Virus record (IMG/VR): IMGVR_UViG_3300042387_000438
Location: 1-64,000 of that record
Origin: a virus
Strand: one strand, 5' to 3'
Length of the DNA: 64,000 bases
The notes under the pieces were generated by a model. The model was not told the DNA's origin and searched no databases. It saw only the letters and a program-made list of their open reading frames with translations. A program made the position numbers and the translations under genes. Positions 1-64,000 of this stretch are shown one piece after another (position 1 is the first letter of the stretch; every line of letters begins with the position of its first letter).

Positions 1-2692
1 TTAAAGAACCACTAATATCAGCAAACCCACCATTGTAGATGTATAAGTTACTACCACTACTCAATGTTAAATTTGAAGAAGCTGCTAATAAAGTTGCGTT
101 ACTTATTGCAGTTGAACTTACAAATAACGAACCACTAATTGTTTGGTTATTATAAAAAGTATTTGCCGATGATGTTTGTGCGAATAAGAAATAATTTTGT
201 ATTTGTGTTGATGATGATACAATTGCTGCTGCCTTCATTGATGCAGTTAAAGCCATCAATCCGTTTGTAATACCAATCATTGAACCTGTTAGAGTGTTTA
301 ACGATGAAGTAGTTTGTAGTATTCTACTTATCACACTATCGTTAGAACCGGTGTATGTATTTAAAGATGCAGTAGTTTGTAATACTCTATTTATTACACT
401 ATCATTAGAACCTGTATATGTATTTAATTCAGTTAATTGAGCACTACCACTAACAACACCACCTAAATATTTAGTTGCCGATACCGTTCCTACAGTTAAT
501 ACATTTGTTGAAGAATTATATCTTATATTATTGTTACCAGCGATTGTAGCTGAATTTACCGCAACTGCGTTTGAGAATAATAAATACGATTCAAAATCTT
601 GCGTATTTGAATATAGTAACATTGTTCTTGCATTATCCGATACTACACTATATGAAGATGATGCTATCAATGAACCACTAACCAATACTACTGCTTTTAA
701 TGATGCCGTATATGCCATCAATCCAGCATCAATTCCAATAGAAGAACCAGTGTAATTATTTAATAAAGTTATATCAGCTCCTCCACCTACACCAAATGAA
801 GATGTTGCTATTTGTAATGTGTTTTTTCCAGTATTGTCACCAACCCAAACATACCCTTCTCTTAGAGATGCGGTTAATGATGAACTTACATTTATACTGC
901 CACTTAAATTTATATTACCATTTCTTATATTCAATGAACCAGATGTGGATGGTACACTTAATATAGTATCATATCCAATATTAATATCACCAGGAAACTT
1001 AGAAGTAGCATCGTAGTTATAGAACCAAAATGCACCAATTGAACCCGATTTATTTAATTGAAGTCTGGCTTCAGGTCCATCAATATTTGCATATCCAACT
1101 ACTTGAGTTGTAAAAACGGAAGTATCTTCGGGGTTTGAGACTGTACCCTGTGCAACCATTGCAGATGCCAAATTGGATATTAAAAAGAGGGGGTTTTCAG
1201 TAGAACCACTTGCTTTTATTTGATATCCATCTAGTCCAAATTCATTCATGTTTCCTATTATAAGGTCTACAGAATCACCATTTTGATTTGTTCTAGAAAG
1301 TTTAACACTACCACTTACATTCAATGAACCACTTATCTCCACTGCATTTTCTGCTGCGTATATAAGATTATTTCTATTATCACCATCAATTCCATTACCT
1401 ACAATAAAAGCGGATTGTACGGGTGATACAAAATTATATTGGCCCTGTACGTGTTGATTATCGCCTAATGCTATTGTTTGATAACCTTCGGCATGTGAAT
1501 ATGAACCTGATGCTAATGTATCTCTACCTTCGGCGTGTGAGCGGCCTCCGTATGCTATTGTTCCTAATCCTTCTGCGTGTGAAAAAAGTCCTATTGCCTG
1601 CGTACTATCTCCTTCGGCATGTGAGTTTTCTCCTAATGCTGTATTCCCCAATCCTTGAATAAGAGAGCCTGTTATATTTTGGTTACCATTAAATTCATTT
1701 GAACCGGTTGTTGCGTATGTTGTTGGAATAAATGCCGTTGTTTGTACCGTTTCATCGGCAAATCCAATTGCTAATGTATTAATACCAATTCCCGTAGTTA
1801 ATGGCTTTTGATATTCTATATCTAAACTAAGTTGAGGTCCTCCGTTGTAAGAAGAATATTGAAACGCCTCAGTTTTTTTATTTACAAATATACTTTGTTC
1901 TATAAAATTTCCTATGGTTTCAGAACTTTGGACACTTACATCACCACCAATACTTAAACTGCCACTTACACTTAATGAACCAGTTATTGTTTGATTTCCT
2001 ATAAAATTTGCAGGTCCGATATTTGTGAAAGTACCCGATGATGATACTGTTAATGAACCCGTAATCTCTATTGTATTTGTTGTTGCCCATTTAGAACCAG
2101 TTAGTGCGAATAAAGAATCTCCTCTTAATCCAGAAGTTCCAGAAGTGCCGCTTGTACCAGAAGTTCCTGATGTACCTTCACTACCACTAACACCAGAAGT
2201 TCCAGATGTACCACTACTACCATTTTCTCCACTTACTCCAGACGTTCCCGAAGTGCCGCTTGTACCATCACTACCACTTATACCACTAGTCCCACTACTT
2301 CCACTTACTCCAGAAGTTCCTGATGTACCACTTGTGCCACCACTTCCACTTACTCCAGATGTTCCACTACTTCCAAAGAATGTACCATTTAAACCTGATG
2401 TTCCAGATGAACCAGCCGTACCACCTGCTCCAGTTATACCATTTGAACCCGATGTGCCTGATGTGCCACTTGTTCCATCAGTACCTATACCATTTACACC
2501 AGAAGTACCACTACTACCAAAGAAAGTACCATTTACACCAGAAGTTCCACTACTACCAAAGAAAGTTCCGCTTAAACCATCTACACCAGACGTTCCAGAA
2601 ATACCAGATGTACCGGATGTACCATTAATCCCAGCAACTCCAACAGAAGATACTTTAATTTGATATTGTGGTTGTATTATTTCTAATTTCAT
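1..2692 (-). CDS. Collagen-like tail fibre with SHAEG head repeats (3' end beyond window)
   Basis: The reading frame is open from the ATG to the left edge (897 codons), so the C-terminus lies outside the window. The first 20 residues (MKLEIIQPQYQIKV...) are followed by about 170 residues of Gly-X-Y triplets, mostly GTS, broken three times by GTFFGSSG. A beta-rich part with many ITGSL/VSGSL strands follows, then four SHAEG-type repeats at about residues 350-405, which resemble the YadA/Hep_Hag head repeats and the region before G2-type autoproteolytic domains in phage fibres. A 21-residue tandem (LNTYTGSNDSVINRVLQTTAS) lies near the left edge. It is the last gene of the fibre operon, 12 bases after the preceding gene. 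A receptor-contacting virion fibre is inferred from composition and position; the tip is not visible. Confidence 0.8.
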   Translation of the reverse strand, partial: MKLEIIQPQYQIKVSSVGVAGINGTSGTSGISGTSGVDGLSGTFFGSSGTSGVNGTFFGSSGTSGVNGIGTDGTSGTSGTSGSNGITGAGGTAGSSGTSGLNGTFFGSSGTSGVSGSGGTSGTSGTSGVSGSSGTSGISGSDGTSGTSGTSGVSGENGSSGTSGTSGVSGSEGTSGTSGTSGTSGTSGLRGDSLFALTGSKWATTNTIEITGSLTVSSSGTFTNIGPANFIGNQTITGSLSVSGSLSIGGDVSVQSSETIGNFIEQSIFVNKKTEAFQYSSYNGGPQLSLDIEYQKPLTTGIGINTLAIGFADETVQTTAFIPTTYATTGSNEFNGNQNITGSLIQGLGNTALGENSHAEGDSTQAIGLFSHAEGLGTIAYGGRSHAEGRDTLASGSYSHAEGYQTIALGDNQHVQGQYNFVSPVQSAFIVGNGIDGDNRNNLIYAAENAVEISGSLNVSGSVKLSRTNQNGDSVDLIIGNMNEFGLDGYQIKASGSTENPLFLISNLASAMVAQGTVSNPEDTSVFTTQVVGYANIDGPEARLQLNKSGSIGAFWFYNYDATSKFPGDINIGYDTILSVPSTSGSLNIRNGNINLSGSINVSSSLTASLREGYVWVGDNTGKNTLQIATSSFGVGGGADITLLNNYTGSSIGIDAGLMAYTASLKAVVLVSGSLIASSSYSVVSDNARTMLLYSNTQDFESYLLFSNAVAVNSATIAGNNNIRYNSSTNVLTVGTVSATKYLGGVVSGSAQLTELNTYTGSNDSVINRVLQTTASLNTYTGSNDSVISRILQTTSSLNTLTGSMIGITNGLMALTASMKAAAIVSSSTQIQNYFLFAQTSSANTFYNNQTISGSLFVSSTAISNATLLAASSNLTLSSGSNLYIYNGGFADISGSL
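299..424. repeat. 63-base tandem repeat in the left fibre gene
   Basis: Two adjacent 63-base copies, in frame, each encoding a 21-residue unit LNTYTGSNDSVI-R-LQTT-S; a third degenerate copy follows (LNTLTGSMIGITNGLMALTAS). Confidence 0.8.
1485..1640. repeat. SHAEG-encoding repeats
   Basis: Four copies of CCTTCGGC(A/G)TGTGA-like sequence every 42 bases, encoding SHAEG pentamers at 14-residue spacing. Confidence 0.8.
2118..2636. repeat. Collagen-like triplet repeat, left fibre
   Basis: Degenerate 9-base repeats coding Gly-Thr-Ser triplets on the minus strand, interrupted three times by a GTFFGSSG unit. Confidence 0.9.
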
Positions 2693-2704
2693 TCTTTATA
2701 GCAA

Positions 2705-5341
2705 TTATGCGTGTTGTGTTATTACCAAAATTATAGATGGTGATGCGGGCGTTGTTGGTGTTGTTCCACCGGCAAGGGCTGGGAATGATACCGTTGTACT
2801 TTCGGCCTGATACATTACTTCAAAATAAGAACCAGAATTTAGGTATAGTATATTATTTTTATTTACAGTTGTATTATATCCTGCAGTCAATGTTCTTCTA
2901 TTACTACTATAAGTTTCCAAAATACCATTCTTCTCTATCCAAATTGTTGATTCAGCAGTACTAGTACCACTTTTTGTACATTGAACAGTATATGCTATAT
3001 TATACCAACCAGTTACAGTTGTATAAACTCTACTTGTCCTAGTACCAGAACGAACCACCTCAAATGCTCCACTATTACCATCCATAGTTGATAATTCAAA
3101 CGGATATGCCGTTGTTGTTGAACCTACCGTTTGAGATGCCGTATGGTACATCATTGCGTAGTTGAATTGCTTACTACCACTTATATAAAATCCATCGTTT
3201 ATATTAAAAGAACCAGTCACCGTCAATGAACCACTTATCACAGCAGAACCAGTATATGCAGTTAGTATTGCTGATGTACCAGAAGTACCAGCCGTACCAC
3301 CACTACCTGCCGTGCCGTTTGTTCCAGATGAACCAGACGTTCCAGATGAACCAGACGTTCCAGAAGTTCCACCACTTCCTGCAGTTCCTCTTGTTCCAGA
3401 AGAACCAGATGTTCCACCACTACCAGACGTTCCATCTAATCCATTTATACCAGTTTGTCCAGAGGTGCCGCTTGTTCCAGATGTACCACTAGTCCCAGAT
3501 ATTCCTGATGAACCAGACGTTCCAGACGTTCCCGATGTACCATCACCTCCAGATGCTCCAGCTAAGTTTACAGTCCAACTTGAATATGTACCACTACCAG
3601 TTGTTTCAGAAGGAGTTCCGAATACCAACTCACCAGTACTAATATTATATGATGTGATTGGTGATATTTGATGATTTGGTTGGTCAAATGCTATAATAAT
3701 ATCCTGTGCTATTGTGTATGCTAGTCCAGCTTCAACAAATATAGTTCCACCAGTACCTAAAGTAAATTCAGTTTCAGATGTAGTTTTGTATTTATCCCCA
3801 TCATATCCAGAAGTTCCATCACTACCAGATGTACCAGACGTTCCAGACGTTCCCGATGTTCCTGATGTTCCAGAAGAACCAGCAGTTCCACCACTTCCTG
3901 CAGTACCATTTGTTGCACTTGTACCAGACGTACCAGACGTTCCAGAAGTTCCCGATGTACCAGATGAACCACCGCTACCAGCCGTTCCTCTTGTCCCTGA
4001 TGTGCCTCCACTACCAGATGTACCATCTAATCCGTTTGTACCATTTGCTCCACCACTACCAGCAGTTCCGTTTGTACCACTAGTCCCGGACGTTCCTGAT
4101 GTACCTGCCGTACCACCACTACCAGCCGTACCATCCGTACCACTAGTCCCAGAAGTTCCAGATGTACCACTTGTCCCAGAAGAACCGGAAGTGCCACTCG
4201 TACCAGATGTTGCCGATGTACCAGAAGTTCCCGATGTACCATTTATACCAGAAGTTCCAGATGAACCAGAAGTACCATCACCACCAGCTGCTCCCGCTAA
4301 GTTTACTTTCCATAAACTATATGTACCAGTACCAGTTACTTCGGATGCGCCATTCAATACCATTTCACCAGTTAATTTGTTATATGAAATTACACTAACA
4401 ATTGTATGGTTTGATGAGTTGTATGCTAATAATACATCCTGTGCTATTGAATATCCTAACCCAGCTTCAACAAATATAGTTTGATTACCACCACCCAAAG
4501 TATATGATGATGTTGATGTTGTTTGATACCTATCAGATACTCCATCCGTACCAGATGTTCCGCTTGTTCCGCTTGTACCAGATGTTCCGCTTGTTCCGCT
4601 TGTACCAGAAGTACCAGAGGTGCCGCTTGTCCCAGACGTTCCAGATGAACCGCCACTTCCTGCAGTTCCTCTTGTACCAGAAGTACCAGATGTACCGCTT
4701 GTGCCAGATGTGCCTGATGTACCTGCTGTTCCAGATGTTTGTGTTGTGTAAGGTGCACCATTAATATAAAATTCACCATTCACAAATACTTCCGAACCAC
4801 TTACTTCTAAAGGAATTATTGTACCATTGTTTCCACTAAAGAATTGAAGTGAAGCATCACCTTTTGTAATATTACCAATAAAGAAATTTGAACCAGTATT
4901 GTATAAATATGCATCATTATTTCCACCTAAGAATTGGTTAAAGGTACTACTATTAATACCTAAATCCACATAGTTACCAATATTATTTGTTGCTACTAAA
5001 TCTGCCGATGCGTTATTAAGAGAACTATTATTAGTTACGATTATTTCAGTAAACCCTTGAATACTTGCTTCCGCTGATAGGACTTGGTTAGTTGAGCCAG
5101 ATATGAACAAAGTTCCTTCAATTGTATTATCTCCTATGAAATAATTATCACCAACCAATACGGCAAATGAGCCCGTATCCAAATAGTTGTAATATGGTAA
5201 ATCCACCCATGCGTTTACACCATCACCTATTTTAATAAGGTTTTCTGCTATTTGCAGACCAGGTTCACCTTGAGATAATACCGGGTTTACAAACTCCCAG
5301 TTTTCTTTTACATCCCTTCTTAATTGTATTTTACTTGCCAT
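2705..5341 (-). CDS. Collagen-like tail fibre with C1q/TNF-like C-terminal head
   Basis: 878 residues. The N-terminus (KIQLRRDVKENWEFVNPVLSQGEPG...KIGDG...W..LPY) is the common attachment domain of phage fibres related to the major tropism determinant family. Three blocks of Gly-Thr-Ser collagen-like triplets follow, separated by two copies of an 80-residue module (YQTTSTSSYTLGGG... and YKTTSETEFTLGTG..., both ending VNLAGA.GGDGTSG). The last 150 residues (YHTASQTVG...VTGWYNIAYTVQ...IWIEKNG...) look like a C1q/TNF-type jelly roll, the usual head on a collagen stalk. It should trimerise as a stalk-plus-head fibre. The assignment as a virion fibre is strong; the C1q-like call is by pattern only. 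It lies between two other fibre genes. Confidence 0.85.
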   Translation of the reverse strand: MASKIQLRRDVKENWEFVNPVLSQGEPGLQIAENLIKIGDGVNAWVDLPYYNYLDTGSFAVLVGDNYFIGDNTIEGTLFISGSTNQVLSAEASIQGFTEIIVTNNSSLNNASADLVATNNIGNYVDLGINSSTFNQFLGGNNDAYLYNTGSNFFIGNITKGDASLQFFSGNNGTIIPLEVSGSEVFVNGEFYINGAPYTTQTSGTAGTSGTSGTSGTSGTSGTRGTAGSGGSSGTSGTSGTSGTSGTSGTSGTSGTSGTSGTSGTDGVSDRYQTTSTSSYTLGGGNQTIFVEAGLGYSIAQDVLLAYNSSNHTIVSVISYNKLTGEMVLNGASEVTGTGTYSLWKVNLAGAAGGDGTSGSSGTSGINGTSGTSGTSATSGTSGTSGSSGTSGTSGTSGTSGTDGTAGSGGTAGTSGTSGTSGTNGTAGSGGANGTNGLDGTSGSGGTSGTRGTAGSGGSSGTSGTSGTSGTSGTSATNGTAGSGGTAGSSGTSGTSGTSGTSGTSGSDGTSGYDGDKYKTTSETEFTLGTGGTIFVEAGLAYTIAQDIIIAFDQPNHQISPITSYNISTGELVFGTPSETTGSGTYSSWTVNLAGASGGDGTSGTSGTSGSSGISGTSGTSGTSGTSGQTGINGLDGTSGSGGTSGSSGTRGTAGSGGTSGTSGSSGTSGSSGTNGTAGSGGTAGTSGTSAILTAYTGSAVISGSLTVTGSFNINDGFYISGSKQFNYAMMYHTASQTVGSTTTAYPFELSTMDGNSGAFEVVRSGTRTSRVYTTVTGWYNIAYTVQCTKSGTSTAESTIWIEKNGILETYSSNRRTLTAGYNTTVNKNNILYLNSGSYFEVMYQAESTTVSFPALAGGTTPTTPASPSIILVITQHA
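3270..3565. repeat. Collagen-like triplet repeat, block 3 of the 878-residue fibre
   Basis: About 30 Gly-X-Y triplets, many GTS, with AGSGGTAG interruptions. Confidence 0.9.
3798..4298. repeat. Collagen-like triplet repeat, block 2 of the 878-residue fibre
   Basis: The longest block, about 165 residues of Gly-X-Y between the two copies of the 80-residue module. Confidence 0.9.
4533..4738. repeat. Collagen-like triplet repeat, block 1 of the 878-residue fibre
   Basis: First stalk block, almost pure GTS triplets, between the attachment domain and the first 80-residue module. Confidence 0.9.
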
Positions 5342-5358
5342 TGTTAATCCTATTTATT

Positions 5359-6960
5359 TTAAGCGCCTCCGCCATTTAATACTTCCGTTGATAATATAAA
5401 TATTGAAGCTGCTGCTCCACCATCTATTGCACTTACACCATTTTGTTTTCCAACTCTACCAGTTACACTATCCCAAACTAAAATCTCATTTTCGGTTTCA
5501 TTGGTTGGTACATTTGGTAATATTAAACCATTTGTATCTATTACTGCCGATAACGTTCTATTAGTTGCTCCATTAGCGTATGTGTAAAATGCTGCTCTAC
5601 TTCCTGCTCCAGATGTTGAATAATTTTCAGTAGCTTGAAATTCTAAACTTGTTGGAACTGCTTCTACTACTGGAAAATAACTACTTGTCGAATATCCTAA
5701 TCCAGAAAAACGAGCCAATATATCTCCCGATAATGTTGGTGTTGGTAATGCGGCCGTTCCTCTAGCATGTCTACCTACAAAGATAGCTCCAATAGAAGAA
5801 CCAAATCCATCCACAGTTACTCTCGCCGCCTGCCCATCGTTTGAAGTAATATGTAACATACCACTTGGATTGATAACAGGTTGGTATGAACCAGATGCGT
5901 TACCTATGATACTTAGAGCACCAACATCTCCAGCAGGAATATTCGGAGTTATAATTTGAACTCTACCTTCTCTAGTTGCATTAAAAGTTGTTCTACCTGT
6001 TAATAAACTTTTTATTGCAAACGGTCTATTGAAATTTATATATCCAGTTGCATCTTCTACTCCAAATTCAATATCTCTAGCCGCATCTTTTATTTTTATA
6101 TAATTGTCGTGAAATGTAAATTGACCTACTTGCAATCCAGCTGAACCTTCTATTACAAAGTCACCATCTCTTGCTGTTAATTTATGGTCAATTGCTAAAG
6201 TTTCATCCTGAACATATATCGAGCCACTACCTATCCAAAGTTCTCTCCATCTTCTAGTAGACAATCCTAAATCTATTTGGTTTGATACGGATGGGATAAA
6301 TGATTTGTTTGTAATAACCGAACCACTTCCCATTGGATTGAAAAATATATCCGTATTTCCTTCTGCTTTTATTTCCAATGCCTGCTTTGTAACAGGTCTT
6401 ACTAATGTAAATTTAGAACCAGTTACAGGAAGAATAACATCATCGTATGCACTCAAATCCAAATTTAAGATAACTACGTTTCCAAATCCACTACCACCTC
6501 TAGTTTGAACTTGAGATGGAATAATTGAAACACCTGCTAATATATCACCTGCTATTATAGATGATACGGCTGTACCATTTCCCGCATCTAAATAAAATGC
6601 TGTCCAAGGATGCGGAATATCATTTGGGGTATTGAATGATGAAGATGGTAATGTATCAGTTGAACCAGTACTATACCCTTCAATATTTACTAATGTATAT
6701 GTTGCGTAATATATTTCCGATGCTATTGGTATTTTTTCTATTGTAGCGTTATCACCATCTACAAAAGTAATATTATTTACTTCAATACCACCACTTATGA
6801 ATTGATTACCTATAAAACTATTTGAACCATCTAAAATAGCATAGTTAGATAGGTCTTGCGTTTCACCTGCTTTACCCTGAATACCAACCGATGAGACCGA
6901 TACATTAGTGGGTTTTGTCACAACACTAATCCTAGTCTTATTTACATTAGGAATACTCAT
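5359..6960 (-). CDS. Tail fibre / baseplate-associated structural protein
   Basis: 533 residues, no enzyme motif. It opens with MSIPNVNKTRISVVTKP, followed by a short VGIQGKAGETQDLSNYAILDGSNSFIGNQFISG stretch like the strand repeats in the neighbouring fibres. The middle has LGLSTRRWRELWIGSGS, a motif common in phage side-fibre trunks just before receptor-binding parts, and the end is glycine/alanine rich (SAIDGGAAASIFILSTEVLNGGGA). The gene is separated by one base from the gene before it and by 17 from the collagen-like fibre after it, so it is part of the same transcript. Probable proximal fibre or fibre-attachment protein; exact position in the virion is not readable. Confidence 0.7.
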   Translation of the reverse strand: MSIPNVNKTRISVVTKPTNVSVSSVGIQGKAGETQDLSNYAILDGSNSFIGNQFISGGIEVNNITFVDGDNATIEKIPIASEIYYATYTLVNIEGYSTGSTDTLPSSSFNTPNDIPHPWTAFYLDAGNGTAVSSIIAGDILAGVSIIPSQVQTRGGSGFGNVVILNLDLSAYDDVILPVTGSKFTLVRPVTKQALEIKAEGNTDIFFNPMGSGSVITNKSFIPSVSNQIDLGLSTRRWRELWIGSGSIYVQDETLAIDHKLTARDGDFVIEGSAGLQVGQFTFHDNYIKIKDAARDIEFGVEDATGYINFNRPFAIKSLLTGRTTFNATREGRVQIITPNIPAGDVGALSIIGNASGSYQPVINPSGMLHITSNDGQAARVTVDGFGSSIGAIFVGRHARGTAALPTPTLSGDILARFSGLGYSTSSYFPVVEAVPTSLEFQATENYSTSGAGSRAAFYTYANGATNRTLSAVIDTNGLILPNVPTNETENEILVWDSVTGRVGKQNGVSAIDGGAAASIFILSTEVLNGGGA

Positions 6961-6961
6961 T

Positions 6962-7345
6962 TTATCTTGTTACATTTTTGGATAAACGAACTTTACCCTC
7001 CAATAATCTATAAACTTCACAACCACTTACTACTTCTAAATCATAATATGCTTCACCAAATGTTAATAATGAAGATGATGCAGCAGATACATAAACACCG
7101 ATTGAACCAGATTGTAATGGAGTTGTTCCATTACTTCCACTTAAATTCAATCCCGTTCCACAACTATCGGATAGAGATGATGAAAGGTTTAGAAATACTT
7201 CGGAAGATTCAACTGAAGGTCTAACTTGCATTCTTGCATGCATACCTGTTAAATCAATTGGAGAACCGATATCATCTGTCCAATCTAATTGAAAATCTAA
7301 TGTTGCCCCTTGTTCTATTACAAATGAGTATTTTGCTGCTGCCAT
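6962..7345 (-). CDS. Small beta-rich fibre-operon protein
   Basis: 127 residues. FVIEQGATLDFQLDWTDDIGSPIDLTGMHARMQVR is a pattern widely seen in small proteins next to phage tail fibres, resembling the N-terminal part of BppU-type baseplate proteins. The C-terminal half is Ser/Gly rich with Y..LEVVSG..YRLLEGKVRLS. It is the first gene of the fibre operon: a late-type promoter box lies 26 bases before its ATG and two terminators separate it from the capsid gene. Probable structural connector; the fold is inferred. Confidence 0.6.
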   Translation of the reverse strand: MAAAKYSFVIEQGATLDFQLDWTDDIGSPIDLTGMHARMQVRPSVESSEVFLNLSSSLSDSCGTGLNLSGSNGTTPLQSGSIGVYVSAASSSLLTFGEAYYDLEVVSGCEVYRLLEGKVRLSKNVTR

Positions 7346-7370
7346 TTTTATTGAAATATTATAATACTCT

Positions 7371-7380
7371 TATAAATATA
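7371..7380 (-). promoter_or_regulatory. Late-type promoter box of the fibre operon
   Basis: Minus strand reads TATATTTATA, 26 bases upstream of the first fibre-operon ATG and just downstream of the two capsid terminators, so it would restart transcription for the fibre genes. Confidence 0.65.
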
Positions 7381-7403
7381 AAAAAGTTGGAAAGGGATAA
7401 AAT

Positions 7404-7432
7404 AAAAAAGAGAGAACGTTTCCATTCTCTCT
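7404..7432 (-). terminator. Second intrinsic terminator after the capsid gene
   Basis: Minus strand forms GAGAGAA / TTCTCTC with an 8-base loop, directly followed by six T. It backs up the stronger terminator about 100 bases earlier. Confidence 0.7.
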
Positions 7433-7524
7433 CTAACTATATTTGTGAAGGATAGTTATTCTATTTAAATTATATTAGTGTGTATCTATAAATATCAAAT
7501 AGTTTTAGAAACCCAAAAGAGCAT

Positions 7525-7551
7525 AAAAAAGGGGGAAATCCATTTTCCCCC
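7525..7551 (-). terminator. Intrinsic terminator of the major capsid gene
   Basis: Minus strand has GGGGGAAA, a 5-base loop and TTTCCCCC, followed by TTTTTT. It begins 30 bases after the capsid stop codon and has the most G+C-rich stem in the region. Confidence 0.9.
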
Positions 7552-7580
7552 AATTTTATTCACTCTAAGAATGTTTAAGA

Positions 7581-9236
7581 TTAGATATTTTGCAAATCTT
7601 TAACATAAATCTTACCGTAGTACTCAGGACGCACCATTTTCTTAGCGTAACGAGTCATCACACCTCTACGTGGAGTAAAGTTTTGTGGGTCGTACACTAA
7701 AGGAGTCATAATCAAAGGAACATATGGAGCGTAAACTGCACCTGTCTCTAAGAAGTTGTTACCTCTATATCCTAATAAGATTTCGTTAGAAGTCATATAA
7801 GGGTTTTTGTAAACAGTGTAGCGATTAGCCATAGCACCTACTTGAGTTACACCAGCTGCGAAAGATGTTGCATCTTTATCAGCGTTTACTACGAATCCAG
7901 GAATAGATTCTAAGATAGTACAAACATCAGGAGAAGCAACGATGAAGTTAGCTCCACCTCTCAATGTTAATTGGTGAATCTTATTAGATACCTTATTGAT
8001 TTTAGTTCCTAAAGTCTGGAACCAAGTGTTCTTTTGGTAAGCCATTGCAGAAACTGCACCACCCCAAGCTGCTTGTCCAGTTGCACCATTGTTTAAGTAT
8101 TCTTCACCAATAGTTGCAGACCAGTATTCAGTTGTTAATGCGTTGCTCTTTAACATATCTAAGATTTCTAAGTCAATCTCTAATGAGATATAATCAGATA
8201 ACATAGAAGTTAATTCAGCTTCAGCATCGATTGAGTGATATGCGTTTAAGTCTTGAGCTAATTCAGGAGTCCAAACTGCTTTCAACTTACGAGTCTTAGC
8301 AACGATTGCCTCTGATTTCAATTCTAAGTCGATTTCAGGAATATCCAATGCAGTTGTTGTGTTACCAGCAGCGTTTGCAGTTGAATCTTCAAAATCTCCT
8401 CTATCGTAAGCTACAGGAACTTCAGAATAGATTACGTTAGTTGTACCACCAGCTAATGCTAAAGATGATGCAGAAACGAATAAAGTTACATTAGTACCAG
8501 ATTTAAAGTTATACTGTCCTAATGTAGAGTTAGTGTTGTTAAATGCAGCAACACCAGCAGCATTAACCGCTTGGAATGAACGAACTGCTTCAGTATCAGC
8601 TGTTGCCGAAATGTTTGCAGATGCGATTGTTAATTTAACAATTTTATTAGCAGCTGCAGAAGCTGATAATGCTGAATCGTATCCTAAATCAGCCCAAGTA
8701 GCTGAAGCAGAAGTGATGTTACTAGCAGCAACAGCTACAGTTGCATCGTTTACTGAATAACCATAACGGCCTTCACCATATAAACCACCTGTTGCTGCAT
8801 CAGTTCTACCAAAGTTAGCTGCTGAACCAGTTGCGTTAGTACCACCGAAAAGTGATTTTCCACCGAATTGTCCTGCTGCTCCTTGTGAAGAACCATATTT
8901 GAAATCTAAGAAGAATACAAGACCAGAAGGTAAGTTCATAGGTTGTACACTAACGAATTCTTTAGAAGCAATCTCACCGAAGATTCTTCTTACTAAAGGT
9001 AAAGCTACACCACTCCACTCTTCTGAACCAGAAGAAGTACCAGTTTGAGTTGCCTCGTCCAACAATTGCTTAGCTTGGTTCTCTAAAAGAACTGCCATAG
9101 AGTGTTGGTCTCTATCTTTCATACCTTCTAATAGACCGGTTTTCTCCCACTTAGATTTCAATTGACGTGTTTCAGCCAACATTACTGCTTGTGGGTTTTT
9201 GCCTTCCATTAACTTGGATAAATCAAAATTTGCCAT
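7581..9236 (-). CDS. gp23: Major capsid protein (T4 gp23-like)
   Basis: 551 residues, close to the usual size of gp23. The N-terminal segment with WEKTGLLEG and MAVLLENQAKQLLDE, the following W.GVALPLVRRIFGEIASKEFVSVQPMNLPSGLVFFLDF, and the C-terminal FTPRRGVMTRYAKKMVRPEYYGKIYVKDL are hallmarks of the T4-type capsid family. The first 60-80 residues probably contain the propeptide removed by the prohead protease. The gene follows the acidic scaffold gene by 26 bases, the same order as T4 22-23, and is closed by two terminators, as expected for the most abundant late product. Confidence 0.97.
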   Translation of the reverse strand: MANFDLSKLMEGKNPQAVMLAETRQLKSKWEKTGLLEGMKDRDQHSMAVLLENQAKQLLDEATQTGTSSGSEEWSGVALPLVRRIFGEIASKEFVSVQPMNLPSGLVFFLDFKYGSSQGAAGQFGGKSLFGGTNATGSAANFGRTDAATGGLYGEGRYGYSVNDATVAVAASNITSASATWADLGYDSALSASAAANKIVKLTIASANISATADTEAVRSFQAVNAAGVAAFNNTNSTLGQYNFKSGTNVTLFVSASSLALAGGTTNVIYSEVPVAYDRGDFEDSTANAAGNTTTALDIPEIDLELKSEAIVAKTRKLKAVWTPELAQDLNAYHSIDAEAELTSMLSDYISLEIDLEILDMLKSNALTTEYWSATIGEEYLNNGATGQAAWGGAVSAMAYQKNTWFQTLGTKINKVSNKIHQLTLRGGANFIVASPDVCTILESIPGFVVNADKDATSFAAGVTQVGAMANRYTVYKNPYMTSNEILLGYRGNNFLETGAVYAPYVPLIMTPLVYDPQNFTPRRGVMTRYAKKMVRPEYYGKIYVKDLQNI

Positions 9237-9262
9237 TTTATAATATTTTTTGTTTAGTTTGT

Positions 9263-10354
9263 TTATTTAATGATACCAGCTAATTGCTTAAAGCGATTTG
9301 CTAATTCATTTGTATTTTCCGAAATAATTTGTTTTACCGGTGCAGTTGAAGCAGATGGCTTAGATGCTAACCCTTCAGTTATGCTTTTCTTAGCTTGTGC
9401 TACTTTTCTTTCAGTACCAGTGAATTTCATTGATTCAGATAATGTTGCGTAAACCAATTTAACTTCTCTTACGTTAGAAGTTCTGTCTAAATTCTCTACA
9501 ACTTTAATTTTTTGCTCATTAGTTAGATTATATCCTCTGAACAATTTGTTAGTGTAAAGTAATTTAGCGTTTAATAAATTTACTTCGTTGATAGTTTTTC
9601 TCAAAGATTGAATAGTTGAATATGCTTCTTTCAATTCAGATTGCATTGCTGCCATTTCTTCTTCGTTTCCTGCTTCTTCTTCTTCAGAAACTTCTTCATC
9701 ATCTCCGTAACCCATCTCACGAAGGATTTCGTCTAAATCGATAGTTTCTTCTTCCTCTTCCATAGCTGGAGCTTCTTCTTCTTCACCTTCCATTGCCGGT
9801 GCTTCTTCATCTTCTCCTTCGTATGCTGTCTCAACTCCTGTTGGGTCTTCGTATCCTAATTCATCGGATTCTTCCATACCTAACTCATCTTCTAATTCTC
9901 TGATGATAGATTCTAAATCTAACTCATCTTCATCAGCTTCAGGTGCCATTTCTTCACCTTCTGCTGCGTACTCAGCCTCTTCTTCACCTTCCATTGCCGG
10001 TGCTTCTTCGTCTTCGCCTTCCATTAAATCATCTACTTCTTCGTGTCCTTCTAACTCATCACCAGCTTGTGCTGATTGTGAAGCGATTCCACTCAAGTCA
10101 GTATTACCATCGTTTGCGTTTACTGCTGGTTCTGCGTTATCACCCTTACCAATTTCACTAGATACATCATTATCTTCGTTCATATCTGCTTCTTCTTCAT
10201 CACCTTCCATTTCGGCTTGTAATTTTCTAGAAAGAATAGATTGTAAACGAGGAGTAAATGCTTCTTCTAATGCGATTTTAGCGTTGGCAATAGCAGTTTC
10301 ACGTACAGCTTTAGCGTCAGCGATAGCTTCTTTTAATAATTTTGAACTTGCCAT
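9263..10354 (-). CDS. gp22: Prohead core scaffold protein (gp22-like)
   Basis: 363 residues. The N-terminal helix (LLKEAIADAKAVRETAIANAKIALEEAFTPRLQSIL) is followed by about 180 residues of extremely acidic low-complexity sequence with three copies of an EDEEAPAMEGEEE-like unit. It ends in a helical C-terminus (LLNAKLLYTNKLFRGYNLTNEQKIKVVENLDR) typical of T4-like scaffolds. It is encoded immediately before the capsid gene and should form the inner core on which gp23 assembles, to be degraded by the gp21-type protease. Sequence identity to T4 gp22 would be low; the assignment rests on position, composition and the conserved C-terminus. Confidence 0.85.
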   Translation of the reverse strand: MASSKLLKEAIADAKAVRETAIANAKIALEEAFTPRLQSILSRKLQAEMEGDEEEADMNEDNDVSSEIGKGDNAEPAVNANDGNTDLSGIASQSAQAGDELEGHEEVDDLMEGEDEEAPAMEGEEEAEYAAEGEEMAPEADEDELDLESIIRELEDELGMEESDELGYEDPTGVETAYEGEDEEAPAMEGEEEEAPAMEEEEETIDLDEILREMGYGDDEEVSEEEEAGNEEEMAAMQSELKEAYSTIQSLRKTINEVNLLNAKLLYTNKLFRGYNLTNEQKIKVVENLDRTSNVREVKLVYATLSESMKFTGTERKVAQAKKSITEGLASKPSASTAPVKQIISENTNELANRFKQLAGIIK

Positions 10355-10378
10355 TCTTTTACTTTGTTTTTCTTATTC

Positions 10379-10403
10379 TGAAGTCATTTGATTTGGGACT
10401 TCA
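10379..10403 (-). promoter_or_regulatory. Hairpin in the scaffold-capsid leader
   Basis: Perfect 7-base inverted repeat TGAAGTC/GACTTCA with an 11-base loop, starting 24 bases upstream of the scaffold ATG. It is not followed by a T-run on either strand, so it is more likely an mRNA-stabilising or translational element than a terminator. Confidence 0.45.
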
Positions 10404-10435
10404 ATGTAGGTAGTTCGGTTGTTCGGTCACCTCAT

Positions 10436-10443
10436 ATAAATGG
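10436..10443 (-). promoter_or_regulatory. Possible variant late box for scaffold-capsid
   Basis: Minus strand CCATTTATATGAGG contains ATTTATAT, similar to the late boxes but diverged, 81 bases before the scaffold ATG. It is the only plausible promoter between the upstream terminator and the scaffold gene, and would give a leader containing a TTCGGT direct repeat and the nearby hairpin. Confidence 0.35.
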
Positions 10444-10503
10444 GTATTCATTAACCAACTGTCTTAAACCTATATGAAATAGGTTATTGTTATCAATAAG
10501 TAT

Positions 10504-10540
10504 ATAAAAAAAAATTAAACATAAAAATATGTTTAATTTT
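10504..10540 (-). terminator. Intrinsic terminator after the head polyprotein gene
   Basis: A 13-base-pair stem (AAAATTAAACATA with its complement), 4-base loop, then a T-run on the minus strand, starting 33 bases after the stop codon. A+T rich but long and perfect. Confidence 0.75.
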
Positions 10541-10573
10541 CTTTAGTTTTTTCTATATTTTTTAAGAATGGTA

Positions 10574-12745
10574 TTAATGAACCTTAATACCAGTCTTATT
10601 TACGTTGTTTGCTAATCCCTTATCAAACAAATATTTAACCTTTTCTTCCCAAGTTGGTTTGTTAGCATTAACCCACATATTAAAATCAACTTTTTTATTA
10701 AATTGATTGATTTGTCTTACTAATGCACTTAATACCAATTCTTTTGAGTTATCGGATGATTTATCTTTAATAGTTGATTTTAACCAAGCCTTTGCATCAA
10801 CATCCGTTACTTTATCAGTTTCATCATCAACTAAACTAAAGAATAACTTTCCTTTGTTATTTGATAAAATTGATTTGTAAACACCTTCTTTGATTACCGA
10901 TTCTTCAATGTATTTTTCACCTCTAAAATATTTAGCTCTTCTTTCTAAATCTGCTTTGTTCTTAAAGATAAGAATATCCCAAAAATCACTACCATCTTTG
11001 TGTTTTGATACACCATTGTGAGCACTAATACTATATTTTGCTTTACCGATTGGTGGATTTATTTTGAATGCTTTCTTTCCTTCAGTTACTACCGATTCGT
11101 TTGTGTAATTTTTTACATACCATTTGAAAGAAGAATTATTAGGAGTTCCAACTAATGCCTGAACAAAACGAATTCTCTCCGGCAATTTGCCTTTGGTAAC
11201 GTGAGTTAATATTTCTTTTGCATTTAAGTTGTTATCATCAATAAACTTTTGAACTGCCTCTTTTCTAGTGTTAGTCATTGAAGCGATTCCCATTGCTTCA
11301 TGTGATATTGATTCGTTTACGGATTCTCTTAAATATACTGGTGAGTATTTATCATATTTTGCAGTACCATCTAATATATTACCCCTAGCACCCTTTGCAG
11401 GTGTATTAAATCCTGCTGCTTTTAATAAATCTCCTTTCTTAAATCCTTTGGATGGATTATCTTCCATTGCTACAAATCCCCATGCAGAACGATTTCCAGA
11501 ATATTTTCTATTTTGTTGAACAATTCTAGCATATTTTCCACCTTTGAAATCGGTAGTATATTCTTGTTCAGGAAATTGTTTGTTTAATTTATCTAAGAAT
11601 TTGTTTATATCGGATTTAATATCTTCAACAATAACCGATTCGATAACAATTCCGTTTTCATCTCCTCTTTTAGCAGTTTTGATACCACCTTCGATTGAAT
11701 CTAATTTATGTCTAACTTTCTTTGAACCTGTTATCTTACCTTTTTGGTCGCATGGTGCTAATGTTGCAGTAGTATCATCCATTTCAACAACTTTGTAGTA
11801 TTTACCACCTTCGATTCCTTTTAATCCAGTAAATCCTTGTCCATAAATTATAGAACCAACATATAAATTGGTTGGGTATTTTGCTTCGTTTACCGATTCG
11901 TTTTCTATAATACTATTAAACAAATCACCAGATAACGCAATTGCCGCACCATATTTATGATTCCAAATATTTCGCCAAGCATCATCCAATTTTACAATAC
12001 CAGATTTTGTTGGTTTAGAAATAACCATATCTACAATATTTTCAAACTTTTTAAGTTCAGAAATAAATGTTTTTATTTTGCTATCAGCTTCAGTATATTT
12101 TGGATGTGGTTTGTATTTGTGCTTTAGAGTTTCTTTAATAGCATTTTTTAACACATTACCAAAAGCAGCAACTGCTTGCTGTACATCTTTCTTTTCTCTT
12201 ATAACGGATGTATGTAATGCAGCAACATTATTATTAATAGCCACAACTAATCTAACTCCCCAATCATCTTTTGGTTGTATCTTAGCTTCGTTTACCGATT
12301 CCATTTTAGAACGAATCTTATTTGCAATATTTGATAATTGAGATTTATCCACATCTAATGCATCTATTACTTGTGCCACCAATTGTAATTTTGCATTGTT
12401 ACTTAACTTTGAATCTTTTATTTTATCAATAGCCATTTGTAATTTAACTTTTACAGCGGATGGTATTGTTGCTTGAGGCAATTCAGTTGCATCTTCGTTT
12501 ACCGATTCTCTCAAACTCTCTCTATATGTTTGACGGATGATTTCTTTTAATTGTTTTTCCATATTTTCTTTTTTCACATGATTGGGTAAACCTTTGTGTT
12601 TAGTTGATGCATAATCTTTTGCGTCTGCATCACTCATTGAATCAGCTACTTTTTCAACTTCCGATGATGGATTATCTAATTCACCCTTTTGAGCGGCGTG
12701 AACCATTCCCATAAATCTTTGTTGTGCTTTTGATTTTGCAGGCAT
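10574..12745 (-). CDS. Putative head polyprotein: DUF3008 domain plus modules divided by ESVxxE sites
   Basis: 723 residues. Residues 1-60 (PAKSKAQQRFMGMVHAAQKGEL...DAKDYASTKHKGLP) match the DUF3008 family. The rest consists of seven dissimilar lysine-rich segments whose borders carry ESVNE, ESVIVE, ESVVTE or ESVIKE (glutamates at 84, 153, 287, 374, 478, 555, 620), each followed by A, S, D or G. V/I-x-E before a small residue resembles the cut site of T4 gp21 in internal head proteins (L/I-x-E). Residues 62-76 (MEKQLKEIIRQTYRE) resemble the N-terminus of the 188-residue prohead-cluster protein. The ATG has an AAAGGA ribosome site. Head location and processing are inferred; individual module functions are unknown. 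Confidence 0.65.
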   Translation of the reverse strand: MPAKSKAQQRFMGMVHAAQKGELDNPSSEVEKVADSMSDADAKDYASTKHKGLPNHVKKENMEKQLKEIIRQTYRESLRESVNEDATELPQATIPSAVKVKLQMAIDKIKDSKLSNNAKLQLVAQVIDALDVDKSQLSNIANKIRSKMESVNEAKIQPKDDWGVRLVVAINNNVAALHTSVIREKKDVQQAVAAFGNVLKNAIKETLKHKYKPHPKYTEADSKIKTFISELKKFENIVDMVISKPTKSGIVKLDDAWRNIWNHKYGAAIALSGDLFNSIIENESVNEAKYPTNLYVGSIIYGQGFTGLKGIEGGKYYKVVEMDDTTATLAPCDQKGKITGSKKVRHKLDSIEGGIKTAKRGDENGIVIESVIVEDIKSDINKFLDKLNKQFPEQEYTTDFKGGKYARIVQQNRKYSGNRSAWGFVAMEDNPSKGFKKGDLLKAAGFNTPAKGARGNILDGTAKYDKYSPVYLRESVNESISHEAMGIASMTNTRKEAVQKFIDDNNLNAKEILTHVTKGKLPERIRFVQALVGTPNNSSFKWYVKNYTNESVVTEGKKAFKINPPIGKAKYSISAHNGVSKHKDGSDFWDILIFKNKADLERRAKYFRGEKYIEESVIKEGVYKSILSNNKGKLFFSLVDDETDKVTDVDAKAWLKSTIKDKSSDNSKELVLSALVRQINQFNKKVDFNMWVNANKPTWEEKVKYLFDKGLANNVNKTGIKVH

Positions 12746-12770
12746 AATATTATTCCTTTGGTTATATGGA

Positions 12771-12778
12771 ATAAATAT
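12771..12778 (-). promoter_or_regulatory. Late-type promoter box of the polyprotein gene
   Basis: ATATTTAT on the minus strand, 25 bases before the ATG, between the methyltransferase stop and the polyprotein start. Confidence 0.6.
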
Positions 12779-12784
12779 TAGATT

Positions 12785-14119
12785 CTATGAAAATAAGTAA
12801 AAATAGTCAGTATGTTTGTCCGATTGGATTTTTTGTCTGATTCGTTCATCCGATACACCAAATCTTTCACCTGCATCTTTTAGTGTGTAGAATAGTTCTC
12901 CCTCACAACTTATCGTATGTACCTTATCTCTAACTTGGATGTCCTTTAGAGTCCTTTCATGTGCATCATAAGTAATAGTTGTTAAAGGAGTTTCCAACTT
13001 TTTCCAATGTCTATAATGGTCAGCTTTTGATTCTAAACGATTACGAATTTCAGTTTCACTATATTCAATGTACTCTGCAGCTTGTACAGGAGACTCAAAG
13101 TAATACCCATCTATACAATATTTTAAGATAGGATATGTTTCCTCACCATTTACCTGCCACCCTTTGTATTTGGTTTTTGGTGAAAGGCATCTTCTTTCTA
13201 CTTCCGATGCTACTAACTCATTTGGATTTATTGAAATTGCCGCTTCTCTGAATGATTTGTATTGTTTTCCACCAACTACACATTTGTAAGTACCATCCCA
13301 TTCAATATCTTCCGTTGCCAAATCAGGATTTCCTTTTACAAATACTAATACGTTTTGATGAACAGATGCTACCTTACGATTACGTTTGAAATATGTATCT
13401 ACCACTCTTCCAGCCTGATGTTGTGAATTAAATAGTACCATATCGTTATAGAAGTGTAAACCAACTTCTTCCATTGCTGAAATAGTTTTGTTTACCAATC
13501 CTCTATACTTTCCAATTTTGTAATCCCCTGTCTTTGATACCTCTCTAACTTCCGATACCACAACTGCAAAGAATCTATTGTTCTTTAACTTTTCTGCTGA
13601 TTTTTGTAATATAGAAATGTATCTATCATCAAATTGTGCATCCGCCATATTAGATAAATCATTCGCATTATCACTATATACCTCCAAATCGTAGTATGGT
13701 GGGCAAGTAAATACAAAATCATAGGTATTCTCCTCCAATACATTTAATAATAGGTAACTATCCCCACCCATCCATCGAGGTTTATCGGATTGTTTTCTAT
13801 TTGCATCTATTTGTGTTTGTGATATATCGATACCATCATATTTGAATCCCATCTCCGTTGCCACAATTCCCCTCACACTTCCGCCAGCAAATGGGTCTAA
13901 TATCTTACCACCCTTTGGAACAAACCACTCATACATCTTTTCGGATAGAGTAGCATCGAATACTGAAACAGTATCTTCATCATCCCAAAACTTACTATTT
14001 GATTGAGTATCTTCCCTACCTAACTCTGATTTGATATTATAGGTTTGTATCCACCAACGTTTACGGTCTTGCCATTCTTTGGTGCGAGTATCTAAAATTG
14101 AAAATGGTTTAATTGCCAT
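12785..14119 (-). CDS. DNA methyltransferase with C-terminal modular DNA-binding repeats
   Basis: 444 residues from the ATG of MAIKPFSILD; a longer frame starting at TTG runs back through a terminator and was not used. Residues 75-81 (DPFAGGS) are the SAM-binding motif I and CPPYY at 139-143 the catalytic motif IV of the N4-cytosine/N6-adenine class. About residues 280-444 hold three degenerate repeats of the NUMOD1/homing-nuclease-associated type (GGKQYKSFREAA, DGYYFESPVQAAEYI, CEGELFYTLKDAGERFGVS), each a strand pair plus a helix-turn-helix. It should methylate phage DNA at a specific site, perhaps to escape host restriction. It has its own host-type promoter inside the head gene cluster and looks like an insertion there. 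Confidence 0.85.
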   Translation of the reverse strand: MAIKPFSILDTRTKEWQDRKRWWIQTYNIKSELGREDTQSNSKFWDDEDTVSVFDATLSEKMYEWFVPKGGKILDPFAGGSVRGIVATEMGFKYDGIDISQTQIDANRKQSDKPRWMGGDSYLLLNVLEENTYDFVFTCPPYYDLEVYSDNANDLSNMADAQFDDRYISILQKSAEKLKNNRFFAVVVSEVREVSKTGDYKIGKYRGLVNKTISAMEEVGLHFYNDMVLFNSQHQAGRVVDTYFKRNRKVASVHQNVLVFVKGNPDLATEDIEWDGTYKCVVGGKQYKSFREAAISINPNELVASEVERRCLSPKTKYKGWQVNGEETYPILKYCIDGYYFESPVQAAEYIEYSETEIRNRLESKADHYRHWKKLETPLTTITYDAHERTLKDIQVRDKVHTISCEGELFYTLKDAGERFGVSDERIRQKIQSDKHTDYFYLFS

Positions 14120-14139
14120 GGGTTTTATTATAGTAACCA

Positions 14140-14160
14140 CAAATATACAAAAAAAGCTTG
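14140..14160 (-). promoter_or_regulatory. Host-type promoter of the methyltransferase
   Basis: Minus strand TTG-N20-TATATTTG, fitting the Bacteroidota TTTG/TAnnTTTG pattern; TATATTTG ends 20 bases before the ATG. The TTG lies within the stem of the preceding terminator. Confidence 0.7.
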
Positions 14161-14176
14161 GGATTACCAAGCTTTT
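14149..14176 (-). terminator. Intrinsic terminator before the methyltransferase
   Basis: Ten-base-pair stem AAAAGCTTGG/CCAAGCTTTT with a GATTA-type loop and a T-run on the minus strand. It ends the head-core transcript 29 bases after the stop codon of the 504-residue gene. The stem's A and T arms could also work in the other direction. Confidence 0.85.
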
Positions 14177-14204
14177 CTTTAATTATATTTTATTTTTTAA
14201 CTAA

Positions 14205-15719
14205 CTAATCTGTTTCATCAAACTCACCCTTCATATCTTTATAAGCTTGTCTAGCAGCTGCTCCCTTTATCATTCTTGATGCTGGGTCTGCATTTTTTAA
14301 TCTTTTTACAGTCAATATTTGTTTTTCTATTAAGTTTCTATACAATTTAACATAATCATCTTTACTAATTAATTTATTGTTTAATAAAGATAATATAAGT
14401 GCGGGTTTTTTACCTCTTGTTTTTGCATCTAATTGAATAGTACCATTTAATCTAGCCAAATCATTAGCTACATTAACTATATTATCAAGTTTACCATTAA
14501 AAATTTTTTCCAAATTTGGTACATTTACATATGCAGTAGCTAAATCTAAAATTTGAGATGGTGTAAGAGTTTTTTGGGTATATTGTTGTTTACCAAATGC
14601 ATATGATGTTTGCTCATTCACAATTCCTTCAGGCACACAATTTGGAACTTCTCTACCATTCTTGTCTTTCATTCCAACTTGTTTGTATCCCTTCCAACAA
14701 GGGTCATTTTCCATTAACTTTGTTAATTTAATTGTACCCTCATTTTTCATATATGGTTTATTATCAAATACCGATTGAATCAAATCTGCTTCTTTATGGA
14801 AACCATTCATTCTTAATGTAAATGCAATACTATCCGCTGCATCAACACCATCCCATCCAGATGCTTGTGATACATCCGTACCATAATCATCAATCTCACC
14901 AGTACCATTCATATAAATCGAACCATCTGCGGAATTCTTACGAATATCTGCCATTTTTTCTTTATACTTAGGGTCTTTCATCGATGGGTACTCCGGTTTT
15001 TTTGCAAATTCAGGCTTTCCTTCAATTGCTGCAACTAATTCTCTTGCTTCACTATGGAAGTTTGAATCAGTTAATGCAGAAACTGCTGCTTGTAACATTG
15101 CTTCTTTATATTTTTCATTACCCAACTTTTGAGGAGTAATACCATATTGTTCTGCTTTCTTTTTTGCTTCTTTGTTTACTTGTGGATTACCTTTTCTTTG
15201 GTTTTTAGGTTCTGATTTTATAGGGTCATTTTTTTGTGAAAACGGATTGAATAACTTTCTACTTTCAATTTCTTTTGATGTTGATGGTGCAACTTGTGCA
15301 TCTTTTTGATATGGAAACTTCATTGGGTTGTATGGTTCTAACTCATCAGTATTTACATTACCATCTGCATCAGTTTTCGTTTCACCTCTTTCATCCCCCA
15401 ATCTTACAATACCAACTGTCTTTGTTCTTTTGTTATATACAACTGAGTCTACACCTAAATCATACTTTGGAGTTTCTTCTTTACCAGCATCAGATTTAGG
15501 AGCTTCACCACCTCTATTTTTTGTATAATCTCCACCAAACATATCACTACCAGCTGCTTTTGGTGCCGATGGTTGTTCTTTATCTTTTATAGTATCATGT
15601 GTACCTGCTTTGATTGCAGCATCTCTACTATCTTTAGATTTGAATACAGAAGTTTTACCAGTTGATTTATTAGTTGCGGTAAACGTTTCCTCTTTAAGTA
15701 GTTGATTTAATTTAATCAT
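14205..15719 (-). CDS. Head-cluster protein with capsid-targeting-like N-terminus
   Basis: 504 residues from MIKLNQLLKE; this ATG lies one base after the preceding stop, whereas the longer frame would overlap that gene by 44 bases. MIKLNQLLKE followed by E resembles T4 capsid targeting sequences cut after x-x-E. The middle has MENDPCWKGYKQVGMKDKNGREVPNCVPEG, a motif recurrent in virion proteins of environmental T4-like phages, and a lysine-rich C-terminal helical domain (LNNKLISKDDYVKLYRNLIEKQ). No enzymatic motif recognised. Probably packaged inside the head. Confidence 0.6.
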   Translation of the reverse strand: MIKLNQLLKEETFTATNKSTGKTSVFKSKDSRDAAIKAGTHDTIKDKEQPSAPKAAGSDMFGGDYTKNRGGEAPKSDAGKEETPKYDLGVDSVVYNKRTKTVGIVRLGDERGETKTDADGNVNTDELEPYNPMKFPYQKDAQVAPSTSKEIESRKLFNPFSQKNDPIKSEPKNQRKGNPQVNKEAKKKAEQYGITPQKLGNEKYKEAMLQAAVSALTDSNFHSEARELVAAIEGKPEFAKKPEYPSMKDPKYKEKMADIRKNSADGSIYMNGTGEIDDYGTDVSQASGWDGVDAADSIAFTLRMNGFHKEADLIQSVFDNKPYMKNEGTIKLTKLMENDPCWKGYKQVGMKDKNGREVPNCVPEGIVNEQTSYAFGKQQYTQKTLTPSQILDLATAYVNVPNLEKIFNGKLDNIVNVANDLARLNGTIQLDAKTRGKKPALILSLLNNKLISKDDYVKLYRNLIEKQILTVKRLKNADPASRMIKGAAARQAYKDMKGEFDETD

Positions 15720-15720
15720 T

Positions 15721-16332
15721 TTATAATTTATTAAATAATTTTTCAGTATCAATATCAAATGCATAACCGGCTCCAGCGTATCTTTTGTTTGGTATTACTG
15801 AAACTCCTAATTTCTTTTCTAAACGGATTTGTAATAATGATAAAAAATCTTCGTCTGCACCATCACCCAATTTTTGTTTTATGGTATCAATCTTTTCAAT
15901 TTCTTTTCTTGATTGTGGTAATAAAACTATATTGTTATTTGGAGATGATACATAGAATTGAACACCATTCGCTTGAACAAAATCAAACTTTGCAGTTGCT
16001 TCTTTGATTTGTTGCTTTGATTCGTTCTTTCCGTATTCGTGATAGTTTTCAGCAGCTTGTGAAATAAAGTTTCCTGCATTTGTAATGTGGTCTTGAATCC
16101 ACGCAGGTATGTTCTTTTCGTTTCCACCGATTTTAGATTTTAATTCAGTTGCGTTCTTTATAATTGCATCCAAAGTGTTATTTGCCATTGATACTTCGTG
16201 GTCTTCACCCTCTTTAACTTGCGGAGCGAATGCTCTTGCATAAGGGTTAGACATTACCTGTCCTAATTGTGGTTTTAGTTTACCATAAGTAGAACTATCA
16301 GCAAAGTTAAACATTTCAGTTAAACGAATCAT
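15721..16332 (-). CDS. Prohead-core-cluster protein of unknown function
   Basis: 203 residues. The segment EVSMANNTLDAIIKNATELKSKIGGNEKNIPAWIQDHITNAGNFISQAAENYHEY is a helical pattern conserved in head-cluster proteins of T4-like environmental phages. The N-terminus (MIRLTEMFNFADS) could be another targeting sequence, and the C-terminal part is a compact alpha/beta segment ending GAGYAFDIDTEKLFNKL. It sits one base from both neighbours, so it is translated with them. Probably an internal head or core component. Confidence 0.55.
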   Translation of the reverse strand: MIRLTEMFNFADSSTYGKLKPQLGQVMSNPYARAFAPQVKEGEDHEVSMANNTLDAIIKNATELKSKIGGNEKNIPAWIQDHITNAGNFISQAAENYHEYGKNESKQQIKEATAKFDFVQANGVQFYVSSPNNNIVLLPQSRKEIEKIDTIKQKLGDGADEDFLSLLQIRLEKKLGVSVIPNKRYAGAGYAFDIDTEKLFNKL

Positions 16333-16333
16333 A

Positions 16334-16891
16334 TTATTTTTTTCTTAAACCCAATCTTTCTCTCATAACATCAGGCTGAATATCTGCAATCTCATAGTAA
16401 CGAGATAGAATATGTCCCATATCTTCGTATAATGAATGTAATCTTTCATCCATTGCTCTTGCTTCTACTGCGAACTTTTGGAAACTTTTATCCATCTTAT
16501 CCAATTCACTCATATTACGTTTAACAGTTACACCATCAAACCAATCTGCAGTTTCTCTTAAAGTTAATTCTTTTGCTGCTTCAACAATTCCACCTAAAGT
16601 ATTTGCAACCTCCGTTAAATCGGATGCTCTTTGCATTTGCTCTTGGAATGTGTTGTATGTAGAGATGATTTCTAAAAAGTGTTTCTTAACCTCATTACTT
16701 AAAGGTCTTTTATCTCCGTTTAAACTTTCTTTAATGCTAAACTTTCCGTTTACAATCTTTACTTCGTTTAAATTAGTTTTACGAATGTCATTGTACCCCT
16801 TAGTTACATTAGTTGCTTTTCTATTAGCTTCTACTTTTAAGCTAATCTTATTATTGTGTACATAATCGTATATGTCAAATGGCTTGCTCAT
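16334..16891 (-). CDS. Helical prohead-core-cluster protein of unknown function
   Basis: 185 residues, mostly predicted helix: YNTFQEQMQRASDLTEVANTLGGIVEAAKELTLRETADWFDGVTVKRNMSELDKMDKSFQKF and a C-terminal helical hairpin. I do not recognise a characterised family. Its ATG overlaps the stop of the protease gene by one base (TAATG), suggesting translational coupling. By position it may act in the prohead core or head-tail completion. Confidence 0.5.
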   Translation of the reverse strand: MSKPFDIYDYVHNNKISLKVEANRKATNVTKGYNDIRKTNLNEVKIVNGKFSIKESLNGDKRPLSNEVKKHFLEIISTYNTFQEQMQRASDLTEVANTLGGIVEAAKELTLRETADWFDGVTVKRNMSELDKMDKSFQKFAVEARAMDERLHSLYEDMGHILSRYYEIADIQPDVMRERLGLRKK

Positions 16892-17478
16892 TATGATATT
16901 TCAGTTATAATTTCTCTCATTAAATCTTGTGCTTTGCAATAATCTCCGCAAACATCAGTTCCAATTTGTTTTGTTACCGATTCGTTTACAGGTACCATAA
17001 ATGCACCATGTGTAGATGGATTAGAAACAAAATCCCAACCGATTAATTCAAAATCTTCCTGAACTTCTACTTTATTTCCTTCCATTTGTTTTGTAGAACC
17101 CATACCTCTTGATGATATACCTAATAGGATACCAGCTTTAAGTAATTCTTTAAGGATATTACCAGATGGAGTTGCAAGGATTTCAACCGTACCACATAAA
17201 TCATCGCCCTCCCAATGGATTTCTCTAACATTGTGTGATACGTTCTTTAAGTTGATTACAGTTGAATCAGGGTGGTCCAATTCACCTAATGCTCTACGTT
17301 CTTTGATAAGTTGCTCATACTTTTGAGCTTCTCTCATCAATGTAGGTTTTGGATATACTCTACCATTTTGATTCTCCGCACCAGCTCTTTGAAGAACACC
17401 TTTAACGATAGTTCTACCACCAGCATCCTCTTGCACCTTTCCTTCGAATAATTTGGTTTCTATTAAAAGATTCTTCAT
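16891..17478 (-). CDS. gp21: Prohead core protease (T4 gp21-like)
   Basis: 195 residues. GVLQRAGAENQNGRVYPKPTL at 27-47, ALGELDHP with His69, and GISSRGMGS with Ser122/123 fit the gp21-type (peptidase U9/S80) serine protease family, with the catalytic His and Ser in the expected order. EDFELIGWDFVSNPSTHGAF follows as the conserved C-terminal core. The enzyme sits in the prohead and cuts scaffold, capsid propeptide and internal proteins after x-x-E sites. Its own N-terminus (MKNLLIETKLFEG) and C-terminal tail (VNESVTKQ) contain such sites and may be self-cleaved. It lies between core-protein genes and the portal, as in T4 20-21-22-23. Confidence 0.92.
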   Translation of the reverse strand: MKNLLIETKLFEGKVQEDAGGRTIVKGVLQRAGAENQNGRVYPKPTLMREAQKYEQLIKERRALGELDHPDSTVINLKNVSHNVREIHWEGDDLCGTVEILATPSGNILKELLKAGILLGISSRGMGSTKQMEGNKVEVQEDFELIGWDFVSNPSTHGAFMVPVNESVTKQIGTDVCGDYCKAQDLMREIITEIS

Positions 17479-17485
17479 TTTGTTA

Positions 17486-17692
17486 TTATTTTACGGATTC
17501 GGATTTTTCACCTTTACCATTCCATGCTGCATCAATTTTATCAAAGAATGCTTTCTTTTCATCATCACTCATAGATGGAATAGATTTACCAGCTTTATCT
17601 AATGCCTTTTGGAAGAATGCCTGATATTCAGTTTCTTCTACCATTACTTCCTTAACTAATTCTTTTAGTTTTTGTTTTGTTATACCTGCCAT
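17486..17692 (-). CDS. Small prohead core protein
   Basis: 68 residues. An amphipathic N-terminal helix (MAGITKQKLKELVKEVMVEE) is followed by YQAFFQKALDKAGKSIPSMSDDEKKAFFDKIDAAWNGKGEK, a pattern conserved beside the protease gene in environmental T4-like phages. Size, charge and place suggest a counterpart of the small T4 core proteins gp67/gp68; that equivalence is inferred. It lies 7 bases before the protease gene. Confidence 0.6.
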   Translation of the reverse strand: MAGITKQKLKELVKEVMVEETEYQAFFQKALDKAGKSIPSMSDDEKKAFFDKIDAAWNGKGEKSESVK

Positions 17693-17693
17693 A

Positions 17694-18260
17694 TTACATT
17701 GAGTGGATTTTCTCCGCTATTTTATTTAATCTTTCTTTGATAGTATTTAAGTTACTATATGTTCTTTTGTAGTAACCTGTTCTGTCCAAATTGTTTTCAG
17801 TTTTTAATCTTGAATACCAATTAACAAACTTTTCAATTTCAGATAATTGAGATTTTACACTTCTCAATCCCACAGCTATTTTCTTTTGTGGAGAAGCATC
17901 TTCTCTTTTTAATTCTAACCAACGATTTTCAACCAATTCCATAGAAGATACATCTGCCATAGTTTCATCTTTATCATTTTCTTTTTTTGATGGAGTTGCT
18001 GTTGGTTTTAATTTATGTGGGTCTAAATCCAATACACCAATATCTTCTTTTAATTTACCTTCCTCTAAATCATCTACAACAGTCCCACCAGTAACTTTAG
18101 CTAATCTATTGTTTTTCTTTCCAGTTTGACCGGGTTTAGAAAATGCAGCAGGAGTGTTGTAACCAGCAACTGCACCAGTTCCAGTCATTTCCTCCAATTC
18201 ATCTTCGGATTGAATCTCTTTGACTAATGTTCTGATTATTTCTCTTAATTTATTTTCCAT
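17694..18260 (-). CDS. Prohead-cluster protein with GTGAVAGYNTPAAF motif
   Basis: 188 residues. Starts with a helix (MENKLREIIRTLVKEIQSEDELEE) resembling the segment at residues 62-76 of the 723-residue polyprotein. Next is MTGTGAVAGYNTPAAF, a short motif shared by many virion-associated proteins of T4-like environmental phages, then a disordered charged stretch and a C-terminal helical bundle (ENRWLELKREDASPQKKIAVGLRSVKSQLSEIEKFVNWY). Its first 11 bases overlap the end of the upstream gene. Likely a core or internal head protein; no enzymatic motif. Confidence 0.55.
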   Translation of the reverse strand: MENKLREIIRTLVKEIQSEDELEEMTGTGAVAGYNTPAAFSKPGQTGKKNNRLAKVTGGTVVDDLEEGKLKEDIGVLDLDPHKLKPTATPSKKENDKDETMADVSSMELVENRWLELKREDASPQKKIAVGLRSVKSQLSEIEKFVNWYSRLKTENNLDRTGYYKRTYSNLNTIKERLNKIAEKIHSM

Positions 18261-19131
18261 TTACTTTGTTCTTTAATTCTTTAACTAATTCATAAGAAAG
18301 CATAATAGATGAAACTTGAGAATCGGAAACAGTCTTTCCAATCTTCATTTTTTCTAATACTGAAATTGTTTCTAATAATTTGATTTTAGTTACTTTATCA
18401 CAAACTTTAGTTTCAATTAATCTAAGTTCTTTTGCGATTTTAGGAACTTCGGTAACAACATAATCTTTGAATTTAGTTGTGTTACTCATATTGTTAATAT
18501 ACTCTTTCAACAAGCCTTTTTGTTTTGTATCTAAATTAGTATATTTTTTATTGAAAGTTTCAACCAATATCTTATAAGTCAATAAACGTAAATCTTTTTC
18601 TTGTTGAGAATAAGTTTCCATTAACTTAATCGATTCAACATTTTTAACTGCTTCTACTTTAGCAGGTCTTGCTATGATGTTTTCAATTAGGGTAATCTTC
18701 GAATTGAATATATCTTTAATATCGTAGTTTTCCGATTTTTTAGATTCAAATACTTTATAAATTGAAGCTAATACTTTGTAGTTGGTAATTGGCGATGATA
18801 AGAATTGCTCTATTTCGAATTTAGCACCAATTTCTTTAATTAAACCATATTTTTCTTTAGCTAGTTTTCCCTCATTTAATTTTGAGTGAGCTTGGGATAC
18901 AGTATCTACAAATTTCTCTGCTCTACTCTCCGTATTATATTTTTCTTTTAAAAGTAGTTCATACAAACGTAACTCTTTATTAAGTTCCGTTCCGGGAGCA
19001 AAAAACTCCTTAACTATCTTCTTAGCATTTTCCGTTTTATCTCCATTCAATACCTCTAATGTTATTTGTCTTACTAATAATTCAAATAACACTCCAGTAT
19101 TTTTGAATTTACTGTGCTTTATTTTTTTCAT
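18250..19131 (-). CDS. Conserved helical head-cluster protein of unknown function
   Basis: 293 residues, lysine rich and almost wholly helical. KIKHSKFKNTGVLFELLVRQITLEVLNGD at the start is a well-conserved signature of this family in phages with T4-like head genes, but the function is not known to me. It stands between portal and core/protease genes, with its own late-type box 42 bases upstream, so it opens the core-protein transcript. A role in prohead core assembly or portal initiation is plausible by position. Confidence 0.55.
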   Translation of the reverse strand: MKKIKHSKFKNTGVLFELLVRQITLEVLNGDKTENAKKIVKEFFAPGTELNKELRLYELLLKEKYNTESRAEKFVDTVSQAHSKLNEGKLAKEKYGLIKEIGAKFEIEQFLSSPITNYKVLASIYKVFESKKSENYDIKDIFNSKITLIENIIARPAKVEAVKNVESIKLMETYSQQEKDLRLLTYKILVETFNKKYTNLDTKQKGLLKEYINNMSNTTKFKDYVVTEVPKIAKELRLIETKVCDKVTKIKLLETISVLEKMKIGKTVSDSQVSSIMLSYELVKELKNKVNGK

Positions 19132-19173
19132 TTATTTACCCTATATTTAACTTACGACCGTATAGTAACACAT

Positions 19174-19181
19174 ATAAATAT
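19174..19181 (-). promoter_or_regulatory. Late-type promoter box of the prohead core genes
   Basis: Minus strand GGTTTATATTTATATGTG in the 67-base gap after the portal gene; the core ATATTTAT ends 42 bases before the ATG, the longest leader of the series. Confidence 0.6.
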
Positions 19182-19198
19182 AAACCTTTTTTTATTTG

Positions 19199-20962
19199 TT
19201 AAATTTTTGTGTCATCTAATAAATTTTTTTCATCTAACATACCAGATTTCTCAATCAAAACCTTTCTTTTAGCTGATATTCCATTTATATATTCTTTTGC
19301 TAATTTTGCAGTTGATATGTTTCTATTTTCTCTTTTTCTTTCTCCGTGATTTTCTTTATCACCCAATGGGTCTCTACCATATGGGTGTTTATCTTTACCA
19401 TATGTGTTACCTTCTCTTGGTCTACCACCTTTGTCTTGACTCATACCCAATTTCAACTCCTCTATCTCTTGCTCCACATTTTGTTGTTTTGGTGGATTTG
19501 CTGGGTCTTCACCTTGCTGTTCAATTGAGTTATGTCTAAATCTATCTTTGATATCTAATATTACTTTAGCTCTCTCCGTATTTATTTCATCTTCGCTCAT
19601 ATTAAATACATTATGATATACCCAATCGGTAGATAACATATTCATATTTTTAATATCAGTTCCTAATCTCACCTTCTCACTCCAAAGATTTACTTTCTCT
19701 TGCTCATAGATTGTAGATGAGTTTGTAAGAGTTAATTCAAAGTTTACCATTTCAGCATCATCAATACCTTGAGCTGCTAAGTGAACGATTGCTATTTTAG
19801 TTAATTCACTTACTACTGTTCTTTGAATTCTTTCAACAGTTCTTGCGAATCTAACATCTTCTGCCGCAAGAGTTGCTTTACCATTTACGTTCTCATCATA
19901 AGATAAGTAAGCCTTTGGTACTCTCAATGCAGCAAATAATTTGTTTTTTAAGTAATCAATATCTTCCGTTGCAGTATATTCTAAACCACTAATATTTTCA
20001 ATTGATGTACCACTATCTCCACCTCTAACAGGTAAAAAGAAATCTTCCGTAAGGTTTTGGATATTGTATTTTAAGTTGTAATCTCCTGTATTTCTATCAA
20101 CGAATGGAGTTTTCTTCATTTTGTTGATAATTTTTTGCATATAGTTATCAACCTCTTGCGGTGGAATGTTACCAATATCAATTTTGAATACTCTCTTTTC
20201 AGGAGCTCTCATAATACGATGGATTAACATCGCATCTTCCATAAGAGTTAATTGTTTCCAAATTCTTCTTGCTCCCTCAATCATTGATTTACCATATGGT
20301 AGGAAGTTTGTATCTGAAAGTAAACGAAAATGAGCCATTTCATAGTTCTCATATTCCTTCTTTCCAATCTCATCCAACTCTACTTTAAACTTAACATAGT
20401 TAGGATTTGATGGGTCAGTATTTTCTAATCGCTCAGTATTGTAGACAGAATATGGTTTTACATTTACAATTCCTTGATTCTCACCAATTTCCAATGCCAA
20501 AAAGAAATCACCATACTTAACCATATTACGAACCCAAGGCCACAAGTTAAACTCTACGTTCATTATATCGTAGAATAAGTTGTGTAATGCTTCTTTTACA
20601 TTTTCATTAGATGATTTGATTGTTAATACCTCACCATATTCATCTTTTGTAGTTGATTCATCCGCATAAATGTCTAATGCCGATGAAAGTATCGGGTCAT
20701 TATCCATTGCATCATAATCTCTGAATAATTCTCTACGAACTTGCGAATATGCCATTGATTGAGCACCACCTTGTTGTTCGTAGAATGATTTTTGTAACTT
20801 TGTATATCTATCTCTTAAATTAATAAAGTTTGTATTGTACTGTCTATCATCTGTATCAACAACTTTACGTTTCCCATCTTTATCAATTCGGACAACGGCT
20901 TGTGTTGCAAACAATTTCTTTAGTCTACCAAAAAAACTTCTATCATCATTTAATTCTGCCAT
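19199..20962 (-). CDS. gp20: Portal vertex protein (T4 gp20-like)
   Basis: 587 residues, usual for gp20. RRELFRDYDAMDNDPILSSALDIYADESTT near the N-terminus, WPWVRNMVKYGDFFLALEI, LMEDAMLIHRIMRAPEKRVFKIDIGNIPP and LKNKLFAALRVPKAYLSYDENVNGKATLAAEDVRFARTVERIQR are hallmark segments of T4-type portals. The dodecamer initiates prohead assembly and is the DNA channel and terminase docking site. A charged tail after residue 500 (EGNTYGKDKHPYGRDPLGDKENHG) is probably disordered. The gene follows terminase and a small head-cluster gene, as in T4 order 17...20. Confidence 0.96.
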   Translation of the reverse strand: MAELNDDRSFFGRLKKLFATQAVVRIDKDGKRKVVDTDDRQYNTNFINLRDRYTKLQKSFYEQQGGAQSMAYSQVRRELFRDYDAMDNDPILSSALDIYADESTTKDEYGEVLTIKSSNENVKEALHNLFYDIMNVEFNLWPWVRNMVKYGDFFLALEIGENQGIVNVKPYSVYNTERLENTDPSNPNYVKFKVELDEIGKKEYENYEMAHFRLLSDTNFLPYGKSMIEGARRIWKQLTLMEDAMLIHRIMRAPEKRVFKIDIGNIPPQEVDNYMQKIINKMKKTPFVDRNTGDYNLKYNIQNLTEDFFLPVRGGDSGTSIENISGLEYTATEDIDYLKNKLFAALRVPKAYLSYDENVNGKATLAAEDVRFARTVERIQRTVVSELTKIAIVHLAAQGIDDAEMVNFELTLTNSSTIYEQEKVNLWSEKVRLGTDIKNMNMLSTDWVYHNVFNMSEDEINTERAKVILDIKDRFRHNSIEQQGEDPANPPKQQNVEQEIEELKLGMSQDKGGRPREGNTYGKDKHPYGRDPLGDKENHGERKRENRNISTAKLAKEYINGISAKRKVLIEKSGMLDEKNLLDDTKI

Positions 20963-20973
20963 AATTTTCTATT

Positions 20974-21411
20974 TTACCATTTTCGACAACTCCAATAGTT
21001 TGCCTTTGTTCTTGGACCGGGATTATCACAATTCATTCTTGCTCTAAATGATTTTCGTCTTGCTGGATTGTCTTTTTTAATAACCATTCCCTTCTGTCCA
21101 AAATTCACTTTAATCACCTTACCTGTTTTTGGGTTTTTGACGTAGACCTTAAATTTCTTTACATCGCCTTGCATCGGTTTCCCTAACTTTACTTCTCTTC
21201 CCTGATATTCTGCTTCAAACACACAATTACAATTTGTCTCATTCAATTCGTTTGAGTATTGTTGTAAGTATGCAATAAAGTCATCCATATCTTCTTGCTC
21301 AACATCCAATTCATCATAATCATCAATTGGATTATCTTGCGGAGTATCACCCATAGCATATGCTTGGTCTATATACTCATCTTCGTTTAGTAAAGATTTT
21401 AACTTAATCAT
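20974..21411 (-). CDS. Small basic protein with targeting-like N-terminus and YWSCRKW end
   Basis: 145 residues. MIKLKSLLNE followed by D resembles a capsid targeting sequence, then an acidic stretch (DDYDELDVEQEDMDDF) and a basic C-terminal domain: KKFKVYVKNPKTGKVIKVNFGQKGMVIKKDNPARRKSFRARMNCDNPGPRTKANYWSCRKW. That domain, resembling DUF5872, recurs in environmental T4-like phages, sometimes on larger head proteins. It may bind DNA in the head after removal of the acidic leader; this is inferred from charge distribution. It lies between terminase and portal. Confidence 0.6.
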   Translation of the reverse strand: MIKLKSLLNEDEYIDQAYAMGDTPQDNPIDDYDELDVEQEDMDDFIAYLQQYSNELNETNCNCVFEAEYQGREVKLGKPMQGDVKKFKVYVKNPKTGKVIKVNFGQKGMVIKKDNPARRKSFRARMNCDNPGPRTKANYWSCRKW

Positions 21412-21436
21412 AGTAAATAGTATTTTGATATATACA

Positions 21437-21444
21437 ATAAATAT
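21437..21444 (-). promoter_or_regulatory. Late-type promoter box before the portal genes
   Basis: ATATTTAT on the minus strand (context ACATATTTATTG), 25 bases before the 145-residue gene; would serve that gene and the portal. Confidence 0.55.
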
Positions 21445-21461
21445 GTAAAAATATTAAAACA

Positions 21462-23054
21462 CTATAACCATTGGGTTAAATCTTCGAACCCTTCACCTAC
21501 TCTCATCTTCCAAGGATTCTCATCCATATTAGATGGTGAATACACACCTTCGTATGTATTTGCAGTAATTCCAGCTACTGCCATTTTTGTTAAATCAATA
21601 CCTTCTTGTCTTAATCTTAACGCAGTATCTCTTACCCATAATCCAATAGAGAATGCCATCACCAAGTCATCGTTATAACCCTTCATAGCTTCCGCTCTAC
21701 CACTTGAATATATAAATGTGAACAATTCATCAATCAATCGAGAAGAACGTACTATAACCGTCTTTTCTCTAAAATAATCATCCAACTTTGATATGATTAA
21801 AGGTCTTGTCTTTGATGTTGTTGAAAAACCAGCAACTAATCCTCTATCTTCTGCTCTGTATCTATTGTTTAATTGATTTTCAACATCTACATATTTCAAA
21901 TCTTTACTCATATAGAATAGGTTACGATACCCCCTATCTATTACCTGTTGTATTGTTGCCCAACCAATGTTTGCGTTTTCAATTACTAATAAAGCATCAT
22001 TATATTCAGTTGATATTGCTACTAACAAATTTCCAAAATCTTTTGTATCTATCTTGCCTTTGTATTCACCAACTTGCGTTGCCGTTACAATATCCATAAT
22101 GTGGAATGTAGAATAATCGGCACCATCTCCTCTTGCAACGTCAGCTACAACCATATAAGATGCATTTGATGTAGGATATTCCCATCTCCAAAAGTTATTA
22201 TCTATACCACCTTTTGAAACAGGGTCTTGAACATAAGTTTCTTTGTAGAACATTAAGAGTTCTGGGTCAATTACGTTATCTCCAGATGAAATAAAGTCAC
22301 AATCACATTCCTGTGCGGCTCCTTTTCTTCCCAACAATCTTTCTTGCTCATCTCTCCACGTCTGGTCTCTTTCTGGATGAACTGTCCAATGTAATCTGAT
22401 TGTATTGAATGGATTTATAGATGATTCCGCATCACTCCACGTTTGATGAAACCAATTACCTACACCATTGGGAGTTGAAAGGGCAATACACGCCCCACCC
22501 GTTGATAGAGTAGATTGAGCTGCTTTCCAAATCTCATCGATATCATCAATGAAAGCTGCCTCATCAAATATTAGAAGTGATAATGCTTCCGAACGTCCTG
22601 CATCAGGTGAGGAAGCAATTGCTTTGATTTGTGAACCATTTTGTAATTTGAGTGAGAGTTTGTTATCTTCCAATGCACCACCCTTTAACCACGATGGTAA
22701 TAGTTCGTACATTACTCTTACTTTTGTTACTAAGTTCTTTGCAACCTCTTGTTTTGTTGCAATAACCAATACGTTGAAATCCGTATTGAATAACATACTC
22801 CACAAAGCATATCCTGCTGATAATGTGGATATACCAGTTTGACGTGACTTAAGAACGATGTTAAAACGATTGTTCTTAAATTCGGTTAATGTTTTCTCTT
22901 GAAACGGAAATAGGTGAAATGGTATTTTACCTTTCACCGGATGCTGAATCATACAATATTTCTTCATAAAGTGGATAGGGTCACTAGCACACTTTTTGTA
23001 TTCTTCTGCAATAATTTGCTTTAGAGATTTTTTTTGTTGTATTCCGTTACTCAT
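21462..23054 (-). CDS. gp17: Terminase large subunit (T4 gp17-like)
   Basis: 530 residues. ATPase: FNIVLKSRQTGIST at 65-77 is the degenerate Walker A loop of gp17-type motors, LLIFDEAAF at 160-168 the Walker B with catalytic Glu, and ALSTPNG about 190 the coupling motif. Nuclease: VVADVARGDGADYSTF from 302 gives the first acidic cluster, LLVIENANIGW the second and GYNDDLVMAFSIGLW the last. It packages DNA through the portal in headful fashion. The ATG overlaps the preceding stop by 4 bases (ATGA), so it is translationally coupled to the 229-residue gene. No intein or frameshift. Confidence 0.97.
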   Translation of the reverse strand: MSNGIQQKKSLKQIIAEEYKKCASDPIHFMKKYCMIQHPVKGKIPFHLFPFQEKTLTEFKNNRFNIVLKSRQTGISTLSAGYALWSMLFNTDFNVLVIATKQEVAKNLVTKVRVMYELLPSWLKGGALEDNKLSLKLQNGSQIKAIASSPDAGRSEALSLLIFDEAAFIDDIDEIWKAAQSTLSTGGACIALSTPNGVGNWFHQTWSDAESSINPFNTIRLHWTVHPERDQTWRDEQERLLGRKGAAQECDCDFISSGDNVIDPELLMFYKETYVQDPVSKGGIDNNFWRWEYPTSNASYMVVADVARGDGADYSTFHIMDIVTATQVGEYKGKIDTKDFGNLLVAISTEYNDALLVIENANIGWATIQQVIDRGYRNLFYMSKDLKYVDVENQLNNRYRAEDRGLVAGFSTTSKTRPLIISKLDDYFREKTVIVRSSRLIDELFTFIYSSGRAEAMKGYNDDLVMAFSIGLWVRDTALRLRQEGIDLTKMAVAGITANTYEGVYSPSNMDENPWKMRVGEGFEDLTQWL

Positions 23055-23740
23055 ACTAAATCTTTAGGTGGTTTTACTAAATCATAATTTTTATCTTTTA
23101 GTAATTCCCAAGCTTCATTTCTTAATTTTGTAACTTGTATAACTTCAGCTTCTACGTTTGTAATTTCTAATAATATTTCAGCTTTTAATTCCTCAACAGG
23201 CCTTTCCATAGTCCACTTTTCAGTTGTACCATTTTCGTTTACATACTCATATTCCTGCTTTGCATCGTTATATGCTTGATTAAATTGAGCAAGTACGTCA
23301 GTACCATGGTCAATCATATTTGATGTTAATTTGTAGGTTTCGTATGCATCCCACAATCCATCAGTTTTTATTTGAGTTTCTTTTATAGCAAGACACGTTA
23401 TACAATATCCTGTTTTGGATATTAACTTTTTATCAACTCTACCTAATTTGATTGTTTTGCATCCAACACCTTTACATCTATTAAGTTCTGCTAAATAGTT
23501 TCTAACTCCAGCCATTGTATCACTTAATGATGATATCTGCTCCTTACCCCATTTTTTTTGTTCCCATTGAACTCCGTTTGAATCAGTCCAAGTTTCTCCA
23601 ACTTCTCTTGTAATATTAGCTTCCGGATTTACTGATAATGAGATTTGTGCATTTGTTTCATATTCCTGCCCACGTAATACCATATCCGATAACTTTCTAC
23701 GAGTCGGATGCATGTACTTTCGATTGAATTCTTTTGCCAT
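23051..23740 (-). CDS. Candidate terminase small subunit / terminase-coupled protein with zinc ribbon
   Basis: 229 residues. N-terminal basic segment (MAKEFNRKYMHPTRRKLSDMV), middle helices, then CKGVGCKTIKLGRVDKKLISKTGYCITCL, whose C-x4-C...C-x2-C cysteines suggest a small zinc ribbon, and a long C-terminal helix (VEELKAEILLEITNVEAEVIQVTKLRNEAWELL). The small terminase usually lies directly before the large subunit, and this gene overlaps it by 4 bases. That position is the main ground for the call; no similarity to T4 gp16 can be claimed by eye. Confidence 0.5.
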   Translation of the reverse strand: MAKEFNRKYMHPTRRKLSDMVLRGQEYETNAQISLSVNPEANITREVGETWTDSNGVQWEQKKWGKEQISSLSDTMAGVRNYLAELNRCKGVGCKTIKLGRVDKKLISKTGYCITCLAIKETQIKTDGLWDAYETYKLTSNMIDHGTDVLAQFNQAYNDAKQEYEYVNENGTTEKWTMERPVEELKAEILLEITNVEAEVIQVTKLRNEAWELLKDKNYDLVKPPKDLV

Positions 23741-23764
23741 ATTATTTCCTATATATTCGTATAT

Positions 23765-23772
23765 ATAAGTAT
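23765..23772 (-). promoter_or_regulatory. Variant late box of the terminase operon
   Basis: ATACTTAT on the minus strand (context GTATATACTTATATATACG), one base off the common ATATTTAT and at the usual place, 24 bases before the ATG. Confidence 0.45.
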
Positions 23773-23798
23773 ATACTTTTTGGAAAAAAGGTTAAAAA

Positions 23799-26700
23799 TT
23801 ATTCGTAAAAAAGACCTAATATTTGATTAAGTGGAGCGAATGCTCCTGTTAATTTGTAAGTGTTTCCGTTATATACAAATACGATACCTTCATTTGGAAC
23901 TATCTTTTCAAATCCACCTAATGCCTGTAATCTTTGTAATTCTAATTTAAGTTTATCCAACTTCTTAGGGTCTCCCAACTTTCTAACATCATCAACCGTC
24001 TTATGTAATCTAGCTACCATTTGTTTAGTTGCTTCCGTTGGATTTGCGGTAAGTACTGATTCCATAAATGAAAGTACATCTGCACCAACACCTAAGAATA
24101 TTTCTTCAAATTTCATTAGGTTATCTTTTGCTATTTTAGCTTGGTCTTTCTTTTCAGTATTGTCTGCCCAACTTCTTAATTTAGGGTTTTGTATTGTTGC
24201 TATTCTGAATCCTTTATCTCCAAATGCCCATCTCTTAACCAAACCAATCTTTTCTTGTGCATCTAATCCTTTTGCGTTTTTATCCACAAAGTTACTCCAC
24301 CACGCTTGATGATAATCAGCTACCCCATCAGAATCAGATAACCCAAACTCACTTTGTAGTTTAGATATCATACTCATATACTTTGATTGTAGTTTTGTTA
24401 AATTCTCACTCTTTGGTAATTTCTGCATTGGTGGTCCTTGTATTGTGTATTTGGATTGAACACTTGCATTTACTTGCTTAATCATACCAGCTAATATTCG
24501 TGCTGATTGTTGATTCTCACCACTTATATTACCATCGATATCATAATCAAATGTACCATGAAATACTAATAGTGGTTGGTTGTATGGAATTACGTTTACC
24601 GATGTTGGATATATTACTTCCAAATTCATAAACGAACTTCCATCATTAAATACTTTTTTTCTTTGTGGTTCGGATAATGAACCAATTGCTTTTGATAAAT
24701 CACTCATAGCAAAGTTGTAAGCATCGGTTAGTCCGCCTCTACCAGCAAACTTATCAGCTACCTGTCCTATTGTCATAGCACCCTCACCTTTATTCTTTAG
24801 ATGTGATTTGTTTCTAGCAGCAACTAATCTTCCATTTACCCAACTAATTGCCAATGCTTGTCCATCGGTTTTTTCTCTTGCTACATCCAAATCTCCAGTA
24901 AGTGCTTTCTTAACGATGTTCTTTAGGTCAGAGAACGTAAGGTTCATTTCAATATCAAACGGATGGTGCATGTGTCCATAAGCCCCACCTTCAATTATTA
25001 AATCTTTACTTTCGTTTACTTTTTTAACAGGTTCGTATCCTTTGTTTTGTTTATCTTTTGTATCCGTTTGATGACCAGGTTCTATTTCTCTATCATCATC
25101 AAAATCAATTGTATCTAATTCAGCAGGATAACCATAATCAGGTGTATATGATGATGATTTATGATGTTGTGTAAAATTGTGGTCAGCAGTTCCATCTGCT
25201 TTATGATTTTTTGAAGTTATTGCTTCAAATGCTTTATTTTTAACTTTGTACCAACCACCGCCGGGTAATCTAAATATTCGTGCCGGTACTTTTAGTGTAG
25301 AACCAATTGGATATTTGTTTTGATATTTTTTATCAATATGAACTATTTTTGTAATAAATTCATTTGTTTTATTATCAGCCCCAACTAACTCAACTTGTAA
25401 TTCAATTATTTCACCATTGATTTTTATTTTCTTTCCGTAGATACCTTTTGTAATTTCACTCAAAGATTGTTCGGATACATAAACTGGTGTTGAAGATTTG
25501 AAATCATCCTTTCTCATTATGGTTTTAGCAATCAATTTGTTTGCTACTGTCATAAATGGAATATTGATGTTTGTTCTCTTATCTTTAACTACAAACTCCT
25601 TATATTGTTTTACAAAATCTAAAAATTTCTTTTTATTTTTTGCCAATCTTTTAAAGAAACCAGTTAATTCGGCTGCTGATATTTGTTTACCATTACGAGG
25701 GTCATTTAATCTTTGGAAAAAATGGTCAGTTTCCTTTCCCAATTCAATATCTTCGGGAGATAATTGTTGGTCAGCATATTTCTCAACCTGGTCTAAATCA
25801 GATTTAGCCATCTCCGTTAAATCTTCTGGTTTAGGAAAGTTGTATTTTAATATACGATTGTACTTATCAGTTTTTCCATCGTTTTGGTCATCCGTTGGTA
25901 ACTTTTGGTCTACTGATTTTTTCTTTTCATATTCAGATGGGTCTTCGTGATAAAAACACCAACCCTCTAAATTATCTAAATAGTATTCTGCATTATTGTA
26001 ATCATCCCAATCAGCATTCCACATTGTACCACTTGTTGCATTACCATCGTTGTAGAATGCACCATTTCCACTATATTCTAAAATAGTTTCTTCATCAACC
26101 TCCTCATACCCACTCATACCTTTATTCTTCAACTTCTTACTTACTTTGGCAACATCATCTGCTTTCGGAGCACCATTTATGTATCCACCCGGTAAAGATA
26201 AACCAACACCGGCTCCTCCACCCAATCCCATTTCATCCAATGCGGTTATATAATCTTCAGCAATTTCGTTTAATTCTTCTTCAGATATTAATGATATTTT
26301 TACATCCATTTCAGTATCTTCCCAAAATCTTTTTGGTTTTTTAATTTTTTTCTTTGGTTCAGTTTCTACCCAATCTTCAGTATGGTATGGGTCTTGCGCT
26401 GGATTTAGTTCAGATTCTTTATAGTTTTTAAGTGAATATGTTACTTTTCTAAATGTTGATTCCGATTCTTTTTTTCTACCCTTACCACGCATCCAATCAC
26501 CCTTTGGTTTATCTATTTGGGTGTATCCACCTTGTCTAAACCAACCTTCAGGTTTCCCTTTATCTAATATACGAGCTTGTCCATCGGCAACGTAGTTTGG
26601 GTTTGGTTCACCTGGTTCAGCACCAGCCATACCAAAGTTAGATGATTCATTAAATAGGTTTGATTTTGGTGGGATTCTAAATGTAGTTGCTTTCTTACCA

Positions 26701-27413
26701 TTGATAGTTGGCATACCATGCTCATCTTTATCAATATTTTTTACAACTACTCTTTTGTTCTTAAACTTGCCCATCAAAAGAGTATCACCTACATTCACAT
26801 CTAAGTTAATATCTTCAGAAAGTTTTGCTAATTTTAGAGTAATAAATTTGAAAACAGTTGCATCAAATTTTGGATATGCTTTTAAGAATCCCTCTTTCTT
26901 TTCGTCATCAGTTCCTTTACTTAACCAATTACGAACATCAGTTCCACTTATAGGATTTGATTGAGCAGGTGAAGCATAAACGTATCCCTTATCCAAATAT
27001 CCCATCTCTACCTTACCTTTATATGGAGTAAAATAATTTCCACCCAAACGTTGTTCATCTTTCTCACCAACTACAACTATTAAACCAGTCTTAGCTGCAT
27101 CGTATGAACTTACAATTTCCGTAGGTTGATATGGATTTTTAACCTGAACTATTTTGTTTGATGGGATACCAAACATTTTAGTCATTATGGTTTTTTTCTC
27201 TCTGAAATCAAATGGAGATTTTTGGTTATCGGTTTTATTGGATGTTGCTATGTAAACATCATCTTTTCCGAATTTTGATACAAGTTGTTTGTATGTGGCG
27301 AAGTGCCCCTTATGAAAAGGTTGAAATCTACCAGAATAGACAACTATTACGTTTTCCATTTCGGCAGATTCCCCTAATATGCTTTCTACTAAAAAGTTAG
27401 ATAATTCACTCAT
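23799..27413 (-). CDS. 1204-residue fusion: cytidylyltransferase-like domain plus ATP-dependent-ligase-like domain
   Basis: MSELSNFLVESILGE at the start resembles a capsid targeting sequence. VIVVYSGRFQPFHKGHFATYKQLV (HxGH, His34-His37) with GTDVRNWLSKG about residue 155 marks a nucleotidyltransferase of the NMN/pantetheine-phosphate adenylyltransferase superfamily. A long, partly disordered middle (about 200-800) follows. From 805 GGAYGHMHHPFD leads to EKTDGQALAISW with Lys848 in KxDG, FMNLEVIYP near 928, EGIVF at 1175 and YKLTG at 1186, the order of motifs I, III, IV and V of covalent nucleotidyltransferases (DNA/RNA ligases). The C-terminal family recurs in environmental T4-like phages. 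Either a virion-delivered repair enzyme or a head-cluster housekeeping protein; substrates are not predictable. Confidence 0.7.
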   Translation of the reverse strand: MSELSNFLVESILGESAEMENVIVVYSGRFQPFHKGHFATYKQLVSKFGKDDVYIATSNKTDNQKSPFDFREKKTIMTKMFGIPSNKIVQVKNPYQPTEIVSSYDAAKTGLIVVVGEKDEQRLGGNYFTPYKGKVEMGYLDKGYVYASPAQSNPISGTDVRNWLSKGTDDEKKEGFLKAYPKFDATVFKFITLKLAKLSEDINLDVNVGDTLLMGKFKNKRVVVKNIDKDEHGMPTINGKKATTFRIPPKSNLFNESSNFGMAGAEPGEPNPNYVADGQARILDKGKPEGWFRQGGYTQIDKPKGDWMRGKGRKKESESTFRKVTYSLKNYKESELNPAQDPYHTEDWVETEPKKKIKKPKRFWEDTEMDVKISLISEEELNEIAEDYITALDEMGLGGGAGVGLSLPGGYINGAPKADDVAKVSKKLKNKGMSGYEEVDEETILEYSGNGAFYNDGNATSGTMWNADWDDYNNAEYYLDNLEGWCFYHEDPSEYEKKKSVDQKLPTDDQNDGKTDKYNRILKYNFPKPEDLTEMAKSDLDQVEKYADQQLSPEDIELGKETDHFFQRLNDPRNGKQISAAELTGFFKRLAKNKKKFLDFVKQYKEFVVKDKRTNINIPFMTVANKLIAKTIMRKDDFKSSTPVYVSEQSLSEITKGIYGKKIKINGEIIELQVELVGADNKTNEFITKIVHIDKKYQNKYPIGSTLKVPARIFRLPGGGWYKVKNKAFEAITSKNHKADGTADHNFTQHHKSSSYTPDYGYPAELDTIDFDDDREIEPGHQTDTKDKQNKGYEPVKKVNESKDLIIEGGAYGHMHHPFDIEMNLTFSDLKNIVKKALTGDLDVAREKTDGQALAISWVNGRLVAARNKSHLKNKGEGAMTIGQVADKFAGRGGLTDAYNFAMSDLSKAIGSLSEPQRKKVFNDGSSFMNLEVIYPTSVNVIPYNQPLLVFHGTFDYDIDGNISGENQQSARILAGMIKQVNASVQSKYTIQGPPMQKLPKSENLTKLQSKYMSMISKLQSEFGLSDSDGVADYHQAWWSNFVDKNAKGLDAQEKIGLVKRWAFGDKGFRIATIQNPKLRSWADNTEKKDQAKIAKDNLMKFEEIFLGVGADVLSFMESVLTANPTEATKQMVARLHKTVDDVRKLGDPKKLDKLKLELQRLQALGGFEKIVPNEGIVFVYNGNTYKLTGAFAPLNQILGLFYE

Positions 27414-27440
27414 TAAATATAGTATTACTCTTTATACTAT

Positions 27441-27448
27441 ATAAATAT
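27441..27448 (-). promoter_or_regulatory. Late-type promoter box of the 1204-residue gene
   Basis: Minus strand CTATATTTATATAG; the core ends 27 bases before the ATG. Confidence 0.6.
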
Positions 27449-27459
27449 AGAATAAATTT

Positions 27460-27822
27460 TTATTGATTAGCTTGTTGAGATTGTTGCTCAGCTAATTGCT
27501 TACGAGTTGGTGCACCTGGTTGATATTGAACAGTACCATCTTGGATATTAATTCTACCTTGTGGATATTTTTCATCAATTTGCTCTCCAATTTCGTTTAA
27601 TTGTTGTTGATACATTTTATAATCATCATTAGCTTTTTCTAAAAACTCATCCATACGAAGTGATTCTTCTTGAATTTGTTGTTTTCTAAGATATATTGAA
27701 CCAAACTCATTAATTAATATAGAAGATTTTTGGTTTAATTCTTGAATTTGTTTAATTACATCTTCATCCAATTTTGCAGTTGCAATCTCTACGTTTTGTA
27801 TTTGTGGAACATTTAATGCCAT
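27460..27822 (-). CDS. Small coiled-coil protein, paralogue A
   Basis: 120 residues. Almost continuous heptads (ATAKLDEDVIKQIQELNQKSSILINEFG...LRKQQIQEESLRMDEFLEKANDDYKMYQQQLNEIGEQID) end in EKYPQGRINIQDGTVQYQ and a Gln-rich tail. The 94-residue gene on the other side of the glycosyltransferase pair has the same layout and ending. No known domain. It carries a strong late-type box and follows the heptosyltransferase gene. Possibly an assembly factor or small virion protein; function unknown. Confidence 0.6.
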   Translation of the reverse strand: MALNVPQIQNVEIATAKLDEDVIKQIQELNQKSSILINEFGSIYLRKQQIQEESLRMDEFLEKANDDYKMYQQQLNEIGEQIDEKYPQGRINIQDGTVQYQPGAPTRKQLAEQQSQQANQ

Positions 27823-27848
27823 AATATTATTGTTTTGTTTGTTTATAT

Positions 27849-27856
27849 ATAAATAT
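27849..27856 (-). promoter_or_regulatory. Late-type promoter box of coiled-coil gene A
   Basis: Minus strand TATATTTATATATAAAC; core ends 26 bases before the ATG. Nearly the same 17 bases precede coiled-coil gene B. Confidence 0.65.
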
Positions 27857-27871
27857 ATTGTTTTTTAATTT

Positions 27872-29020
27872 TTATAAGAATTTTTCTAATTCTTTTATTA
27901 CCGATTGTGGTGTTATTGATTTGGTACACTCAAATTGTCTATCCGTACCTTTGTGGTCAGGACACCAATTCCAATCACCAGCATCTAATCTATACCGATT
28001 GAAACATCCACTACACTTTCCTTCAGGTGCACCAATTCTTACACAATCTTGCATTTCTGCCCAATCATATGAGAATCCACTCACCAATACCGTTGGAGTA
28101 TTAACTGCCCAACTTAACCAACTCAACCCACTACCAATTCCTATAAATGCTTTTGATTTTCTAAGTTCATCAATTACATCACTCAAAGGACCGTTTGGAT
28201 GTTTAACAATTCCCGTTGGTAATTTATTCCCCATATAATCATCTCCTTCTTTTGATATTAGTTTGACTGTGTATCCTTTTGAGTTTAACCAATCAACTAC
28301 ATACTGCCAGCCATCTTTGTTATTCCAAAATTTAGGTTGAGCCGTACCAAATACACCAATAGTAATTTGTTTTAATTCTGAATTTATTTCAATTGGATTG
28401 TGTTTTATTTTAGGTCTAACCTCCACATAATCTAATCCTAAAATATCCGAACACATTTTTTGCAATGGTTGTTTTCTAAAATCATTTGGGTTTTTTTGTA
28501 AGTTTGGTTCGTTATTATCATTGTAAAATAAACCAACCGAATACATTGCATAAAGGTTTTCAGCTGCTTCACCGGGATTAATAAATTCTAATTCAGGGTA
28601 TTCATCTACAAATAAATCATTCATAAAAGTAGATGTTACAACTTTACAATTATGTTTTTTACGGAACTCATCTACATATGGAAACCAAGCCATTGTATCA
28701 CCCAATGCTTTTGAATCCAATGGGATGTAAACTCTCTTATCAGTTGCATCATATAAATGTTCATACCAAAGTTTTCCATTTTGATAAATTTGTATTTTCC
28801 ATTCTACAAAATATTCTTTAGTACACCGTGTCCAACAATTATTTCCAATATCAGATGCAAATATACGTTTACCACTCCTATTATCTATAAAATCAACGGT
28901 GTACTCTGCTTTGTAAGGTCCTTTTATTTCTACAAATGCACCTTTAACAAAATTAACCGATACGCTGTTTTTTACTTCGGTTATATTATTTATATTTCTT
29001 TTTAAATTTTCGTATATCAT
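27872..29020 (-). CDS. TibC/BAHT-like O-heptosyltransferase (GT9-type)
   Basis: 382 residues from the ATG of MIYENLKRN, which overlaps the previous stop as ATGA; a TTG three codons earlier is less likely. RVYIPLDSKALGDTMAWFPYVDEFRKKHNCKVV is the diagnostic segment of bacterial autotransporter heptosyltransferases. The Rossmann half contains ITIGVFGTAQPKFWNN and AFIGIGSGLSWLSWAVNTPTVLVSG. Near the C-terminus four cysteines (CSGC, WCPDH, FECTKS; spacing 2, 13, 11) match the iron-finger of the family. Known members transfer heptose to Ser/Thr of repetitive surface adhesins. Here a phage virion protein is a likely acceptor. Whether the sugar is heptose is not readable. Confidence 0.85.
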   Translation of the reverse strand: MIYENLKRNINNITEVKNSVSVNFVKGAFVEIKGPYKAEYTVDFIDNRSGKRIFASDIGNNCWTRCTKEYFVEWKIQIYQNGKLWYEHLYDATDKRVYIPLDSKALGDTMAWFPYVDEFRKKHNCKVVTSTFMNDLFVDEYPELEFINPGEAAENLYAMYSVGLFYNDNNEPNLQKNPNDFRKQPLQKMCSDILGLDYVEVRPKIKHNPIEINSELKQITIGVFGTAQPKFWNNKDGWQYVVDWLNSKGYTVKLISKEGDDYMGNKLPTGIVKHPNGPLSDVIDELRKSKAFIGIGSGLSWLSWAVNTPTVLVSGFSYDWAEMQDCVRIGAPEGKCSGCFNRYRLDAGDWNWCPDHKGTDRQFECTKSITPQSVIKELEKFL

Positions 29021-31197
29021 ACGTTCCAAGTTTTAATTGTTTGGTCTAATAATGAGAATCCCTCCGTCTGATTACTATACATTTTGTTTGTAGTATATCT
29101 TTTCATTGGATATTTAGCAAATACGTGATTATACCATAAATCACCAACATCCCATTCACAATCTGCTATCCTATCTTTCCACCATTGTTTATCTTTGTTT
29201 CTAACCAAATAAGCATGTGCAAGGTCTTGGTTATGTGCGGTTTGTGAAAATAATTCATCTACCTTTTCTTTTGAACGAGATGGGTTATTTGCCAATCCAA
29301 TATAGTACACATCGTCTCTTTCCGAAATGAAACACGCTTTGTGAACTATATCTACAAACTCTTCCAAACCGGTGTAAATGAACGCATCTGCTTCGAATAT
29401 AAGAGTGTAATCGTATTTATCATCCAAGCTATCAACTGCGTTCTTATGTGCTAAATAACACCCATAATGTCCACCAGTTATCCAACCCAATCCAGCGCCA
29501 GGCCATAACTCACCCGGCTTATTATCTTTACTTATATGTTCGGGTCTCCTACAATGTTCGGTAGGTGGAATATCTTTATACACTTCAGTTACACTTTGAG
29601 TGTAATCAATTCCATATTTTTGTAATTGTTTTATGGAAGCAATACTAATATATTCTCTTGCGTTAAATGGAGATGTTAATAAATGTTTGATTTGAATTCT
29701 AGGTTTCTTTCGTAAGAATGCCCTATAATACGTTTTATCAAATTGCCCATAAAAGAAATCGTTTGCAGCATTGGTTACACCATCGGTTATTGTATAATCA
29801 TCACCACTAATAATACCACCCGGTTTTACTTTTTTATACCAAGTTTTTAAATCAGTTGTAACATCTTCGTAAGTATGCCCGGCATCAATCATTATATAAT
29901 CAATACTATTATTCTTAAATTGATTTGCTGCATTTACGGAATTATCTTTTATAATATCAAATAACCCATAGTTGTTTGATAATAATGTGTTATCAATAAA
30001 TTCAGGAAATAAATCTCCATTATAATGTTGAACCACTGGGTTATGCCAAGGTTCCGATTCAGTTCCTTTAAACGTATCAACAGTTGTAAAGTGAATACGT
30101 TTACCAGACTCTTTTATTTTCTGAATCATATAATTGGTAGATTTGCCCTTCCACACACCAACTTCTACAAATTCACACCCATCATATCCAGCTTGAACTA
30201 TATCTTTATACATATGATTATAGTAGAACCACCCTTCTATTTCACCAAAATCAGGTTTTAATTGTTCTAATATAATTTTTTTAGTTGCAGGTACATCCCC
30301 ATCAATATAAGTTACCAATGGATTATTATCATAGGTATCCAAATAAGTATGTAACCTTCTAAAGATACATGGTAGTTTATATGATAGTGCTTCTTTAATT
30401 GATAATGGATTCAATTCCCAAAGTGTTGAGAAATAAAAGAAATCAGCTGCTGCGTAAAACTTATCAGCATCATTTCGTTCCCCCCACACTACACAATTAG
30501 ATGGTTTATCATCCATCAAAGGTTTCCAATAATCCTCAAAGTTTCCAGCTTGGTTTCCTACAAAGTGAAATTTTATTTTATATTTTTCCAACAATCTAGC
30601 TACCTCAAATATTTCAGCTTGGTTTTTGCCGGGAGCAAACAATCCTACATTAAGAACGTGCTTCCAATCTTTTTCAAATCCTAATACCTCCTTTGCTTTA
30701 TCTTTATCGTATTTAATATCCTCAATTGGATATTCCCACAACATAGTATCAACACCCAAATGTTCAAACTTTCTTCTACTCCATTCAGATACTAACACAT
30801 ATCTATCGGGTTGGTAAATAATTGCATCGGGGTCTGTAAATGAGCCGTGTGTTGTTGCTATAATAAAATACTTACGATTATCATCCCATATTTTATCCAA
30901 TATATCGTAATCTAAATCGTGTTGTGGTATTTCCTGAAAATGAATAATATCAGGTTCAAAATCATCTATAACTTTTAGTATATCCGATTTATCCTCATAT
31001 AAAGTGTGTACGGGAACTAATGCTTTGATTTTGTTTTTTTGAACCACAAATGCATCACCCCCACTATTTCTAACTTCAACTACCTTTATTTGGTAATCTT
31101 TGTAGAAATGTTCAACTTGCTTTAATAGATATTGTGGTTGTCCTCCAGTAGATAAGTGAGGAGCAACGTATAACAATTTTTTACGTGTATTATTCAT
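29017..31197 (-). CDS. Trifunctional fusion: GT-B glycosyltransferase, SAM methyltransferase, GT25-like glycosyltransferase
   Basis: 726 residues in three parts. Residues 1-315: GT-B fold of the GT4 kind (LLYVAPHLSTGGQPQYLLKQV, VLNVGLFAPGKNQ, FYFSTLWELNPLSIKEALSYKLPCIF). About 320-480: class I methyltransferase with EVGVWKGKS at 345, DYIMIDAGHTYEDV at 433 and VKPGGIISGDDY. About 500-726: GT25-like domain with GAGLGWITGGHYGCYLAHK and LIFEADAF (acidic metal-binding motif) at 599-606. It probably builds and methylates a glycan on a phage or host surface component. The downstream heptosyltransferase overlaps its stop codon, implying joint synthesis. Confidence 0.85.
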   Translation of the reverse strand: MNNTRKKLLYVAPHLSTGGQPQYLLKQVEHFYKDYQIKVVEVRNSGGDAFVVQKNKIKALVPVHTLYEDKSDILKVIDDFEPDIIHFQEIPQHDLDYDILDKIWDDNRKYFIIATTHGSFTDPDAIIYQPDRYVLVSEWSRRKFEHLGVDTMLWEYPIEDIKYDKDKAKEVLGFEKDWKHVLNVGLFAPGKNQAEIFEVARLLEKYKIKFHFVGNQAGNFEDYWKPLMDDKPSNCVVWGERNDADKFYAAADFFYFSTLWELNPLSIKEALSYKLPCIFRRLHTYLDTYDNNPLVTYIDGDVPATKKIILEQLKPDFGEIEGWFYYNHMYKDIVQAGYDGCEFVEVGVWKGKSTNYMIQKIKESGKRIHFTTVDTFKGTESEPWHNPVVQHYNGDLFPEFIDNTLLSNNYGLFDIIKDNSVNAANQFKNNSIDYIMIDAGHTYEDVTTDLKTWYKKVKPGGIISGDDYTITDGVTNAANDFFYGQFDKTYYRAFLRKKPRIQIKHLLTSPFNAREYISIASIKQLQKYGIDYTQSVTEVYKDIPPTEHCRRPEHISKDNKPGELWPGAGLGWITGGHYGCYLAHKNAVDSLDDKYDYTLIFEADAFIYTGLEEFVDIVHKACFISERDDVYYIGLANNPSRSKEKVDELFSQTAHNQDLAHAYLVRNKDKQWWKDRIADCEWDVGDLWYNHVFAKYPMKRYTTNKMYSNQTEGFSLLDQTIKTWNV

Positions 31198-31202
31198 TAT
31201 AA

Positions 31203-31210
31203 CAAATATA
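31203..31210 (-). promoter_or_regulatory. Possible host-type -7 element before the trifunctional gene
   Basis: TATATTTG on the minus strand, but only 5 bases before the ATG, so a transcript from it would be almost leaderless; no convincing TTTG lies 19-21 bases upstream. Confidence 0.3.
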
Positions 31211-31237
31211 CGAAACTTTTTTGGTATTTCCTAATTT

Positions 31238-31522
31238 TTATTCAGCTTCTTCGTAAGTGATTGTACCATTAATTAAATCAATCTCTCCTTTTGGATATGC
31301 CTTTTCCATTACATACAATACCTCATTTAATTCTTCATTTTTTTCATCAAATTGAGTTTCTAAATTTTCCAATGAGAATTTAAAGTTTTTCAATTGAGTT
31401 TCAGCATCTCTTATTTGCAAATGCGCTTGTCCAATTGTTACAACTAAATTATTTATTTCGTCTTGCAGATTTCTTAATTTATTATAAGTTTCTTCTGCTA
31501 ATTGTTCACTACGTTGTGCCAT
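31238..31522 (-). CDS. Small coiled-coil protein, paralogue B
   Basis: 94 residues: a single long coiled coil (LAEETYNKLRNLQDEINNLVVTIGQAHLQIRDAETQLKNFKFSLENLETQFDEKNEELNEVL) ending KAYPKGEIDLINGTITYEE. The ending corresponds position by position to EKYPQGRINIQDGTVQYQ of the 120-residue gene. Function unknown; the pair brackets the two large glycosylation genes and each member has its own strong late-type box. Confidence 0.6.
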   Translation of the reverse strand: MAQRSEQLAEETYNKLRNLQDEINNLVVTIGQAHLQIRDAETQLKNFKFSLENLETQFDEKNEELNEVLYVMEKAYPKGEIDLINGTITYEEAE

Positions 31523-31545
31523 AATTTTATTCTATATGTTTATAT

Positions 31546-31553
31546 ATAAATAT
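31546..31553 (-). promoter_or_regulatory. Late-type promoter box of coiled-coil gene B
   Basis: Minus strand TATATTTATATATAAAC with the core 23 bases before the ATG. Confidence 0.65.
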
Positions 31554-31584
31554 ATGTTTTTTTATTTATCAAAACGATTATTTA

Positions 31585-32544
31585 TTATTTTTTTGTTAAT
31601 ACTGATTTTTTAGAAGTTCTACATATTTCTTTCCAATAATAATAAGATGCATAATTTTTATCAATAATTATGTTTTCATTATATGGTAGTTTATTTATAT
31701 AGTCTGCTTTGTAAAACATACCTGATGTTGAGTTTGTTACACCTGCGTTATGCATGATGTTCATTTTATAATAATCATCTATACCAGACGTAGCCCAACT
31801 AAAATCAAAGTTAGGATGACATACTGTCTCATATCCCAATCTCCAACCTCCCCATAATACAGCCCACATATCTGCACACCATATTTGTAAAGGGTGGTGT
31901 GTAGGGTCTTTCTTTACTTTTTCATTACATTGTTCGGTAATTTCTTTGAATAGCATTTCTGAATCCGATTCTACTCTATTCCAATAATCATAATCAACAC
32001 CTTTCATTAGATATTGTGCACCAATTGCGTTTAGTTCATTACCTTCAATAAGTGTTTCAGGCAATTCCATTAACTCACACATCTTTTGTATTACATCATC
32101 ACCTTTAGATTTGATATAAGAGTGTGATATGTACCATCTAGTATCCGAACCATACCATTTATCATCATTTATCATCTCATCCGTTATCCATTCCTTTATA
32201 TTTTTGGTAAATATAATATCGCAATCGTGGTAAAATATGGTATCATCTTTAAGATAAGGATGCGCTTTCCAATGTTGCTTTAAAATATTAGGACGGATTG
32301 ATGAAATGTAATGATGAGTTTCTCTAGTATCCCTATAAAAAAAGAATCTAGCTTCATAATTGTTAGATAGTTTACTCCATTCTTCAGGTAGTTCATCATT
32401 TTGTTGCCAGCATACAATATCAATATTATTTAAATTGATACCCATCTGCATAAAATTGTTTAACATTACTTCAACCTGCCAAATGTAATAAGTAATAGCA
32501 GGTTGAGCGCATATATAACGTAGTTTTTTAGTAGTGTTTACCAT
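31585..32544 (-). CDS. GT-A-like glycosyltransferase
   Basis: 319 residues. LRYICAQPAITYYIWQVEVMLNNFMQMGINLNNIDIVCW is a Rossmann-like start typical of GT-A enzymes, TIFYHDCDIIF (HDCD at 106-109) is the metal/nucleotide-sugar DxD motif, and a conserved aromatic stretch follows (WCADMWAVLWGGWRLGYETVCHPNFDFSWAT). A nearby His/Asn pair (IMHNAGV) could be catalytic. Sugar and acceptor unknown. It is 62 bases from the small coiled-coil gene and belongs to the glycosylation island. Confidence 0.7.
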   Translation of the reverse strand: MVNTTKKLRYICAQPAITYYIWQVEVMLNNFMQMGINLNNIDIVCWQQNDELPEEWSKLSNNYEARFFFYRDTRETHHYISSIRPNILKQHWKAHPYLKDDTIFYHDCDIIFTKNIKEWITDEMINDDKWYGSDTRWYISHSYIKSKGDDVIQKMCELMELPETLIEGNELNAIGAQYLMKGVDYDYWNRVESDSEMLFKEITEQCNEKVKKDPTHHPLQIWCADMWAVLWGGWRLGYETVCHPNFDFSWATSGIDDYYKMNIMHNAGVTNSTSGMFYKADYINKLPYNENIIIDKNYASYYYWKEICRTSKKSVLTKK

Positions 32545-32550
32545 AATATA

Positions 32551-33297
32551 TTAACAACTACAACCATTTATTGTGCCAAATATTTCAACTTTACCAAATA
32601 TTGAACCTATTGTACCGGTTGATACATAACAATTACCAGCACCACTATATAAATGGTCACCAGATGATATAGTGCCTGTATAATAATAATCTACATTGGT
32701 TTCACCACACAAAATCAATCCACTATATATGGGTGCTGCGGTTGTTGTAGTTGTTGTAGTTGTTGTAGTTACTGTTATTGGTCCTTCAAATATATACATA
32801 CCAGTTGATTCTTCATAGCAACTACCATCACATAATGAACTAAAGTTACAATTTAGATATCGTTTATCATAAAATCTTCGATATCCTGTTGGAAATCCTG
32901 CAAAGATTCTTACATTAGTAATTGTGTCAGGATAATAACCACCACCAACATCTTGTACATCGTTTAAAAGGAATTTTATTCCAAAATCAACATCGTAACC
33001 TAAACTTATTGGATTTCCAAATTGGTCTAACAATGTTATAGTAAAATCGGTATAAAAATCTCCAGCATAGCAACCAGCTTCAGCACCAGTAGATAGACTA
33101 CTGCTATATGATGTATATACAGGTGTTATACTTAATCCATAAAATTCAGAAAATTGTAAATCGTTAGTTCCACTTGTATTATAAGAAACACTATAAGCAG
33201 TACCAGCAGTTGCCAAATTAATTTGAGTACCAGATGCTATTCCTCTATCGGTGTTCATATTATCCATTGAAATTTGTCCTGATGCTGGTAGTGCCAT
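32551..33297 (-). CDS. Small virion protein with poly-Thr linker
   Basis: 248 residues. MALPASGQISMDNMNTDRG is the usual start of small phage tail-associated proteins. The middle is Gly/Tyr rich with several Cys. A run of ten Thr (VTTTTTTTTTTAAP) separates a C-terminal beta domain that ends NGCSC. Cys residues are unusually frequent (CYAGD, LNCNFSSLCDGSCYEE, GAGNCYV, NGCSC), suggesting disulphides outside the cell or metal binding. Its ATG shares one base with the stop of the 2056-residue fibre gene (TAATG), so it is likely a fibre partner or tip protein. Confidence 0.6.
   Translation of the reverse strand: MALPASGQISMDNMNTDRGIASGTQINLATAGTAYSVSYNTSGTNDLQFSEFYGLSITPVYTSYSSSLSTGAEAGCYAGDFYTDFTITLLDQFGNPISLGYDVDFGIKFLLNDVQDVGGGYYPDTITNVRIFAGFPTGYRRFYDKRYLNCNFSSLCDGSCYEESTGMYIFEGPITVTTTTTTTTTTAAPIYSGLILCGETNVDYYYTGTISSGDHLYSGAGNCYVSTGTIGSIFGKVEIFGTINGCSC
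32741..32771. repeat. GTTGTTGTA microsatellite encoding poly-Thr
   Basis: About 3.5 copies of a 9-base unit within the coding sequence. Length variation in steps of three bases would change linker length without breaking the frame. Confidence 0.85.
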
Positions 33298-36200
33298 TAT
33301 TTATTTCTTTTTAATTCTTCAATTTCCGCTTTCAATTCTTTTATTGCCTCAACTAATACAGGTACTAATTTGGAGTAATCAATTGTTAAATAGTTTTCTC
33401 CAGATTTAGATTCGGGTGGTGTATCGGTTTTAGTTTCATTTGGTAAATATACCTTCATATCAAATGGTGCTAGTGATACAATATTAGGAAATACATTTTG
33501 TACTTCTTGCGCAGATAAACCCAATTGAGTTTTATCATCGGTATATCCAAATGAATTTGCTAACTCATTATTTGTATAGTAAAATCCGTTTAATTGTGAT
33601 ATCTTATCAATTGCGTTAGTAATATTACCCAATTTTGTTTTTAATCTTTCATCAGAGTAATAAGCAGTAATATTTCCAGTTGCGGTAATTGCACCATTTA
33701 CAGTTAATCCAGTTGCACCAAATGAACTTAATATGGTACCCGATGGAGTACCACCACCATCAGTAAATGCAATGAATGATGTATATGTACCCACAATACC
33801 AGCAACTGCTCCCAAATCGAATCGTGAATATCCTGCTAATGTCATAGCATTGGTATCAATTGCAATTGTATAATTTCCTCGAGCAGTACCAAAATAGGCC
33901 GATGAAGCTAACACATCACTCACATCAATAACATCTGCATTTACAGCGCCTGTTGATGATATTCTGAAATTTTTTGATGAAATCCATCCCTCTGATGATA
34001 TTGTTACACTACCTGCCGCTGCGGTATAAGCACCATTAGTACCCTTTGTTCCACTAAAAATTGAATTGGAATCTATAGTCCATCCACCAATACTTCCACC
34101 GGTTGAAGTTATATTACCACTTACACTTAAATTACCACCAGTAAATGTTAATTTATCACCTAACGAAAATCTATTATTACTATCTACATAAAATGAAGTA
34201 TTTGAATCACCATAAATACCATATGCACCACTACCAATCCATATTCTACGATAATTATCAGCTGCTCCATCGGCTATATTTCTAGCATCTAAATAAATTG
34301 ATGCAGCTGTATCATCGCCAACCCTAAATAATTTTTGTATATATCCAGCAGTTCCAGCAATTACCGGTGCAGATATAAAATTGTTTGTAATGAATGTAGT
34401 TGTACCAATATTGTAAGTACCGGCGGCCAATGCGTTTACAGTTGTCAATGCCGATGATAACGCAGTTGCTGCCGATTGAGATGCATATGTTTGTGTTGCC
34501 GCATCACCTCCAGTTACCGTTATCGCACCACTAATATCCAAAGTACTGCCATTCCATCTTAAATAATTACCACCACTTCCTCTTAATGAAAAACGTGGTT
34601 CGTATGTTGCACCATTGTACATACCAGCAAATATACCAATCTTATCATATCCAATTATAGTAGGGTGTGTAGATGGGTCATATTGAATTCCGTTTCCACC
34701 AACAGTTCCGTTTTGTCCAATTGCCATATAAGGGTCATCTCTACCCCCAGCTAATACAATGTTTGCAAAAGGACTACCAGCATTGTTACCAATATTAATT
34801 GTATTTTTAACAAATGATTCATCGAATATTGCAATCTTAGCTGCCACAAAGAATTCTTGGTCACCTAAGTATTGCCACCATGCACTATCAACAGGTGATG
34901 GTGAGTAAACAGGTTCATGATATCCAGTTGCGGTACCTGGTCCACTACCACTAATTGCCGCATAATATCTAGTGTTACCACCAGAGTTACCAGGGTCAGG
35001 CCAAATTACCGCATCTCTACGATAGTTTGTTGTTTCAACCGAACCTATGTAATTAGTAGTTTGATTCCACACACCTCTCATTACAATACCAGGTCCAGTG
35101 TCTCCTTCGTATTGAATTGCAATTGATTGTGTTTTAAAAGTTATTTGTTTTCCGTTTTCAAAATTAATTCTATAAACAATCTGTCCCGTTGGATTTCCAA
35201 TCGGATTTACCCATCCTGCTAAATTACTAATAGTTGCGTTAGTACTACCATTCAATACACTACCACTAACTTTACTATCACCCAAAACTATATGATTTGA
35301 TTTAGAATGAATAGTTACCTGATACTCACCTAATGAACCTATATTATTTCCAAATGGGTCTTGTGATTGTGCACTAAAACCAGATGGTCTATGTGTTAGA
35401 GCTTCTCCACCTTTTGTTGCCGTTATTACTGCAGATGTATTAGCTATTTCCAACTCACCAGAAACTTTATAAACAATAGAAGTGTTTTCGGGATTTACAA
35501 CTGCGTTATATGCTTTAGTACCATCCCCAACACCAGCAATTGTTACAGAGGCTTGTGCTCTAATTGGTGCCGATGCTGAATTACTACCATCTCTTAATGT
35601 TACTTTCCAAGTTGCAACTTCACCAACAGCAACTGCATCTTCAGGAGCTACATTTCTAGTTGCCGTAGTTTGTATTGGTGTTTGAGCTACATCATCTTTA
35701 AAAAATTGATAAAATCTAGAACCAGTTGTATTAAATGCAGTTGCAACTAATGTAATACCATCTGTTGGATTAACTACTTGCCCATCCGAATCATAAGTTA
35801 TAGTATATGCAGTTGATGTTAAATTAATAGTTCTAGCAGCAGTTGCAGCCACATTCTTCGTTATAGTTTGAGTTCTATTAAATACTGATGATGTAAATCT
35901 ATGACCAGGTCCCAATGAATATGGAAATGCAATTATATTATAATTTACACTTGCCGATACATGTGGATAATTAAATAAACTAAATGATGCAGTTGCCGAA
36001 TTAGTACCATTTCCCTGCAAAGTACTTATTGTAATATTTTGAGTAGGTGTACTACCAAATTTAAAAGTACCAGGTGTTTCTGCTGAATTACTATTAAATG
36101 TTAAAAATTTACTACCTTCTCTTAATTGAATTGTAGTTTGTGCGGGAGCTAAAGTTGATACAAAACCATTCTCATCGGCATTTAATGTAATATTAGTTGG

Positions 36201-39200
36201 AGTTATTATTACATCAATTGGTGGAGGTCCATCAACTGCTTTGGTATAGTTTTGAACAATACTTTGTGTGTAGATTGATGATGTATAGTACGGATGTATA
36301 ATCAATGGATATGTTATACTACCACTTAAATCAGTAAGATTTGAAGATTGAGATACAATTAATGATGCAGTATATGGTATCCCAAATGATGATGTAAAGT
36401 GTACATTACCAGGTGTGATATTTTGTGAACTTATTGAGGATGATGCAATGTGGAATGTACCAGCTGCTCTACTTCCAGTAAATATCAAATATCTACTACC
36501 TTGTTTTAATTTAATATCAGTTATAGATGGTTTGTAATCTAAAACAGTACCTTCTGCATTTGAGTTTAAGGTTACATTGGTAGGTACTACTTCAAATACA
36601 ATACTCTCATCACCCGGCTTTCCTTCAGGTACAATTGTAAATGTCTTATCCAAACTTATAGATGATGATGTATAATCTTCGGTATAAGTTAATGTTACGG
36701 TTAATGTTTTACTTTGTGATAATGGTGAGTATATATGATTAGAAACTGCTCTTGATGGTATTTCTCTTTTCTTTTCATCAATTGCTACTACTGAAATATT
36801 TGGATGAAATTTACCAGTTACATAATACATCCAATATTCCGGCTCAAAATCTATGTTTAAAGACATTGATGGGAACACCTCAAATGATGCGGTAAATGGT
36901 TCTACGTTAGTTCCTCTTTTATAAAATGAACCCGTAACACTTGCCGATACAGGTGTAAATATTGTTTGAGTTCTTGGATTGATAGTAAACGTATCCGTAT
37001 TATATACCATAAATCCAGAATCCAAACCATCTTGCAAATCCTCTAAATTTATAGATGTCAATACAGATGCGGATGCTATAAAAGCAGGTTGTTGTGTTAT
37101 TGAACCAGACGATAATATATAAACTACTCTTACTTTATTTATAGAATCTCTATTGAATATTGCATTGTAGTTTATTTGTTTACTACCCAATTCCCCAACA
37201 GATAATCCTTTAATATAATTTTGATTGACTGCTTTTTGTAAATTGATAAACCTTTCAGGTTCGTTCAATGGGTCTAACGATGCTGACAATACGTGAAGTT
37301 GATAAGTAGGCCAGCCTTTTGGTTTTCCAATTGTATCATTTAAAATAATCTCATTTATACCATCAATTCTAACCGCTTGAATTTCCAAAGAAGCAGTACT
37401 ACTATTTCTGATTTGAGTTCCTCTATAAGGTCTAATAATATAGTTTACACCACCAAATCCATCTAATACTTTTGTTATAATAATAGTATCAGTAAATCCT
37501 TCCACTTCACCGGTTATTTCTAAATATTGTACATTTTTATCACTTCTACTACCAGTAAAATTTCCAACAGTTAATACTACATTATCAGGATTTGTTTGAT
37601 TTAAAACACCAGGATACTGCCCACCTGCATATTGTAAAGCCGTATGAGTACTTCCATCATAATCAAATGATTGAGATGTGTATCGTACAGAACCAGTTAA
37701 TAAAGTTTTTACAACTTGAATGTTTATAGAAGTTGGGGGAACTGGATTTGAACCAGAATCAAATTGAAAATATAAAGATGATGGTAGTAATTGTAAACCT
37801 TTTCTAATTGTTTGTAAATTACCTCCGTTAAATGTTTTTGTTTCTTCTACATTTACAGGTATATAGTTGTTATTAATATCATAGAATTCAAAACGATATA
37901 TAAATGTTTCCTCCGGTAATGTTCTTGGAACTGATTGTATAAATGTTATTTCATCGGGTGAAAATGAACTTTCTTGAGATGCTTTTAAACTAACATCAGA
38001 CACATACCAATCGTTTCCACTAACTTCAAAATACAAACTAGCAGTTGCCATTTGTTGGGCAATTATATTTTTAGTTACAGTTGATTTTTGTAAAACTGCC
38101 GTTTGTGCTGGTACAGCTATTATTTGTTGTTCTACTTGTACTTTACCGTTTGTACCATCTCTAGAACCACTTAAAAATGCTTTAATATAACCATTACCAG
38201 TTGATGTTTCACTTCTAACTTTAAAATCCAAAGTATATTCAACATCTTCGGTAATTGATATTGATTTTGATGTATGGAATTTGTAAACCGAAGAATTACT
38301 ATTTAATTTAACCGAATTATATAAATAACTTTGATTAAATGTTGCTGTTAAATTATTAGAAGATGTTACCCAATAATCTTTAATAATATCCGATGTAAAT
38401 ATTCCGTAGTTTTCTTGATTTTTAGTTGGTATATCCAAATCCAAAAGTAATTCATTTGCTTCCAATTGAATTTCTTGAATAAATTGAAAGTCGGATAAGT
38501 CTGATTGCGATTTTCTAAATACTTTAACTCTAGCAACATCTCCTACAAATGATGTTAAATCAGTAAGACTTATTTTTGCAAATGAACCAGTTAATGCAGT
38601 TGCTAAATCATTAACACCTTCTAAATAATTAAAAGTTGTAGTATATGGTGCACTTACAAATGGCTGAACCAATCCATTGGAATCTGTGTATGGATTTGTT
38701 ACAACTAATTGAGTTTTATTTATTATATCATCTGCAGTTGTTGTATATCCCAATGATGGTACACTTATAGTATTTCCAACAACCGAACTACTCCAAGCAT
38801 TATATACACCATTATCGGTTATAGTTAATAAATAGGATGTTGGTAAACTATATTCGGATAATGGTTGATTTTCTAATGGTGCTAATGGAATACCACTAAC
38901 AGTACCATTATTTGTTTTTTGAGCAACTACATTTGAATATAATGGTTTTATTAATTCTGTAATTGATACTTGAGGTCTTTTATAAAATCTAACTCTATCT
39001 TCGTTTGCTATTAAACGATTTACTTTAAATTCTTTTTGCCATTTTACATTATAAATACCTTTCCATTCTTCTGGTATTGGTTGTACATTTCCTTCACTAT
39101 CTATATAAGTTTTTAATTCTCCTAATATAGTTATGTTGGCAATACCAATTGGAGTATCCTCATAAATGTAAACAGCTACTAATTTAGATAGTCCTTCATA

Positions 39201-39467
39201 ATATTCAGGTATACCATCACCTGGTTCATAATAAATTGGATTACCATTTACATCTATTATTTCTATTTTTATTTCAGTAGATTCTAATAAATGTTCAGAA
39301 CCTTCAATAAGAAATCCGTTTTTACCACCTGTAAATGTATCTTTAAATTCAGATATTCTAAAATATATTGATGATGGTAACTGGTCTGTGACAAAAGTAC
39401 CATATTCAGTTAATTGTGGCTGTAAATTTGTTGTTTGGTTACTAGCGTATTTTTTAATTCTTGCCAT
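33297..39467 (-). CDS. 2056-residue tail fibre with C-terminal S74 intramolecular chaperone
   Basis: The N-terminal half is a string of beta-sandwich-like units rich in SGS/TGS turns; two similar units (FEVVPTNVTLNSNAEG... and VIITPTNITLNADENG..., each with LKQGSRYLIF or LREGSKFLTF) recur near residues 960-1180. The distal part has AGTAGYIQKLFRVGDD and GGSIGGWTIDSNSIFSGT repeats typical of long phage fibres. From 1936, YYSDERLKTKLGNI... is a peptidase S74 domain: Ser1938-Asp1939 is the self-cleavage site, after which the 119-residue chaperone ending in a coiled coil is released. It is the largest gene here and presumably the long fibre. Two tandem late-type boxes precede it. Confidence 0.9.
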   Translation of the reverse strand: MARIKKYASNQTTNLQPQLTEYGTFVTDQLPSSIYFRISEFKDTFTGGKNGFLIEGSEHLLESTEIKIEIIDVNGNPIYYEPGDGIPEYYEGLSKLVAVYIYEDTPIGIANITILGELKTYIDSEGNVQPIPEEWKGIYNVKWQKEFKVNRLIANEDRVRFYKRPQVSITELIKPLYSNVVAQKTNNGTVSGIPLAPLENQPLSEYSLPTSYLLTITDNGVYNAWSSSVVGNTISVPSLGYTTTADDIINKTQLVVTNPYTDSNGLVQPFVSAPYTTTFNYLEGVNDLATALTGSFAKISLTDLTSFVGDVARVKVFRKSQSDLSDFQFIQEIQLEANELLLDLDIPTKNQENYGIFTSDIIKDYWVTSSNNLTATFNQSYLYNSVKLNSNSSVYKFHTSKSISITEDVEYTLDFKVRSETSTGNGYIKAFLSGSRDGTNGKVQVEQQIIAVPAQTAVLQKSTVTKNIIAQQMATASLYFEVSGNDWYVSDVSLKASQESSFSPDEITFIQSVPRTLPEETFIYRFEFYDINNNYIPVNVEETKTFNGGNLQTIRKGLQLLPSSLYFQFDSGSNPVPPTSINIQVVKTLLTGSVRYTSQSFDYDGSTHTALQYAGGQYPGVLNQTNPDNVVLTVGNFTGSRSDKNVQYLEITGEVEGFTDTIIITKVLDGFGGVNYIIRPYRGTQIRNSSTASLEIQAVRIDGINEIILNDTIGKPKGWPTYQLHVLSASLDPLNEPERFINLQKAVNQNYIKGLSVGELGSKQINYNAIFNRDSINKVRVVYILSSGSITQQPAFIASASVLTSINLEDLQDGLDSGFMVYNTDTFTINPRTQTIFTPVSASVTGSFYKRGTNVEPFTASFEVFPSMSLNIDFEPEYWMYYVTGKFHPNISVVAIDEKKREIPSRAVSNHIYSPLSQSKTLTVTLTYTEDYTSSSISLDKTFTIVPEGKPGDESIVFEVVPTNVTLNSNAEGTVLDYKPSITDIKLKQGSRYLIFTGSRAAGTFHIASSSISSQNITPGNVHFTSSFGIPYTASLIVSQSSNLTDLSGSITYPLIIHPYYTSSIYTQSIVQNYTKAVDGPPPIDVIITPTNITLNADENGFVSTLAPAQTTIQLREGSKFLTFNSNSAETPGTFKFGSTPTQNITISTLQGNGTNSATASFSLFNYPHVSASVNYNIIAFPYSLGPGHRFTSSVFNRTQTITKNVAATAARTINLTSTAYTITYDSDGQVVNPTDGITLVATAFNTTGSRFYQFFKDDVAQTPIQTTATRNVAPEDAVAVGEVATWKVTLRDGSNSASAPIRAQASVTIAGVGDGTKAYNAVVNPENTSIVYKVSGELEIANTSAVITATKGGEALTHRPSGFSAQSQDPFGNNIGSLGEYQVTIHSKSNHIVLGDSKVSGSVLNGSTNATISNLAGWVNPIGNPTGQIVYRINFENGKQITFKTQSIAIQYEGDTGPGIVMRGVWNQTTNYIGSVETTNYRRDAVIWPDPGNSGGNTRYYAAISGSGPGTATGYHEPVYSPSPVDSAWWQYLGDQEFFVAAKIAIFDESFVKNTINIGNNAGSPFANIVLAGGRDDPYMAIGQNGTVGGNGIQYDPSTHPTIIGYDKIGIFAGMYNGATYEPRFSLRGSGGNYLRWNGSTLDISGAITVTGGDAATQTYASQSAATALSSALTTVNALAAGTYNIGTTTFITNNFISAPVIAGTAGYIQKLFRVGDDTAASIYLDARNIADGAADNYRRIWIGSGAYGIYGDSNTSFYVDSNNRFSLGDKLTFTGGNLSVSGNITSTGGSIGGWTIDSNSIFSGTKGTNGAYTAAAGSVTISSEGWISSKNFRISSTGAVNADVIDVSDVLASSAYFGTARGNYTIAIDTNAMTLAGYSRFDLGAVAGIVGTYTSFIAFTDGGGTPSGTILSSFGATGLTVNGAITATGNITAYYSDERLKTKLGNITNAIDKISQLNGFYYTNNELANSFGYTDDKTQLGLSAQEVQNVFPNIVSLAPFDMKVYLPNETKTDTPPESKSGENYLTIDYSKLVPVLVEAIKELKAEIEELKRNK

Positions 39468-39490
39468 TGAAATTTCTATTAGTTCTCAAT

Positions 39491-39498
39491 ATAAATAT
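39491..39498 (-). promoter_or_regulatory. Late-type promoter box of the large fibre gene
   Basis: ATATTTAT on the minus strand, 23 bases before the ATG; a second copy lies 12 bases upstream. Confidence 0.6.
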
Positions 39499-39502
39499 TA
39501 CG

Positions 39503-39514
39503 ATAAATATTTAT
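39503..39514. promoter_or_regulatory. Palindromic box, possible two-way promoter/operator
   Basis: Perfect 12-base palindrome ATAAATATTTAT. It holds the late core ATATTTAT on both strands, facing the large fibre gene on the minus strand and the RHH-like gene on the plus strand (55 bases before its ATG). A dimeric ribbon-helix-helix protein would be expected to bind such a site. Confidence 0.4.
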
Positions 39515-39569
39515 GTTAATACTTATCTAAAGAAATATAAATAAAATTAAAGAAAGTTAAATAATCGTT

Positions 39570-39737
39570 ATGAAAAAATATGCAATGATACAAATTGATG
39601 CAGAAGTACATCTTATGTTAAAAGAATTTTGTAAAGATAAAGGTTATAAATTAAATGGTTTAGTTGAAGCTTTGATAAAAGAAAAAGTATTACCAAAACC
39701 TCAACCAAAAAATATATTACCTTCTGTTAAAAATTAA
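39570..39737 (+). CDS. Ribbon-helix-helix-like small protein (only plus-strand gene)
   Basis: 55 residues, below usual size cut-offs: MKKYAMIQIDAEVHLMLKE... A beta strand (YAMIQID) and two helices (EVHLMLKEFCKDKG and LNGLVEALIKEKV) give the strand-helix-helix layout of Arc/MetJ-type DNA-binding proteins. The tail (LPKPQPKNILPSVKN) is extended. It runs against all other genes; its end overlaps the end of the Mre11-Rad50 gene by 11 bases, and it starts 102 bases from the start of the large fibre gene, facing away. Sensible codon use and the fold pattern make it a likely real gene. Transcriptional regulator by inference. Confidence 0.7.
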   Translation: MKKYAMIQIDAEVHLMLKEFCKDKGYKLNGLVEALIKEKVLPKPQPKNILPSVKN

Positions 39738-42700
39738 TCTTACTAAACCCATTATCTTTTTTGATTTCAATTAAACCATCTACAATATCTCTCATTTGTT
39801 CTAAATGCGAAATCATCCAAATGAAATCAAATTGAGTTTTGAGATATTGCATCATCATAAATAGGGATGACAGGTTATCACTATCTAACGTACCAAATCC
39901 CTCATCGATTACTAAGAAGTTTGGACGAGGTAAGTTACATATGTTAATAAGTGCAACTCTAATTGCCAATCCACTAACAAACTTCTCCATACCACTACAC
40001 ATTTCCAATGCCCATTCCTGGTCATCGTAAACTATCTTAGCGTTGATGTTCTTACCATCCGTATCCATTACGATTCCAAAATCAACAACCTGTCCTAATA
40101 TGTTGTTAATTTCCTCTTCGATTACAGGCAGAGCCTTAGTAATCAATTCGTATGGAATTCCATCTCTCTTAACCGCATCTAAATAAAATGTGTACAATTG
40201 ATTCTTTGTTTCCAAATCCTTAACCTCCCCCATCTTAGCTTTCATATCTTTGATAAATGTGTTAATAGAACCGGTATCGGATGATAACTTTAAAAGTTTC
40301 TTTTTAGCACTTTCTATCTTACCCTCAATTTCTTTTTTAGATGTTGTTAGTTCTGATATTTTAGTTTGTATCTCTTTGTTTTTAGAAATGGTTTCCAAAT
40401 TATCATTGTAACGTTGGATATCCCCCTCAACTCCTTCCAATTGATGTTGGAATAGTTGTAGTTGAGTTTCCATCTGCTCTAACTCCAATTTGGTACTATC
40501 GCATAATGTGTTACCTTTCTTTTGTTTTTCGGTTAAAGAAATCCACAAATCATATTGAGATTTAACATCCTTTAATGATTGTAGATTTTGAGTAATTGTT
40601 TTTGAACCTCTTTCCAATTCTTCCAATACAATCAACTGCTCCCCAACTATCTTTTCAGTTTCCTTTGCATCCTTTACGAATACGTTGTTCATACAAAAGT
40701 TACAATTAGGGTCATACTCATGCTTTTCTAAATGAGATAACTTTTCTTTGTTGGCATCCAATGATATGTGTAACTTATCAATAGAGTGTAGTGATGATGT
40801 GTATGTGGATTGTAGAGTTGTAAATTTTGTGTACATATAATCAATTGCAGTATCATCATACAATTTACTTTCTTCAATACCCTCTCCAATTTGTTTTAAT
40901 GCAGATTCATACTCTTCCAACTTAGATGCCTTATCTGTCATCTTTTCAATCTGCTTCTCAATGTTTTGGTCTAAATTTGATTTTTTGGTATTCAAACTAT
41001 CAATGTTTAAATTACCATCCATTGGAGTCAATTGTTGTGATAACTGGATAATTTCTTTTTCCAACTCACTCTTTTCAGTTTCCAACTCTTTAGATTCAGT
41101 ATCCAATGTATCAAACTCTTCTTTCTTTTCTTTGAGTTCACTTTGTTTTTCTGCTAATTCGGAAGTAAAATCGGTCCTCTTAAAATTTCTAATAAGTGTT
41201 GTTACCTCTTTAATATCTTCACTAGCCGTTTCATATAATTTATCAAAGATAGTTAATCCCATAAATTGAGAAAGTAATTCCTTTCTTTCACTTTGAGATT
41301 TATCAATGAATAGGGCGTTGTTTCCTTGCAATGATAAGGCAGTTAGTACAAAATCTTCATACCTACCAACATATTGTTCAATGATGTTATTGGTATCTCT
41401 ACGTTCCGTTCCATTTAGAATTTCCGTACCATCACCATTCTCTTTCCAAAATTGTACATCTACCTTAACACTCTTACCTTTACTCACTGTCTTTGCTTCC
41501 CTTTGAATAAAGTACCTTACCCCATCAATCTCAATCTCCAACTTACAACTAAAGGTATCCTTACGATTGTTTAGAATGTTTCCTGCTTTGAATGCTCTAC
41601 TACACTTATCAAAAAGGCAGAATGATATTGCATCAAATAGTGAGGATTTACCAGCTGCGTTTGGTGCAAACAATCCCATCAATCCACCTACCTTATCAAA
41701 GTTAATTACATTATCCTCCCCATACGAAAACATATTACTGAATTCAAATCTTACAGGTTTCCAATGAATGTTTCTATGAATATCTTCCGTTACGATTCTA
41801 CTATTTACATCTCTATTTATCGTTTCTAAGCCCTTCAAATCCTCTTCGGTAGTATATGGCATCATTCGTTTAACATACTCCGATATGAGAGAGTTCTGGT
41901 GGTTAATATCCGATATATCTTCGAAGTCCAACTTACTACTTCTATTACCCGTCTTACTCTTTGAGAATGAGTCTGTCCGAATGATTGTGAAGTCATCTAC
42001 GTTGTACTTCATCTTAATTTCCGTTACCACTCTTTTAGTATCCGCAGTATCGGTGTTGGATAACTTAACTCTCAATCGAGGTTTTAATGGCATATCCGTT
42101 ACATCCGGCACAATACCATTATCCACATTCATAGTGTAGTATCCGTATTCGTTTTGGATATCAACCTCTTCATAGTTTAGAGTATCCATATCCCAAACTA
42201 CAAATCCGTGCTTATCTAAACTCTCTCCAAAGTTTTGTTGTACCAATGAACCAGCATATACAATCTTACATCCAGCTTCCGATATGATTTCTTGTCTCTT
42301 ATGAATATCACCTAATAGAGCCAAATCAAACCCATCAAATATCTCCGGCTTAAAGTGTCTACTACTTACCACATATCCTACATCGGTTGTGGATGTATCT
42401 AATGGTCCGTGAAATAGTGCAATCTTTTTGTTACCAAATAGTTTATCTGCTGTAATCCAATTATCTCTTTTATCAAAAATAGAGAATACTGAAAAATCAA
42501 TTCCTCCAATTGAATATACTTGCGTATCTCTAAGGTAATGAAAGTTTGGTAGATTCAATGCATCTACGATTGGAGTCAGAACATCCAATCTATCGGAGTT
42601 GTTCATATTACAATCGTGATTTCCCGCAATAAGGATAGTTTCACAATGCTTAGAACACTCCGTAAATAACCAACTAATTTCTTTTAATAATTCAGGACTC

Positions 42701-42870
42701 ATTTCCAATTTAGCATGGGCAATATCTCCAGCTAAATAAATGAGTGAATCTTCAGTTCCCCTCTTACGAATCTCCTCAAACATTTTTTCAAATACTTGTC
42801 TATATTCGTTGTGTCTTTTTACATTACGGATATGAACATCTGCAATGTGATATATTCTTTTTATACTCAT
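39727..42870 (-). CDS. Mre11-Rad50 (T4 gp47-gp46) single-chain fusion
   Basis: 1047 residues. Nuclease part: DVH (11-13), GD (48-49), GNHD (83-86), FHGPLD (153-158) and GDIH (187-190) are the metallophosphoesterase motifs of Mre11/SbcD/gp47. ATPase part: FAPNAAGKSS (401-410) Walker A, Q-loop near LSLQGNNALF, two coiled-coil arms joined by the zinc hook CNFC (723-726), signature CSGMEKFVSGLA (958 on) and LVIDEGFGTLD Walker B (986 on), as in Rad50/SbcC/gp46. In T4 and most bacteria these are two proteins; here one reading frame supplies both. Expected role: end resection for recombination-dependent replication. It is coupled to the primase gene by a 4-base overlap. Confidence 0.93.
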   Translation of the reverse strand: MSIKRIYHIADVHIRNVKRHNEYRQVFEKMFEEIRKRGTEDSLIYLAGDIAHAKLEMSPELLKEISWLFTECSKHCETILIAGNHDCNMNNSDRLDVLTPIVDALNLPNFHYLRDTQVYSIGGIDFSVFSIFDKRDNWITADKLFGNKKIALFHGPLDTSTTDVGYVVSSRHFKPEIFDGFDLALLGDIHKRQEIISEAGCKIVYAGSLVQQNFGESLDKHGFVVWDMDTLNYEEVDIQNEYGYYTMNVDNGIVPDVTDMPLKPRLRVKLSNTDTADTKRVVTEIKMKYNVDDFTIIRTDSFSKSKTGNRSSKLDFEDISDINHQNSLISEYVKRMMPYTTEEDLKGLETINRDVNSRIVTEDIHRNIHWKPVRFEFSNMFSYGEDNVINFDKVGGLMGLFAPNAAGKSSLFDAISFCLFDKCSRAFKAGNILNNRKDTFSCKLEIEIDGVRYFIQREAKTVSKGKSVKVDVQFWKENGDGTEILNGTERRDTNNIIEQYVGRYEDFVLTALSLQGNNALFIDKSQSERKELLSQFMGLTIFDKLYETASEDIKEVTTLIRNFKRTDFTSELAEKQSELKEKKEEFDTLDTESKELETEKSELEKEIIQLSQQLTPMDGNLNIDSLNTKKSNLDQNIEKQIEKMTDKASKLEEYESALKQIGEGIEESKLYDDTAIDYMYTKFTTLQSTYTSSLHSIDKLHISLDANKEKLSHLEKHEYDPNCNFCMNNVFVKDAKETEKIVGEQLIVLEELERGSKTITQNLQSLKDVKSQYDLWISLTEKQKKGNTLCDSTKLELEQMETQLQLFQHQLEGVEGDIQRYNDNLETISKNKEIQTKISELTTSKKEIEGKIESAKKKLLKLSSDTGSINTFIKDMKAKMGEVKDLETKNQLYTFYLDAVKRDGIPYELITKALPVIEEEINNILGQVVDFGIVMDTDGKNINAKIVYDDQEWALEMCSGMEKFVSGLAIRVALINICNLPRPNFLVIDEGFGTLDSDNLSSLFMMMQYLKTQFDFIWMISHLEQMRDIVDGLIEIKKDNGFSKINF

Positions 42871-43805
42871 ACGTTGTTTAATTTGGCAAGGACTAAATCA
42901 TCCCAACCAGTTTCAGTAGTAGTTTTAATAAGTTCGTTTACTCTTTCGTATCCCAACTCTCCGGCATCTTTGCCGTTAGGTATTATATTCTTAACTTTAA
43001 TTCCGTTTTTAATAAACCATTCTGAATGCTTTGTGGAATCTTCAATAGCATCCGAATCTAACATTATGGTGATTTCTTTTACACCTTTTTCAAAAATCTT
43101 ATTCTTCAATTTACTTAATAGGAATTTACCCAATAAAGGAATTACATTTCTCTTTACGGAAAATGCATCAAATGCTCCTTCAACTAATGTGATAGGTTCA
43201 TTCCAATTTATTTGATTCTCAAATACAATAACATCTCTATTGACAGGTGGGTTTTTGTATTTCATCTTTTCATCCTCATAAAAAGAACGAGCAATAAAAT
43301 AGTTTAACTCACCACTCTCATCATAGGATGGTATAATAACCCTACCCCCATATAATCCATCTTCACAATATCCAATGTTATATTTTACAATCTCCGAATC
43401 CTTTATACCTCTTTGTTTTAGGTAATGGATTGCTTTGGTGTAAATTGGATTAAATAGACCCGATGGTTTAAAATGTAATTGTTTGAACTCCTTTGGTAAT
43501 TGTAGTTTGATTACATACTCTTCCGTTGGTGAGTATGCTGGTTCATCTCCATAGATTTTATGTAATCTATCCAAATCCCTCCTATCAACATTTAGTTTAC
43601 GAAGAAGAGATGAGATGGAACGACCTTTGGAGTTACACACCCAACAATGCCATTGCTGTGTATCTAAATTGACTTGTAGTTTCTTTTTGTGATGATGGCA
43701 AAATGGACAATGGTGTTGTTGCTCATTTCCTTTAAGAGATGAACCAACACCAAGCGTTGTGTCTAAAATCGATATAACTACAATTTTATTTTTACCAGAT
43801 AGCAT
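42867..43805 (-). CDS. DNA primase (zinc finger plus Toprim)
   Basis: 312 residues. CPFC (33-36) and CWVC (54-57) form a CHC2-like zinc finger; the middle resembles the DnaG core (GYCEDGLYGGRVIIPSYDESGELNYFIARS); TLVEGAFDAFSVKR supplies the Toprim Glu and ITIMLDSDA (Asp250, Asp252) the metal-binding pair. It is shorter than DnaG and has no helicase-binding domain, comparable in size to T4 gp61. A matching helicase gene is not in this window. It has the best host-type promoter of the region, suggesting expression before the surrounding late genes. Confidence 0.88.
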   Translation of the reverse strand: MLSGKNKIVVISILDTTLGVGSSLKGNEQQHHCPFCHHHKKKLQVNLDTQQWHCWVCNSKGRSISSLLRKLNVDRRDLDRLHKIYGDEPAYSPTEEYVIKLQLPKEFKQLHFKPSGLFNPIYTKAIHYLKQRGIKDSEIVKYNIGYCEDGLYGGRVIIPSYDESGELNYFIARSFYEDEKMKYKNPPVNRDVIVFENQINWNEPITLVEGAFDAFSVKRNVIPLLGKFLLSKLKNKIFEKGVKEITIMLDSDAIEDSTKHSEWFIKNGIKVKNIIPNGKDAGELGYERVNELIKTTTETGWDDLVLAKLNNV

Positions 43806-43824
43806 AATTTGGATTATAATCTTA

Positions 43825-43856
43825 CAAATATACGAAGATTATTTTACAATTCCAAA
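43825..43856 (-). promoter_or_regulatory. Host-type promoter of primase and Mre11-Rad50
   Basis: Minus strand TTTG-N20-TATATTTG, an exact fit to the Bacteroidota consensus, with TATATTTG ending 19 bases before the primase ATG and TTTG abutting the stop codon of the preceding gene. Confidence 0.8.
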
Positions 43857-44057
43857 TTAATGATTGGAATTTTTTACATCATATAAGAAATCTGCTAAAA
43901 ACTGCATTTTCTTTGTGATAACTTCTTTTGGATGATTTTGCTCAACCATAGCTTTTAAATCTAATATAGATGCTGCCGCAATTTGTACTGCATCATCTTT
44001 TGCATTTAAATATGCTTCGGAGATTCCGTATTTTTTTGATATTTCAGGTATTGTCAT
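43857..44057 (-). CDS. Small helical protein of unknown function
   Basis: 66 residues. MTIPEISKKYGISEAYLNAKDDAV looks like a helix-turn-helix start, followed by two helices (AAASILDLKAMVEQNHPKEVITKKMQFLADFLYDVK). No family recognised. It lies 11 bases after the SegE-like gene and directly before the primase promoter. Could be a small DNA-binding or structural protein. Confidence 0.5.
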   Translation of the reverse strand: MTIPEISKKYGISEAYLNAKDDAVQIAAASILDLKAMVEQNHPKEVITKKMQFLADFLYDVKNSNH

Positions 44058-44068
44058 AACTTTTGTGT

Positions 44069-44476
44069 TTAAAGTAAATCCCTACGATAGAATTTACCCA
44101 TTAGGTTTTCGTTTATTGCATTATCATCGGCAAGTACATTATAATGAAACTGCCAATAGATTTCGTAATATGTTAATGATTTCTTAGAGAAACAATATTG
44201 GATGATTTCTCTACTGAACTCGTCAGCTTTACCTTCCTTTACTTGCTCTTTAATCCAATCGTTTGAAGAATAGTATTTTTCCCAATCCGAAGATTTGGTT
44301 ACTGTTCTTTTTCTTTTTTGTCCTTTGAGTGGTGCTAATTTTCTAGTTGATGTAAGTGATTTCTTACCTATATAGTATCTACCAGTTGGAGTGTGAATTA
44401 TTTTATATACGAATCCCACCGCACCAACAGGCACGTCTTCCTCCGTAACAATATTTCCCTCATATAACCAATTCAT
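44069..44476 (-). CDS. SegE-like GIY-YIG endonuclease
   Basis: 135 residues. GFVYKIIHTPTGRYYIGKKSL (about 21-41) contains the VY...YYIG signature of GIY-YIG nucleases in the form found in T4 SegE-like proteins, followed by KRKRTVTKSSDWEKYYSS and a conserved YYEIYWQFHYNVLADDNAINENLMGKFYRR. Such free-standing homing endonucleases cut related phage genomes and spread their own gene. It lies near the replication genes, the usual target neighbourhood. Activity is inferred from motif only. Confidence 0.75.
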   Translation of the reverse strand: MNWLYEGNIVTEEDVPVGAVGFVYKIIHTPTGRYYIGKKSLTSTRKLAPLKGQKRKRTVTKSSDWEKYYSSNDWIKEQVKEGKADEFSREIIQYCFSKKSLTYYEIYWQFHYNVLADDNAINENLMGKFYRRDLL

Positions 44477-44477
44477 T

Positions 44478-44666
44478 TTATTTCTTTACTACCGAATCAG
44501 AGTAGAATTTTGAATTTAATTTTCCTTGTCTAGCTTTTGCTAAATTTGCTTCGTTTGCTAAATTCATTCCACCATCTTCTGATATTGGAGTTTTATCTTT
44601 ACCTTTTTTATTAATTTGTGAAGTTTTTGGACCGTTTTCACCAAATAATTCTAATATAGATGCCAT
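44478..44666 (-). CDS. Small conserved protein of unknown function
   Basis: 62 residues: MASILELFGENGPKTSQINKKGKDKTPISEDGGMNLANEANLAKARQGKL..., polar and probably disordered. The start MASILxLFG followed by DKTPIS is a pattern I associate with small virion-region proteins of environmental phages. It is the first gene of its transcript, 18 bases after a late-type box, 1 base before the SegE-like gene. Confidence 0.5.
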   Translation of the reverse strand: MASILELFGENGPKTSQINKKGKDKTPISEDGGMNLANEANLAKARQGKLNSKFYSDSVVKK

Positions 44667-44684
44667 TGTTTTAATTGTTTAATT

Positions 44685-44692
44685 ATAAATAT
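44685..44692 (-). promoter_or_regulatory. Late-type promoter box of the small-gene cluster
   Basis: Minus strand GTTATATTTATAATTAA; core 18 bases before the ATG, the shortest leader in the series. Confidence 0.6.
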
Positions 44693-44706
44693 AACACAAT
44701 AACTTT

Positions 44707-45678
44707 TTAAGTATCAAATCTTATAATAAAGTTTACTGGAAAATCAGGCAATGATTTTATTGGTTGTGGTAATTTTGCAACAGCAACCATATTTAAATCA
44801 TCATCATATAATCCAATTGTTGTAATATATGGTGCTAAATATGAACCGGTAGGGTCTGTTGAAATATATTCATCATAATCATCCCAACTACCATATTTTG
44901 TTGGGTCTATATTTGATTGTATCCTAAAATCCAAAGAACCATCACCATTTGGTAAATTGGTTTTTTTCTTTACATATTTTACACCACTTTTATAAATTGG
45001 TTTTGAATATGTGTTAGCTCCAGTTACATCATTTCTATTAGTAACGGTTATCATATCATAAGTTGCCCCATCTTCATATACAGCAGATGGATTTTGAGAA
45101 TAATTAAATTCATGCTCTAAAACCGATATGAATATTTCGTTTTCATAAATTGTTTTAGTAGAACGATAATTTAATCTAAAAGTATTAAAGTTTGAGCCGG
45201 ATGTAATATCTTTAGCCACAACTATTAATCCCCTATCATAAAATATATTACCTTTAATATTACTACCAGAATCTATAAGGTTTGAATAACCATCATCCGT
45301 TAAAGTTCTATTAGTATCATCATCTAATAAAACAACACTACCAATTTTAATACCCTCACCAATGTATATTTGTGGAATTGAAAATACCACCACCTCATCT
45401 TCTAAATTTCTTTCATCGGTAGATGCATATGATTTTCGTAAACCAACTTCTGTTAAAATTGATGCAGTTGAAGAATTTCTGTAAAATTGTGATTTTATTG
45501 ATGCGTATAAACTTTTTTTAGAAAATCCATTACTTGTTTCATCAAACTCATCATCGAAATTACCACTACTTCCACTTAAAGCAAATATTGGAAATACATC
45601 ATTTTCATCCAAAGACCATTCTTTGTAAACTGTTATAGGTCTAACAATGATATCTGATTTTGGTATTGGTTTAAGCAT
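44707..45678 (-). CDS. Virion structural protein, related to the next upstream gene
   Basis: 323 residues. VLEHEFNYSQNPSAVYEDG and the C-terminal APYITTIGLYDDDLNMVAVAKLPQPIKSLPDFPVNFIIRF correspond to FNYSNNPTYVNVDG and YITTIGLMNDSNELIAVAKTSQPIAKSFDKEVLIKVKL of the 416-residue protein, so the two are paralogues with shared C-terminal halves. No known fold recognised. Probably two related parts of neck, tail or baseplate. Own late-type box. Confidence 0.6.
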   Translation of the reverse strand: MLKPIPKSDIIVRPITVYKEWSLDENDVFPIFALSGSSGNFDDEFDETSNGFSKKSLYASIKSQFYRNSSTASILTEVGLRKSYASTDERNLEDEVVVFSIPQIYIGEGIKIGSVVLLDDDTNRTLTDDGYSNLIDSGSNIKGNIFYDRGLIVVAKDITSGSNFNTFRLNYRSTKTIYENEIFISVLEHEFNYSQNPSAVYEDGATYDMITVTNRNDVTGANTYSKPIYKSGVKYVKKKTNLPNGDGSLDFRIQSNIDPTKYGSWDDYDEYISTDPTGSYLAPYITTIGLYDDDLNMVAVAKLPQPIKSLPDFPVNFIIRFDT

Positions 45679-45698
45679 TTGATTTGTTTTACTTTTAT

Positions 45699-45706
45699 AT
45701 AAATAT
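45699..45706 (-). promoter_or_regulatory. Late-type promoter box of the 323-residue gene
   Basis: Minus strand TTAATATTTATATAAAAG, core 20 bases before the ATG, just after the terminator of the upstream gene. Confidence 0.6.
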
Positions 45707-45710
45707 TAAT

Positions 45711-45740
45711 AAAAAGAAAAACCCCCAACGAATTGGGGGT
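45711..45740 (-). terminator. Intrinsic terminator after the 416-residue structural gene
   Basis: Minus strand ACCCCCAA-TTCG-TTGGGGGT followed by TTTTCTTTTT: an 8-base-pair stem capped by a stable TTCG tetraloop, 26 bases after the stop codon. Confidence 0.93.
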
Positions 45741-45765
45741 CTTATACTTTATCTAATTAATTCTA

Positions 45766-47016
45766 TTAGAATGATAATTTAACTTTAATTAAAACTTCCT
45801 TATCAAATGATTTTGCAATTGGTTGAGATGTTTTAGCCACCGCAATCAATTCATTTGAATCATTCATTAAACCAATCGTTGTAATGTAAGTATATGGGTC
45901 AGTTTTAAAAGTTGTTTCACTAAATGTACCATCTACATTTACATATGTTGGATTGTTGGAGTAGTTAAACTCTCTATTTGTTGCTCTTACAAAGAAATGT
46001 TGTGTTGATACATTTTCAGTTCTTCTTGCTTCAAAATCTTTACCATTTTTAATTGCGTAGTACAATCTCTTATGATAATATTGTTCAGCCGCAGTTGATG
46101 TTGAATTATCAGGTGCAGATGTTGCTCCAGCACCACCAGGTGCTAAATGACCTACAGTTTGAAATGCTTCGTTCCAAACGTTTCCTACCTTATTACCAAT
46201 TGCTCTTGGATTAAGAACAATAATACCTCTATCAGGATAAAATAAACCATATCCTTCACCAGATGTTGCATCGGTTGTACTTGTAATAGTTGCTTCACTT
46301 TGTGTACCTAAATTTAAGTTACCTTCAACAACTTTAAATACTCGTCCACTTAATCCACTCTCATCACTAAATTTCTTACCACTATTATCAATAAAAGTAA
46401 ATAAACCATTAGAACCAGAAAGTGGTAATGACCAGTTTCCAGCATCCATTTTCTCTCTAAATCTATTTCTACTTAAATTGATAACATATATATCATTCGA
46501 ATCAACTAAAGTTGTAGAACTATTTTCAAATGAGAATTTAGTATCTGTTGGGTCTAATAAAATTGAACGATATTGTGCATAAGTTGCTTTGGATGCTTGT
46601 AATGAATTATCGTTTAAATTCAATGTCATTGAACCACTACCATCTACGTGTCCGTATGCTACTGCAAATTGAACTTCAGTAGTTGAATCGGTTGCTGTAT
46701 TTTTATCATATACATTATAGTAGTATTGTCCACTATTTTGTGCAACTTGCGTTGATGATGTAAAAAATGTAGTTAATGAACCAGAATCGTTAGACCATAA
46801 TCCAGTTGTTACAACTTCTACTTTTGCGTTTACTTTATCAAACTCACCAAATCTTTTGTAGATACCAATTGCGTTGGTAGTACCACCTGAAGATAATTGT
46901 TGTCCAGCTGGTAATGCCGAGTTTAATAAAGATACCAAAGCGTTGGTATCCAAATTTCCACCATTTGCCAATGCTGCAATTTGTGAGGTTATATTAATAT
47001 CATTAATTATTGCCAT
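45766..47016 (-). CDS. Virion structural protein, probably abundant
   Basis: 416 residues. N-terminal part (AIINDINITSQIAALANGGNLDTNALVSLLNSALP) is helical; the rest is beta-rich with TTFFTSSTQVAQNSGQYYYNVYD, IYVINLSRNRFREKMDAGNW, FYPDRGIIVLNP and the shared C-terminal motif FNYSNNP...YITTIGLMNDSNELIAVAK. It is followed by the strongest terminator of the window, as expected for a highly expressed structural gene. I cannot equate it with a specific T4 protein. Confidence 0.6.
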   Translation of the reverse strand: MAIINDINITSQIAALANGGNLDTNALVSLLNSALPAGQQLSSGGTTNAIGIYKRFGEFDKVNAKVEVVTTGLWSNDSGSLTTFFTSSTQVAQNSGQYYYNVYDKNTATDSTTEVQFAVAYGHVDGSGSMTLNLNDNSLQASKATYAQYRSILLDPTDTKFSFENSSTTLVDSNDIYVINLSRNRFREKMDAGNWSLPLSGSNGLFTFIDNSGKKFSDESGLSGRVFKVVEGNLNLGTQSEATITSTTDATSGEGYGLFYPDRGIIVLNPRAIGNKVGNVWNEAFQTVGHLAPGGAGATSAPDNSTSTAAEQYYHKRLYYAIKNGKDFEARRTENVSTQHFFVRATNREFNYSNNPTYVNVDGTFSETTFKTDPYTYITTIGLMNDSNELIAVAKTSQPIAKSFDKEVLIKVKLSF

Positions 47017-47028
47017 TGTCTTATTTTA

Positions 47029-47658
47029 TTATATTCTTTGTTTGTATATCACAGTTACTGGAATTGTTTCAGAACCACCCGTATCATTACCATATACTGT
47101 CAATGTAGTTGCAACATCAATAGTTAAGTTAGGATTTGGAGTAAATCTAAATTCTAAACCACTAACTACTTGTGCAGTTGTTGTAATTTCTTCACCTAAG
47201 AAAACAGGTACCGTACCAGTTCCAGTTGTTCCATTGGTTACTGTCAATGTACCAGCTCTTTGGTCAGCCAACACCACAGTGTATCCAGCGTTTGTATTTC
47301 CAGCAGGAGATGTTGTTGGTGATAACGATACACCACCTTCAGTTTGATTTACTGAAATTGCTGTTACACCCAATTTAACTATTGGTATTTGAGTTGTTCC
47401 TTTTGGAAGAGTTACTAATTTGTATCTTAATATTTGAGTCTCATCAGGAGTTGCTTCCGTTACCGGAATTGCTCTGATAGCAGAATCATAATATGCCGAA
47501 CCTTTTGGGTGTGCCGGCTCATACAATGTATAATCAATCTCATCATCACCTAATGCGAATTTTGTGATGTTTAGAGATTGTCCAGATGCTAATTTTTGTC
47601 TACCTTTTTTGGTAAGTATTGCATCTACTGTTATTTCTGTATTATCTAAATATGCCAT
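47029..47658 (-). CDS. Virion structural protein with LDNTEITVDAILTKKGR start
   Basis: 209 residues. MAYLDNTEITVDAILTKKGRQKLASGQSLNITKFALGDDEIDYTLYEPAHPKGSAYYDSAIRAIPVTEATPDET is a well-conserved N-terminal domain of structural proteins in environmental myoviruses. The C-terminal half is an Ig-like beta-sandwich pattern with long Thr/Gly-rich strands (GGVSLSPTTSPAGNTNAGYTVVLADQRAGTLTVTNG), possibly a decoration domain. It precedes the 416-residue gene by 12 bases. Confidence 0.6.
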   Translation of the reverse strand: MAYLDNTEITVDAILTKKGRQKLASGQSLNITKFALGDDEIDYTLYEPAHPKGSAYYDSAIRAIPVTEATPDETQILRYKLVTLPKGTTQIPIVKLGVTAISVNQTEGGVSLSPTTSPAGNTNAGYTVVLADQRAGTLTVTNGTTGTGTVPVFLGEEITTTAQVVSGLEFRFTPNPNLTIDVATTLTVYGNDTGGSETIPVTVIYKQRI

Positions 47659-47683
47659 TTTTTATTCGTTTATTCTATATTAT

Positions 47684-47691
47684 ATAAATAT
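47684..47691 (-). promoter_or_regulatory. Late-type promoter box of the 209/416-residue genes
   Basis: Minus strand GTTATATTTATATAATATAG; core 25 bases before the ATG. Confidence 0.6.
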
Positions 47692-47711
47692 AACTTATTT
47701 TTATTTTCCAA

Positions 47712-50700
47712 TTAGTCAACAACAAGTATTGGTTCACCACTTCCTCTACCTGTTTTAGATACTCTAAGTATGTTAGGATTAGTTGTAAATGTTTCAACTG
47801 CAGCTAAACCATCTGGCGTTGAACCCGATGTTTGTAAAGAACCTTTAAAGTAAGAACGTTGCATTCCTTCCGATAAATTATTTACAAATTTATAGTGTGA
47901 TGGAAAATATCCATTTAATGCCACTACTTCAACAGTATCGTTTCCAACGTTAATACTTCCACTAAATGGTAAAATTGAAACTTTATATCTGTAATTTGTT
48001 ACATCTACATCTTCATAATATACTTGCTCACCAGGTAAAGCACCAATTGTAGGCCAACCTTTTAATTGAGTTGATATTTTTGTATTGTATTGCTCTTTTA
48101 CTAAAAATACACTACTTCTACTACCAGTTGTTTCAAAGTTTCCAAATACCGGTTCTATTTTTCTAATAATACTATTACCATTTTCTGCATATAATCCAAA
48201 TCCTGCATTAGCAATTGAGTTAGGGTCAAATCCAATAATAGTAGTTGTAAACGAATCTACTTCAGCTAATATTTTTGAACCCAAGTTACAATCAATATTA
48301 ACAGAACCAGTAGGTGGGTATGTTGGATATTCGGTTTCAATTATAATATTATCATTAGTATTTATTAATGTATCGTAGTTTGGATTAGTTGCTTCCAATG
48401 TATATACATCTTCTGCATTTATTATAGTATCATAGTTTGGAGTATCTCCTTCTAAATTAACTTGAGTAGATGCATCTATTAAAGCATCTTTAGATTCATA
48501 AGTTAATTCAATTTTCTTATCTTCAAATGTGTTTATTAATGTTTCATAATCACCTCTTTCGGATTCAGGCTTACTCCATTTAGTTTTACTTCTTTCTAAA
48601 TAATGCGGTTCAATTAATAAACCTTTAGATACCTTTGCTCTAGCTGGTGCCAAATCTTCCAATACATCAAATAAAGATTTATCAATATATCTAACCAATT
48701 GAATGTATTCGTATATGTTTCTATTTAATCTTTGGAAATAATAAGTTCTTAAATTAGTTAATTCTGTATAATTATCTTTATAATCATCCGATGGGTCACC
48801 AATATAGTTATCAATATTAAAATCACCAAATGCTCTTACAATATCCATATTTAACTCCTTAATTGGAGATAAGAATATACCTAATCTATTTGAATCTATT
48901 GGTGCTCTATCAAACGCTTTTTGAGTTGCTCTTACTTTATGAGATAAATCTCCAACTAAAGTTTGTTCTTCAAAACGAATTTTATTGGAATAATTTAATC
49001 CCAACGATGGTACAGTTGCTGTTACAGTTCTATCATATGGAGTGTATTGATACGGATATAGTGTAGCGGGGTACATATTACTAGCCGTAGCATAATTTTC
49101 ACCATATGTTGTGTTTATAGCAACGTTTTTAATATATGGGTCTAATATTCTATTTTTTGGATATTCGAAATCTAATCTAAATAATAAATCAGCCGTTGAT
49201 GAAGTATATGAATTTCCATTTATAGCATCTGGGTGTAATGTGTGATTTTCTAATTTAGATGGTTGCAGTGGAACTCTCCATAATCTAAACTCATCTAAGT
49301 TACCATCAAAATCTTTACCTATTGTTAAATTAGAACCACTTTCCCAATATTCCTTTGTACTAACAAAAGACATACTCACGGAATTCACAATTCGTTGTCC
49401 ATCGGATGTTTTTAGTAATACCTCATAACGTGATGCGGATGAAAATTGACCTCCTAATTGATATCTATTTATTAAAACATTACTATAATATTCGGTAGAT
49501 AATGGAAAATTAGAACTACCACTAACAGTATCAGGCCCCAGCACATATTCAATAGATGCTGTAAAATAAGTAGTTGATACGGATGCAGATGTAAATGGCG
49601 TTTCTATATAAGGTCCTGCTGATATTGCATTACCACCCAATCCAAATCGTAAAGTTGCAAAAGAACCTGTTGTTTGTATTATATCTAATTTAAATTGAGA
49701 TGATGATATAATAGTTGTATTATGTACGTTATCAGGTTTTATTCTAAATTCAATACCTTGTGGATATGAACCATTTATTGATTTCCAAGGAACAACAACA
49801 GAAGAATTATATGAACCAGAGTTTAATTTAATTGCAGCAGTTCTATCATCAAATGTAAATTTAGTAGTACCATCTTTTGTTGGGTCTTGCGGTCCACCAT
49901 ATTCCATAATTGTTAACATGGATTGGGGAACACCATAACAAGCCATAGCTGCTTTCATAGCTCTGGATGTACCTTTATGTTTTAATAAATATGGTAGGTT
50001 GTTTAGGATTCTTCTCCAAACTTGATTGTTTGCATCTTCCAATGGCATTCCATATTTTTGATTACCTTCTCTATCAGTTCCAAACGCATACTCCCAAAGG
50101 AATTGTGAATCAAACGCTCTCTTACCATCCCAACCCATTGATTCCAATAGGTAATATATAAGATTATTTGTAGCTCCTTTAAATTGTTTTTCTTCTAATA
50201 ATTTGTTTCCAGATAATGCTTTAATATAAACCCAAATAATATCAAAATGTTGCCCAATCATATCTAAGAAAAGTATGAAATCATTATTATCATAATCTTC
50301 TTTTATAAATTCAGGTATATTGTTTACTAAATAATTTGGATTGTATTTGTCAAATTCATACGCCAAATTAATTAAAGATTCATACCAAGCAGTAACTTCA
50401 CTATCGGTAGTTGGTTTTAAAACATAAGTAGTTAAACCAGTAAGACCGTTTGTTGAAGTAGTTTTTGGGTATGATAAACTATCTGAATATATTAAATCCG
50501 TATATAACCATTTTTCAAATCCATCAAGTCCTCTAATTAAAACATTTGCTTTTTCTAATATATTTTTAGCTTCGGAAATTTGAGCAGTACCTTTTGGTTG
50601 ATTAATCTCCCATTGAATTAAATCAAATATAGTATCTTCAGTTATTAAATTTGCATTGTTTTGAGAACTATATGTTGTTAAAAATACATCTGCATTTGTA

Positions 50701-53075
50701 GCGTCATATTCTGCTAATAAATTTGATTGTAAATCTATGTATGGATTTGTAAATGTATCTGCTATTAATCTTGTATATTTATCTTTATAAGTTTCTATTA
50801 ATTGTACTTTATAAAAAAAGTTATTTACTCTTTCTTCAGCAGAACTAAAATTTACAAAATTATTAAACAAATAAACAGAACCACTTGCATATGATATATT
50901 TAATTTAGATGTATCAATTCCATTACCCTCCAAATATTTGTTTACAATATCGTTTGAAGTATATGAACCACTTGCAGTCAATTCATCAAACACTTTATAT
51001 CCAATACCAACGGATGTATCTAAACTGAAATTAGGTCCTTTTAATGGAGGGCAAAATTCATCTACTTCGTTTTTTAAAGTTACAGTTTCAACAATTGGAT
51101 TTGATTGTAATTTTGAAATCCAAACTTGTTGATTTGCTTGTACTGCCGTTGTTAATGGTTCGTATAATTTTAATATTAAACTATTATCACTTCCAACCCA
51201 CGTAGTAACTACTTTGTTATCACCATCGCCTAAATGTAATAAGTGTGTTAAATATTTTGAAGTTTCATCTGCAAATACATTTGTATTAAATTGTGAAAAG
51301 AAACCATCGGCAATTCTATTCATTGCTAATGGTCTTGGGATTATTAAATCACCCTTATCAAATAGAATTGTAATAAATTCTTCTCTACTTATAACAGGTG
51401 ATAACCCACTTATGTTATATGCAACTAATTTTAAAGTAAATGAAATCTTATCTTCATCTTCCGAAGTAAGAGTATTATCTAAATCTAAAATTTGTTGTAC
51501 ATTTAATTTTATAGTACCAGATGCAGGTCCTTGAATATATTGTGAACTACCCTCTTTTGATATTCTAACAAAATCAGCATTAACTGTTTTATAACTTAAA
51601 TCAAAATCAACATTAGTTCCAGTATAATCAGGTCCTCTTAATACCGATGGATATACAATATCTCTAATATCAGGAACACCTACCCAAAAATCTGCAAATG
51701 CACTTACAAGTCCTTCTATTGGATTCCCATCACCATTTCCATTGGATGGGACCATTATAATTCTATATTGACCAGGTGTTGGGAATGCTGCATCAGGTAA
51801 ATAAATTATTGTTTCACCATCACTGCCTAAATCACTAAATGTGTATTCTTGATTATTTACAGATACTCTAATTCTGCTTACACCGCCAGATTTTCCGATT
51901 GTAAATGCAACACCAGTTTCAGAATTTGTATTATATTCTCTACTATCACCAGCAGTAAAACTAATACCAGGAACTATTTTTGGTCTACTTTCAACCCTTT
52001 GTACCGAATTAGTTGTTATGAAAACTTTTACTGATTGTTTTACTCTATAACTTAATTCAAGTGAGGGTGTTGTTGCATTGGCATTTAAATCAAATGCAGT
52101 AACATCTCTATCACCTTGTGATTCTATACCAAGTAATCTTGTTACATTATAATCGCTACCATTGGAATATAATTTAAAAGTACTGCCTAATTTAACATTT
52201 ATTACCGAATATCCAGATTTTACAAGATATTCCACTCCACTATCTAATAAAACTACTGCAGACTCACTTTGACCATCCAATTCAAGTTGTAATTCAACAG
52301 AATCATTTGTTGGGGGTGGTAATGCAAATGGTTCATAATCAAATGTTACTGTAATATCTGTTGGGAATGTATCAAAAAATCTATTAATTTCGGAACCAGA
52401 ATTATCAGAACCATACTTTGTTAGAGTTTCAAAAATAGCTAATGTTCCACTACGTTGTGTATGTATTCTAAACGCGTTTTTTAAATTATATAATTTATTG
52501 TTGTAATTTGGTATAATTTCAACTGCATTCTTAAAATCATTTATATCAAACTCATAATTAGTTGCTTCGGAATATTCTTTTCCATTTATTACATATTTTT
52601 GAGTACTACCAGCAGCATTTGCACTTATAATTCTAAGATTAAATTTAGTTGCAGATACAGGTGCAGGAGTTCGCCCAATACCATCAATCGGTTCGGTACT
52701 TCCACCCGGTGTTGATGGAGTTCCACCAGTTGGATTATCACAGGGACTTAATTGAGTAACATCTAAACCAGGTGGATATGTAAATGTGTCTGGTATAGCA
52801 CAAACTTCTCTGTTTGAATATGCAAAAACAGTTACATTTTTATAAACAGAATTAGGAGCTTGATAAGAAAATACTACATCATCACCAGTTATGTTTTCAA
52901 GACGAAATGTATATGATGTGGACTGGGGAAGAGTAGCAGGTGGTGGAGTGGGTGCGAATGCTGGTGAACCTATTGGATTCCCACCACTACCCTCACCAAT
53001 AAATAAAGGTGCGCCAGATTCATCCAATAATGGATTTCCATAATCATCATATCCTATTTGTTTTGGTGCAGCCAT
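47712..53075 (-). CDS. 1787-residue virion protein with LamG-like domain
   Basis: The first part (residues 1-560) is a series of beta domains with Ser/Thr-rich linkers. A helical part follows. LPYLLKHKGTSRAMKAAMACYGVPQSMLTIMEYGGP near residue 1042 is a signature shared by very large structural proteins of environmental T4-like phages. About 1080-1290 is a LamG/concanavalin-like domain (TIGKDFDGNLDEFRLWRVPLQPSKLENHTL). The distal part has repeated EDVYTLEATNPNYDTLINTNDNI-like strands. LamG domains bind sugars, so a baseplate- or tail-located surface-binding role is plausible but unproven. Confidence 0.7.
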   Translation of the reverse strand: MAAPKQIGYDDYGNPLLDESGAPLFIGEGSGGNPIGSPAFAPTPPPATLPQSTSYTFRLENITGDDVVFSYQAPNSVYKNVTVFAYSNREVCAIPDTFTYPPGLDVTQLSPCDNPTGGTPSTPGGSTEPIDGIGRTPAPVSATKFNLRIISANAAGSTQKYVINGKEYSEATNYEFDINDFKNAVEIIPNYNNKLYNLKNAFRIHTQRSGTLAIFETLTKYGSDNSGSEINRFFDTFPTDITVTFDYEPFALPPPTNDSVELQLELDGQSESAVVLLDSGVEYLVKSGYSVINVKLGSTFKLYSNGSDYNVTRLLGIESQGDRDVTAFDLNANATTPSLELSYRVKQSVKVFITTNSVQRVESRPKIVPGISFTAGDSREYNTNSETGVAFTIGKSGGVSRIRVSVNNQEYTFSDLGSDGETIIYLPDAAFPTPGQYRIIMVPSNGNGDGNPIEGLVSAFADFWVGVPDIRDIVYPSVLRGPDYTGTNVDFDLSYKTVNADFVRISKEGSSQYIQGPASGTIKLNVQQILDLDNTLTSEDEDKISFTLKLVAYNISGLSPVISREEFITILFDKGDLIIPRPLAMNRIADGFFSQFNTNVFADETSKYLTHLLHLGDGDNKVVTTWVGSDNSLILKLYEPLTTAVQANQQVWISKLQSNPIVETVTLKNEVDEFCPPLKGPNFSLDTSVGIGYKVFDELTASGSYTSNDIVNKYLEGNGIDTSKLNISYASGSVYLFNNFVNFSSAEERVNNFFYKVQLIETYKDKYTRLIADTFTNPYIDLQSNLLAEYDATNADVFLTTYSSQNNANLITEDTIFDLIQWEINQPKGTAQISEAKNILEKANVLIRGLDGFEKWLYTDLIYSDSLSYPKTTSTNGLTGLTTYVLKPTTDSEVTAWYESLINLAYEFDKYNPNYLVNNIPEFIKEDYDNNDFILFLDMIGQHFDIIWVYIKALSGNKLLEEKQFKGATNNLIYYLLESMGWDGKRAFDSQFLWEYAFGTDREGNQKYGMPLEDANNQVWRRILNNLPYLLKHKGTSRAMKAAMACYGVPQSMLTIMEYGGPQDPTKDGTTKFTFDDRTAAIKLNSGSYNSSVVVPWKSINGSYPQGIEFRIKPDNVHNTTIISSSQFKLDIIQTTGSFATLRFGLGGNAISAGPYIETPFTSASVSTTYFTASIEYVLGPDTVSGSSNFPLSTEYYSNVLINRYQLGGQFSSASRYEVLLKTSDGQRIVNSVSMSFVSTKEYWESGSNLTIGKDFDGNLDEFRLWRVPLQPSKLENHTLHPDAINGNSYTSSTADLLFRLDFEYPKNRILDPYIKNVAINTTYGENYATASNMYPATLYPYQYTPYDRTVTATVPSLGLNYSNKIRFEEQTLVGDLSHKVRATQKAFDRAPIDSNRLGIFLSPIKELNMDIVRAFGDFNIDNYIGDPSDDYKDNYTELTNLRTYYFQRLNRNIYEYIQLVRYIDKSLFDVLEDLAPARAKVSKGLLIEPHYLERSKTKWSKPESERGDYETLINTFEDKKIELTYESKDALIDASTQVNLEGDTPNYDTIINAEDVYTLEATNPNYDTLINTNDNIIIETEYPTYPPTGSVNIDCNLGSKILAEVDSFTTTIIGFDPNSIANAGFGLYAENGNSIIRKIEPVFGNFETTGSRSSVFLVKEQYNTKISTQLKGWPTIGALPGEQVYYEDVDVTNYRYKVSILPFSGSINVGNDTVEVVALNGYFPSHYKFVNNLSEGMQRSYFKGSLQTSGSTPDGLAAVETFTTNPNILRVSKTGRGSGEPILVVD

Positions 53076-53104
53076 TTATTATTTTATTATTGTATTGTTA
53101 TTTT

Positions 53105-53112
53105 ATAAATAT
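53105..53112 (-). promoter_or_regulatory. Late-type promoter box of the 1787-residue gene
   Basis: Minus strand AAAATATTTATAAAATAAC; core 29 bases before the ATG. Confidence 0.55.
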
Positions 53113-53128
53113 TTTATTTTAAATTATC

Positions 53129-54637
53129 CTATATCATATTTTGTACGGATGGGTCTTCAAAGAATGTAGTATTACCAGTTTCAAATCTATCATTTCTCCC
53201 AATCACCCCACCGGTCGTACCCCCACCACCGCTTCCAGCGGCTGCGCCTCCACGAGGTTCATCGGTAGGGATTGCTGGTGATACTCGTTCATAGGCTTTA
53301 TCACAAGGACCTACATCTTTTACCATCATCCTAACATCAGGGTCTTCAATATTTATACTATTTTGCAAAGCACAAATATCAATTGAATCCCCACCTTGCA
53401 ATTGTATTTGTTTACCATCTTTAAATTCGTTCTGATATCTAACAACTACCATTTGACCAGCCCCATCTCTTTGTCTTGCCAAATTAGAAACCATATATTT
53501 TCTCATTACAATAACTTCAGGTTCTTGTCTTGGTGGTTCGGGTTCTACGACCGGAAAATCAACAGGTGTTGATATTGGAAGTGTTTTATCAATAGGAGTT
53601 TCCTTTCTAATTACAATTCGTATTTTTTCTTGAACAGGCGTAAGTACTGGTGGAGATTGCTTTACTAATTCAATAATAGGACTTCTTGTATCAATTCTAG
53701 TATCTGAATTTAATCTTTGTAAAACTTTACCCACTTCATCATAACTAGCATCATTACCTGCATCAAATGTAGTTGTTGTTTTAACATCAGGTCTTAACAA
53801 ATGATAATCTAAAGATGCTATTAATAATCTTTGACAAATTGATACAATGGTACTTTTAGTTAATTCAATTGAAGGTCTACTATTTTTTGGTTTTCCATAG
53901 TTTACATTATTTAATTCAGATATTCTATTTGTAAATTCATAGGCAGAAGATTCTACAAATGTATCATATACTCTACTTACAAATGTTTCAAAATCCTGTA
54001 TTTTAAATTCTGTTTTTAATCTAACTAAAAATTTCTCTGAATATCTATCTCTCATATAAGATGATATTTTTGTAGGAGTTATATTTTCAATAAATTTAAA
54101 TACAAAATATATAGTATCATCTCTAAAATTACCATCTCTTATCATTAAATTAAATCGTTCTCTTAATTCTGGATTAGTTTCTAATCCTTTTTTTAATGGA
54201 ACTAATCTAATTTCAGTTCTTGATGGTGATATTTCATTTATCCAAAGTTTATTGTATTTTTGCTCACTACCAACTCTTTTATTTATTAAAGTTATTTGAG
54301 TTTTAAAAATACCACTATCGTATCCAGCTTCTTTAATCAATCGTTCAATATCTACAAAATATTCTTTTGGAAACTGATATCTTTGGAATATAGTACCTTC
54401 TGGTAATAGTATGTAATCTTTTATGTTTTGGGTTGATAGTGTAACATATGTAACCAAATTTCCATTTTTTTGAGGAAGTTGATTATCATTTGTATCGTAC
54501 ATAATAAACTCAATAGCATCTTGGTCACCTAATCCAAAAAAAGATTGTAGGTTTCCCTGCTCAAAAATTTCTCTATCTCTGGCTTCAATACGATATCCTT
54601 TATTATCTATAATCTCTTTAAATGTTCTTATAGCCAT
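53129..54637 (-). CDS. Baseplate/tail-region structural protein of unknown function
   Basis: 502 residues. N-terminal (MAIRTFKEIIDNKGYRIEARDREIFEQGNLQSFFGLGDQDAIEFIMYD) and middle segments (YDSGIFKTQITLINKRVGSEQKYNKLWINEISPSRTEIRLVPL) resemble proteins next to gp6 in environmental T4-like phages. The C-terminus is Gly-rich and probably flexible (PRGGAAAGSGGGGTTGGVIG). No catalytic motif. It overlaps the preceding gene by 10 bases. Candidate baseplate periphery protein (T4 gp7/gp8/gp10 zone), by position only. Confidence 0.55.
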   Translation of the reverse strand: MAIRTFKEIIDNKGYRIEARDREIFEQGNLQSFFGLGDQDAIEFIMYDTNDNQLPQKNGNLVTYVTLSTQNIKDYILLPEGTIFQRYQFPKEYFVDIERLIKEAGYDSGIFKTQITLINKRVGSEQKYNKLWINEISPSRTEIRLVPLKKGLETNPELRERFNLMIRDGNFRDDTIYFVFKFIENITPTKISSYMRDRYSEKFLVRLKTEFKIQDFETFVSRVYDTFVESSAYEFTNRISELNNVNYGKPKNSRPSIELTKSTIVSICQRLLIASLDYHLLRPDVKTTTTFDAGNDASYDEVGKVLQRLNSDTRIDTRSPIIELVKQSPPVLTPVQEKIRIVIRKETPIDKTLPISTPVDFPVVEPEPPRQEPEVIVMRKYMVSNLARQRDGAGQMVVVRYQNEFKDGKQIQLQGGDSIDICALQNSINIEDPDVRMMVKDVGPCDKAYERVSPAIPTDEPRGGAAAGSGGGGTTGGVIGRNDRFETGNTTFFEDPSVQNMI

Positions 54638-55716
54638 CCCAATGATAATTTTTTCTTTTTATATTTTCTTTTTAATTTAACTACATTATAAATAATCAAT
54701 GAATATTGGCAACCTACAAAGTGCAATCCTTTACCAATTAAATTATCGTTTGGTAATACACCCATTATGTGTGCCATATGTTCTGACCAAGGTTTAACTG
54801 CTACATATAGATACTTAGAATATTGTGAGTTTTTAGTAAAATAATCCACAACAGATTGTGCCCACATTAAGTAACCCATAGCAACGTGTCTATTTTCTTT
54901 CAACATCATCTCACCAAATGCCTCATCTGCTGCCCATATGTGTTGAGGTATAAATCCTTGCTCATAAAGCATGTTACAAATAATTTTTCCCTTCTTATTG
55001 GCGGTAGTACTTCTTATTAAATTTGTTTGAAGTGCGGAGTTATCTCTACTTAATGCATCTATTGCACTATCCTTTTCAAAAATGGTATTATTTTGCAGAC
55101 GTATTGATTCATTTAATGAAATTATTTGTTTTGTAGATGTACTTACCTGCTCTTCATATTGTGTTACCTGTCCTTTTAAAGATTCATTTCTAGCATATGC
55201 CGAAACTCTTTGTACAGATTCAGCAGTTGCTCTTTGGATAGCGTTTTGTAATTCTTGTATTGAACTCTGAACTTTAGTTGTTGATTGTTGTGCATTGTTT
55301 TCCGCAACCGCAAGTAACAAATCTTTATTATCCATATCAATTCTCATTGCCTCAAGTTCGGTTTCTAAACCACTTATAGTTCCCTCTAAAGATGATATTT
55401 CAGTATTTAGTTCTCTAATATTTTCCGTCAAATCCGCAACTTCCGCAACTTTAGCATCATAGATAAATTTAAGAACAGTTTCTGGTAAATTTGGTACTTC
55501 TAATGGTAATAATTCTACAATAGTTGTATCAATTGATTTTATTATTTCTGTTTCATTATATTTTGGTTTTTGTAATTTACCAAATACAATACCATCCGAA
55601 GTTTCTTTATCTTCAAACATATAAACTCCAAAATCATTTTTAGTATCAATGATTTGCGAACCACTAACTAAAAGTTCGGATATTATTGCTTCATTTTGTA
55701 AACCTGTTTTTATCAT
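54628..55716 (-). CDS. Coiled-coil structural protein with conserved C-terminal domain
   Basis: 362 residues. About 90-235 form an uninterrupted coiled coil (VADLTENIRELNTEISSLEGTISGLETELEAMRIDMDNK...). The C-terminal domain GKIICNMLYEQGFIPQHIWAADEAFGEMM...GYLMWAQSVVDYFTKN...AVKPWSEHMAHIMGV occurs with various N-terminal partners in other proteins. Probably a trimeric or dimeric rod in the baseplate. It ends in a basic tail (KLKRKYKKKKLSLGWL) that overlaps the next start by 10 bases. Function unknown. Confidence 0.55.
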   Translation of the reverse strand: MIKTGLQNEAIISELLVSGSQIIDTKNDFGVYMFEDKETSDGIVFGKLQKPKYNETEIIKSIDTTIVELLPLEVPNLPETVLKFIYDAKVAEVADLTENIRELNTEISSLEGTISGLETELEAMRIDMDNKDLLLAVAENNAQQSTTKVQSSIQELQNAIQRATAESVQRVSAYARNESLKGQVTQYEEQVSTSTKQIISLNESIRLQNNTIFEKDSAIDALSRDNSALQTNLIRSTTANKKGKIICNMLYEQGFIPQHIWAADEAFGEMMLKENRHVAMGYLMWAQSVVDYFTKNSQYSKYLYVAVKPWSEHMAHIMGVLPNDNLIGKGLHFVGCQYSLIIYNVVKLKRKYKKKKLSLGWL

Positions 55717-55717
55717 C

Positions 55718-56785
55718 TTAGTACTTAATTACACCAAATATTATATTATCATCAAAATAAGAAATAGAACCATCTCTATCTATTTTAAATTCTATTTTAT
55801 ATTTTCTATCAACCTCCCAATTGGAAAGATTTAAATTTATATAGTTACCAATTGAATCACAACTTACTTTTGAATATTCCGAAAAGGGGATTATTACATC
55901 GTTTGAATGTAAATCTTTTATTTGATAATATGTAGTTTCGGGTAAATACTTAACATCATTATATGCAAATGTGCTTGTAAATGTTTTTAATGGATATAAT
56001 TCTCTACCCAACACTCTTAATTTTGGAATACTATTTAATTTATATTCTTTCTTTAAATTAGATATACTAACTTTTATATCTTCGGTTGTTAATTCGGTTA
56101 GTGAACCAGTTACAATTTTTTGGTCATCCCAACCTATTCTAATTTTTGGTTGATAAATTGTATGCGTTTCTTTTGAAAAGAATTTAAGTTGACCGTAATC
56201 ATTTGTATCTCTTTCTTTGTCAACATCTCTCCTTAAAATAAAACCATCGTTTGGAATAGAACCACTTACCCATCCTCTTAAAATAGATTTAACATCCATT
56301 TCAATATCAGCAGTTTGATAACTATATCCTTGAGATGCCTGATAATTAGTCCACCAAGTACCACCAGTTCCATTATTTACACTAGCAGTTGTGTTTGTGT
56401 TAAAAGTGTTTTCTAACCATTCAACACTATTATCACCATCTCTATAATTCCAAGTTACACCGGCGGTTTCAATTTCATCAAATCGATTACCTTTACCCAT
56501 TTCCCAACTGCCAGATAATGCATTTGCAAATATTGTGTAATCTAATGGTATCTCATTACTTTCGGTTTCTCTCAAAATAAGAGTTGCATTACTCATTGAT
56601 ACATCACCACTTACAATTGAAGATGATAGATACCCCATTTCAAATTTAAGTAAAGCATGGGTTATATCTTTTATATTTCCATAATATACTTTATTTATTT
56701 CCAATATCTCATCAAGCCCAGTATTTTGATTGGGTTGCTGTAAATACAATGTTGCATCTTTAGATGCTGTTAAAAAATATATCAT
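55718..56785 (-). CDS. DNRLRE-like structural protein after gp6
   Basis: 355 residues. MIYFLTASKDATLYLQQPNQNTGLDEILEI...ALLKFEM and ATLILRETESNEIPLDYTIFANALSGSWEMGKG resemble the DNRLRE type of beta-sandwich known from surface proteins and phage particles. The C-terminal third (YKLNSIPKLRVLGRELYPLKTFTSTFAYNDVKYLPETTYYQIKD) is a second beta domain. It overlaps the stop of the gp6 gene by one base (TAATG). Possibly a baseplate-arm or fibre-socket protein. Confidence 0.6.
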   Translation of the reverse strand: MIYFLTASKDATLYLQQPNQNTGLDEILEINKVYYGNIKDITHALLKFEMGYLSSSIVSGDVSMSNATLILRETESNEIPLDYTIFANALSGSWEMGKGNRFDEIETAGVTWNYRDGDNSVEWLENTFNTNTTASVNNGTGGTWWTNYQASQGYSYQTADIEMDVKSILRGWVSGSIPNDGFILRRDVDKERDTNDYGQLKFFSKETHTIYQPKIRIGWDDQKIVTGSLTELTTEDIKVSISNLKKEYKLNSIPKLRVLGRELYPLKTFTSTFAYNDVKYLPETTYYQIKDLHSNDVIIPFSEYSKVSCDSIGNYINLNLSNWEVDRKYKIEFKIDRDGSISYFDDNIIFGVIKY

Positions 56786-58821
56786 TATCTTACTCGTCCT
56801 TTAATGTCTGAATCCGGAAACTTAATTTCAAAAATAGATGGGTCTAACGATGGATATACAATTTTATCTTTAGTTGCAGCATCTACGTTATATGAATTTG
56901 GTGAATAATTTCCACCACATTTATTTGTTATTTTCATCATTGGTACTGATGATACACCTTCAACGTTTGCTATTAGTAATTCTACTTCGCTTAAATTAAT
57001 TGTTTGATTGAATGTCCAATTATCTATATTAAAATAATCTTTCAATTCAGTAATACATTTAGTAAGTACTTCACTTTTGTTGTAGTTGTTATATATGATA
57101 ATATCAAACTCAACACCAATATTTATAATATACCCATCACTTATATTAACACCATCTGTCAACATTCGGTATTCGTTCATATAAGTTTTAAGATTTTCTT
57201 TTACTGCTTTATTAAGATTTGTAAGATTTCCGTTTAAATCATATCCCAACAAATAGAGGTTAATTGCAAACGGATTATTTTTTTCCTTTAAGTTGGAATC
57301 TTTACCAATTAAATATGTTGTAATATCTTGCTTAACGGATTGTATAGTTGGTTCTTCTGAATCAGGCTTATTAACAAAACTCATAACCAAATCCGTAAAC
57401 TCTTGTAAATGATTTGGTGATGCTAATATAGAAGCAGGTGAATTATTATCCAATGTACCATCTGCAGTTGCAAATGCTTTAGCAACACCACCATATTTTG
57501 ATGGTAATGATAATGCTCTAACTTGATAATCTTTTGCAGTTACTGCTCTATTTTGTGCACCAAAGTTTGCCAATGCGTTTTGTCTAATCTCTTCAATAGT
57601 TTCACCATCTCTACCACCTGTTGCGGGTATTTCGTTATCAACTGCTACTGAATTTTTAATACTATTATATGTTGCTATTTGTGCATTTGTAAATGAATCA
57701 ATATCATCTTCATATTCTATTCCAACTATTCTAGTCAAATCACCTTTAACTATATTTGAACTAATACCACCACCTACAAAATATTTAACAATAATACTTG
57801 TGTTTGATGGAGATGTTCCATACGTTTTTGTTTTTAAAAAATTAGTTGGGTCAAATGATTCTTCCAATCTACTAATTGAGTTTGGTAAACCAAGTCCTAC
57901 ATTTTTAAGATTTGGTATTAATTGTTCATCCGATGCGGATGGGTCACCTGCTCCAAATTGTAATGTAGTTGTACTATTTTGATTTACTTTTGCTACAAAT
58001 CTTCTTGGTGTTTTTATAGTTTTAAGAATATATGGAACTGTTGTTTTAAATTGATATAATTCAGCATCATTTGATTCTGTTGTTGGTTGTTCAATATACA
58101 CCATTTCTTGTCCCAAATATGGAACTTCATAATATTTGTTTCCATTCGAATCCCTAACATCATATATTTGAATAATGTTCGTTTCATCTAATGTTATTGA
58201 TTGAAATGGTTGATATGCTCCAAACGTAAATGTTCTTTCCGATGTGATAGCTGATATTGCTTGTACATATTTTTTAACCAAATAAAAAGTAGGTTCTCCA
58301 GTATTTACATCTCTTTCGTAAATTGTAATCTCTCTATTGTTTTCATCATTAAAATCAACTACGTCTGTTGTTCTAAATAAAATATCATTTTCAGTAGATT
58401 GTAATCGCATACCTTCTTTTATTCTAAGAAAATATGTTTCATCTGGTTTGTTATTAACACCACTTCCAATTGATGGAATTAATTGATATACCGATACATT
58501 TGTTATTGCTGGAGATGTTACTTTTGGTTTATATCCCAAAAATTGAGATAATGCAATTACACTTTGAATATCTTCAGCGTATGGCATTAATGATTCTTTT
58601 AAAGTATCATCTACATAATAAGATAATGAATCACCAACATACGATGCTAATTCAATAAACATCATACCAGGTGATGTTTCATTAAAATCAGAATATGTTT
58701 TTGGAAAATATGTTTTAGAAAATTCAATTAAGTTTTCTCTAAATGCAGCAAAGTCTTTATTTAGATATTTTATATCTTTTCCTTTGTTTTTAAAATTCTT
58801 ATTTATTGTAGTTAATGCCAT
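56785..58821 (-). CDS. gp6: Baseplate wedge protein (T4 gp6 / BaseplateJ family)
   Basis: 678 residues, the size range of T4 gp6. NKDFAAFRENLIEFSKTYFPKTYSDFNETSPGMMFIELASYVGDSLSYYVDDTLKESLMPYAED is the classical N-terminal signature; ETIEEIRQNALANFGAQNRAVTAKDYQVRALSLP...AKAFATADG is the conserved BaseplateJ core, and a C-terminal domain with SEVELLIANVEGVSSVPMMKITNKCGG closes it. It forms the iris of the wedge and contacts gp25. The order gp25-gp6 matches many myoviruses. Confidence 0.94.
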   Translation of the reverse strand: MALTTINKNFKNKGKDIKYLNKDFAAFRENLIEFSKTYFPKTYSDFNETSPGMMFIELASYVGDSLSYYVDDTLKESLMPYAEDIQSVIALSQFLGYKPKVTSPAITNVSVYQLIPSIGSGVNNKPDETYFLRIKEGMRLQSTENDILFRTTDVVDFNDENNREITIYERDVNTGEPTFYLVKKYVQAISAITSERTFTFGAYQPFQSITLDETNIIQIYDVRDSNGNKYYEVPYLGQEMVYIEQPTTESNDAELYQFKTTVPYILKTIKTPRRFVAKVNQNSTTTLQFGAGDPSASDEQLIPNLKNVGLGLPNSISRLEESFDPTNFLKTKTYGTSPSNTSIIVKYFVGGGISSNIVKGDLTRIVGIEYEDDIDSFTNAQIATYNSIKNSVAVDNEIPATGGRDGETIEEIRQNALANFGAQNRAVTAKDYQVRALSLPSKYGGVAKAFATADGTLDNNSPASILASPNHLQEFTDLVMSFVNKPDSEEPTIQSVKQDITTYLIGKDSNLKEKNNPFAINLYLLGYDLNGNLTNLNKAVKENLKTYMNEYRMLTDGVNISDGYIINIGVEFDIIIYNNYNKSEVLTKCITELKDYFNIDNWTFNQTINLSEVELLIANVEGVSSVPMMKITNKCGGNYSPNSYNVDAATKDKIVYPSLDPSIFEIKFPDSDIKGRVR

Positions 58822-58825
58822 TTTT

Positions 58826-59248
58826 TTATACTGTAAAGGTTACTGTCTCCATACCTACATTATTTGTTATACTAAATGTTAATGAAATTTCAACACGATT
58901 GGTATCCTTAAATTCATCAGTCTGTCTAACATCAATTTCTTCAATAGTAACGTATGGCAACCACTTTTCCATACTGTTTGTAATAACTTCTTCTATTTCA
59001 TCAGCTAAAAAGTCATCATTAAAATCAAAAAGTAATTCTTGTAAGCCACTACCCAATTCCGGTTGCATTACTCTTTCTTTTCTTTTTGTTAATAAAAGGT
59101 TTTTAATATTTGTTTTTACTTGGTCAATTGTTTTAAATGATTGATTAAATGCATTATTTCCTATTTGTAATGGCAATGTAATACCAATAGCATAATCGTT
59201 ATATGCAATTGTATCTTTAACCATCCTTTGACCTAATAATACTGCCAT
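58826..59248 (-). CDS. gp25: Baseplate wedge protein (T4 gp25-like)
   Basis: 140 residues, slightly longer than T4 gp25 (132). Q.KTIDQVKTNIKNLLLTKRKERVMQPELGSGLQELLFDF is the diagnostic segment of the GPW/gp25 family, with the conserved R-x-M-x-P-x-x-G. gp25 seeds sheath attachment to the baseplate. It precedes gp6 by 4 bases and shares one base with the stop of the 168-residue gene (TAATG). Confidence 0.95.
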   Translation of the reverse strand: MAVLLGQRMVKDTIAYNDYAIGITLPLQIGNNAFNQSFKTIDQVKTNIKNLLLTKRKERVMQPELGSGLQELLFDFNDDFLADEIEEVITNSMEKWLPYVTIEEIDVRQTDEFKDTNRVEISLTFSITNNVGMETVTFTV

Positions 59249-59754
59249 TATTTTTTATTAAATCGTTTTACTAATTCTGAATAATCTCTGTTCAATGCTT
59301 TATCCAATTCAGGCACCCCAGTTTGAACACCTAATCCACTTGGTTGAGGTCCTCTAGCTAAATCACCATATCCCATTTTATCAGCTACTGCAGTTCTACC
59401 TACAACAGACCCCATATCACCTTGTCCAAAATTCATTGTTCTAAAACCACCATCACCTTGTGGGATACCACCTCTTGTTTCATTTAAAATTTGATTAATA
59501 ATTGGGTTTTTACTAAATTGTTTAGTTTCTACTACTTTAGTTTCAACCGATTCCTTAATAGTATCATTCCCCAATATTGCTTTAGCCATTGAAAATCCTT
59601 CACTTTCTTTTTTAGGTTGTGGTTTAGTATTTCCTTCCGCTAAAACCTTTTTCATTTCCGCTTTCACTCCTTCTTTAATCAAAGCAGGGAGTTGTTGTTT
59701 TAACTCCTCTTTGATAAGAATTTGAATAGCTTTTAATAATTTATCCGTATTCAT
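59248..59754 (-). CDS. Baseplate-region protein with targeting-like N-terminus
   Basis: 168 residues. N-terminal amphipathic helices (MNTDKLLKAIQILIKEELKQQLPALIKEGVKAEMKKVLAE) then KNPIINQILNETRGGIPQ and a flexible Gly-rich segment. The ESV-x-x-K/V motif (KESVETKVVE) near 80 recalls the sites in the head polyprotein. I know no family name. It starts the gp25-gp6 transcript under a late-type box. Confidence 0.5.
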   Translation of the reverse strand: MNTDKLLKAIQILIKEELKQQLPALIKEGVKAEMKKVLAEGNTKPQPKKESEGFSMAKAILGNDTIKESVETKVVETKQFSKNPIINQILNETRGGIPQGDGGFRTMNFGQGDMGSVVGRTAVADKMGYGDLARGPQPSGLGVQTGVPELDKALNRDYSELVKRFNKK

Positions 59755-59779
59755 TTGATTATCTTTCGTTGTTGTTAAT

Positions 59780-59787
59780 ATAAATAT
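59780..59787 (-). promoter_or_regulatory. Late-type promoter box of the gp25-gp6 transcript
   Basis: Minus strand CAAATATTTATATTAAC; core 25 bases before the ATG of the 168-residue gene. Confidence 0.6.
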
Positions 59788-59809
59788 TTGATTTGTTTAT
59801 TTTTGGGAT

Positions 59810-60742
59810 TTATGCCCAAAGTGTCGGGTCTCTTTGTAATTCTCTCCAATAAACTGCAAATCTACTTACTCTATCGTTCAATCCATTATAACCACCATTG
59901 ATTCTTTTAGTTACAACTTTAATAGTATCAATCGATGAATTAACACATTTTGGACCTAAACTATTTGATTTCCAAAATAAACAAGCGGTATCAGCATAAT
60001 ATTGCTGTGCAACTACTCTTGGATTTCCTACAAAATCACCACCAGCAACAGGTCCAAATTTTGTATAGTTTGCTCTACCCGTTAATTGAATATATCCCCT
60101 ACCTTTATATCGTACACCATCGCCAGGTTGTGTATTACCCAAATCACGTCTACCTTCATATGCAGCTCCACTTGCCAATTCTTCTCTATAAATAAATCCT
60201 CCACTTTCGTGAGCACATTGTGCTAAAAAGTGTGCTCTTTCCAAAGGACTTCTACCCACTCCATATTTTCTCATAGCAACAACTATTTCGGGTGGAACTT
60301 TTACACTTGTTTTGTAATTAGGTATTTTTTCAACACCATCAACCGGCAATTTATCTGCGGATAAAGATACTACACCGCCAGAATCACTACCACCTCCACC
60401 ACCTCCACCAGAAGAACCGCCTGTATATTCCACACCAGATAGTGCAGCTGCGGTTGCAGAATTTAAATCAGCTCCCCTTTGTGATGCTCTTTCAGCTATT
60501 GCTTCTTGTTCAGGTGTCATTTCTATTGCAGATGTATCAACTTGACCAATAGGTATTGATGGTGCTGCTGGGGGAACTGTATAACCTGTCCAATTTATAA
60601 TACCCGGTCCGGGTGTACCCAAAGGTGGATATAAAGATGTTGTTGATATAACGCCGGTTACAGTAGTTAAATGTTGAGTTGCATAACGAATGAACTCATC
60701 AACTATTACTCCAGTATTATCCGTAGGTCTAACTGCTGACAT
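59810..60742 (-). CDS. GH19-type peptidoglycan glycosidase, probably baseplate-associated
   Basis: 310 residues. The N-terminal 150 are a Ser/Gly/Pro-rich linker (GGSSGGGGGGGSDSGG). The catalytic domain (about 155-310) has LERAHFLAQCAHESGGF with the expected acid Glu179, and YKGRGYIQLTGRANYTKFG (212-230), the hallmark of GH19 chitinase/lysozyme enzymes used by phages against peptidoglycan. The location among baseplate hub genes and the long linker favour a virion enzyme used at entry over a lysis endolysin, though both are possible. No signal peptide. Confidence 0.88.
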   Translation of the reverse strand: MSAVRPTDNTGVIVDEFIRYATQHLTTVTGVISTTSLYPPLGTPGPGIINWTGYTVPPAAPSIPIGQVDTSAIEMTPEQEAIAERASQRGADLNSATAAALSGVEYTGGSSGGGGGGGSDSGGVVSLSADKLPVDGVEKIPNYKTSVKVPPEIVVAMRKYGVGRSPLERAHFLAQCAHESGGFIYREELASGAAYEGRRDLGNTQPGDGVRYKGRGYIQLTGRANYTKFGPVAGGDFVGNPRVVAQQYYADTACLFWKSNSLGPKCVNSSIDTIKVVTKRINGGYNGLNDRVSRFAVYWRELQRDPTLWA

Positions 60743-60746
60743 TTTA

Positions 60747-61583
60747 TTATTTTTTTATTGGTAATACAAATCCAACTGCTTTTGCAATTCTTGCTGATTT
60801 ACGGAATACACCTACTCCGTTTCTACTAAAACCACCACCAGAAGTATTACCTTCTATTGTAGTTACTCTATCCCCACTTATTGCCTCAACAATTCCTATG
60901 TGATGTGCATCTGCCGAACTACCATATAAAATAGCTGCTCCAATTGCAGGTTTGCTACTAAACAATCCATTTCGTTTTGCCCAACTCATCCAAACATCAC
61001 ATGATGCACTATTGGGTGATTTTGCACCAGCACTCTTATACCAAGCAGATACCGCAGCAGCACACCAATATGCGGGTGTATTAAATCCAACACCTTTTAA
61101 CATTTGTAAAACTCTTGGACCGGAATTTTCAGGTTTTCCCGGTGGTAGTGGATTTTCAGTTACTCCTAAATCTCTTAAAGCATATTGAACTATTTTTAAT
61201 CCTATTTCCATATCAGGTGGCAAATCTGCTATAATCTCTTGCTTTGGTTCATTTGATACATCCGATGAAGATGCATTCTCACCACTTCCCAATCTTTCCG
61301 ATTGATATGCTATTTGTTCTCTTGCAGTTTGTGCTTTAGCCTGTCCTTCGGGTGTTGGGTCATTTTGAAATTCTTGCAAATCTTTTTTTGCAACATCCAA
61401 ATCTTCTTGTGCACCAGCTTTTTCCTCTTCGGATAAAGTATCTCCCTGTCTTGCTCCTACCGATGGTTGTGGTGGTCCCCAAACTCCCGGACTTAAAACC
61501 ACATTATTTATTACAGCAACATTGGCAGTTGAGCCTGGTGCTGGTATAAGTGGTATTGGAAAGTTTCTCATTATAGCTCCCAT
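60747..61583 (-). CDS. CHAP/NlpC-like peptidoglycan hydrolase
   Basis: 278 residues. Residues 1-125 contain a helical segment (LSEEEKAGAQEDLDVAKKDLQEFQND); the enzymatic domain starts near 125. AYWCAAAVSAWYKSAG provides nucleophile Cys174, AHHIGIVEAI the His (227 or 228) and TTIEGNTSG (Glu244, Asn246) the third position, in CHAP order. It should cut peptide or amide bonds of peptidoglycan. 4 bases before the GH19-type gene and 10 after the M15-type gene, so the three hydrolases are made together. Confidence 0.85.
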   Translation of the reverse strand: MGAIMRNFPIPLIPAPGSTANVAVINNVVLSPGVWGPPQPSVGARQGDTLSEEEKAGAQEDLDVAKKDLQEFQNDPTPEGQAKAQTAREQIAYQSERLGSGENASSSDVSNEPKQEIIADLPPDMEIGLKIVQYALRDLGVTENPLPPGKPENSGPRVLQMLKGVGFNTPAYWCAAAVSAWYKSAGAKSPNSASCDVWMSWAKRNGLFSSKPAIGAAILYGSSADAHHIGIVEAISGDRVTTIEGNTSGGGFSRNGVGVFRKSARIAKAVGFVLPIKK

Positions 61584-61593
61584 ATCTTAATAA

Positions 61594-62658
61594 TTATTCA
61601 TATATAGAAACGTGCATTGGGTCATTATTACTTAACCATGTCATTCCTTTTGATTTAAATATTGCTGCTACTTGTTGGAATCCTTTATCAAATTCATTAA
61701 GTTCTCTAAGTTTTTTCTTACCACTATAAATTCCATCTGATTTAAATTTTACACCATATGGGTATATTCCCGTATTCATATCAATCGCAGTTCCCCAACT
61801 ATGATTTGATAATCTAGTACCACAAGTTACATTTCTAATAGCCAACCCACCTCCGCAATTTTCAATATATCTTTGCAATCCTTTTGCTTTTATTTCTTCT
61901 AATGCGGGTTTTATAATTGCTGCCAAATTTTTATGAACTAATATTTTAGAACTACCTTTGGCAGTTGGAAACATTATTTGAGTACAATTTTTTGTTAGAT
62001 ATTCTTGATTTGTTTTGTACCATTTTCTAGGACAATCTGAGTCAGCATTTTCTATACTTCTTATTTCAAAATTTGGAGCAGTTCCCAATGCAGGCCATAT
62101 TCCATTTCCACATTTATTAAATAATGCAGTATCACCCCTTCCAACTAATTTAGTATCAGCATTACTTTGGGATTTTTCATTATTAAAATCGTTTACAGAA
62201 TCTAATGCTTCTTTTGGTGAAACATTACTATTATTTGCCATTGCGGCTTCTTTTGATGGAAACTGTCTTTCATACTCTAATTGAGTTTTTGGGTATTCTC
62301 TATTAATATCGGTTTGAATTGCTTCAGCCTCCACCGCATCAATACCATCCGCATTATCAGCTATACTAGCAGGCCCACCTGGTGCACTCCAATACGCAAT
62401 TACACCCTTTCCCATTTCACCAACTAAATCATATGGACCTGTTGATGATAATCCTTTTTGTAAAGCAATTTTAAACAATCTTTCCATTGTTGCAACATCA
62501 CCTTGCTGAATTGCTATATTATTTAAAGTATCAAATCCTCTTTTAATTGCAGCATCGTATTCAACTGCATAAGCCCTAGCCACAGTATCTATATCAGGTA
62601 TACTACCTGGTCTATTTGAAATTCTTACAATATTTTGTTTAAATATTTCCCAAGACAT
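61594..62658 (-). CDS. M15-type (VanY-like) peptidoglycan peptidase
   Basis: 354 residues. The C-terminal 95 residues hold LSNHSWGTAIDMN (His286, Asp293) and NNDPMHVSIYE (His349): the HxxxxxxD...H zinc site of peptidase M15. A conserved region upstream (CGNGIWPALGTAPNFEIRSIENADSDCPRKW) and a helical N-terminal 150 (ARAYAVEYDAAIKRGFDTLNNIAIQQGDVATMERL) probably anchor it in the baseplate. It cuts L-Ala-D-Glu or D-Ala bonds in related enzymes; the exact bond here is unknown. Confidence 0.85.
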   Translation of the reverse strand: MSWEIFKQNIVRISNRPGSIPDIDTVARAYAVEYDAAIKRGFDTLNNIAIQQGDVATMERLFKIALQKGLSSTGPYDLVGEMGKGVIAYWSAPGGPASIADNADGIDAVEAEAIQTDINREYPKTQLEYERQFPSKEAAMANNSNVSPKEALDSVNDFNNEKSQSNADTKLVGRGDTALFNKCGNGIWPALGTAPNFEIRSIENADSDCPRKWYKTNQEYLTKNCTQIMFPTAKGSSKILVHKNLAAIIKPALEEIKAKGLQRYIENCGGGLAIRNVTCGTRLSNHSWGTAIDMNTGIYPYGVKFKSDGIYSGKKKLRELNEFDKGFQQVAAIFKSKGMTWLSNNDPMHVSIYE

Positions 62659-62661
62659 AAT

Positions 62662-63237
62662 TTATACTATTGGTGGTTCTCCTTTTGTTGCCGAACTTTT
62701 AGCATTTTCGGCGTATTCCCGTTTTGCATCAGCATCCATATATTTAGCATATTGAGGAGGTGCTGGTAAATCTTTTGTTGGTATGGGTTTTAATTTTTTT
62801 AATCTGGGTATTTTAAATCCACGTAATTTTGCTATCATATCTTCCGCCTGTTCTTTTGCGGTTAGTGCTTTTTGAAATGCCTCCTTTGCTTCTTTTTTTG
62901 CATCTTCAATTGCTTTCTTTGCTTCTTCTTTTTTTCTTTTTAATTCTTCTTCAATCATTTTAGCAGCTGCTAATGCTGCCGCTTCTATTTGTTTTGCAGC
63001 AGCTTCTAATTCTGCAGCTTTTCTCTCTGCTTCGGCTTCTATGTTTTCTCCAAATTGGTCTAAAGTACCTTCTATATTAGTACCCAATTGCATAGATTGG
63101 TCTTTTATCATAGAACGTAAATTACCACTACCATCAGGTATTTCTTGCAATTCAGGCGCTTTTATTTTATTAGCCAAATCCGCATTTAGTGATGTAGTAT
63201 CAAATTTTGGTAATGGTGGTTGAATTATCGTTGCCAT
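62662..63237 (-). CDS. Ala/Lys/Glu-rich helical structural protein
   Basis: 191 residues. A single long helix of about 90 residues (ENIEAEAERKAAELEAAAKQIEAAALAAAKMIEEELKRKKEEAKKAIEDAKKEAKEAF) is flanked by proline-rich ends (PPLPKFDTTSL, PIPTKDLPAPPQYAKYM). No known family. It lies 4 bases after the spike/hub gene; a linker or measuring element of the baseplate hub is conceivable. Confidence 0.5.
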   Translation of the reverse strand: MATIIQPPLPKFDTTSLNADLANKIKAPELQEIPDGSGNLRSMIKDQSMQLGTNIEGTLDQFGENIEAEAERKAAELEAAAKQIEAAALAAAKMIEEELKRKKEEAKKAIEDAKKEAKEAFQKALTAKEQAEDMIAKLRGFKIPRLKKLKPIPTKDLPAPPQYAKYMDADAKREYAENAKSSATKGEPPIV

Positions 63238-63241
63238 ATAT

Positions 63242-64000
63242 TTAAGCAGTTTGATTTAATTTACTTAACATTGAATTAAGTTTTGACTTTATAGATGCAA
63301 ATTTTGGTACATTTTCAGGACCTATTTTAGTTGGGCCGGATGGAGTTAGATATTGTTGTGCTACAATTGTATCTATTAACTCACCCAATATATCTACTAA
63401 AGTTTGTCCTTTTACCAATGGTTCTAATCCCTGACTACCCAATATAATAGAACCATTTCCTGTATATAAATGAACACTCCTATCGTTAGTTAATACATTT
63501 ATATCACCACCCACACTAACATCAATCCCCAATGCATTATCAATTGACATGGCACCATCTGATATAAACCCATAATTCTTTTTAGAATAAAATATCATTT
63601 CCGCACTTTTTGCAGAAAATATCAATCTTCCAGAATTGATTAGAATTTGGTCACCAATTAATTTAGATGGATATTGTTGAAATGATGTTGGAGCTGTTTG
63701 AAAATCAGTTGTACCAGTTTCACTAACAGTACCAGGTAAAAACGATAACTCATATTGGTCAGATGTCATAGCAATGATACTGCCATCTTTATTTATATCT
63801 TCTAATATAGATTCTGTTATTGGTTTTTTTCTTGTTATCTGACTTTCGCCATTTCTAATTATTACAGTTGGTGAGAATACATTTTTAGGATTATTGTATC
63901 CAGAGAATCTTATAGATTGTCCAAACCGTGTTTCAACCAAACTATCACCTTCGTATAATTTTAATCTGTGTATTCCCCTTTCTGTTTTAAAATATTTTCC
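63242..64000 (-). CDS. Baseplate hub / spike protein, gp5-like (5' end beyond window)
   Basis: The frame is open at the right edge, so the N-terminus is missing; the visible part begins GKYFKTERGIHRLKLYEGDS and contains 252 codons plus stop. GIHRLKLYEGDSLVETRFGQSIRFSGYN...FSPTVIIRNGES is the OB-fold segment of gp5-type spike proteins in environmental T4-like phages. LGIDVSVGGDINVLTNDRSVHLYTGNGSIILGS follows as beta-helix-like strands. No lysozyme domain is seen in the visible part, and three separate muralytic genes follow, which would replace it. Probable membrane-piercing spike. Confidence 0.65.
   Translation of the reverse strand, partial: GKYFKTERGIHRLKLYEGDSLVETRFGQSIRFSGYNNPKNVFSPTVIIRNGESQITRKKPITESILEDINKDGSIIAMTSDQYELSFLPGTVSETGTTDFQTAPTSFQQYPSKLIGDQILINSGRLIFSAKSAEMIFYSKKNYGFISDGAMSIDNALGIDVSVGGDINVLTNDRSVHLYTGNGSIILGSQGLEPLVKGQTLVDILGELIDTIVAQQYLTPSGPTKIGPENVPKFASIKSKLNSMLSKLNQTA

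Follow-up and report, generated by a model that had tools for sequence, protein, structure and literature searches.

Why does a protein encoded among the head genes of a phage carry nearly the same short peptide at seven positions, and what would these positions be used for? True polyproteins are a hallmark of eukaryotic RNA viruses and, to our knowledge, have hardly been described in tailed phages. The internal proteins of phage T4 are small and basic and are ejected into the host, one of them (IPI) blocking a restriction enzyme, and the T4 protease gp21 cuts after L/I-x-E; with Asp in place of the P1 Glu, T4 IPIII is no longer processed (PMC9026906). The protein studied here is encoded in a stretch of 64,000 nucleotides (the window), which is part of a 71.8-kb uncultured virus record. 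The original prediction read it as a precursor that is cut in the prohead into about eight internal proteins.

Results

The open reading frame at 10574-12745 (minus strand, ATG start) encodes 723 amino acids. It contains seven ESV-x(1-2)-E sites (ESVNE four times, ESVIVE, ESVVTE and ESVIKE) ending at E84, E153, E287, E374, E478, E555 and E620, exactly the peptides and positions that had been predicted. The residues after the sites are, in order, D, A, A, D, S, G and G, in agreement with the claim of A, S, D or G, and V-x-E or I-x-E is present at all seven. When the protein was shuffled 20,000 times, 19,420 of the shuffled sequences had no match, 573 had one, 7 had two and none had seven, so a chance origin of the sites was rejected. 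An assembly artefact was rejected as well, because the protein is encoded with 100% identity over all 723 residues in contigs of two other metagenomes (L003 and L004). The DNA of the four ESVNE sites is nearly alike (GAATCGGTAAACGAA three times, GAATCCGTAAACGAA once).

Table 1. Array modules, sites and associated genes in the window (an arrow marks the border or presumed cut following a site)
Feature	Position	Strand	Evidence
M0, carrier: DUF3008 domain and amphipathic helix MEKQLKEIIRQTYRESLRE, residues 1-84	12494..12745	-	Pfam DUF3008, 8e-8
Site 1, ESVNE↓D, residues 80-84, DNA GAATCGGTAAACGAA	12494..12508	-	
M1, residues 85-153; missing from L005, L006, L007; relative in L025 (76%)	12287..12493	-	
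Site 2, ESVNE↓A, residues 149-153	12287..12301	-	
M2, residues 154-287; in L005/L006, missing from L007	11885..12286	-	
Site 3, ESVNE↓A, residues 283-287	11885..11899	-	
M3, residues 288-374; relatives outside the carrier's close relatives: L039, L048, L064, L067	11624..11884	-	
Site 4, ESVIVE↓D, residues 369-374	11624..11641	-	
M4, residues 375-478	11312..11623	-	PHROG 5014, 1.2e-10
Site 5, ESVNE↓S, residues 474-478, DNA GAATCCGTAAACGAA	11312..11326	-	
M5, residues 479-555, five-helix domain	11081..11311	-	Predicted fold, pLDDT about 90
Site 6, ESVVTE↓G, residues 550-555; locally low pLDDT inside a confident two-domain model	11081..11098	-	
M6, residues 556-620, small strand-and-helix domain; duplicated in tandem in L005	10886..11080	-	
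Site 7, ESVIKE↓G, residues 615-620	10886..10903	-	
M7, last module, residues 621-723 and stop	10574..10885	-	
gp21-type prohead protease; tail PVNE↓S	16891..17478	-	Peptidase_S77, 7.5e-26; PHROG 'head maturation protease', 2.6e-50
Scaffold candidate (gp22 position), net charge -68	9263..10354	-	Position and composition
Major capsid protein gp23; presumed cut LLDE61↓A	7581..9236	-	
68-aa core gene, stops inside seam remnant GAATCCGTAAAATAA (17486-17500)	17486..17692	-	
145-aa protein; C-terminal module AEYQGREVKL... after CVFE↓A	20974..21411	-	PHROG 7595, 1.2e-11; border alignment
1204-aa NMNAT-like protein; second domain after LIIE↓GGAYGHMHHPFD	23799..27413	-	Pfam CTP_transf_like, 2e-7; border family 48

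Judging from its sequence, the virus is a distant T4-like phage. The capsid proteins most similar to its own come from an uncultured large phage (55%), Microcystis phage Mel-JY01 (52%) and Flavobacterium phage immuto (51%), followed by Rhodothermus phage RM378 (39%). On the minus strand, terminase and portal genes are followed by small core genes, the protease, more core genes, the gene for the 723-residue protein, a scaffold candidate for which no family match was found, and the capsid protein gene. The gp21-type protease named in the original prediction is encoded nearby, and the PVNE↓S in its tail is likely a self-cleavage site. The N-terminus of the 723-residue protein consists of the DUF3008 domain and a helix ending in LRE↓SVNE. 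PHROG matches of this carrier include two 'virion structural protein' families, and a DUF3008 homologue in cyanophage S-SCSM1, whose virion proteome comprises 45 proteins by mass spectrometry, is annotated as a virion protein and adjoins a virion NMNAT. A T4-like targeting start ending in x-E (MKKFSEIIE↓A, MKSFLQFLKE↓A) is present in NMNAT proteins of related marine phages, not in the 723-residue protein.

Linkage to head genes extends to the other loci collected: at least one head-assembly gene was found in 107 of 127 loci, and wherever an array and a gp21-type protease occur together they are on the same strand (87/87 pairs), usually about 3 kb apart or less. The 68-aa core gene directly upstream of the protease is a common array carrier elsewhere, and its counterpart in L006 runs on through ESVVTE into further modules.

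Three relatives (L005, 684 aa; L006, 604 aa; L007, 352 aa) keep the DUF3008 carrier with 91-94% identity to the window. Their alignment showed that modules are gained, lost, duplicated or replaced exactly between sites: M1 and M4 are missing from all three and M2 also from L007, M6 is doubled in L005, new modules are present, and every change is flush with a site. The sites were found at the module borders of these homologues, the point on which the prediction had been made to depend. The two tandem M6 copies (L005:11432-11821; GKKAFKINPP and GKKAFRINPQ) have diverged, which implies cassette duplication in place, while the DNA identity of L007 to the window (98% in M7, 82% in M3) implies mosaic descent. 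Relatives of M5, M6 or M7 are located within other proteins behind other carriers (L008-L015), those of M4 also exist as stand-alone proteins (in a Klebsiella phage, 110 aa, and in L015), and M5 has 27 distinct relatives among the collected loci. Altogether, modules follow at least 28 carrier families, several of them encoded in the prohead-core cluster, and 43 of the 121 module families with a known carrier are found behind two or more. The arrays are composed of cassettes exchanged between carrier genes at the joints.

In 126 loci with arrays, 141 proteins with at least two sites contain 490 modules (391 unique; mostly two to seven per protein, maximum nine), which form 139 families by single linkage (82 singletons), and the arrays fall into 107 clusters at 90% identity; as the 127 loci were mostly gathered through the motif itself, such abundance figures are biased, as are the codon figures except those from loci found by protein. 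A DNA pattern scan of viral contigs revealed at least 119 stretches with two seams 190-220 bases apart, and 84,980 bacterial species genomes gave no match to this pattern. No match to M5 or the 68-aa carrier was found among phage records, and no isolate carrying an array was found; the matches of a long array to isolates (Pelagibacter, Methylophilales and others) were limited to single modules.

Modules were aligned to homologues without ESV-x-E upstream (n = 146), and the residues just before the module were inspected. Here, [LIVM]-x-E directly precedes the module in 90 of 146 cases, compared with 1.4% of background positions, and offsets of one to four from the border gave only 0-11 cases; [LIVM]-x-E↓[AGS] is present in 72 of 146 (background 0.39%). 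The codons at these borders are mixed (GTA 21, GTT 8, GTG 3, GTC 1; AAT 24, AAC 21), so the signature is one of the peptide. It is uneven across families (per-family mean 45%; 13 of 25 families reach at least 50%), due partly to alignment-register noise and to one large family. All 20 six-residue ESV variants keep V, I or L before x-E (ESVVNE 11, ESVVTE 5, ESVIKE 2, ESVIVE 1, ESVLNE 1), and 69% of the joints are followed by A, G or S (P1'). Furthermore, the second residue before the first Glu of the joint is L, I, V or M in 44% (11-29% at neighbouring positions), so two sites may be combined in the joint, [LIV]-x-E↓SVNE↓A.

The same signature is found at the presumed cut sites of the capsid proteins, placed by homology to T4 gp23 (QLLDE↓A, QLVSE↓A, QLVKE↓A, QLIDE↓S and similar sites), where P3 is L, V or I in all 27 capsid proteins examined. 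The tails of the proteases carry MNE↓S, VNE↓S or similar (P[MV]NE↓S), which fits the C-terminal self-processing known for T4 gp21. The joints fit this gp21-like site logic of the same genomes, with one departure from L/I-x-E: P3 is V at the ESVNE joint, not the L or I preferred by T4 gp21. V is found at this position also in capsid proteins of several array-bearing phages.

The joints could also be flexible linkers that are never cut, in a multidomain core or virion protein working at full length, with the shared linkers as a by-product of recombination. Recombination alone could explain why the joint DNA is conserved beyond codon need (see below), and low model confidence at borders fits any linker. 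However, plain linkers need no constraint on borders, variants or P1', whereas borders devoid of ESVNE still carry [LIVM]-x-E↓[AGS], the six-residue variants keep V/I/L before x-E, P1' is limited to small residues, and the signature recurs where T4 cuts its capsid protein. We therefore regard uncut linkers as unlikely.

At the DNA level, too, the joint (GAATCNGTAAAYGAA) is conserved, and more so than its codons require. Among 324 ESVNE copies from the collected, largely motif-gathered loci, TCN encodes Ser in 323 (background about 73%), GTA encodes Val in 321 (48%) and AAC encodes Asn in 61% (32%); in protein-found loci, which are free of DNA-pattern bias, TCN and GTA are each used in 28/28 cases (backgrounds 78% and 45%). 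An AGY-serine version of the two-seam pattern, looser elsewhere, had no match in viral contigs. Wobble bases agree among the ESVNE copies within a protein (Asn 0.89 versus 0.53 expected; Ser 0.66 versus 0.45), and ordinary Asn codons give 0.57 versus 0.54 expected. Selection on the joint peptide alone was rejected because of these codon data, and a DNA seam alone because of the protease signature at borders without ESV-x-E. Conservation beyond codon need suggests a recombination seam, and the joint may serve as short shared homology for cassette recombination that is kept functional by the requirement of the protease.

Taken further, the codon bias at Val and Ser, the failure of the AGY-serine pattern and the shared wobble bases would also be explained if the seam were the target of a site-specific nuclease or recombinase driving cassette transfer, with protease cutting secondary or absent. 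Were the seam no more than a DNA target, copies out of frame or between genes would be expected as well, yet 422 of 422 motif copies sit in the ESVNE frame of an open reading frame, and no dedicated recombinase was identified adjoining the arrays. This explanation appears improbable; a dedicated recombinase acting on the seam in addition to protease processing is possible, since the two are compatible.

The modules have a median length of 70 amino acids without the joint and are strongly basic: net charge per 70 aa is +7.0 (98% positive), compared with +1.1 for other open reading frames and +3.4 for those of 60-150 aa, and family means are positive in 113 of 116 families (97.4%). The acidic scaffold candidate (-68) could hold such basic cargo. 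In a model of M5 and M6 (mean pLDDT 86), two separate domains are predicted, confidence being low at the two site positions alone (pLDDT < 50 at the M5/M6 border); the model of the full-length protein is poor (mean pLDDT 50). As no convincing PDB relative of the M5 and M6 model was found (best Z 6.9, a PH domain over 57 residues; none below E 0.1 with Foldseek), we claim no function for them. A PDB sequence search with the modules gave chance-level matches only. The 145 module representatives match six Pfam families, mostly weakly (best DUF5824, 1.8e-11) and none of them a peptidase, and 11 PHROG families, mostly of unknown function; none matches NCBIfam, and scattered, weak PADLOC matches were not trusted. 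In a further alternative, the protein would assist the core or scaffold and then be cleaved into small fragments that are lost, like much of T4 gp22, gp67 and gp68, its modules having no role after head maturation. In favour of this, the carriers are in the prohead-core gene cluster, and most T4 core-protein fragments disappear from the head. However, M5 and M6 are predicted folded domains, the modules are strongly basic, and 139 extremely diverse families together with stand-alone M4 genes are unlike a disposable acidic scaffold, so this alternative appears improbable.

Discussion

The arrays are probably (at roughly 0.8) cargo polyproteins processed by the prohead protease and built from exchangeable cassettes. 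The 723-residue protein would be translated as a single chain and enter the prohead core along with the acidic scaffold, where the gp21-type serine protease of the phage would cut every joint after [V/I/L]-x-E. The products, about eight small basic proteins, would remain with the DNA and be injected with it, and their functions may be directed at the host. As a peptide, the joint would be a protease site, often a double one; as DNA, it would be a shared short homology through which recombination adds, deletes, duplicates and moves in-frame cassettes between carrier genes. The predicted precursor of about eight proteins thus stood in all parts open to analysis here, cleavage and packaging being what we infer from them. 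The accompanying idea of one targeting signal is not established, given the diversity of carriers.

We see about even chances that the 15-bp sequence is at once a DNA recombination seam and a double protease site, so that landing between two seams is enough for any module to be packaged, released and injected, and that more than 100 unknown effector families are delivered in this way, replacing separate internal-protein genes and targeting signals. The arrays may work like the loading of T4 internal proteins, but from their sequence we do not assign them to the class 'internal protein'. IPI, IPII, IPIII and Alt of T4 resemble the modules in being small and basic, in belonging to the prohead core and in varying between relatives, and they are cut after hydrophobic-x-E, as is proposed for the arrays (PMC9026906). 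However, each has its own gene and its own N-terminal targeting peptide of about 10 residues ending in x-E, whereas arrays unite two to nine modules in one protein. T4 gp22, gp67 and gp68 are also core proteins with several hydrophobic-x-E cuts by gp21 and a similar gene neighbourhood; their fragments are scaffold pieces, mostly discarded, whereas array units are distinct, folded, exchangeable and positively charged domains.

The nearest published idea is that of the polyvalent proteins, described by Iyer et al. (2017) in phages and conjugative elements. These are multidomain proteins that are believed to enter the host along with the DNA and to be set free by proteolysis, and the authors draw a parallel to RNA-virus polyproteins (PMC5512222). 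Like them, the 723-residue protein has several distinct domains in one phage protein, and it would be packaged. Polyvalent proteins mostly contain an embedded metallopeptidase and large enzymatic domains (PMC5512222), whereas the arrays have modules of about 70 aa, one repeated joint and no peptidase domain that we could find, the head protease being the putative cutter; an embedded metallopeptidase or other catalogued polyvalent Pfam domain is absent from the 723-residue protein. In phiKZ and SPN3US (gp175/gp245), many head and ejected proteins are cut after a short x-x-E, sometimes with several motifs within one propeptide, but these cuts remove propeptides (13 of 14 sites are N-terminal), and no exchangeable module arrays are described (PMC10052503). 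Polymorphic toxin systems are likewise delivery carriers diversified by cassette recombination (PMC3482391); it is the C-terminal toxin domain that is swapped there, whereas arrays have many tandem modules with a common protease-site joint. No earlier description of such arrays was found in the open-access literature searched.

If this reading is true, widespread environmental T4-like phages deliver many proteins at infection as one string that is separated by the head protease, and the array layout resembles a plug-in system by which proteins are loaded into a virus head. The arrays point to candidate injected proteins in 139 families, small, mostly without annotation and of the class of the T4 anti-restriction protein IPI, which the border rule makes findable by sequence. 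The joint would be a natural DNA linker doubling as a protease site and could be used for loading proteins into phage heads.

Other features of the window and of related phages

The 1204-aa protein has an N-terminal NMNAT/cytidylyltransferase domain and, in its second domain, a KTDG motif (nucleotidyltransferase/ligase-like, by eye); in other loci, LLKE, LIME or LIAE precedes the same GGAYG. It is probably a second processed cargo protein. In Flavobacterium phage immuto (L136), the scaffold (16731-17972), annotated as 'DNA polymerase phi-like', carries EGFEQWLDSVSAQMDKFGKNNPTIQAIEKAV... duplicated in tandem, and a related core protein (14683-15765) has LNE↓A and IQE↓A joints without an ESVNE seam. 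The core-cluster protein WWT39312 of Microcystis phage Mel-JY01 (L137:15398-16564) is Alt-type ADP-ribosyltransferase-like by eye.

A DNA methyltransferase gene (12785-14170, minus strand; PHROG 498, 4.5e-58), whose product has C-terminal repeats resembling NUMOD-type DNA-binding segments, is inserted between the prohead-core genes of the window. An apparent fusion of an SbcD-like nuclease and an SbcC-like ATPase (gp47/gp46-like; 1047 aa; 39727-42870, minus strand) is a candidate source of recombination activity at the seams. An 878-aa protein with long GTSGTSGTSG repeats (2705-5341, minus strand) is possibly a fibre, and its repeats give spurious open reading frames on both strands. Finally, several glycosyltransferase-like genes (27872-32544, minus strand) are located within the structural-gene region; one of them encodes a 726-aa protein that, by eye, combines a glycosyltransferase-like part with a methyltransferase-like one.
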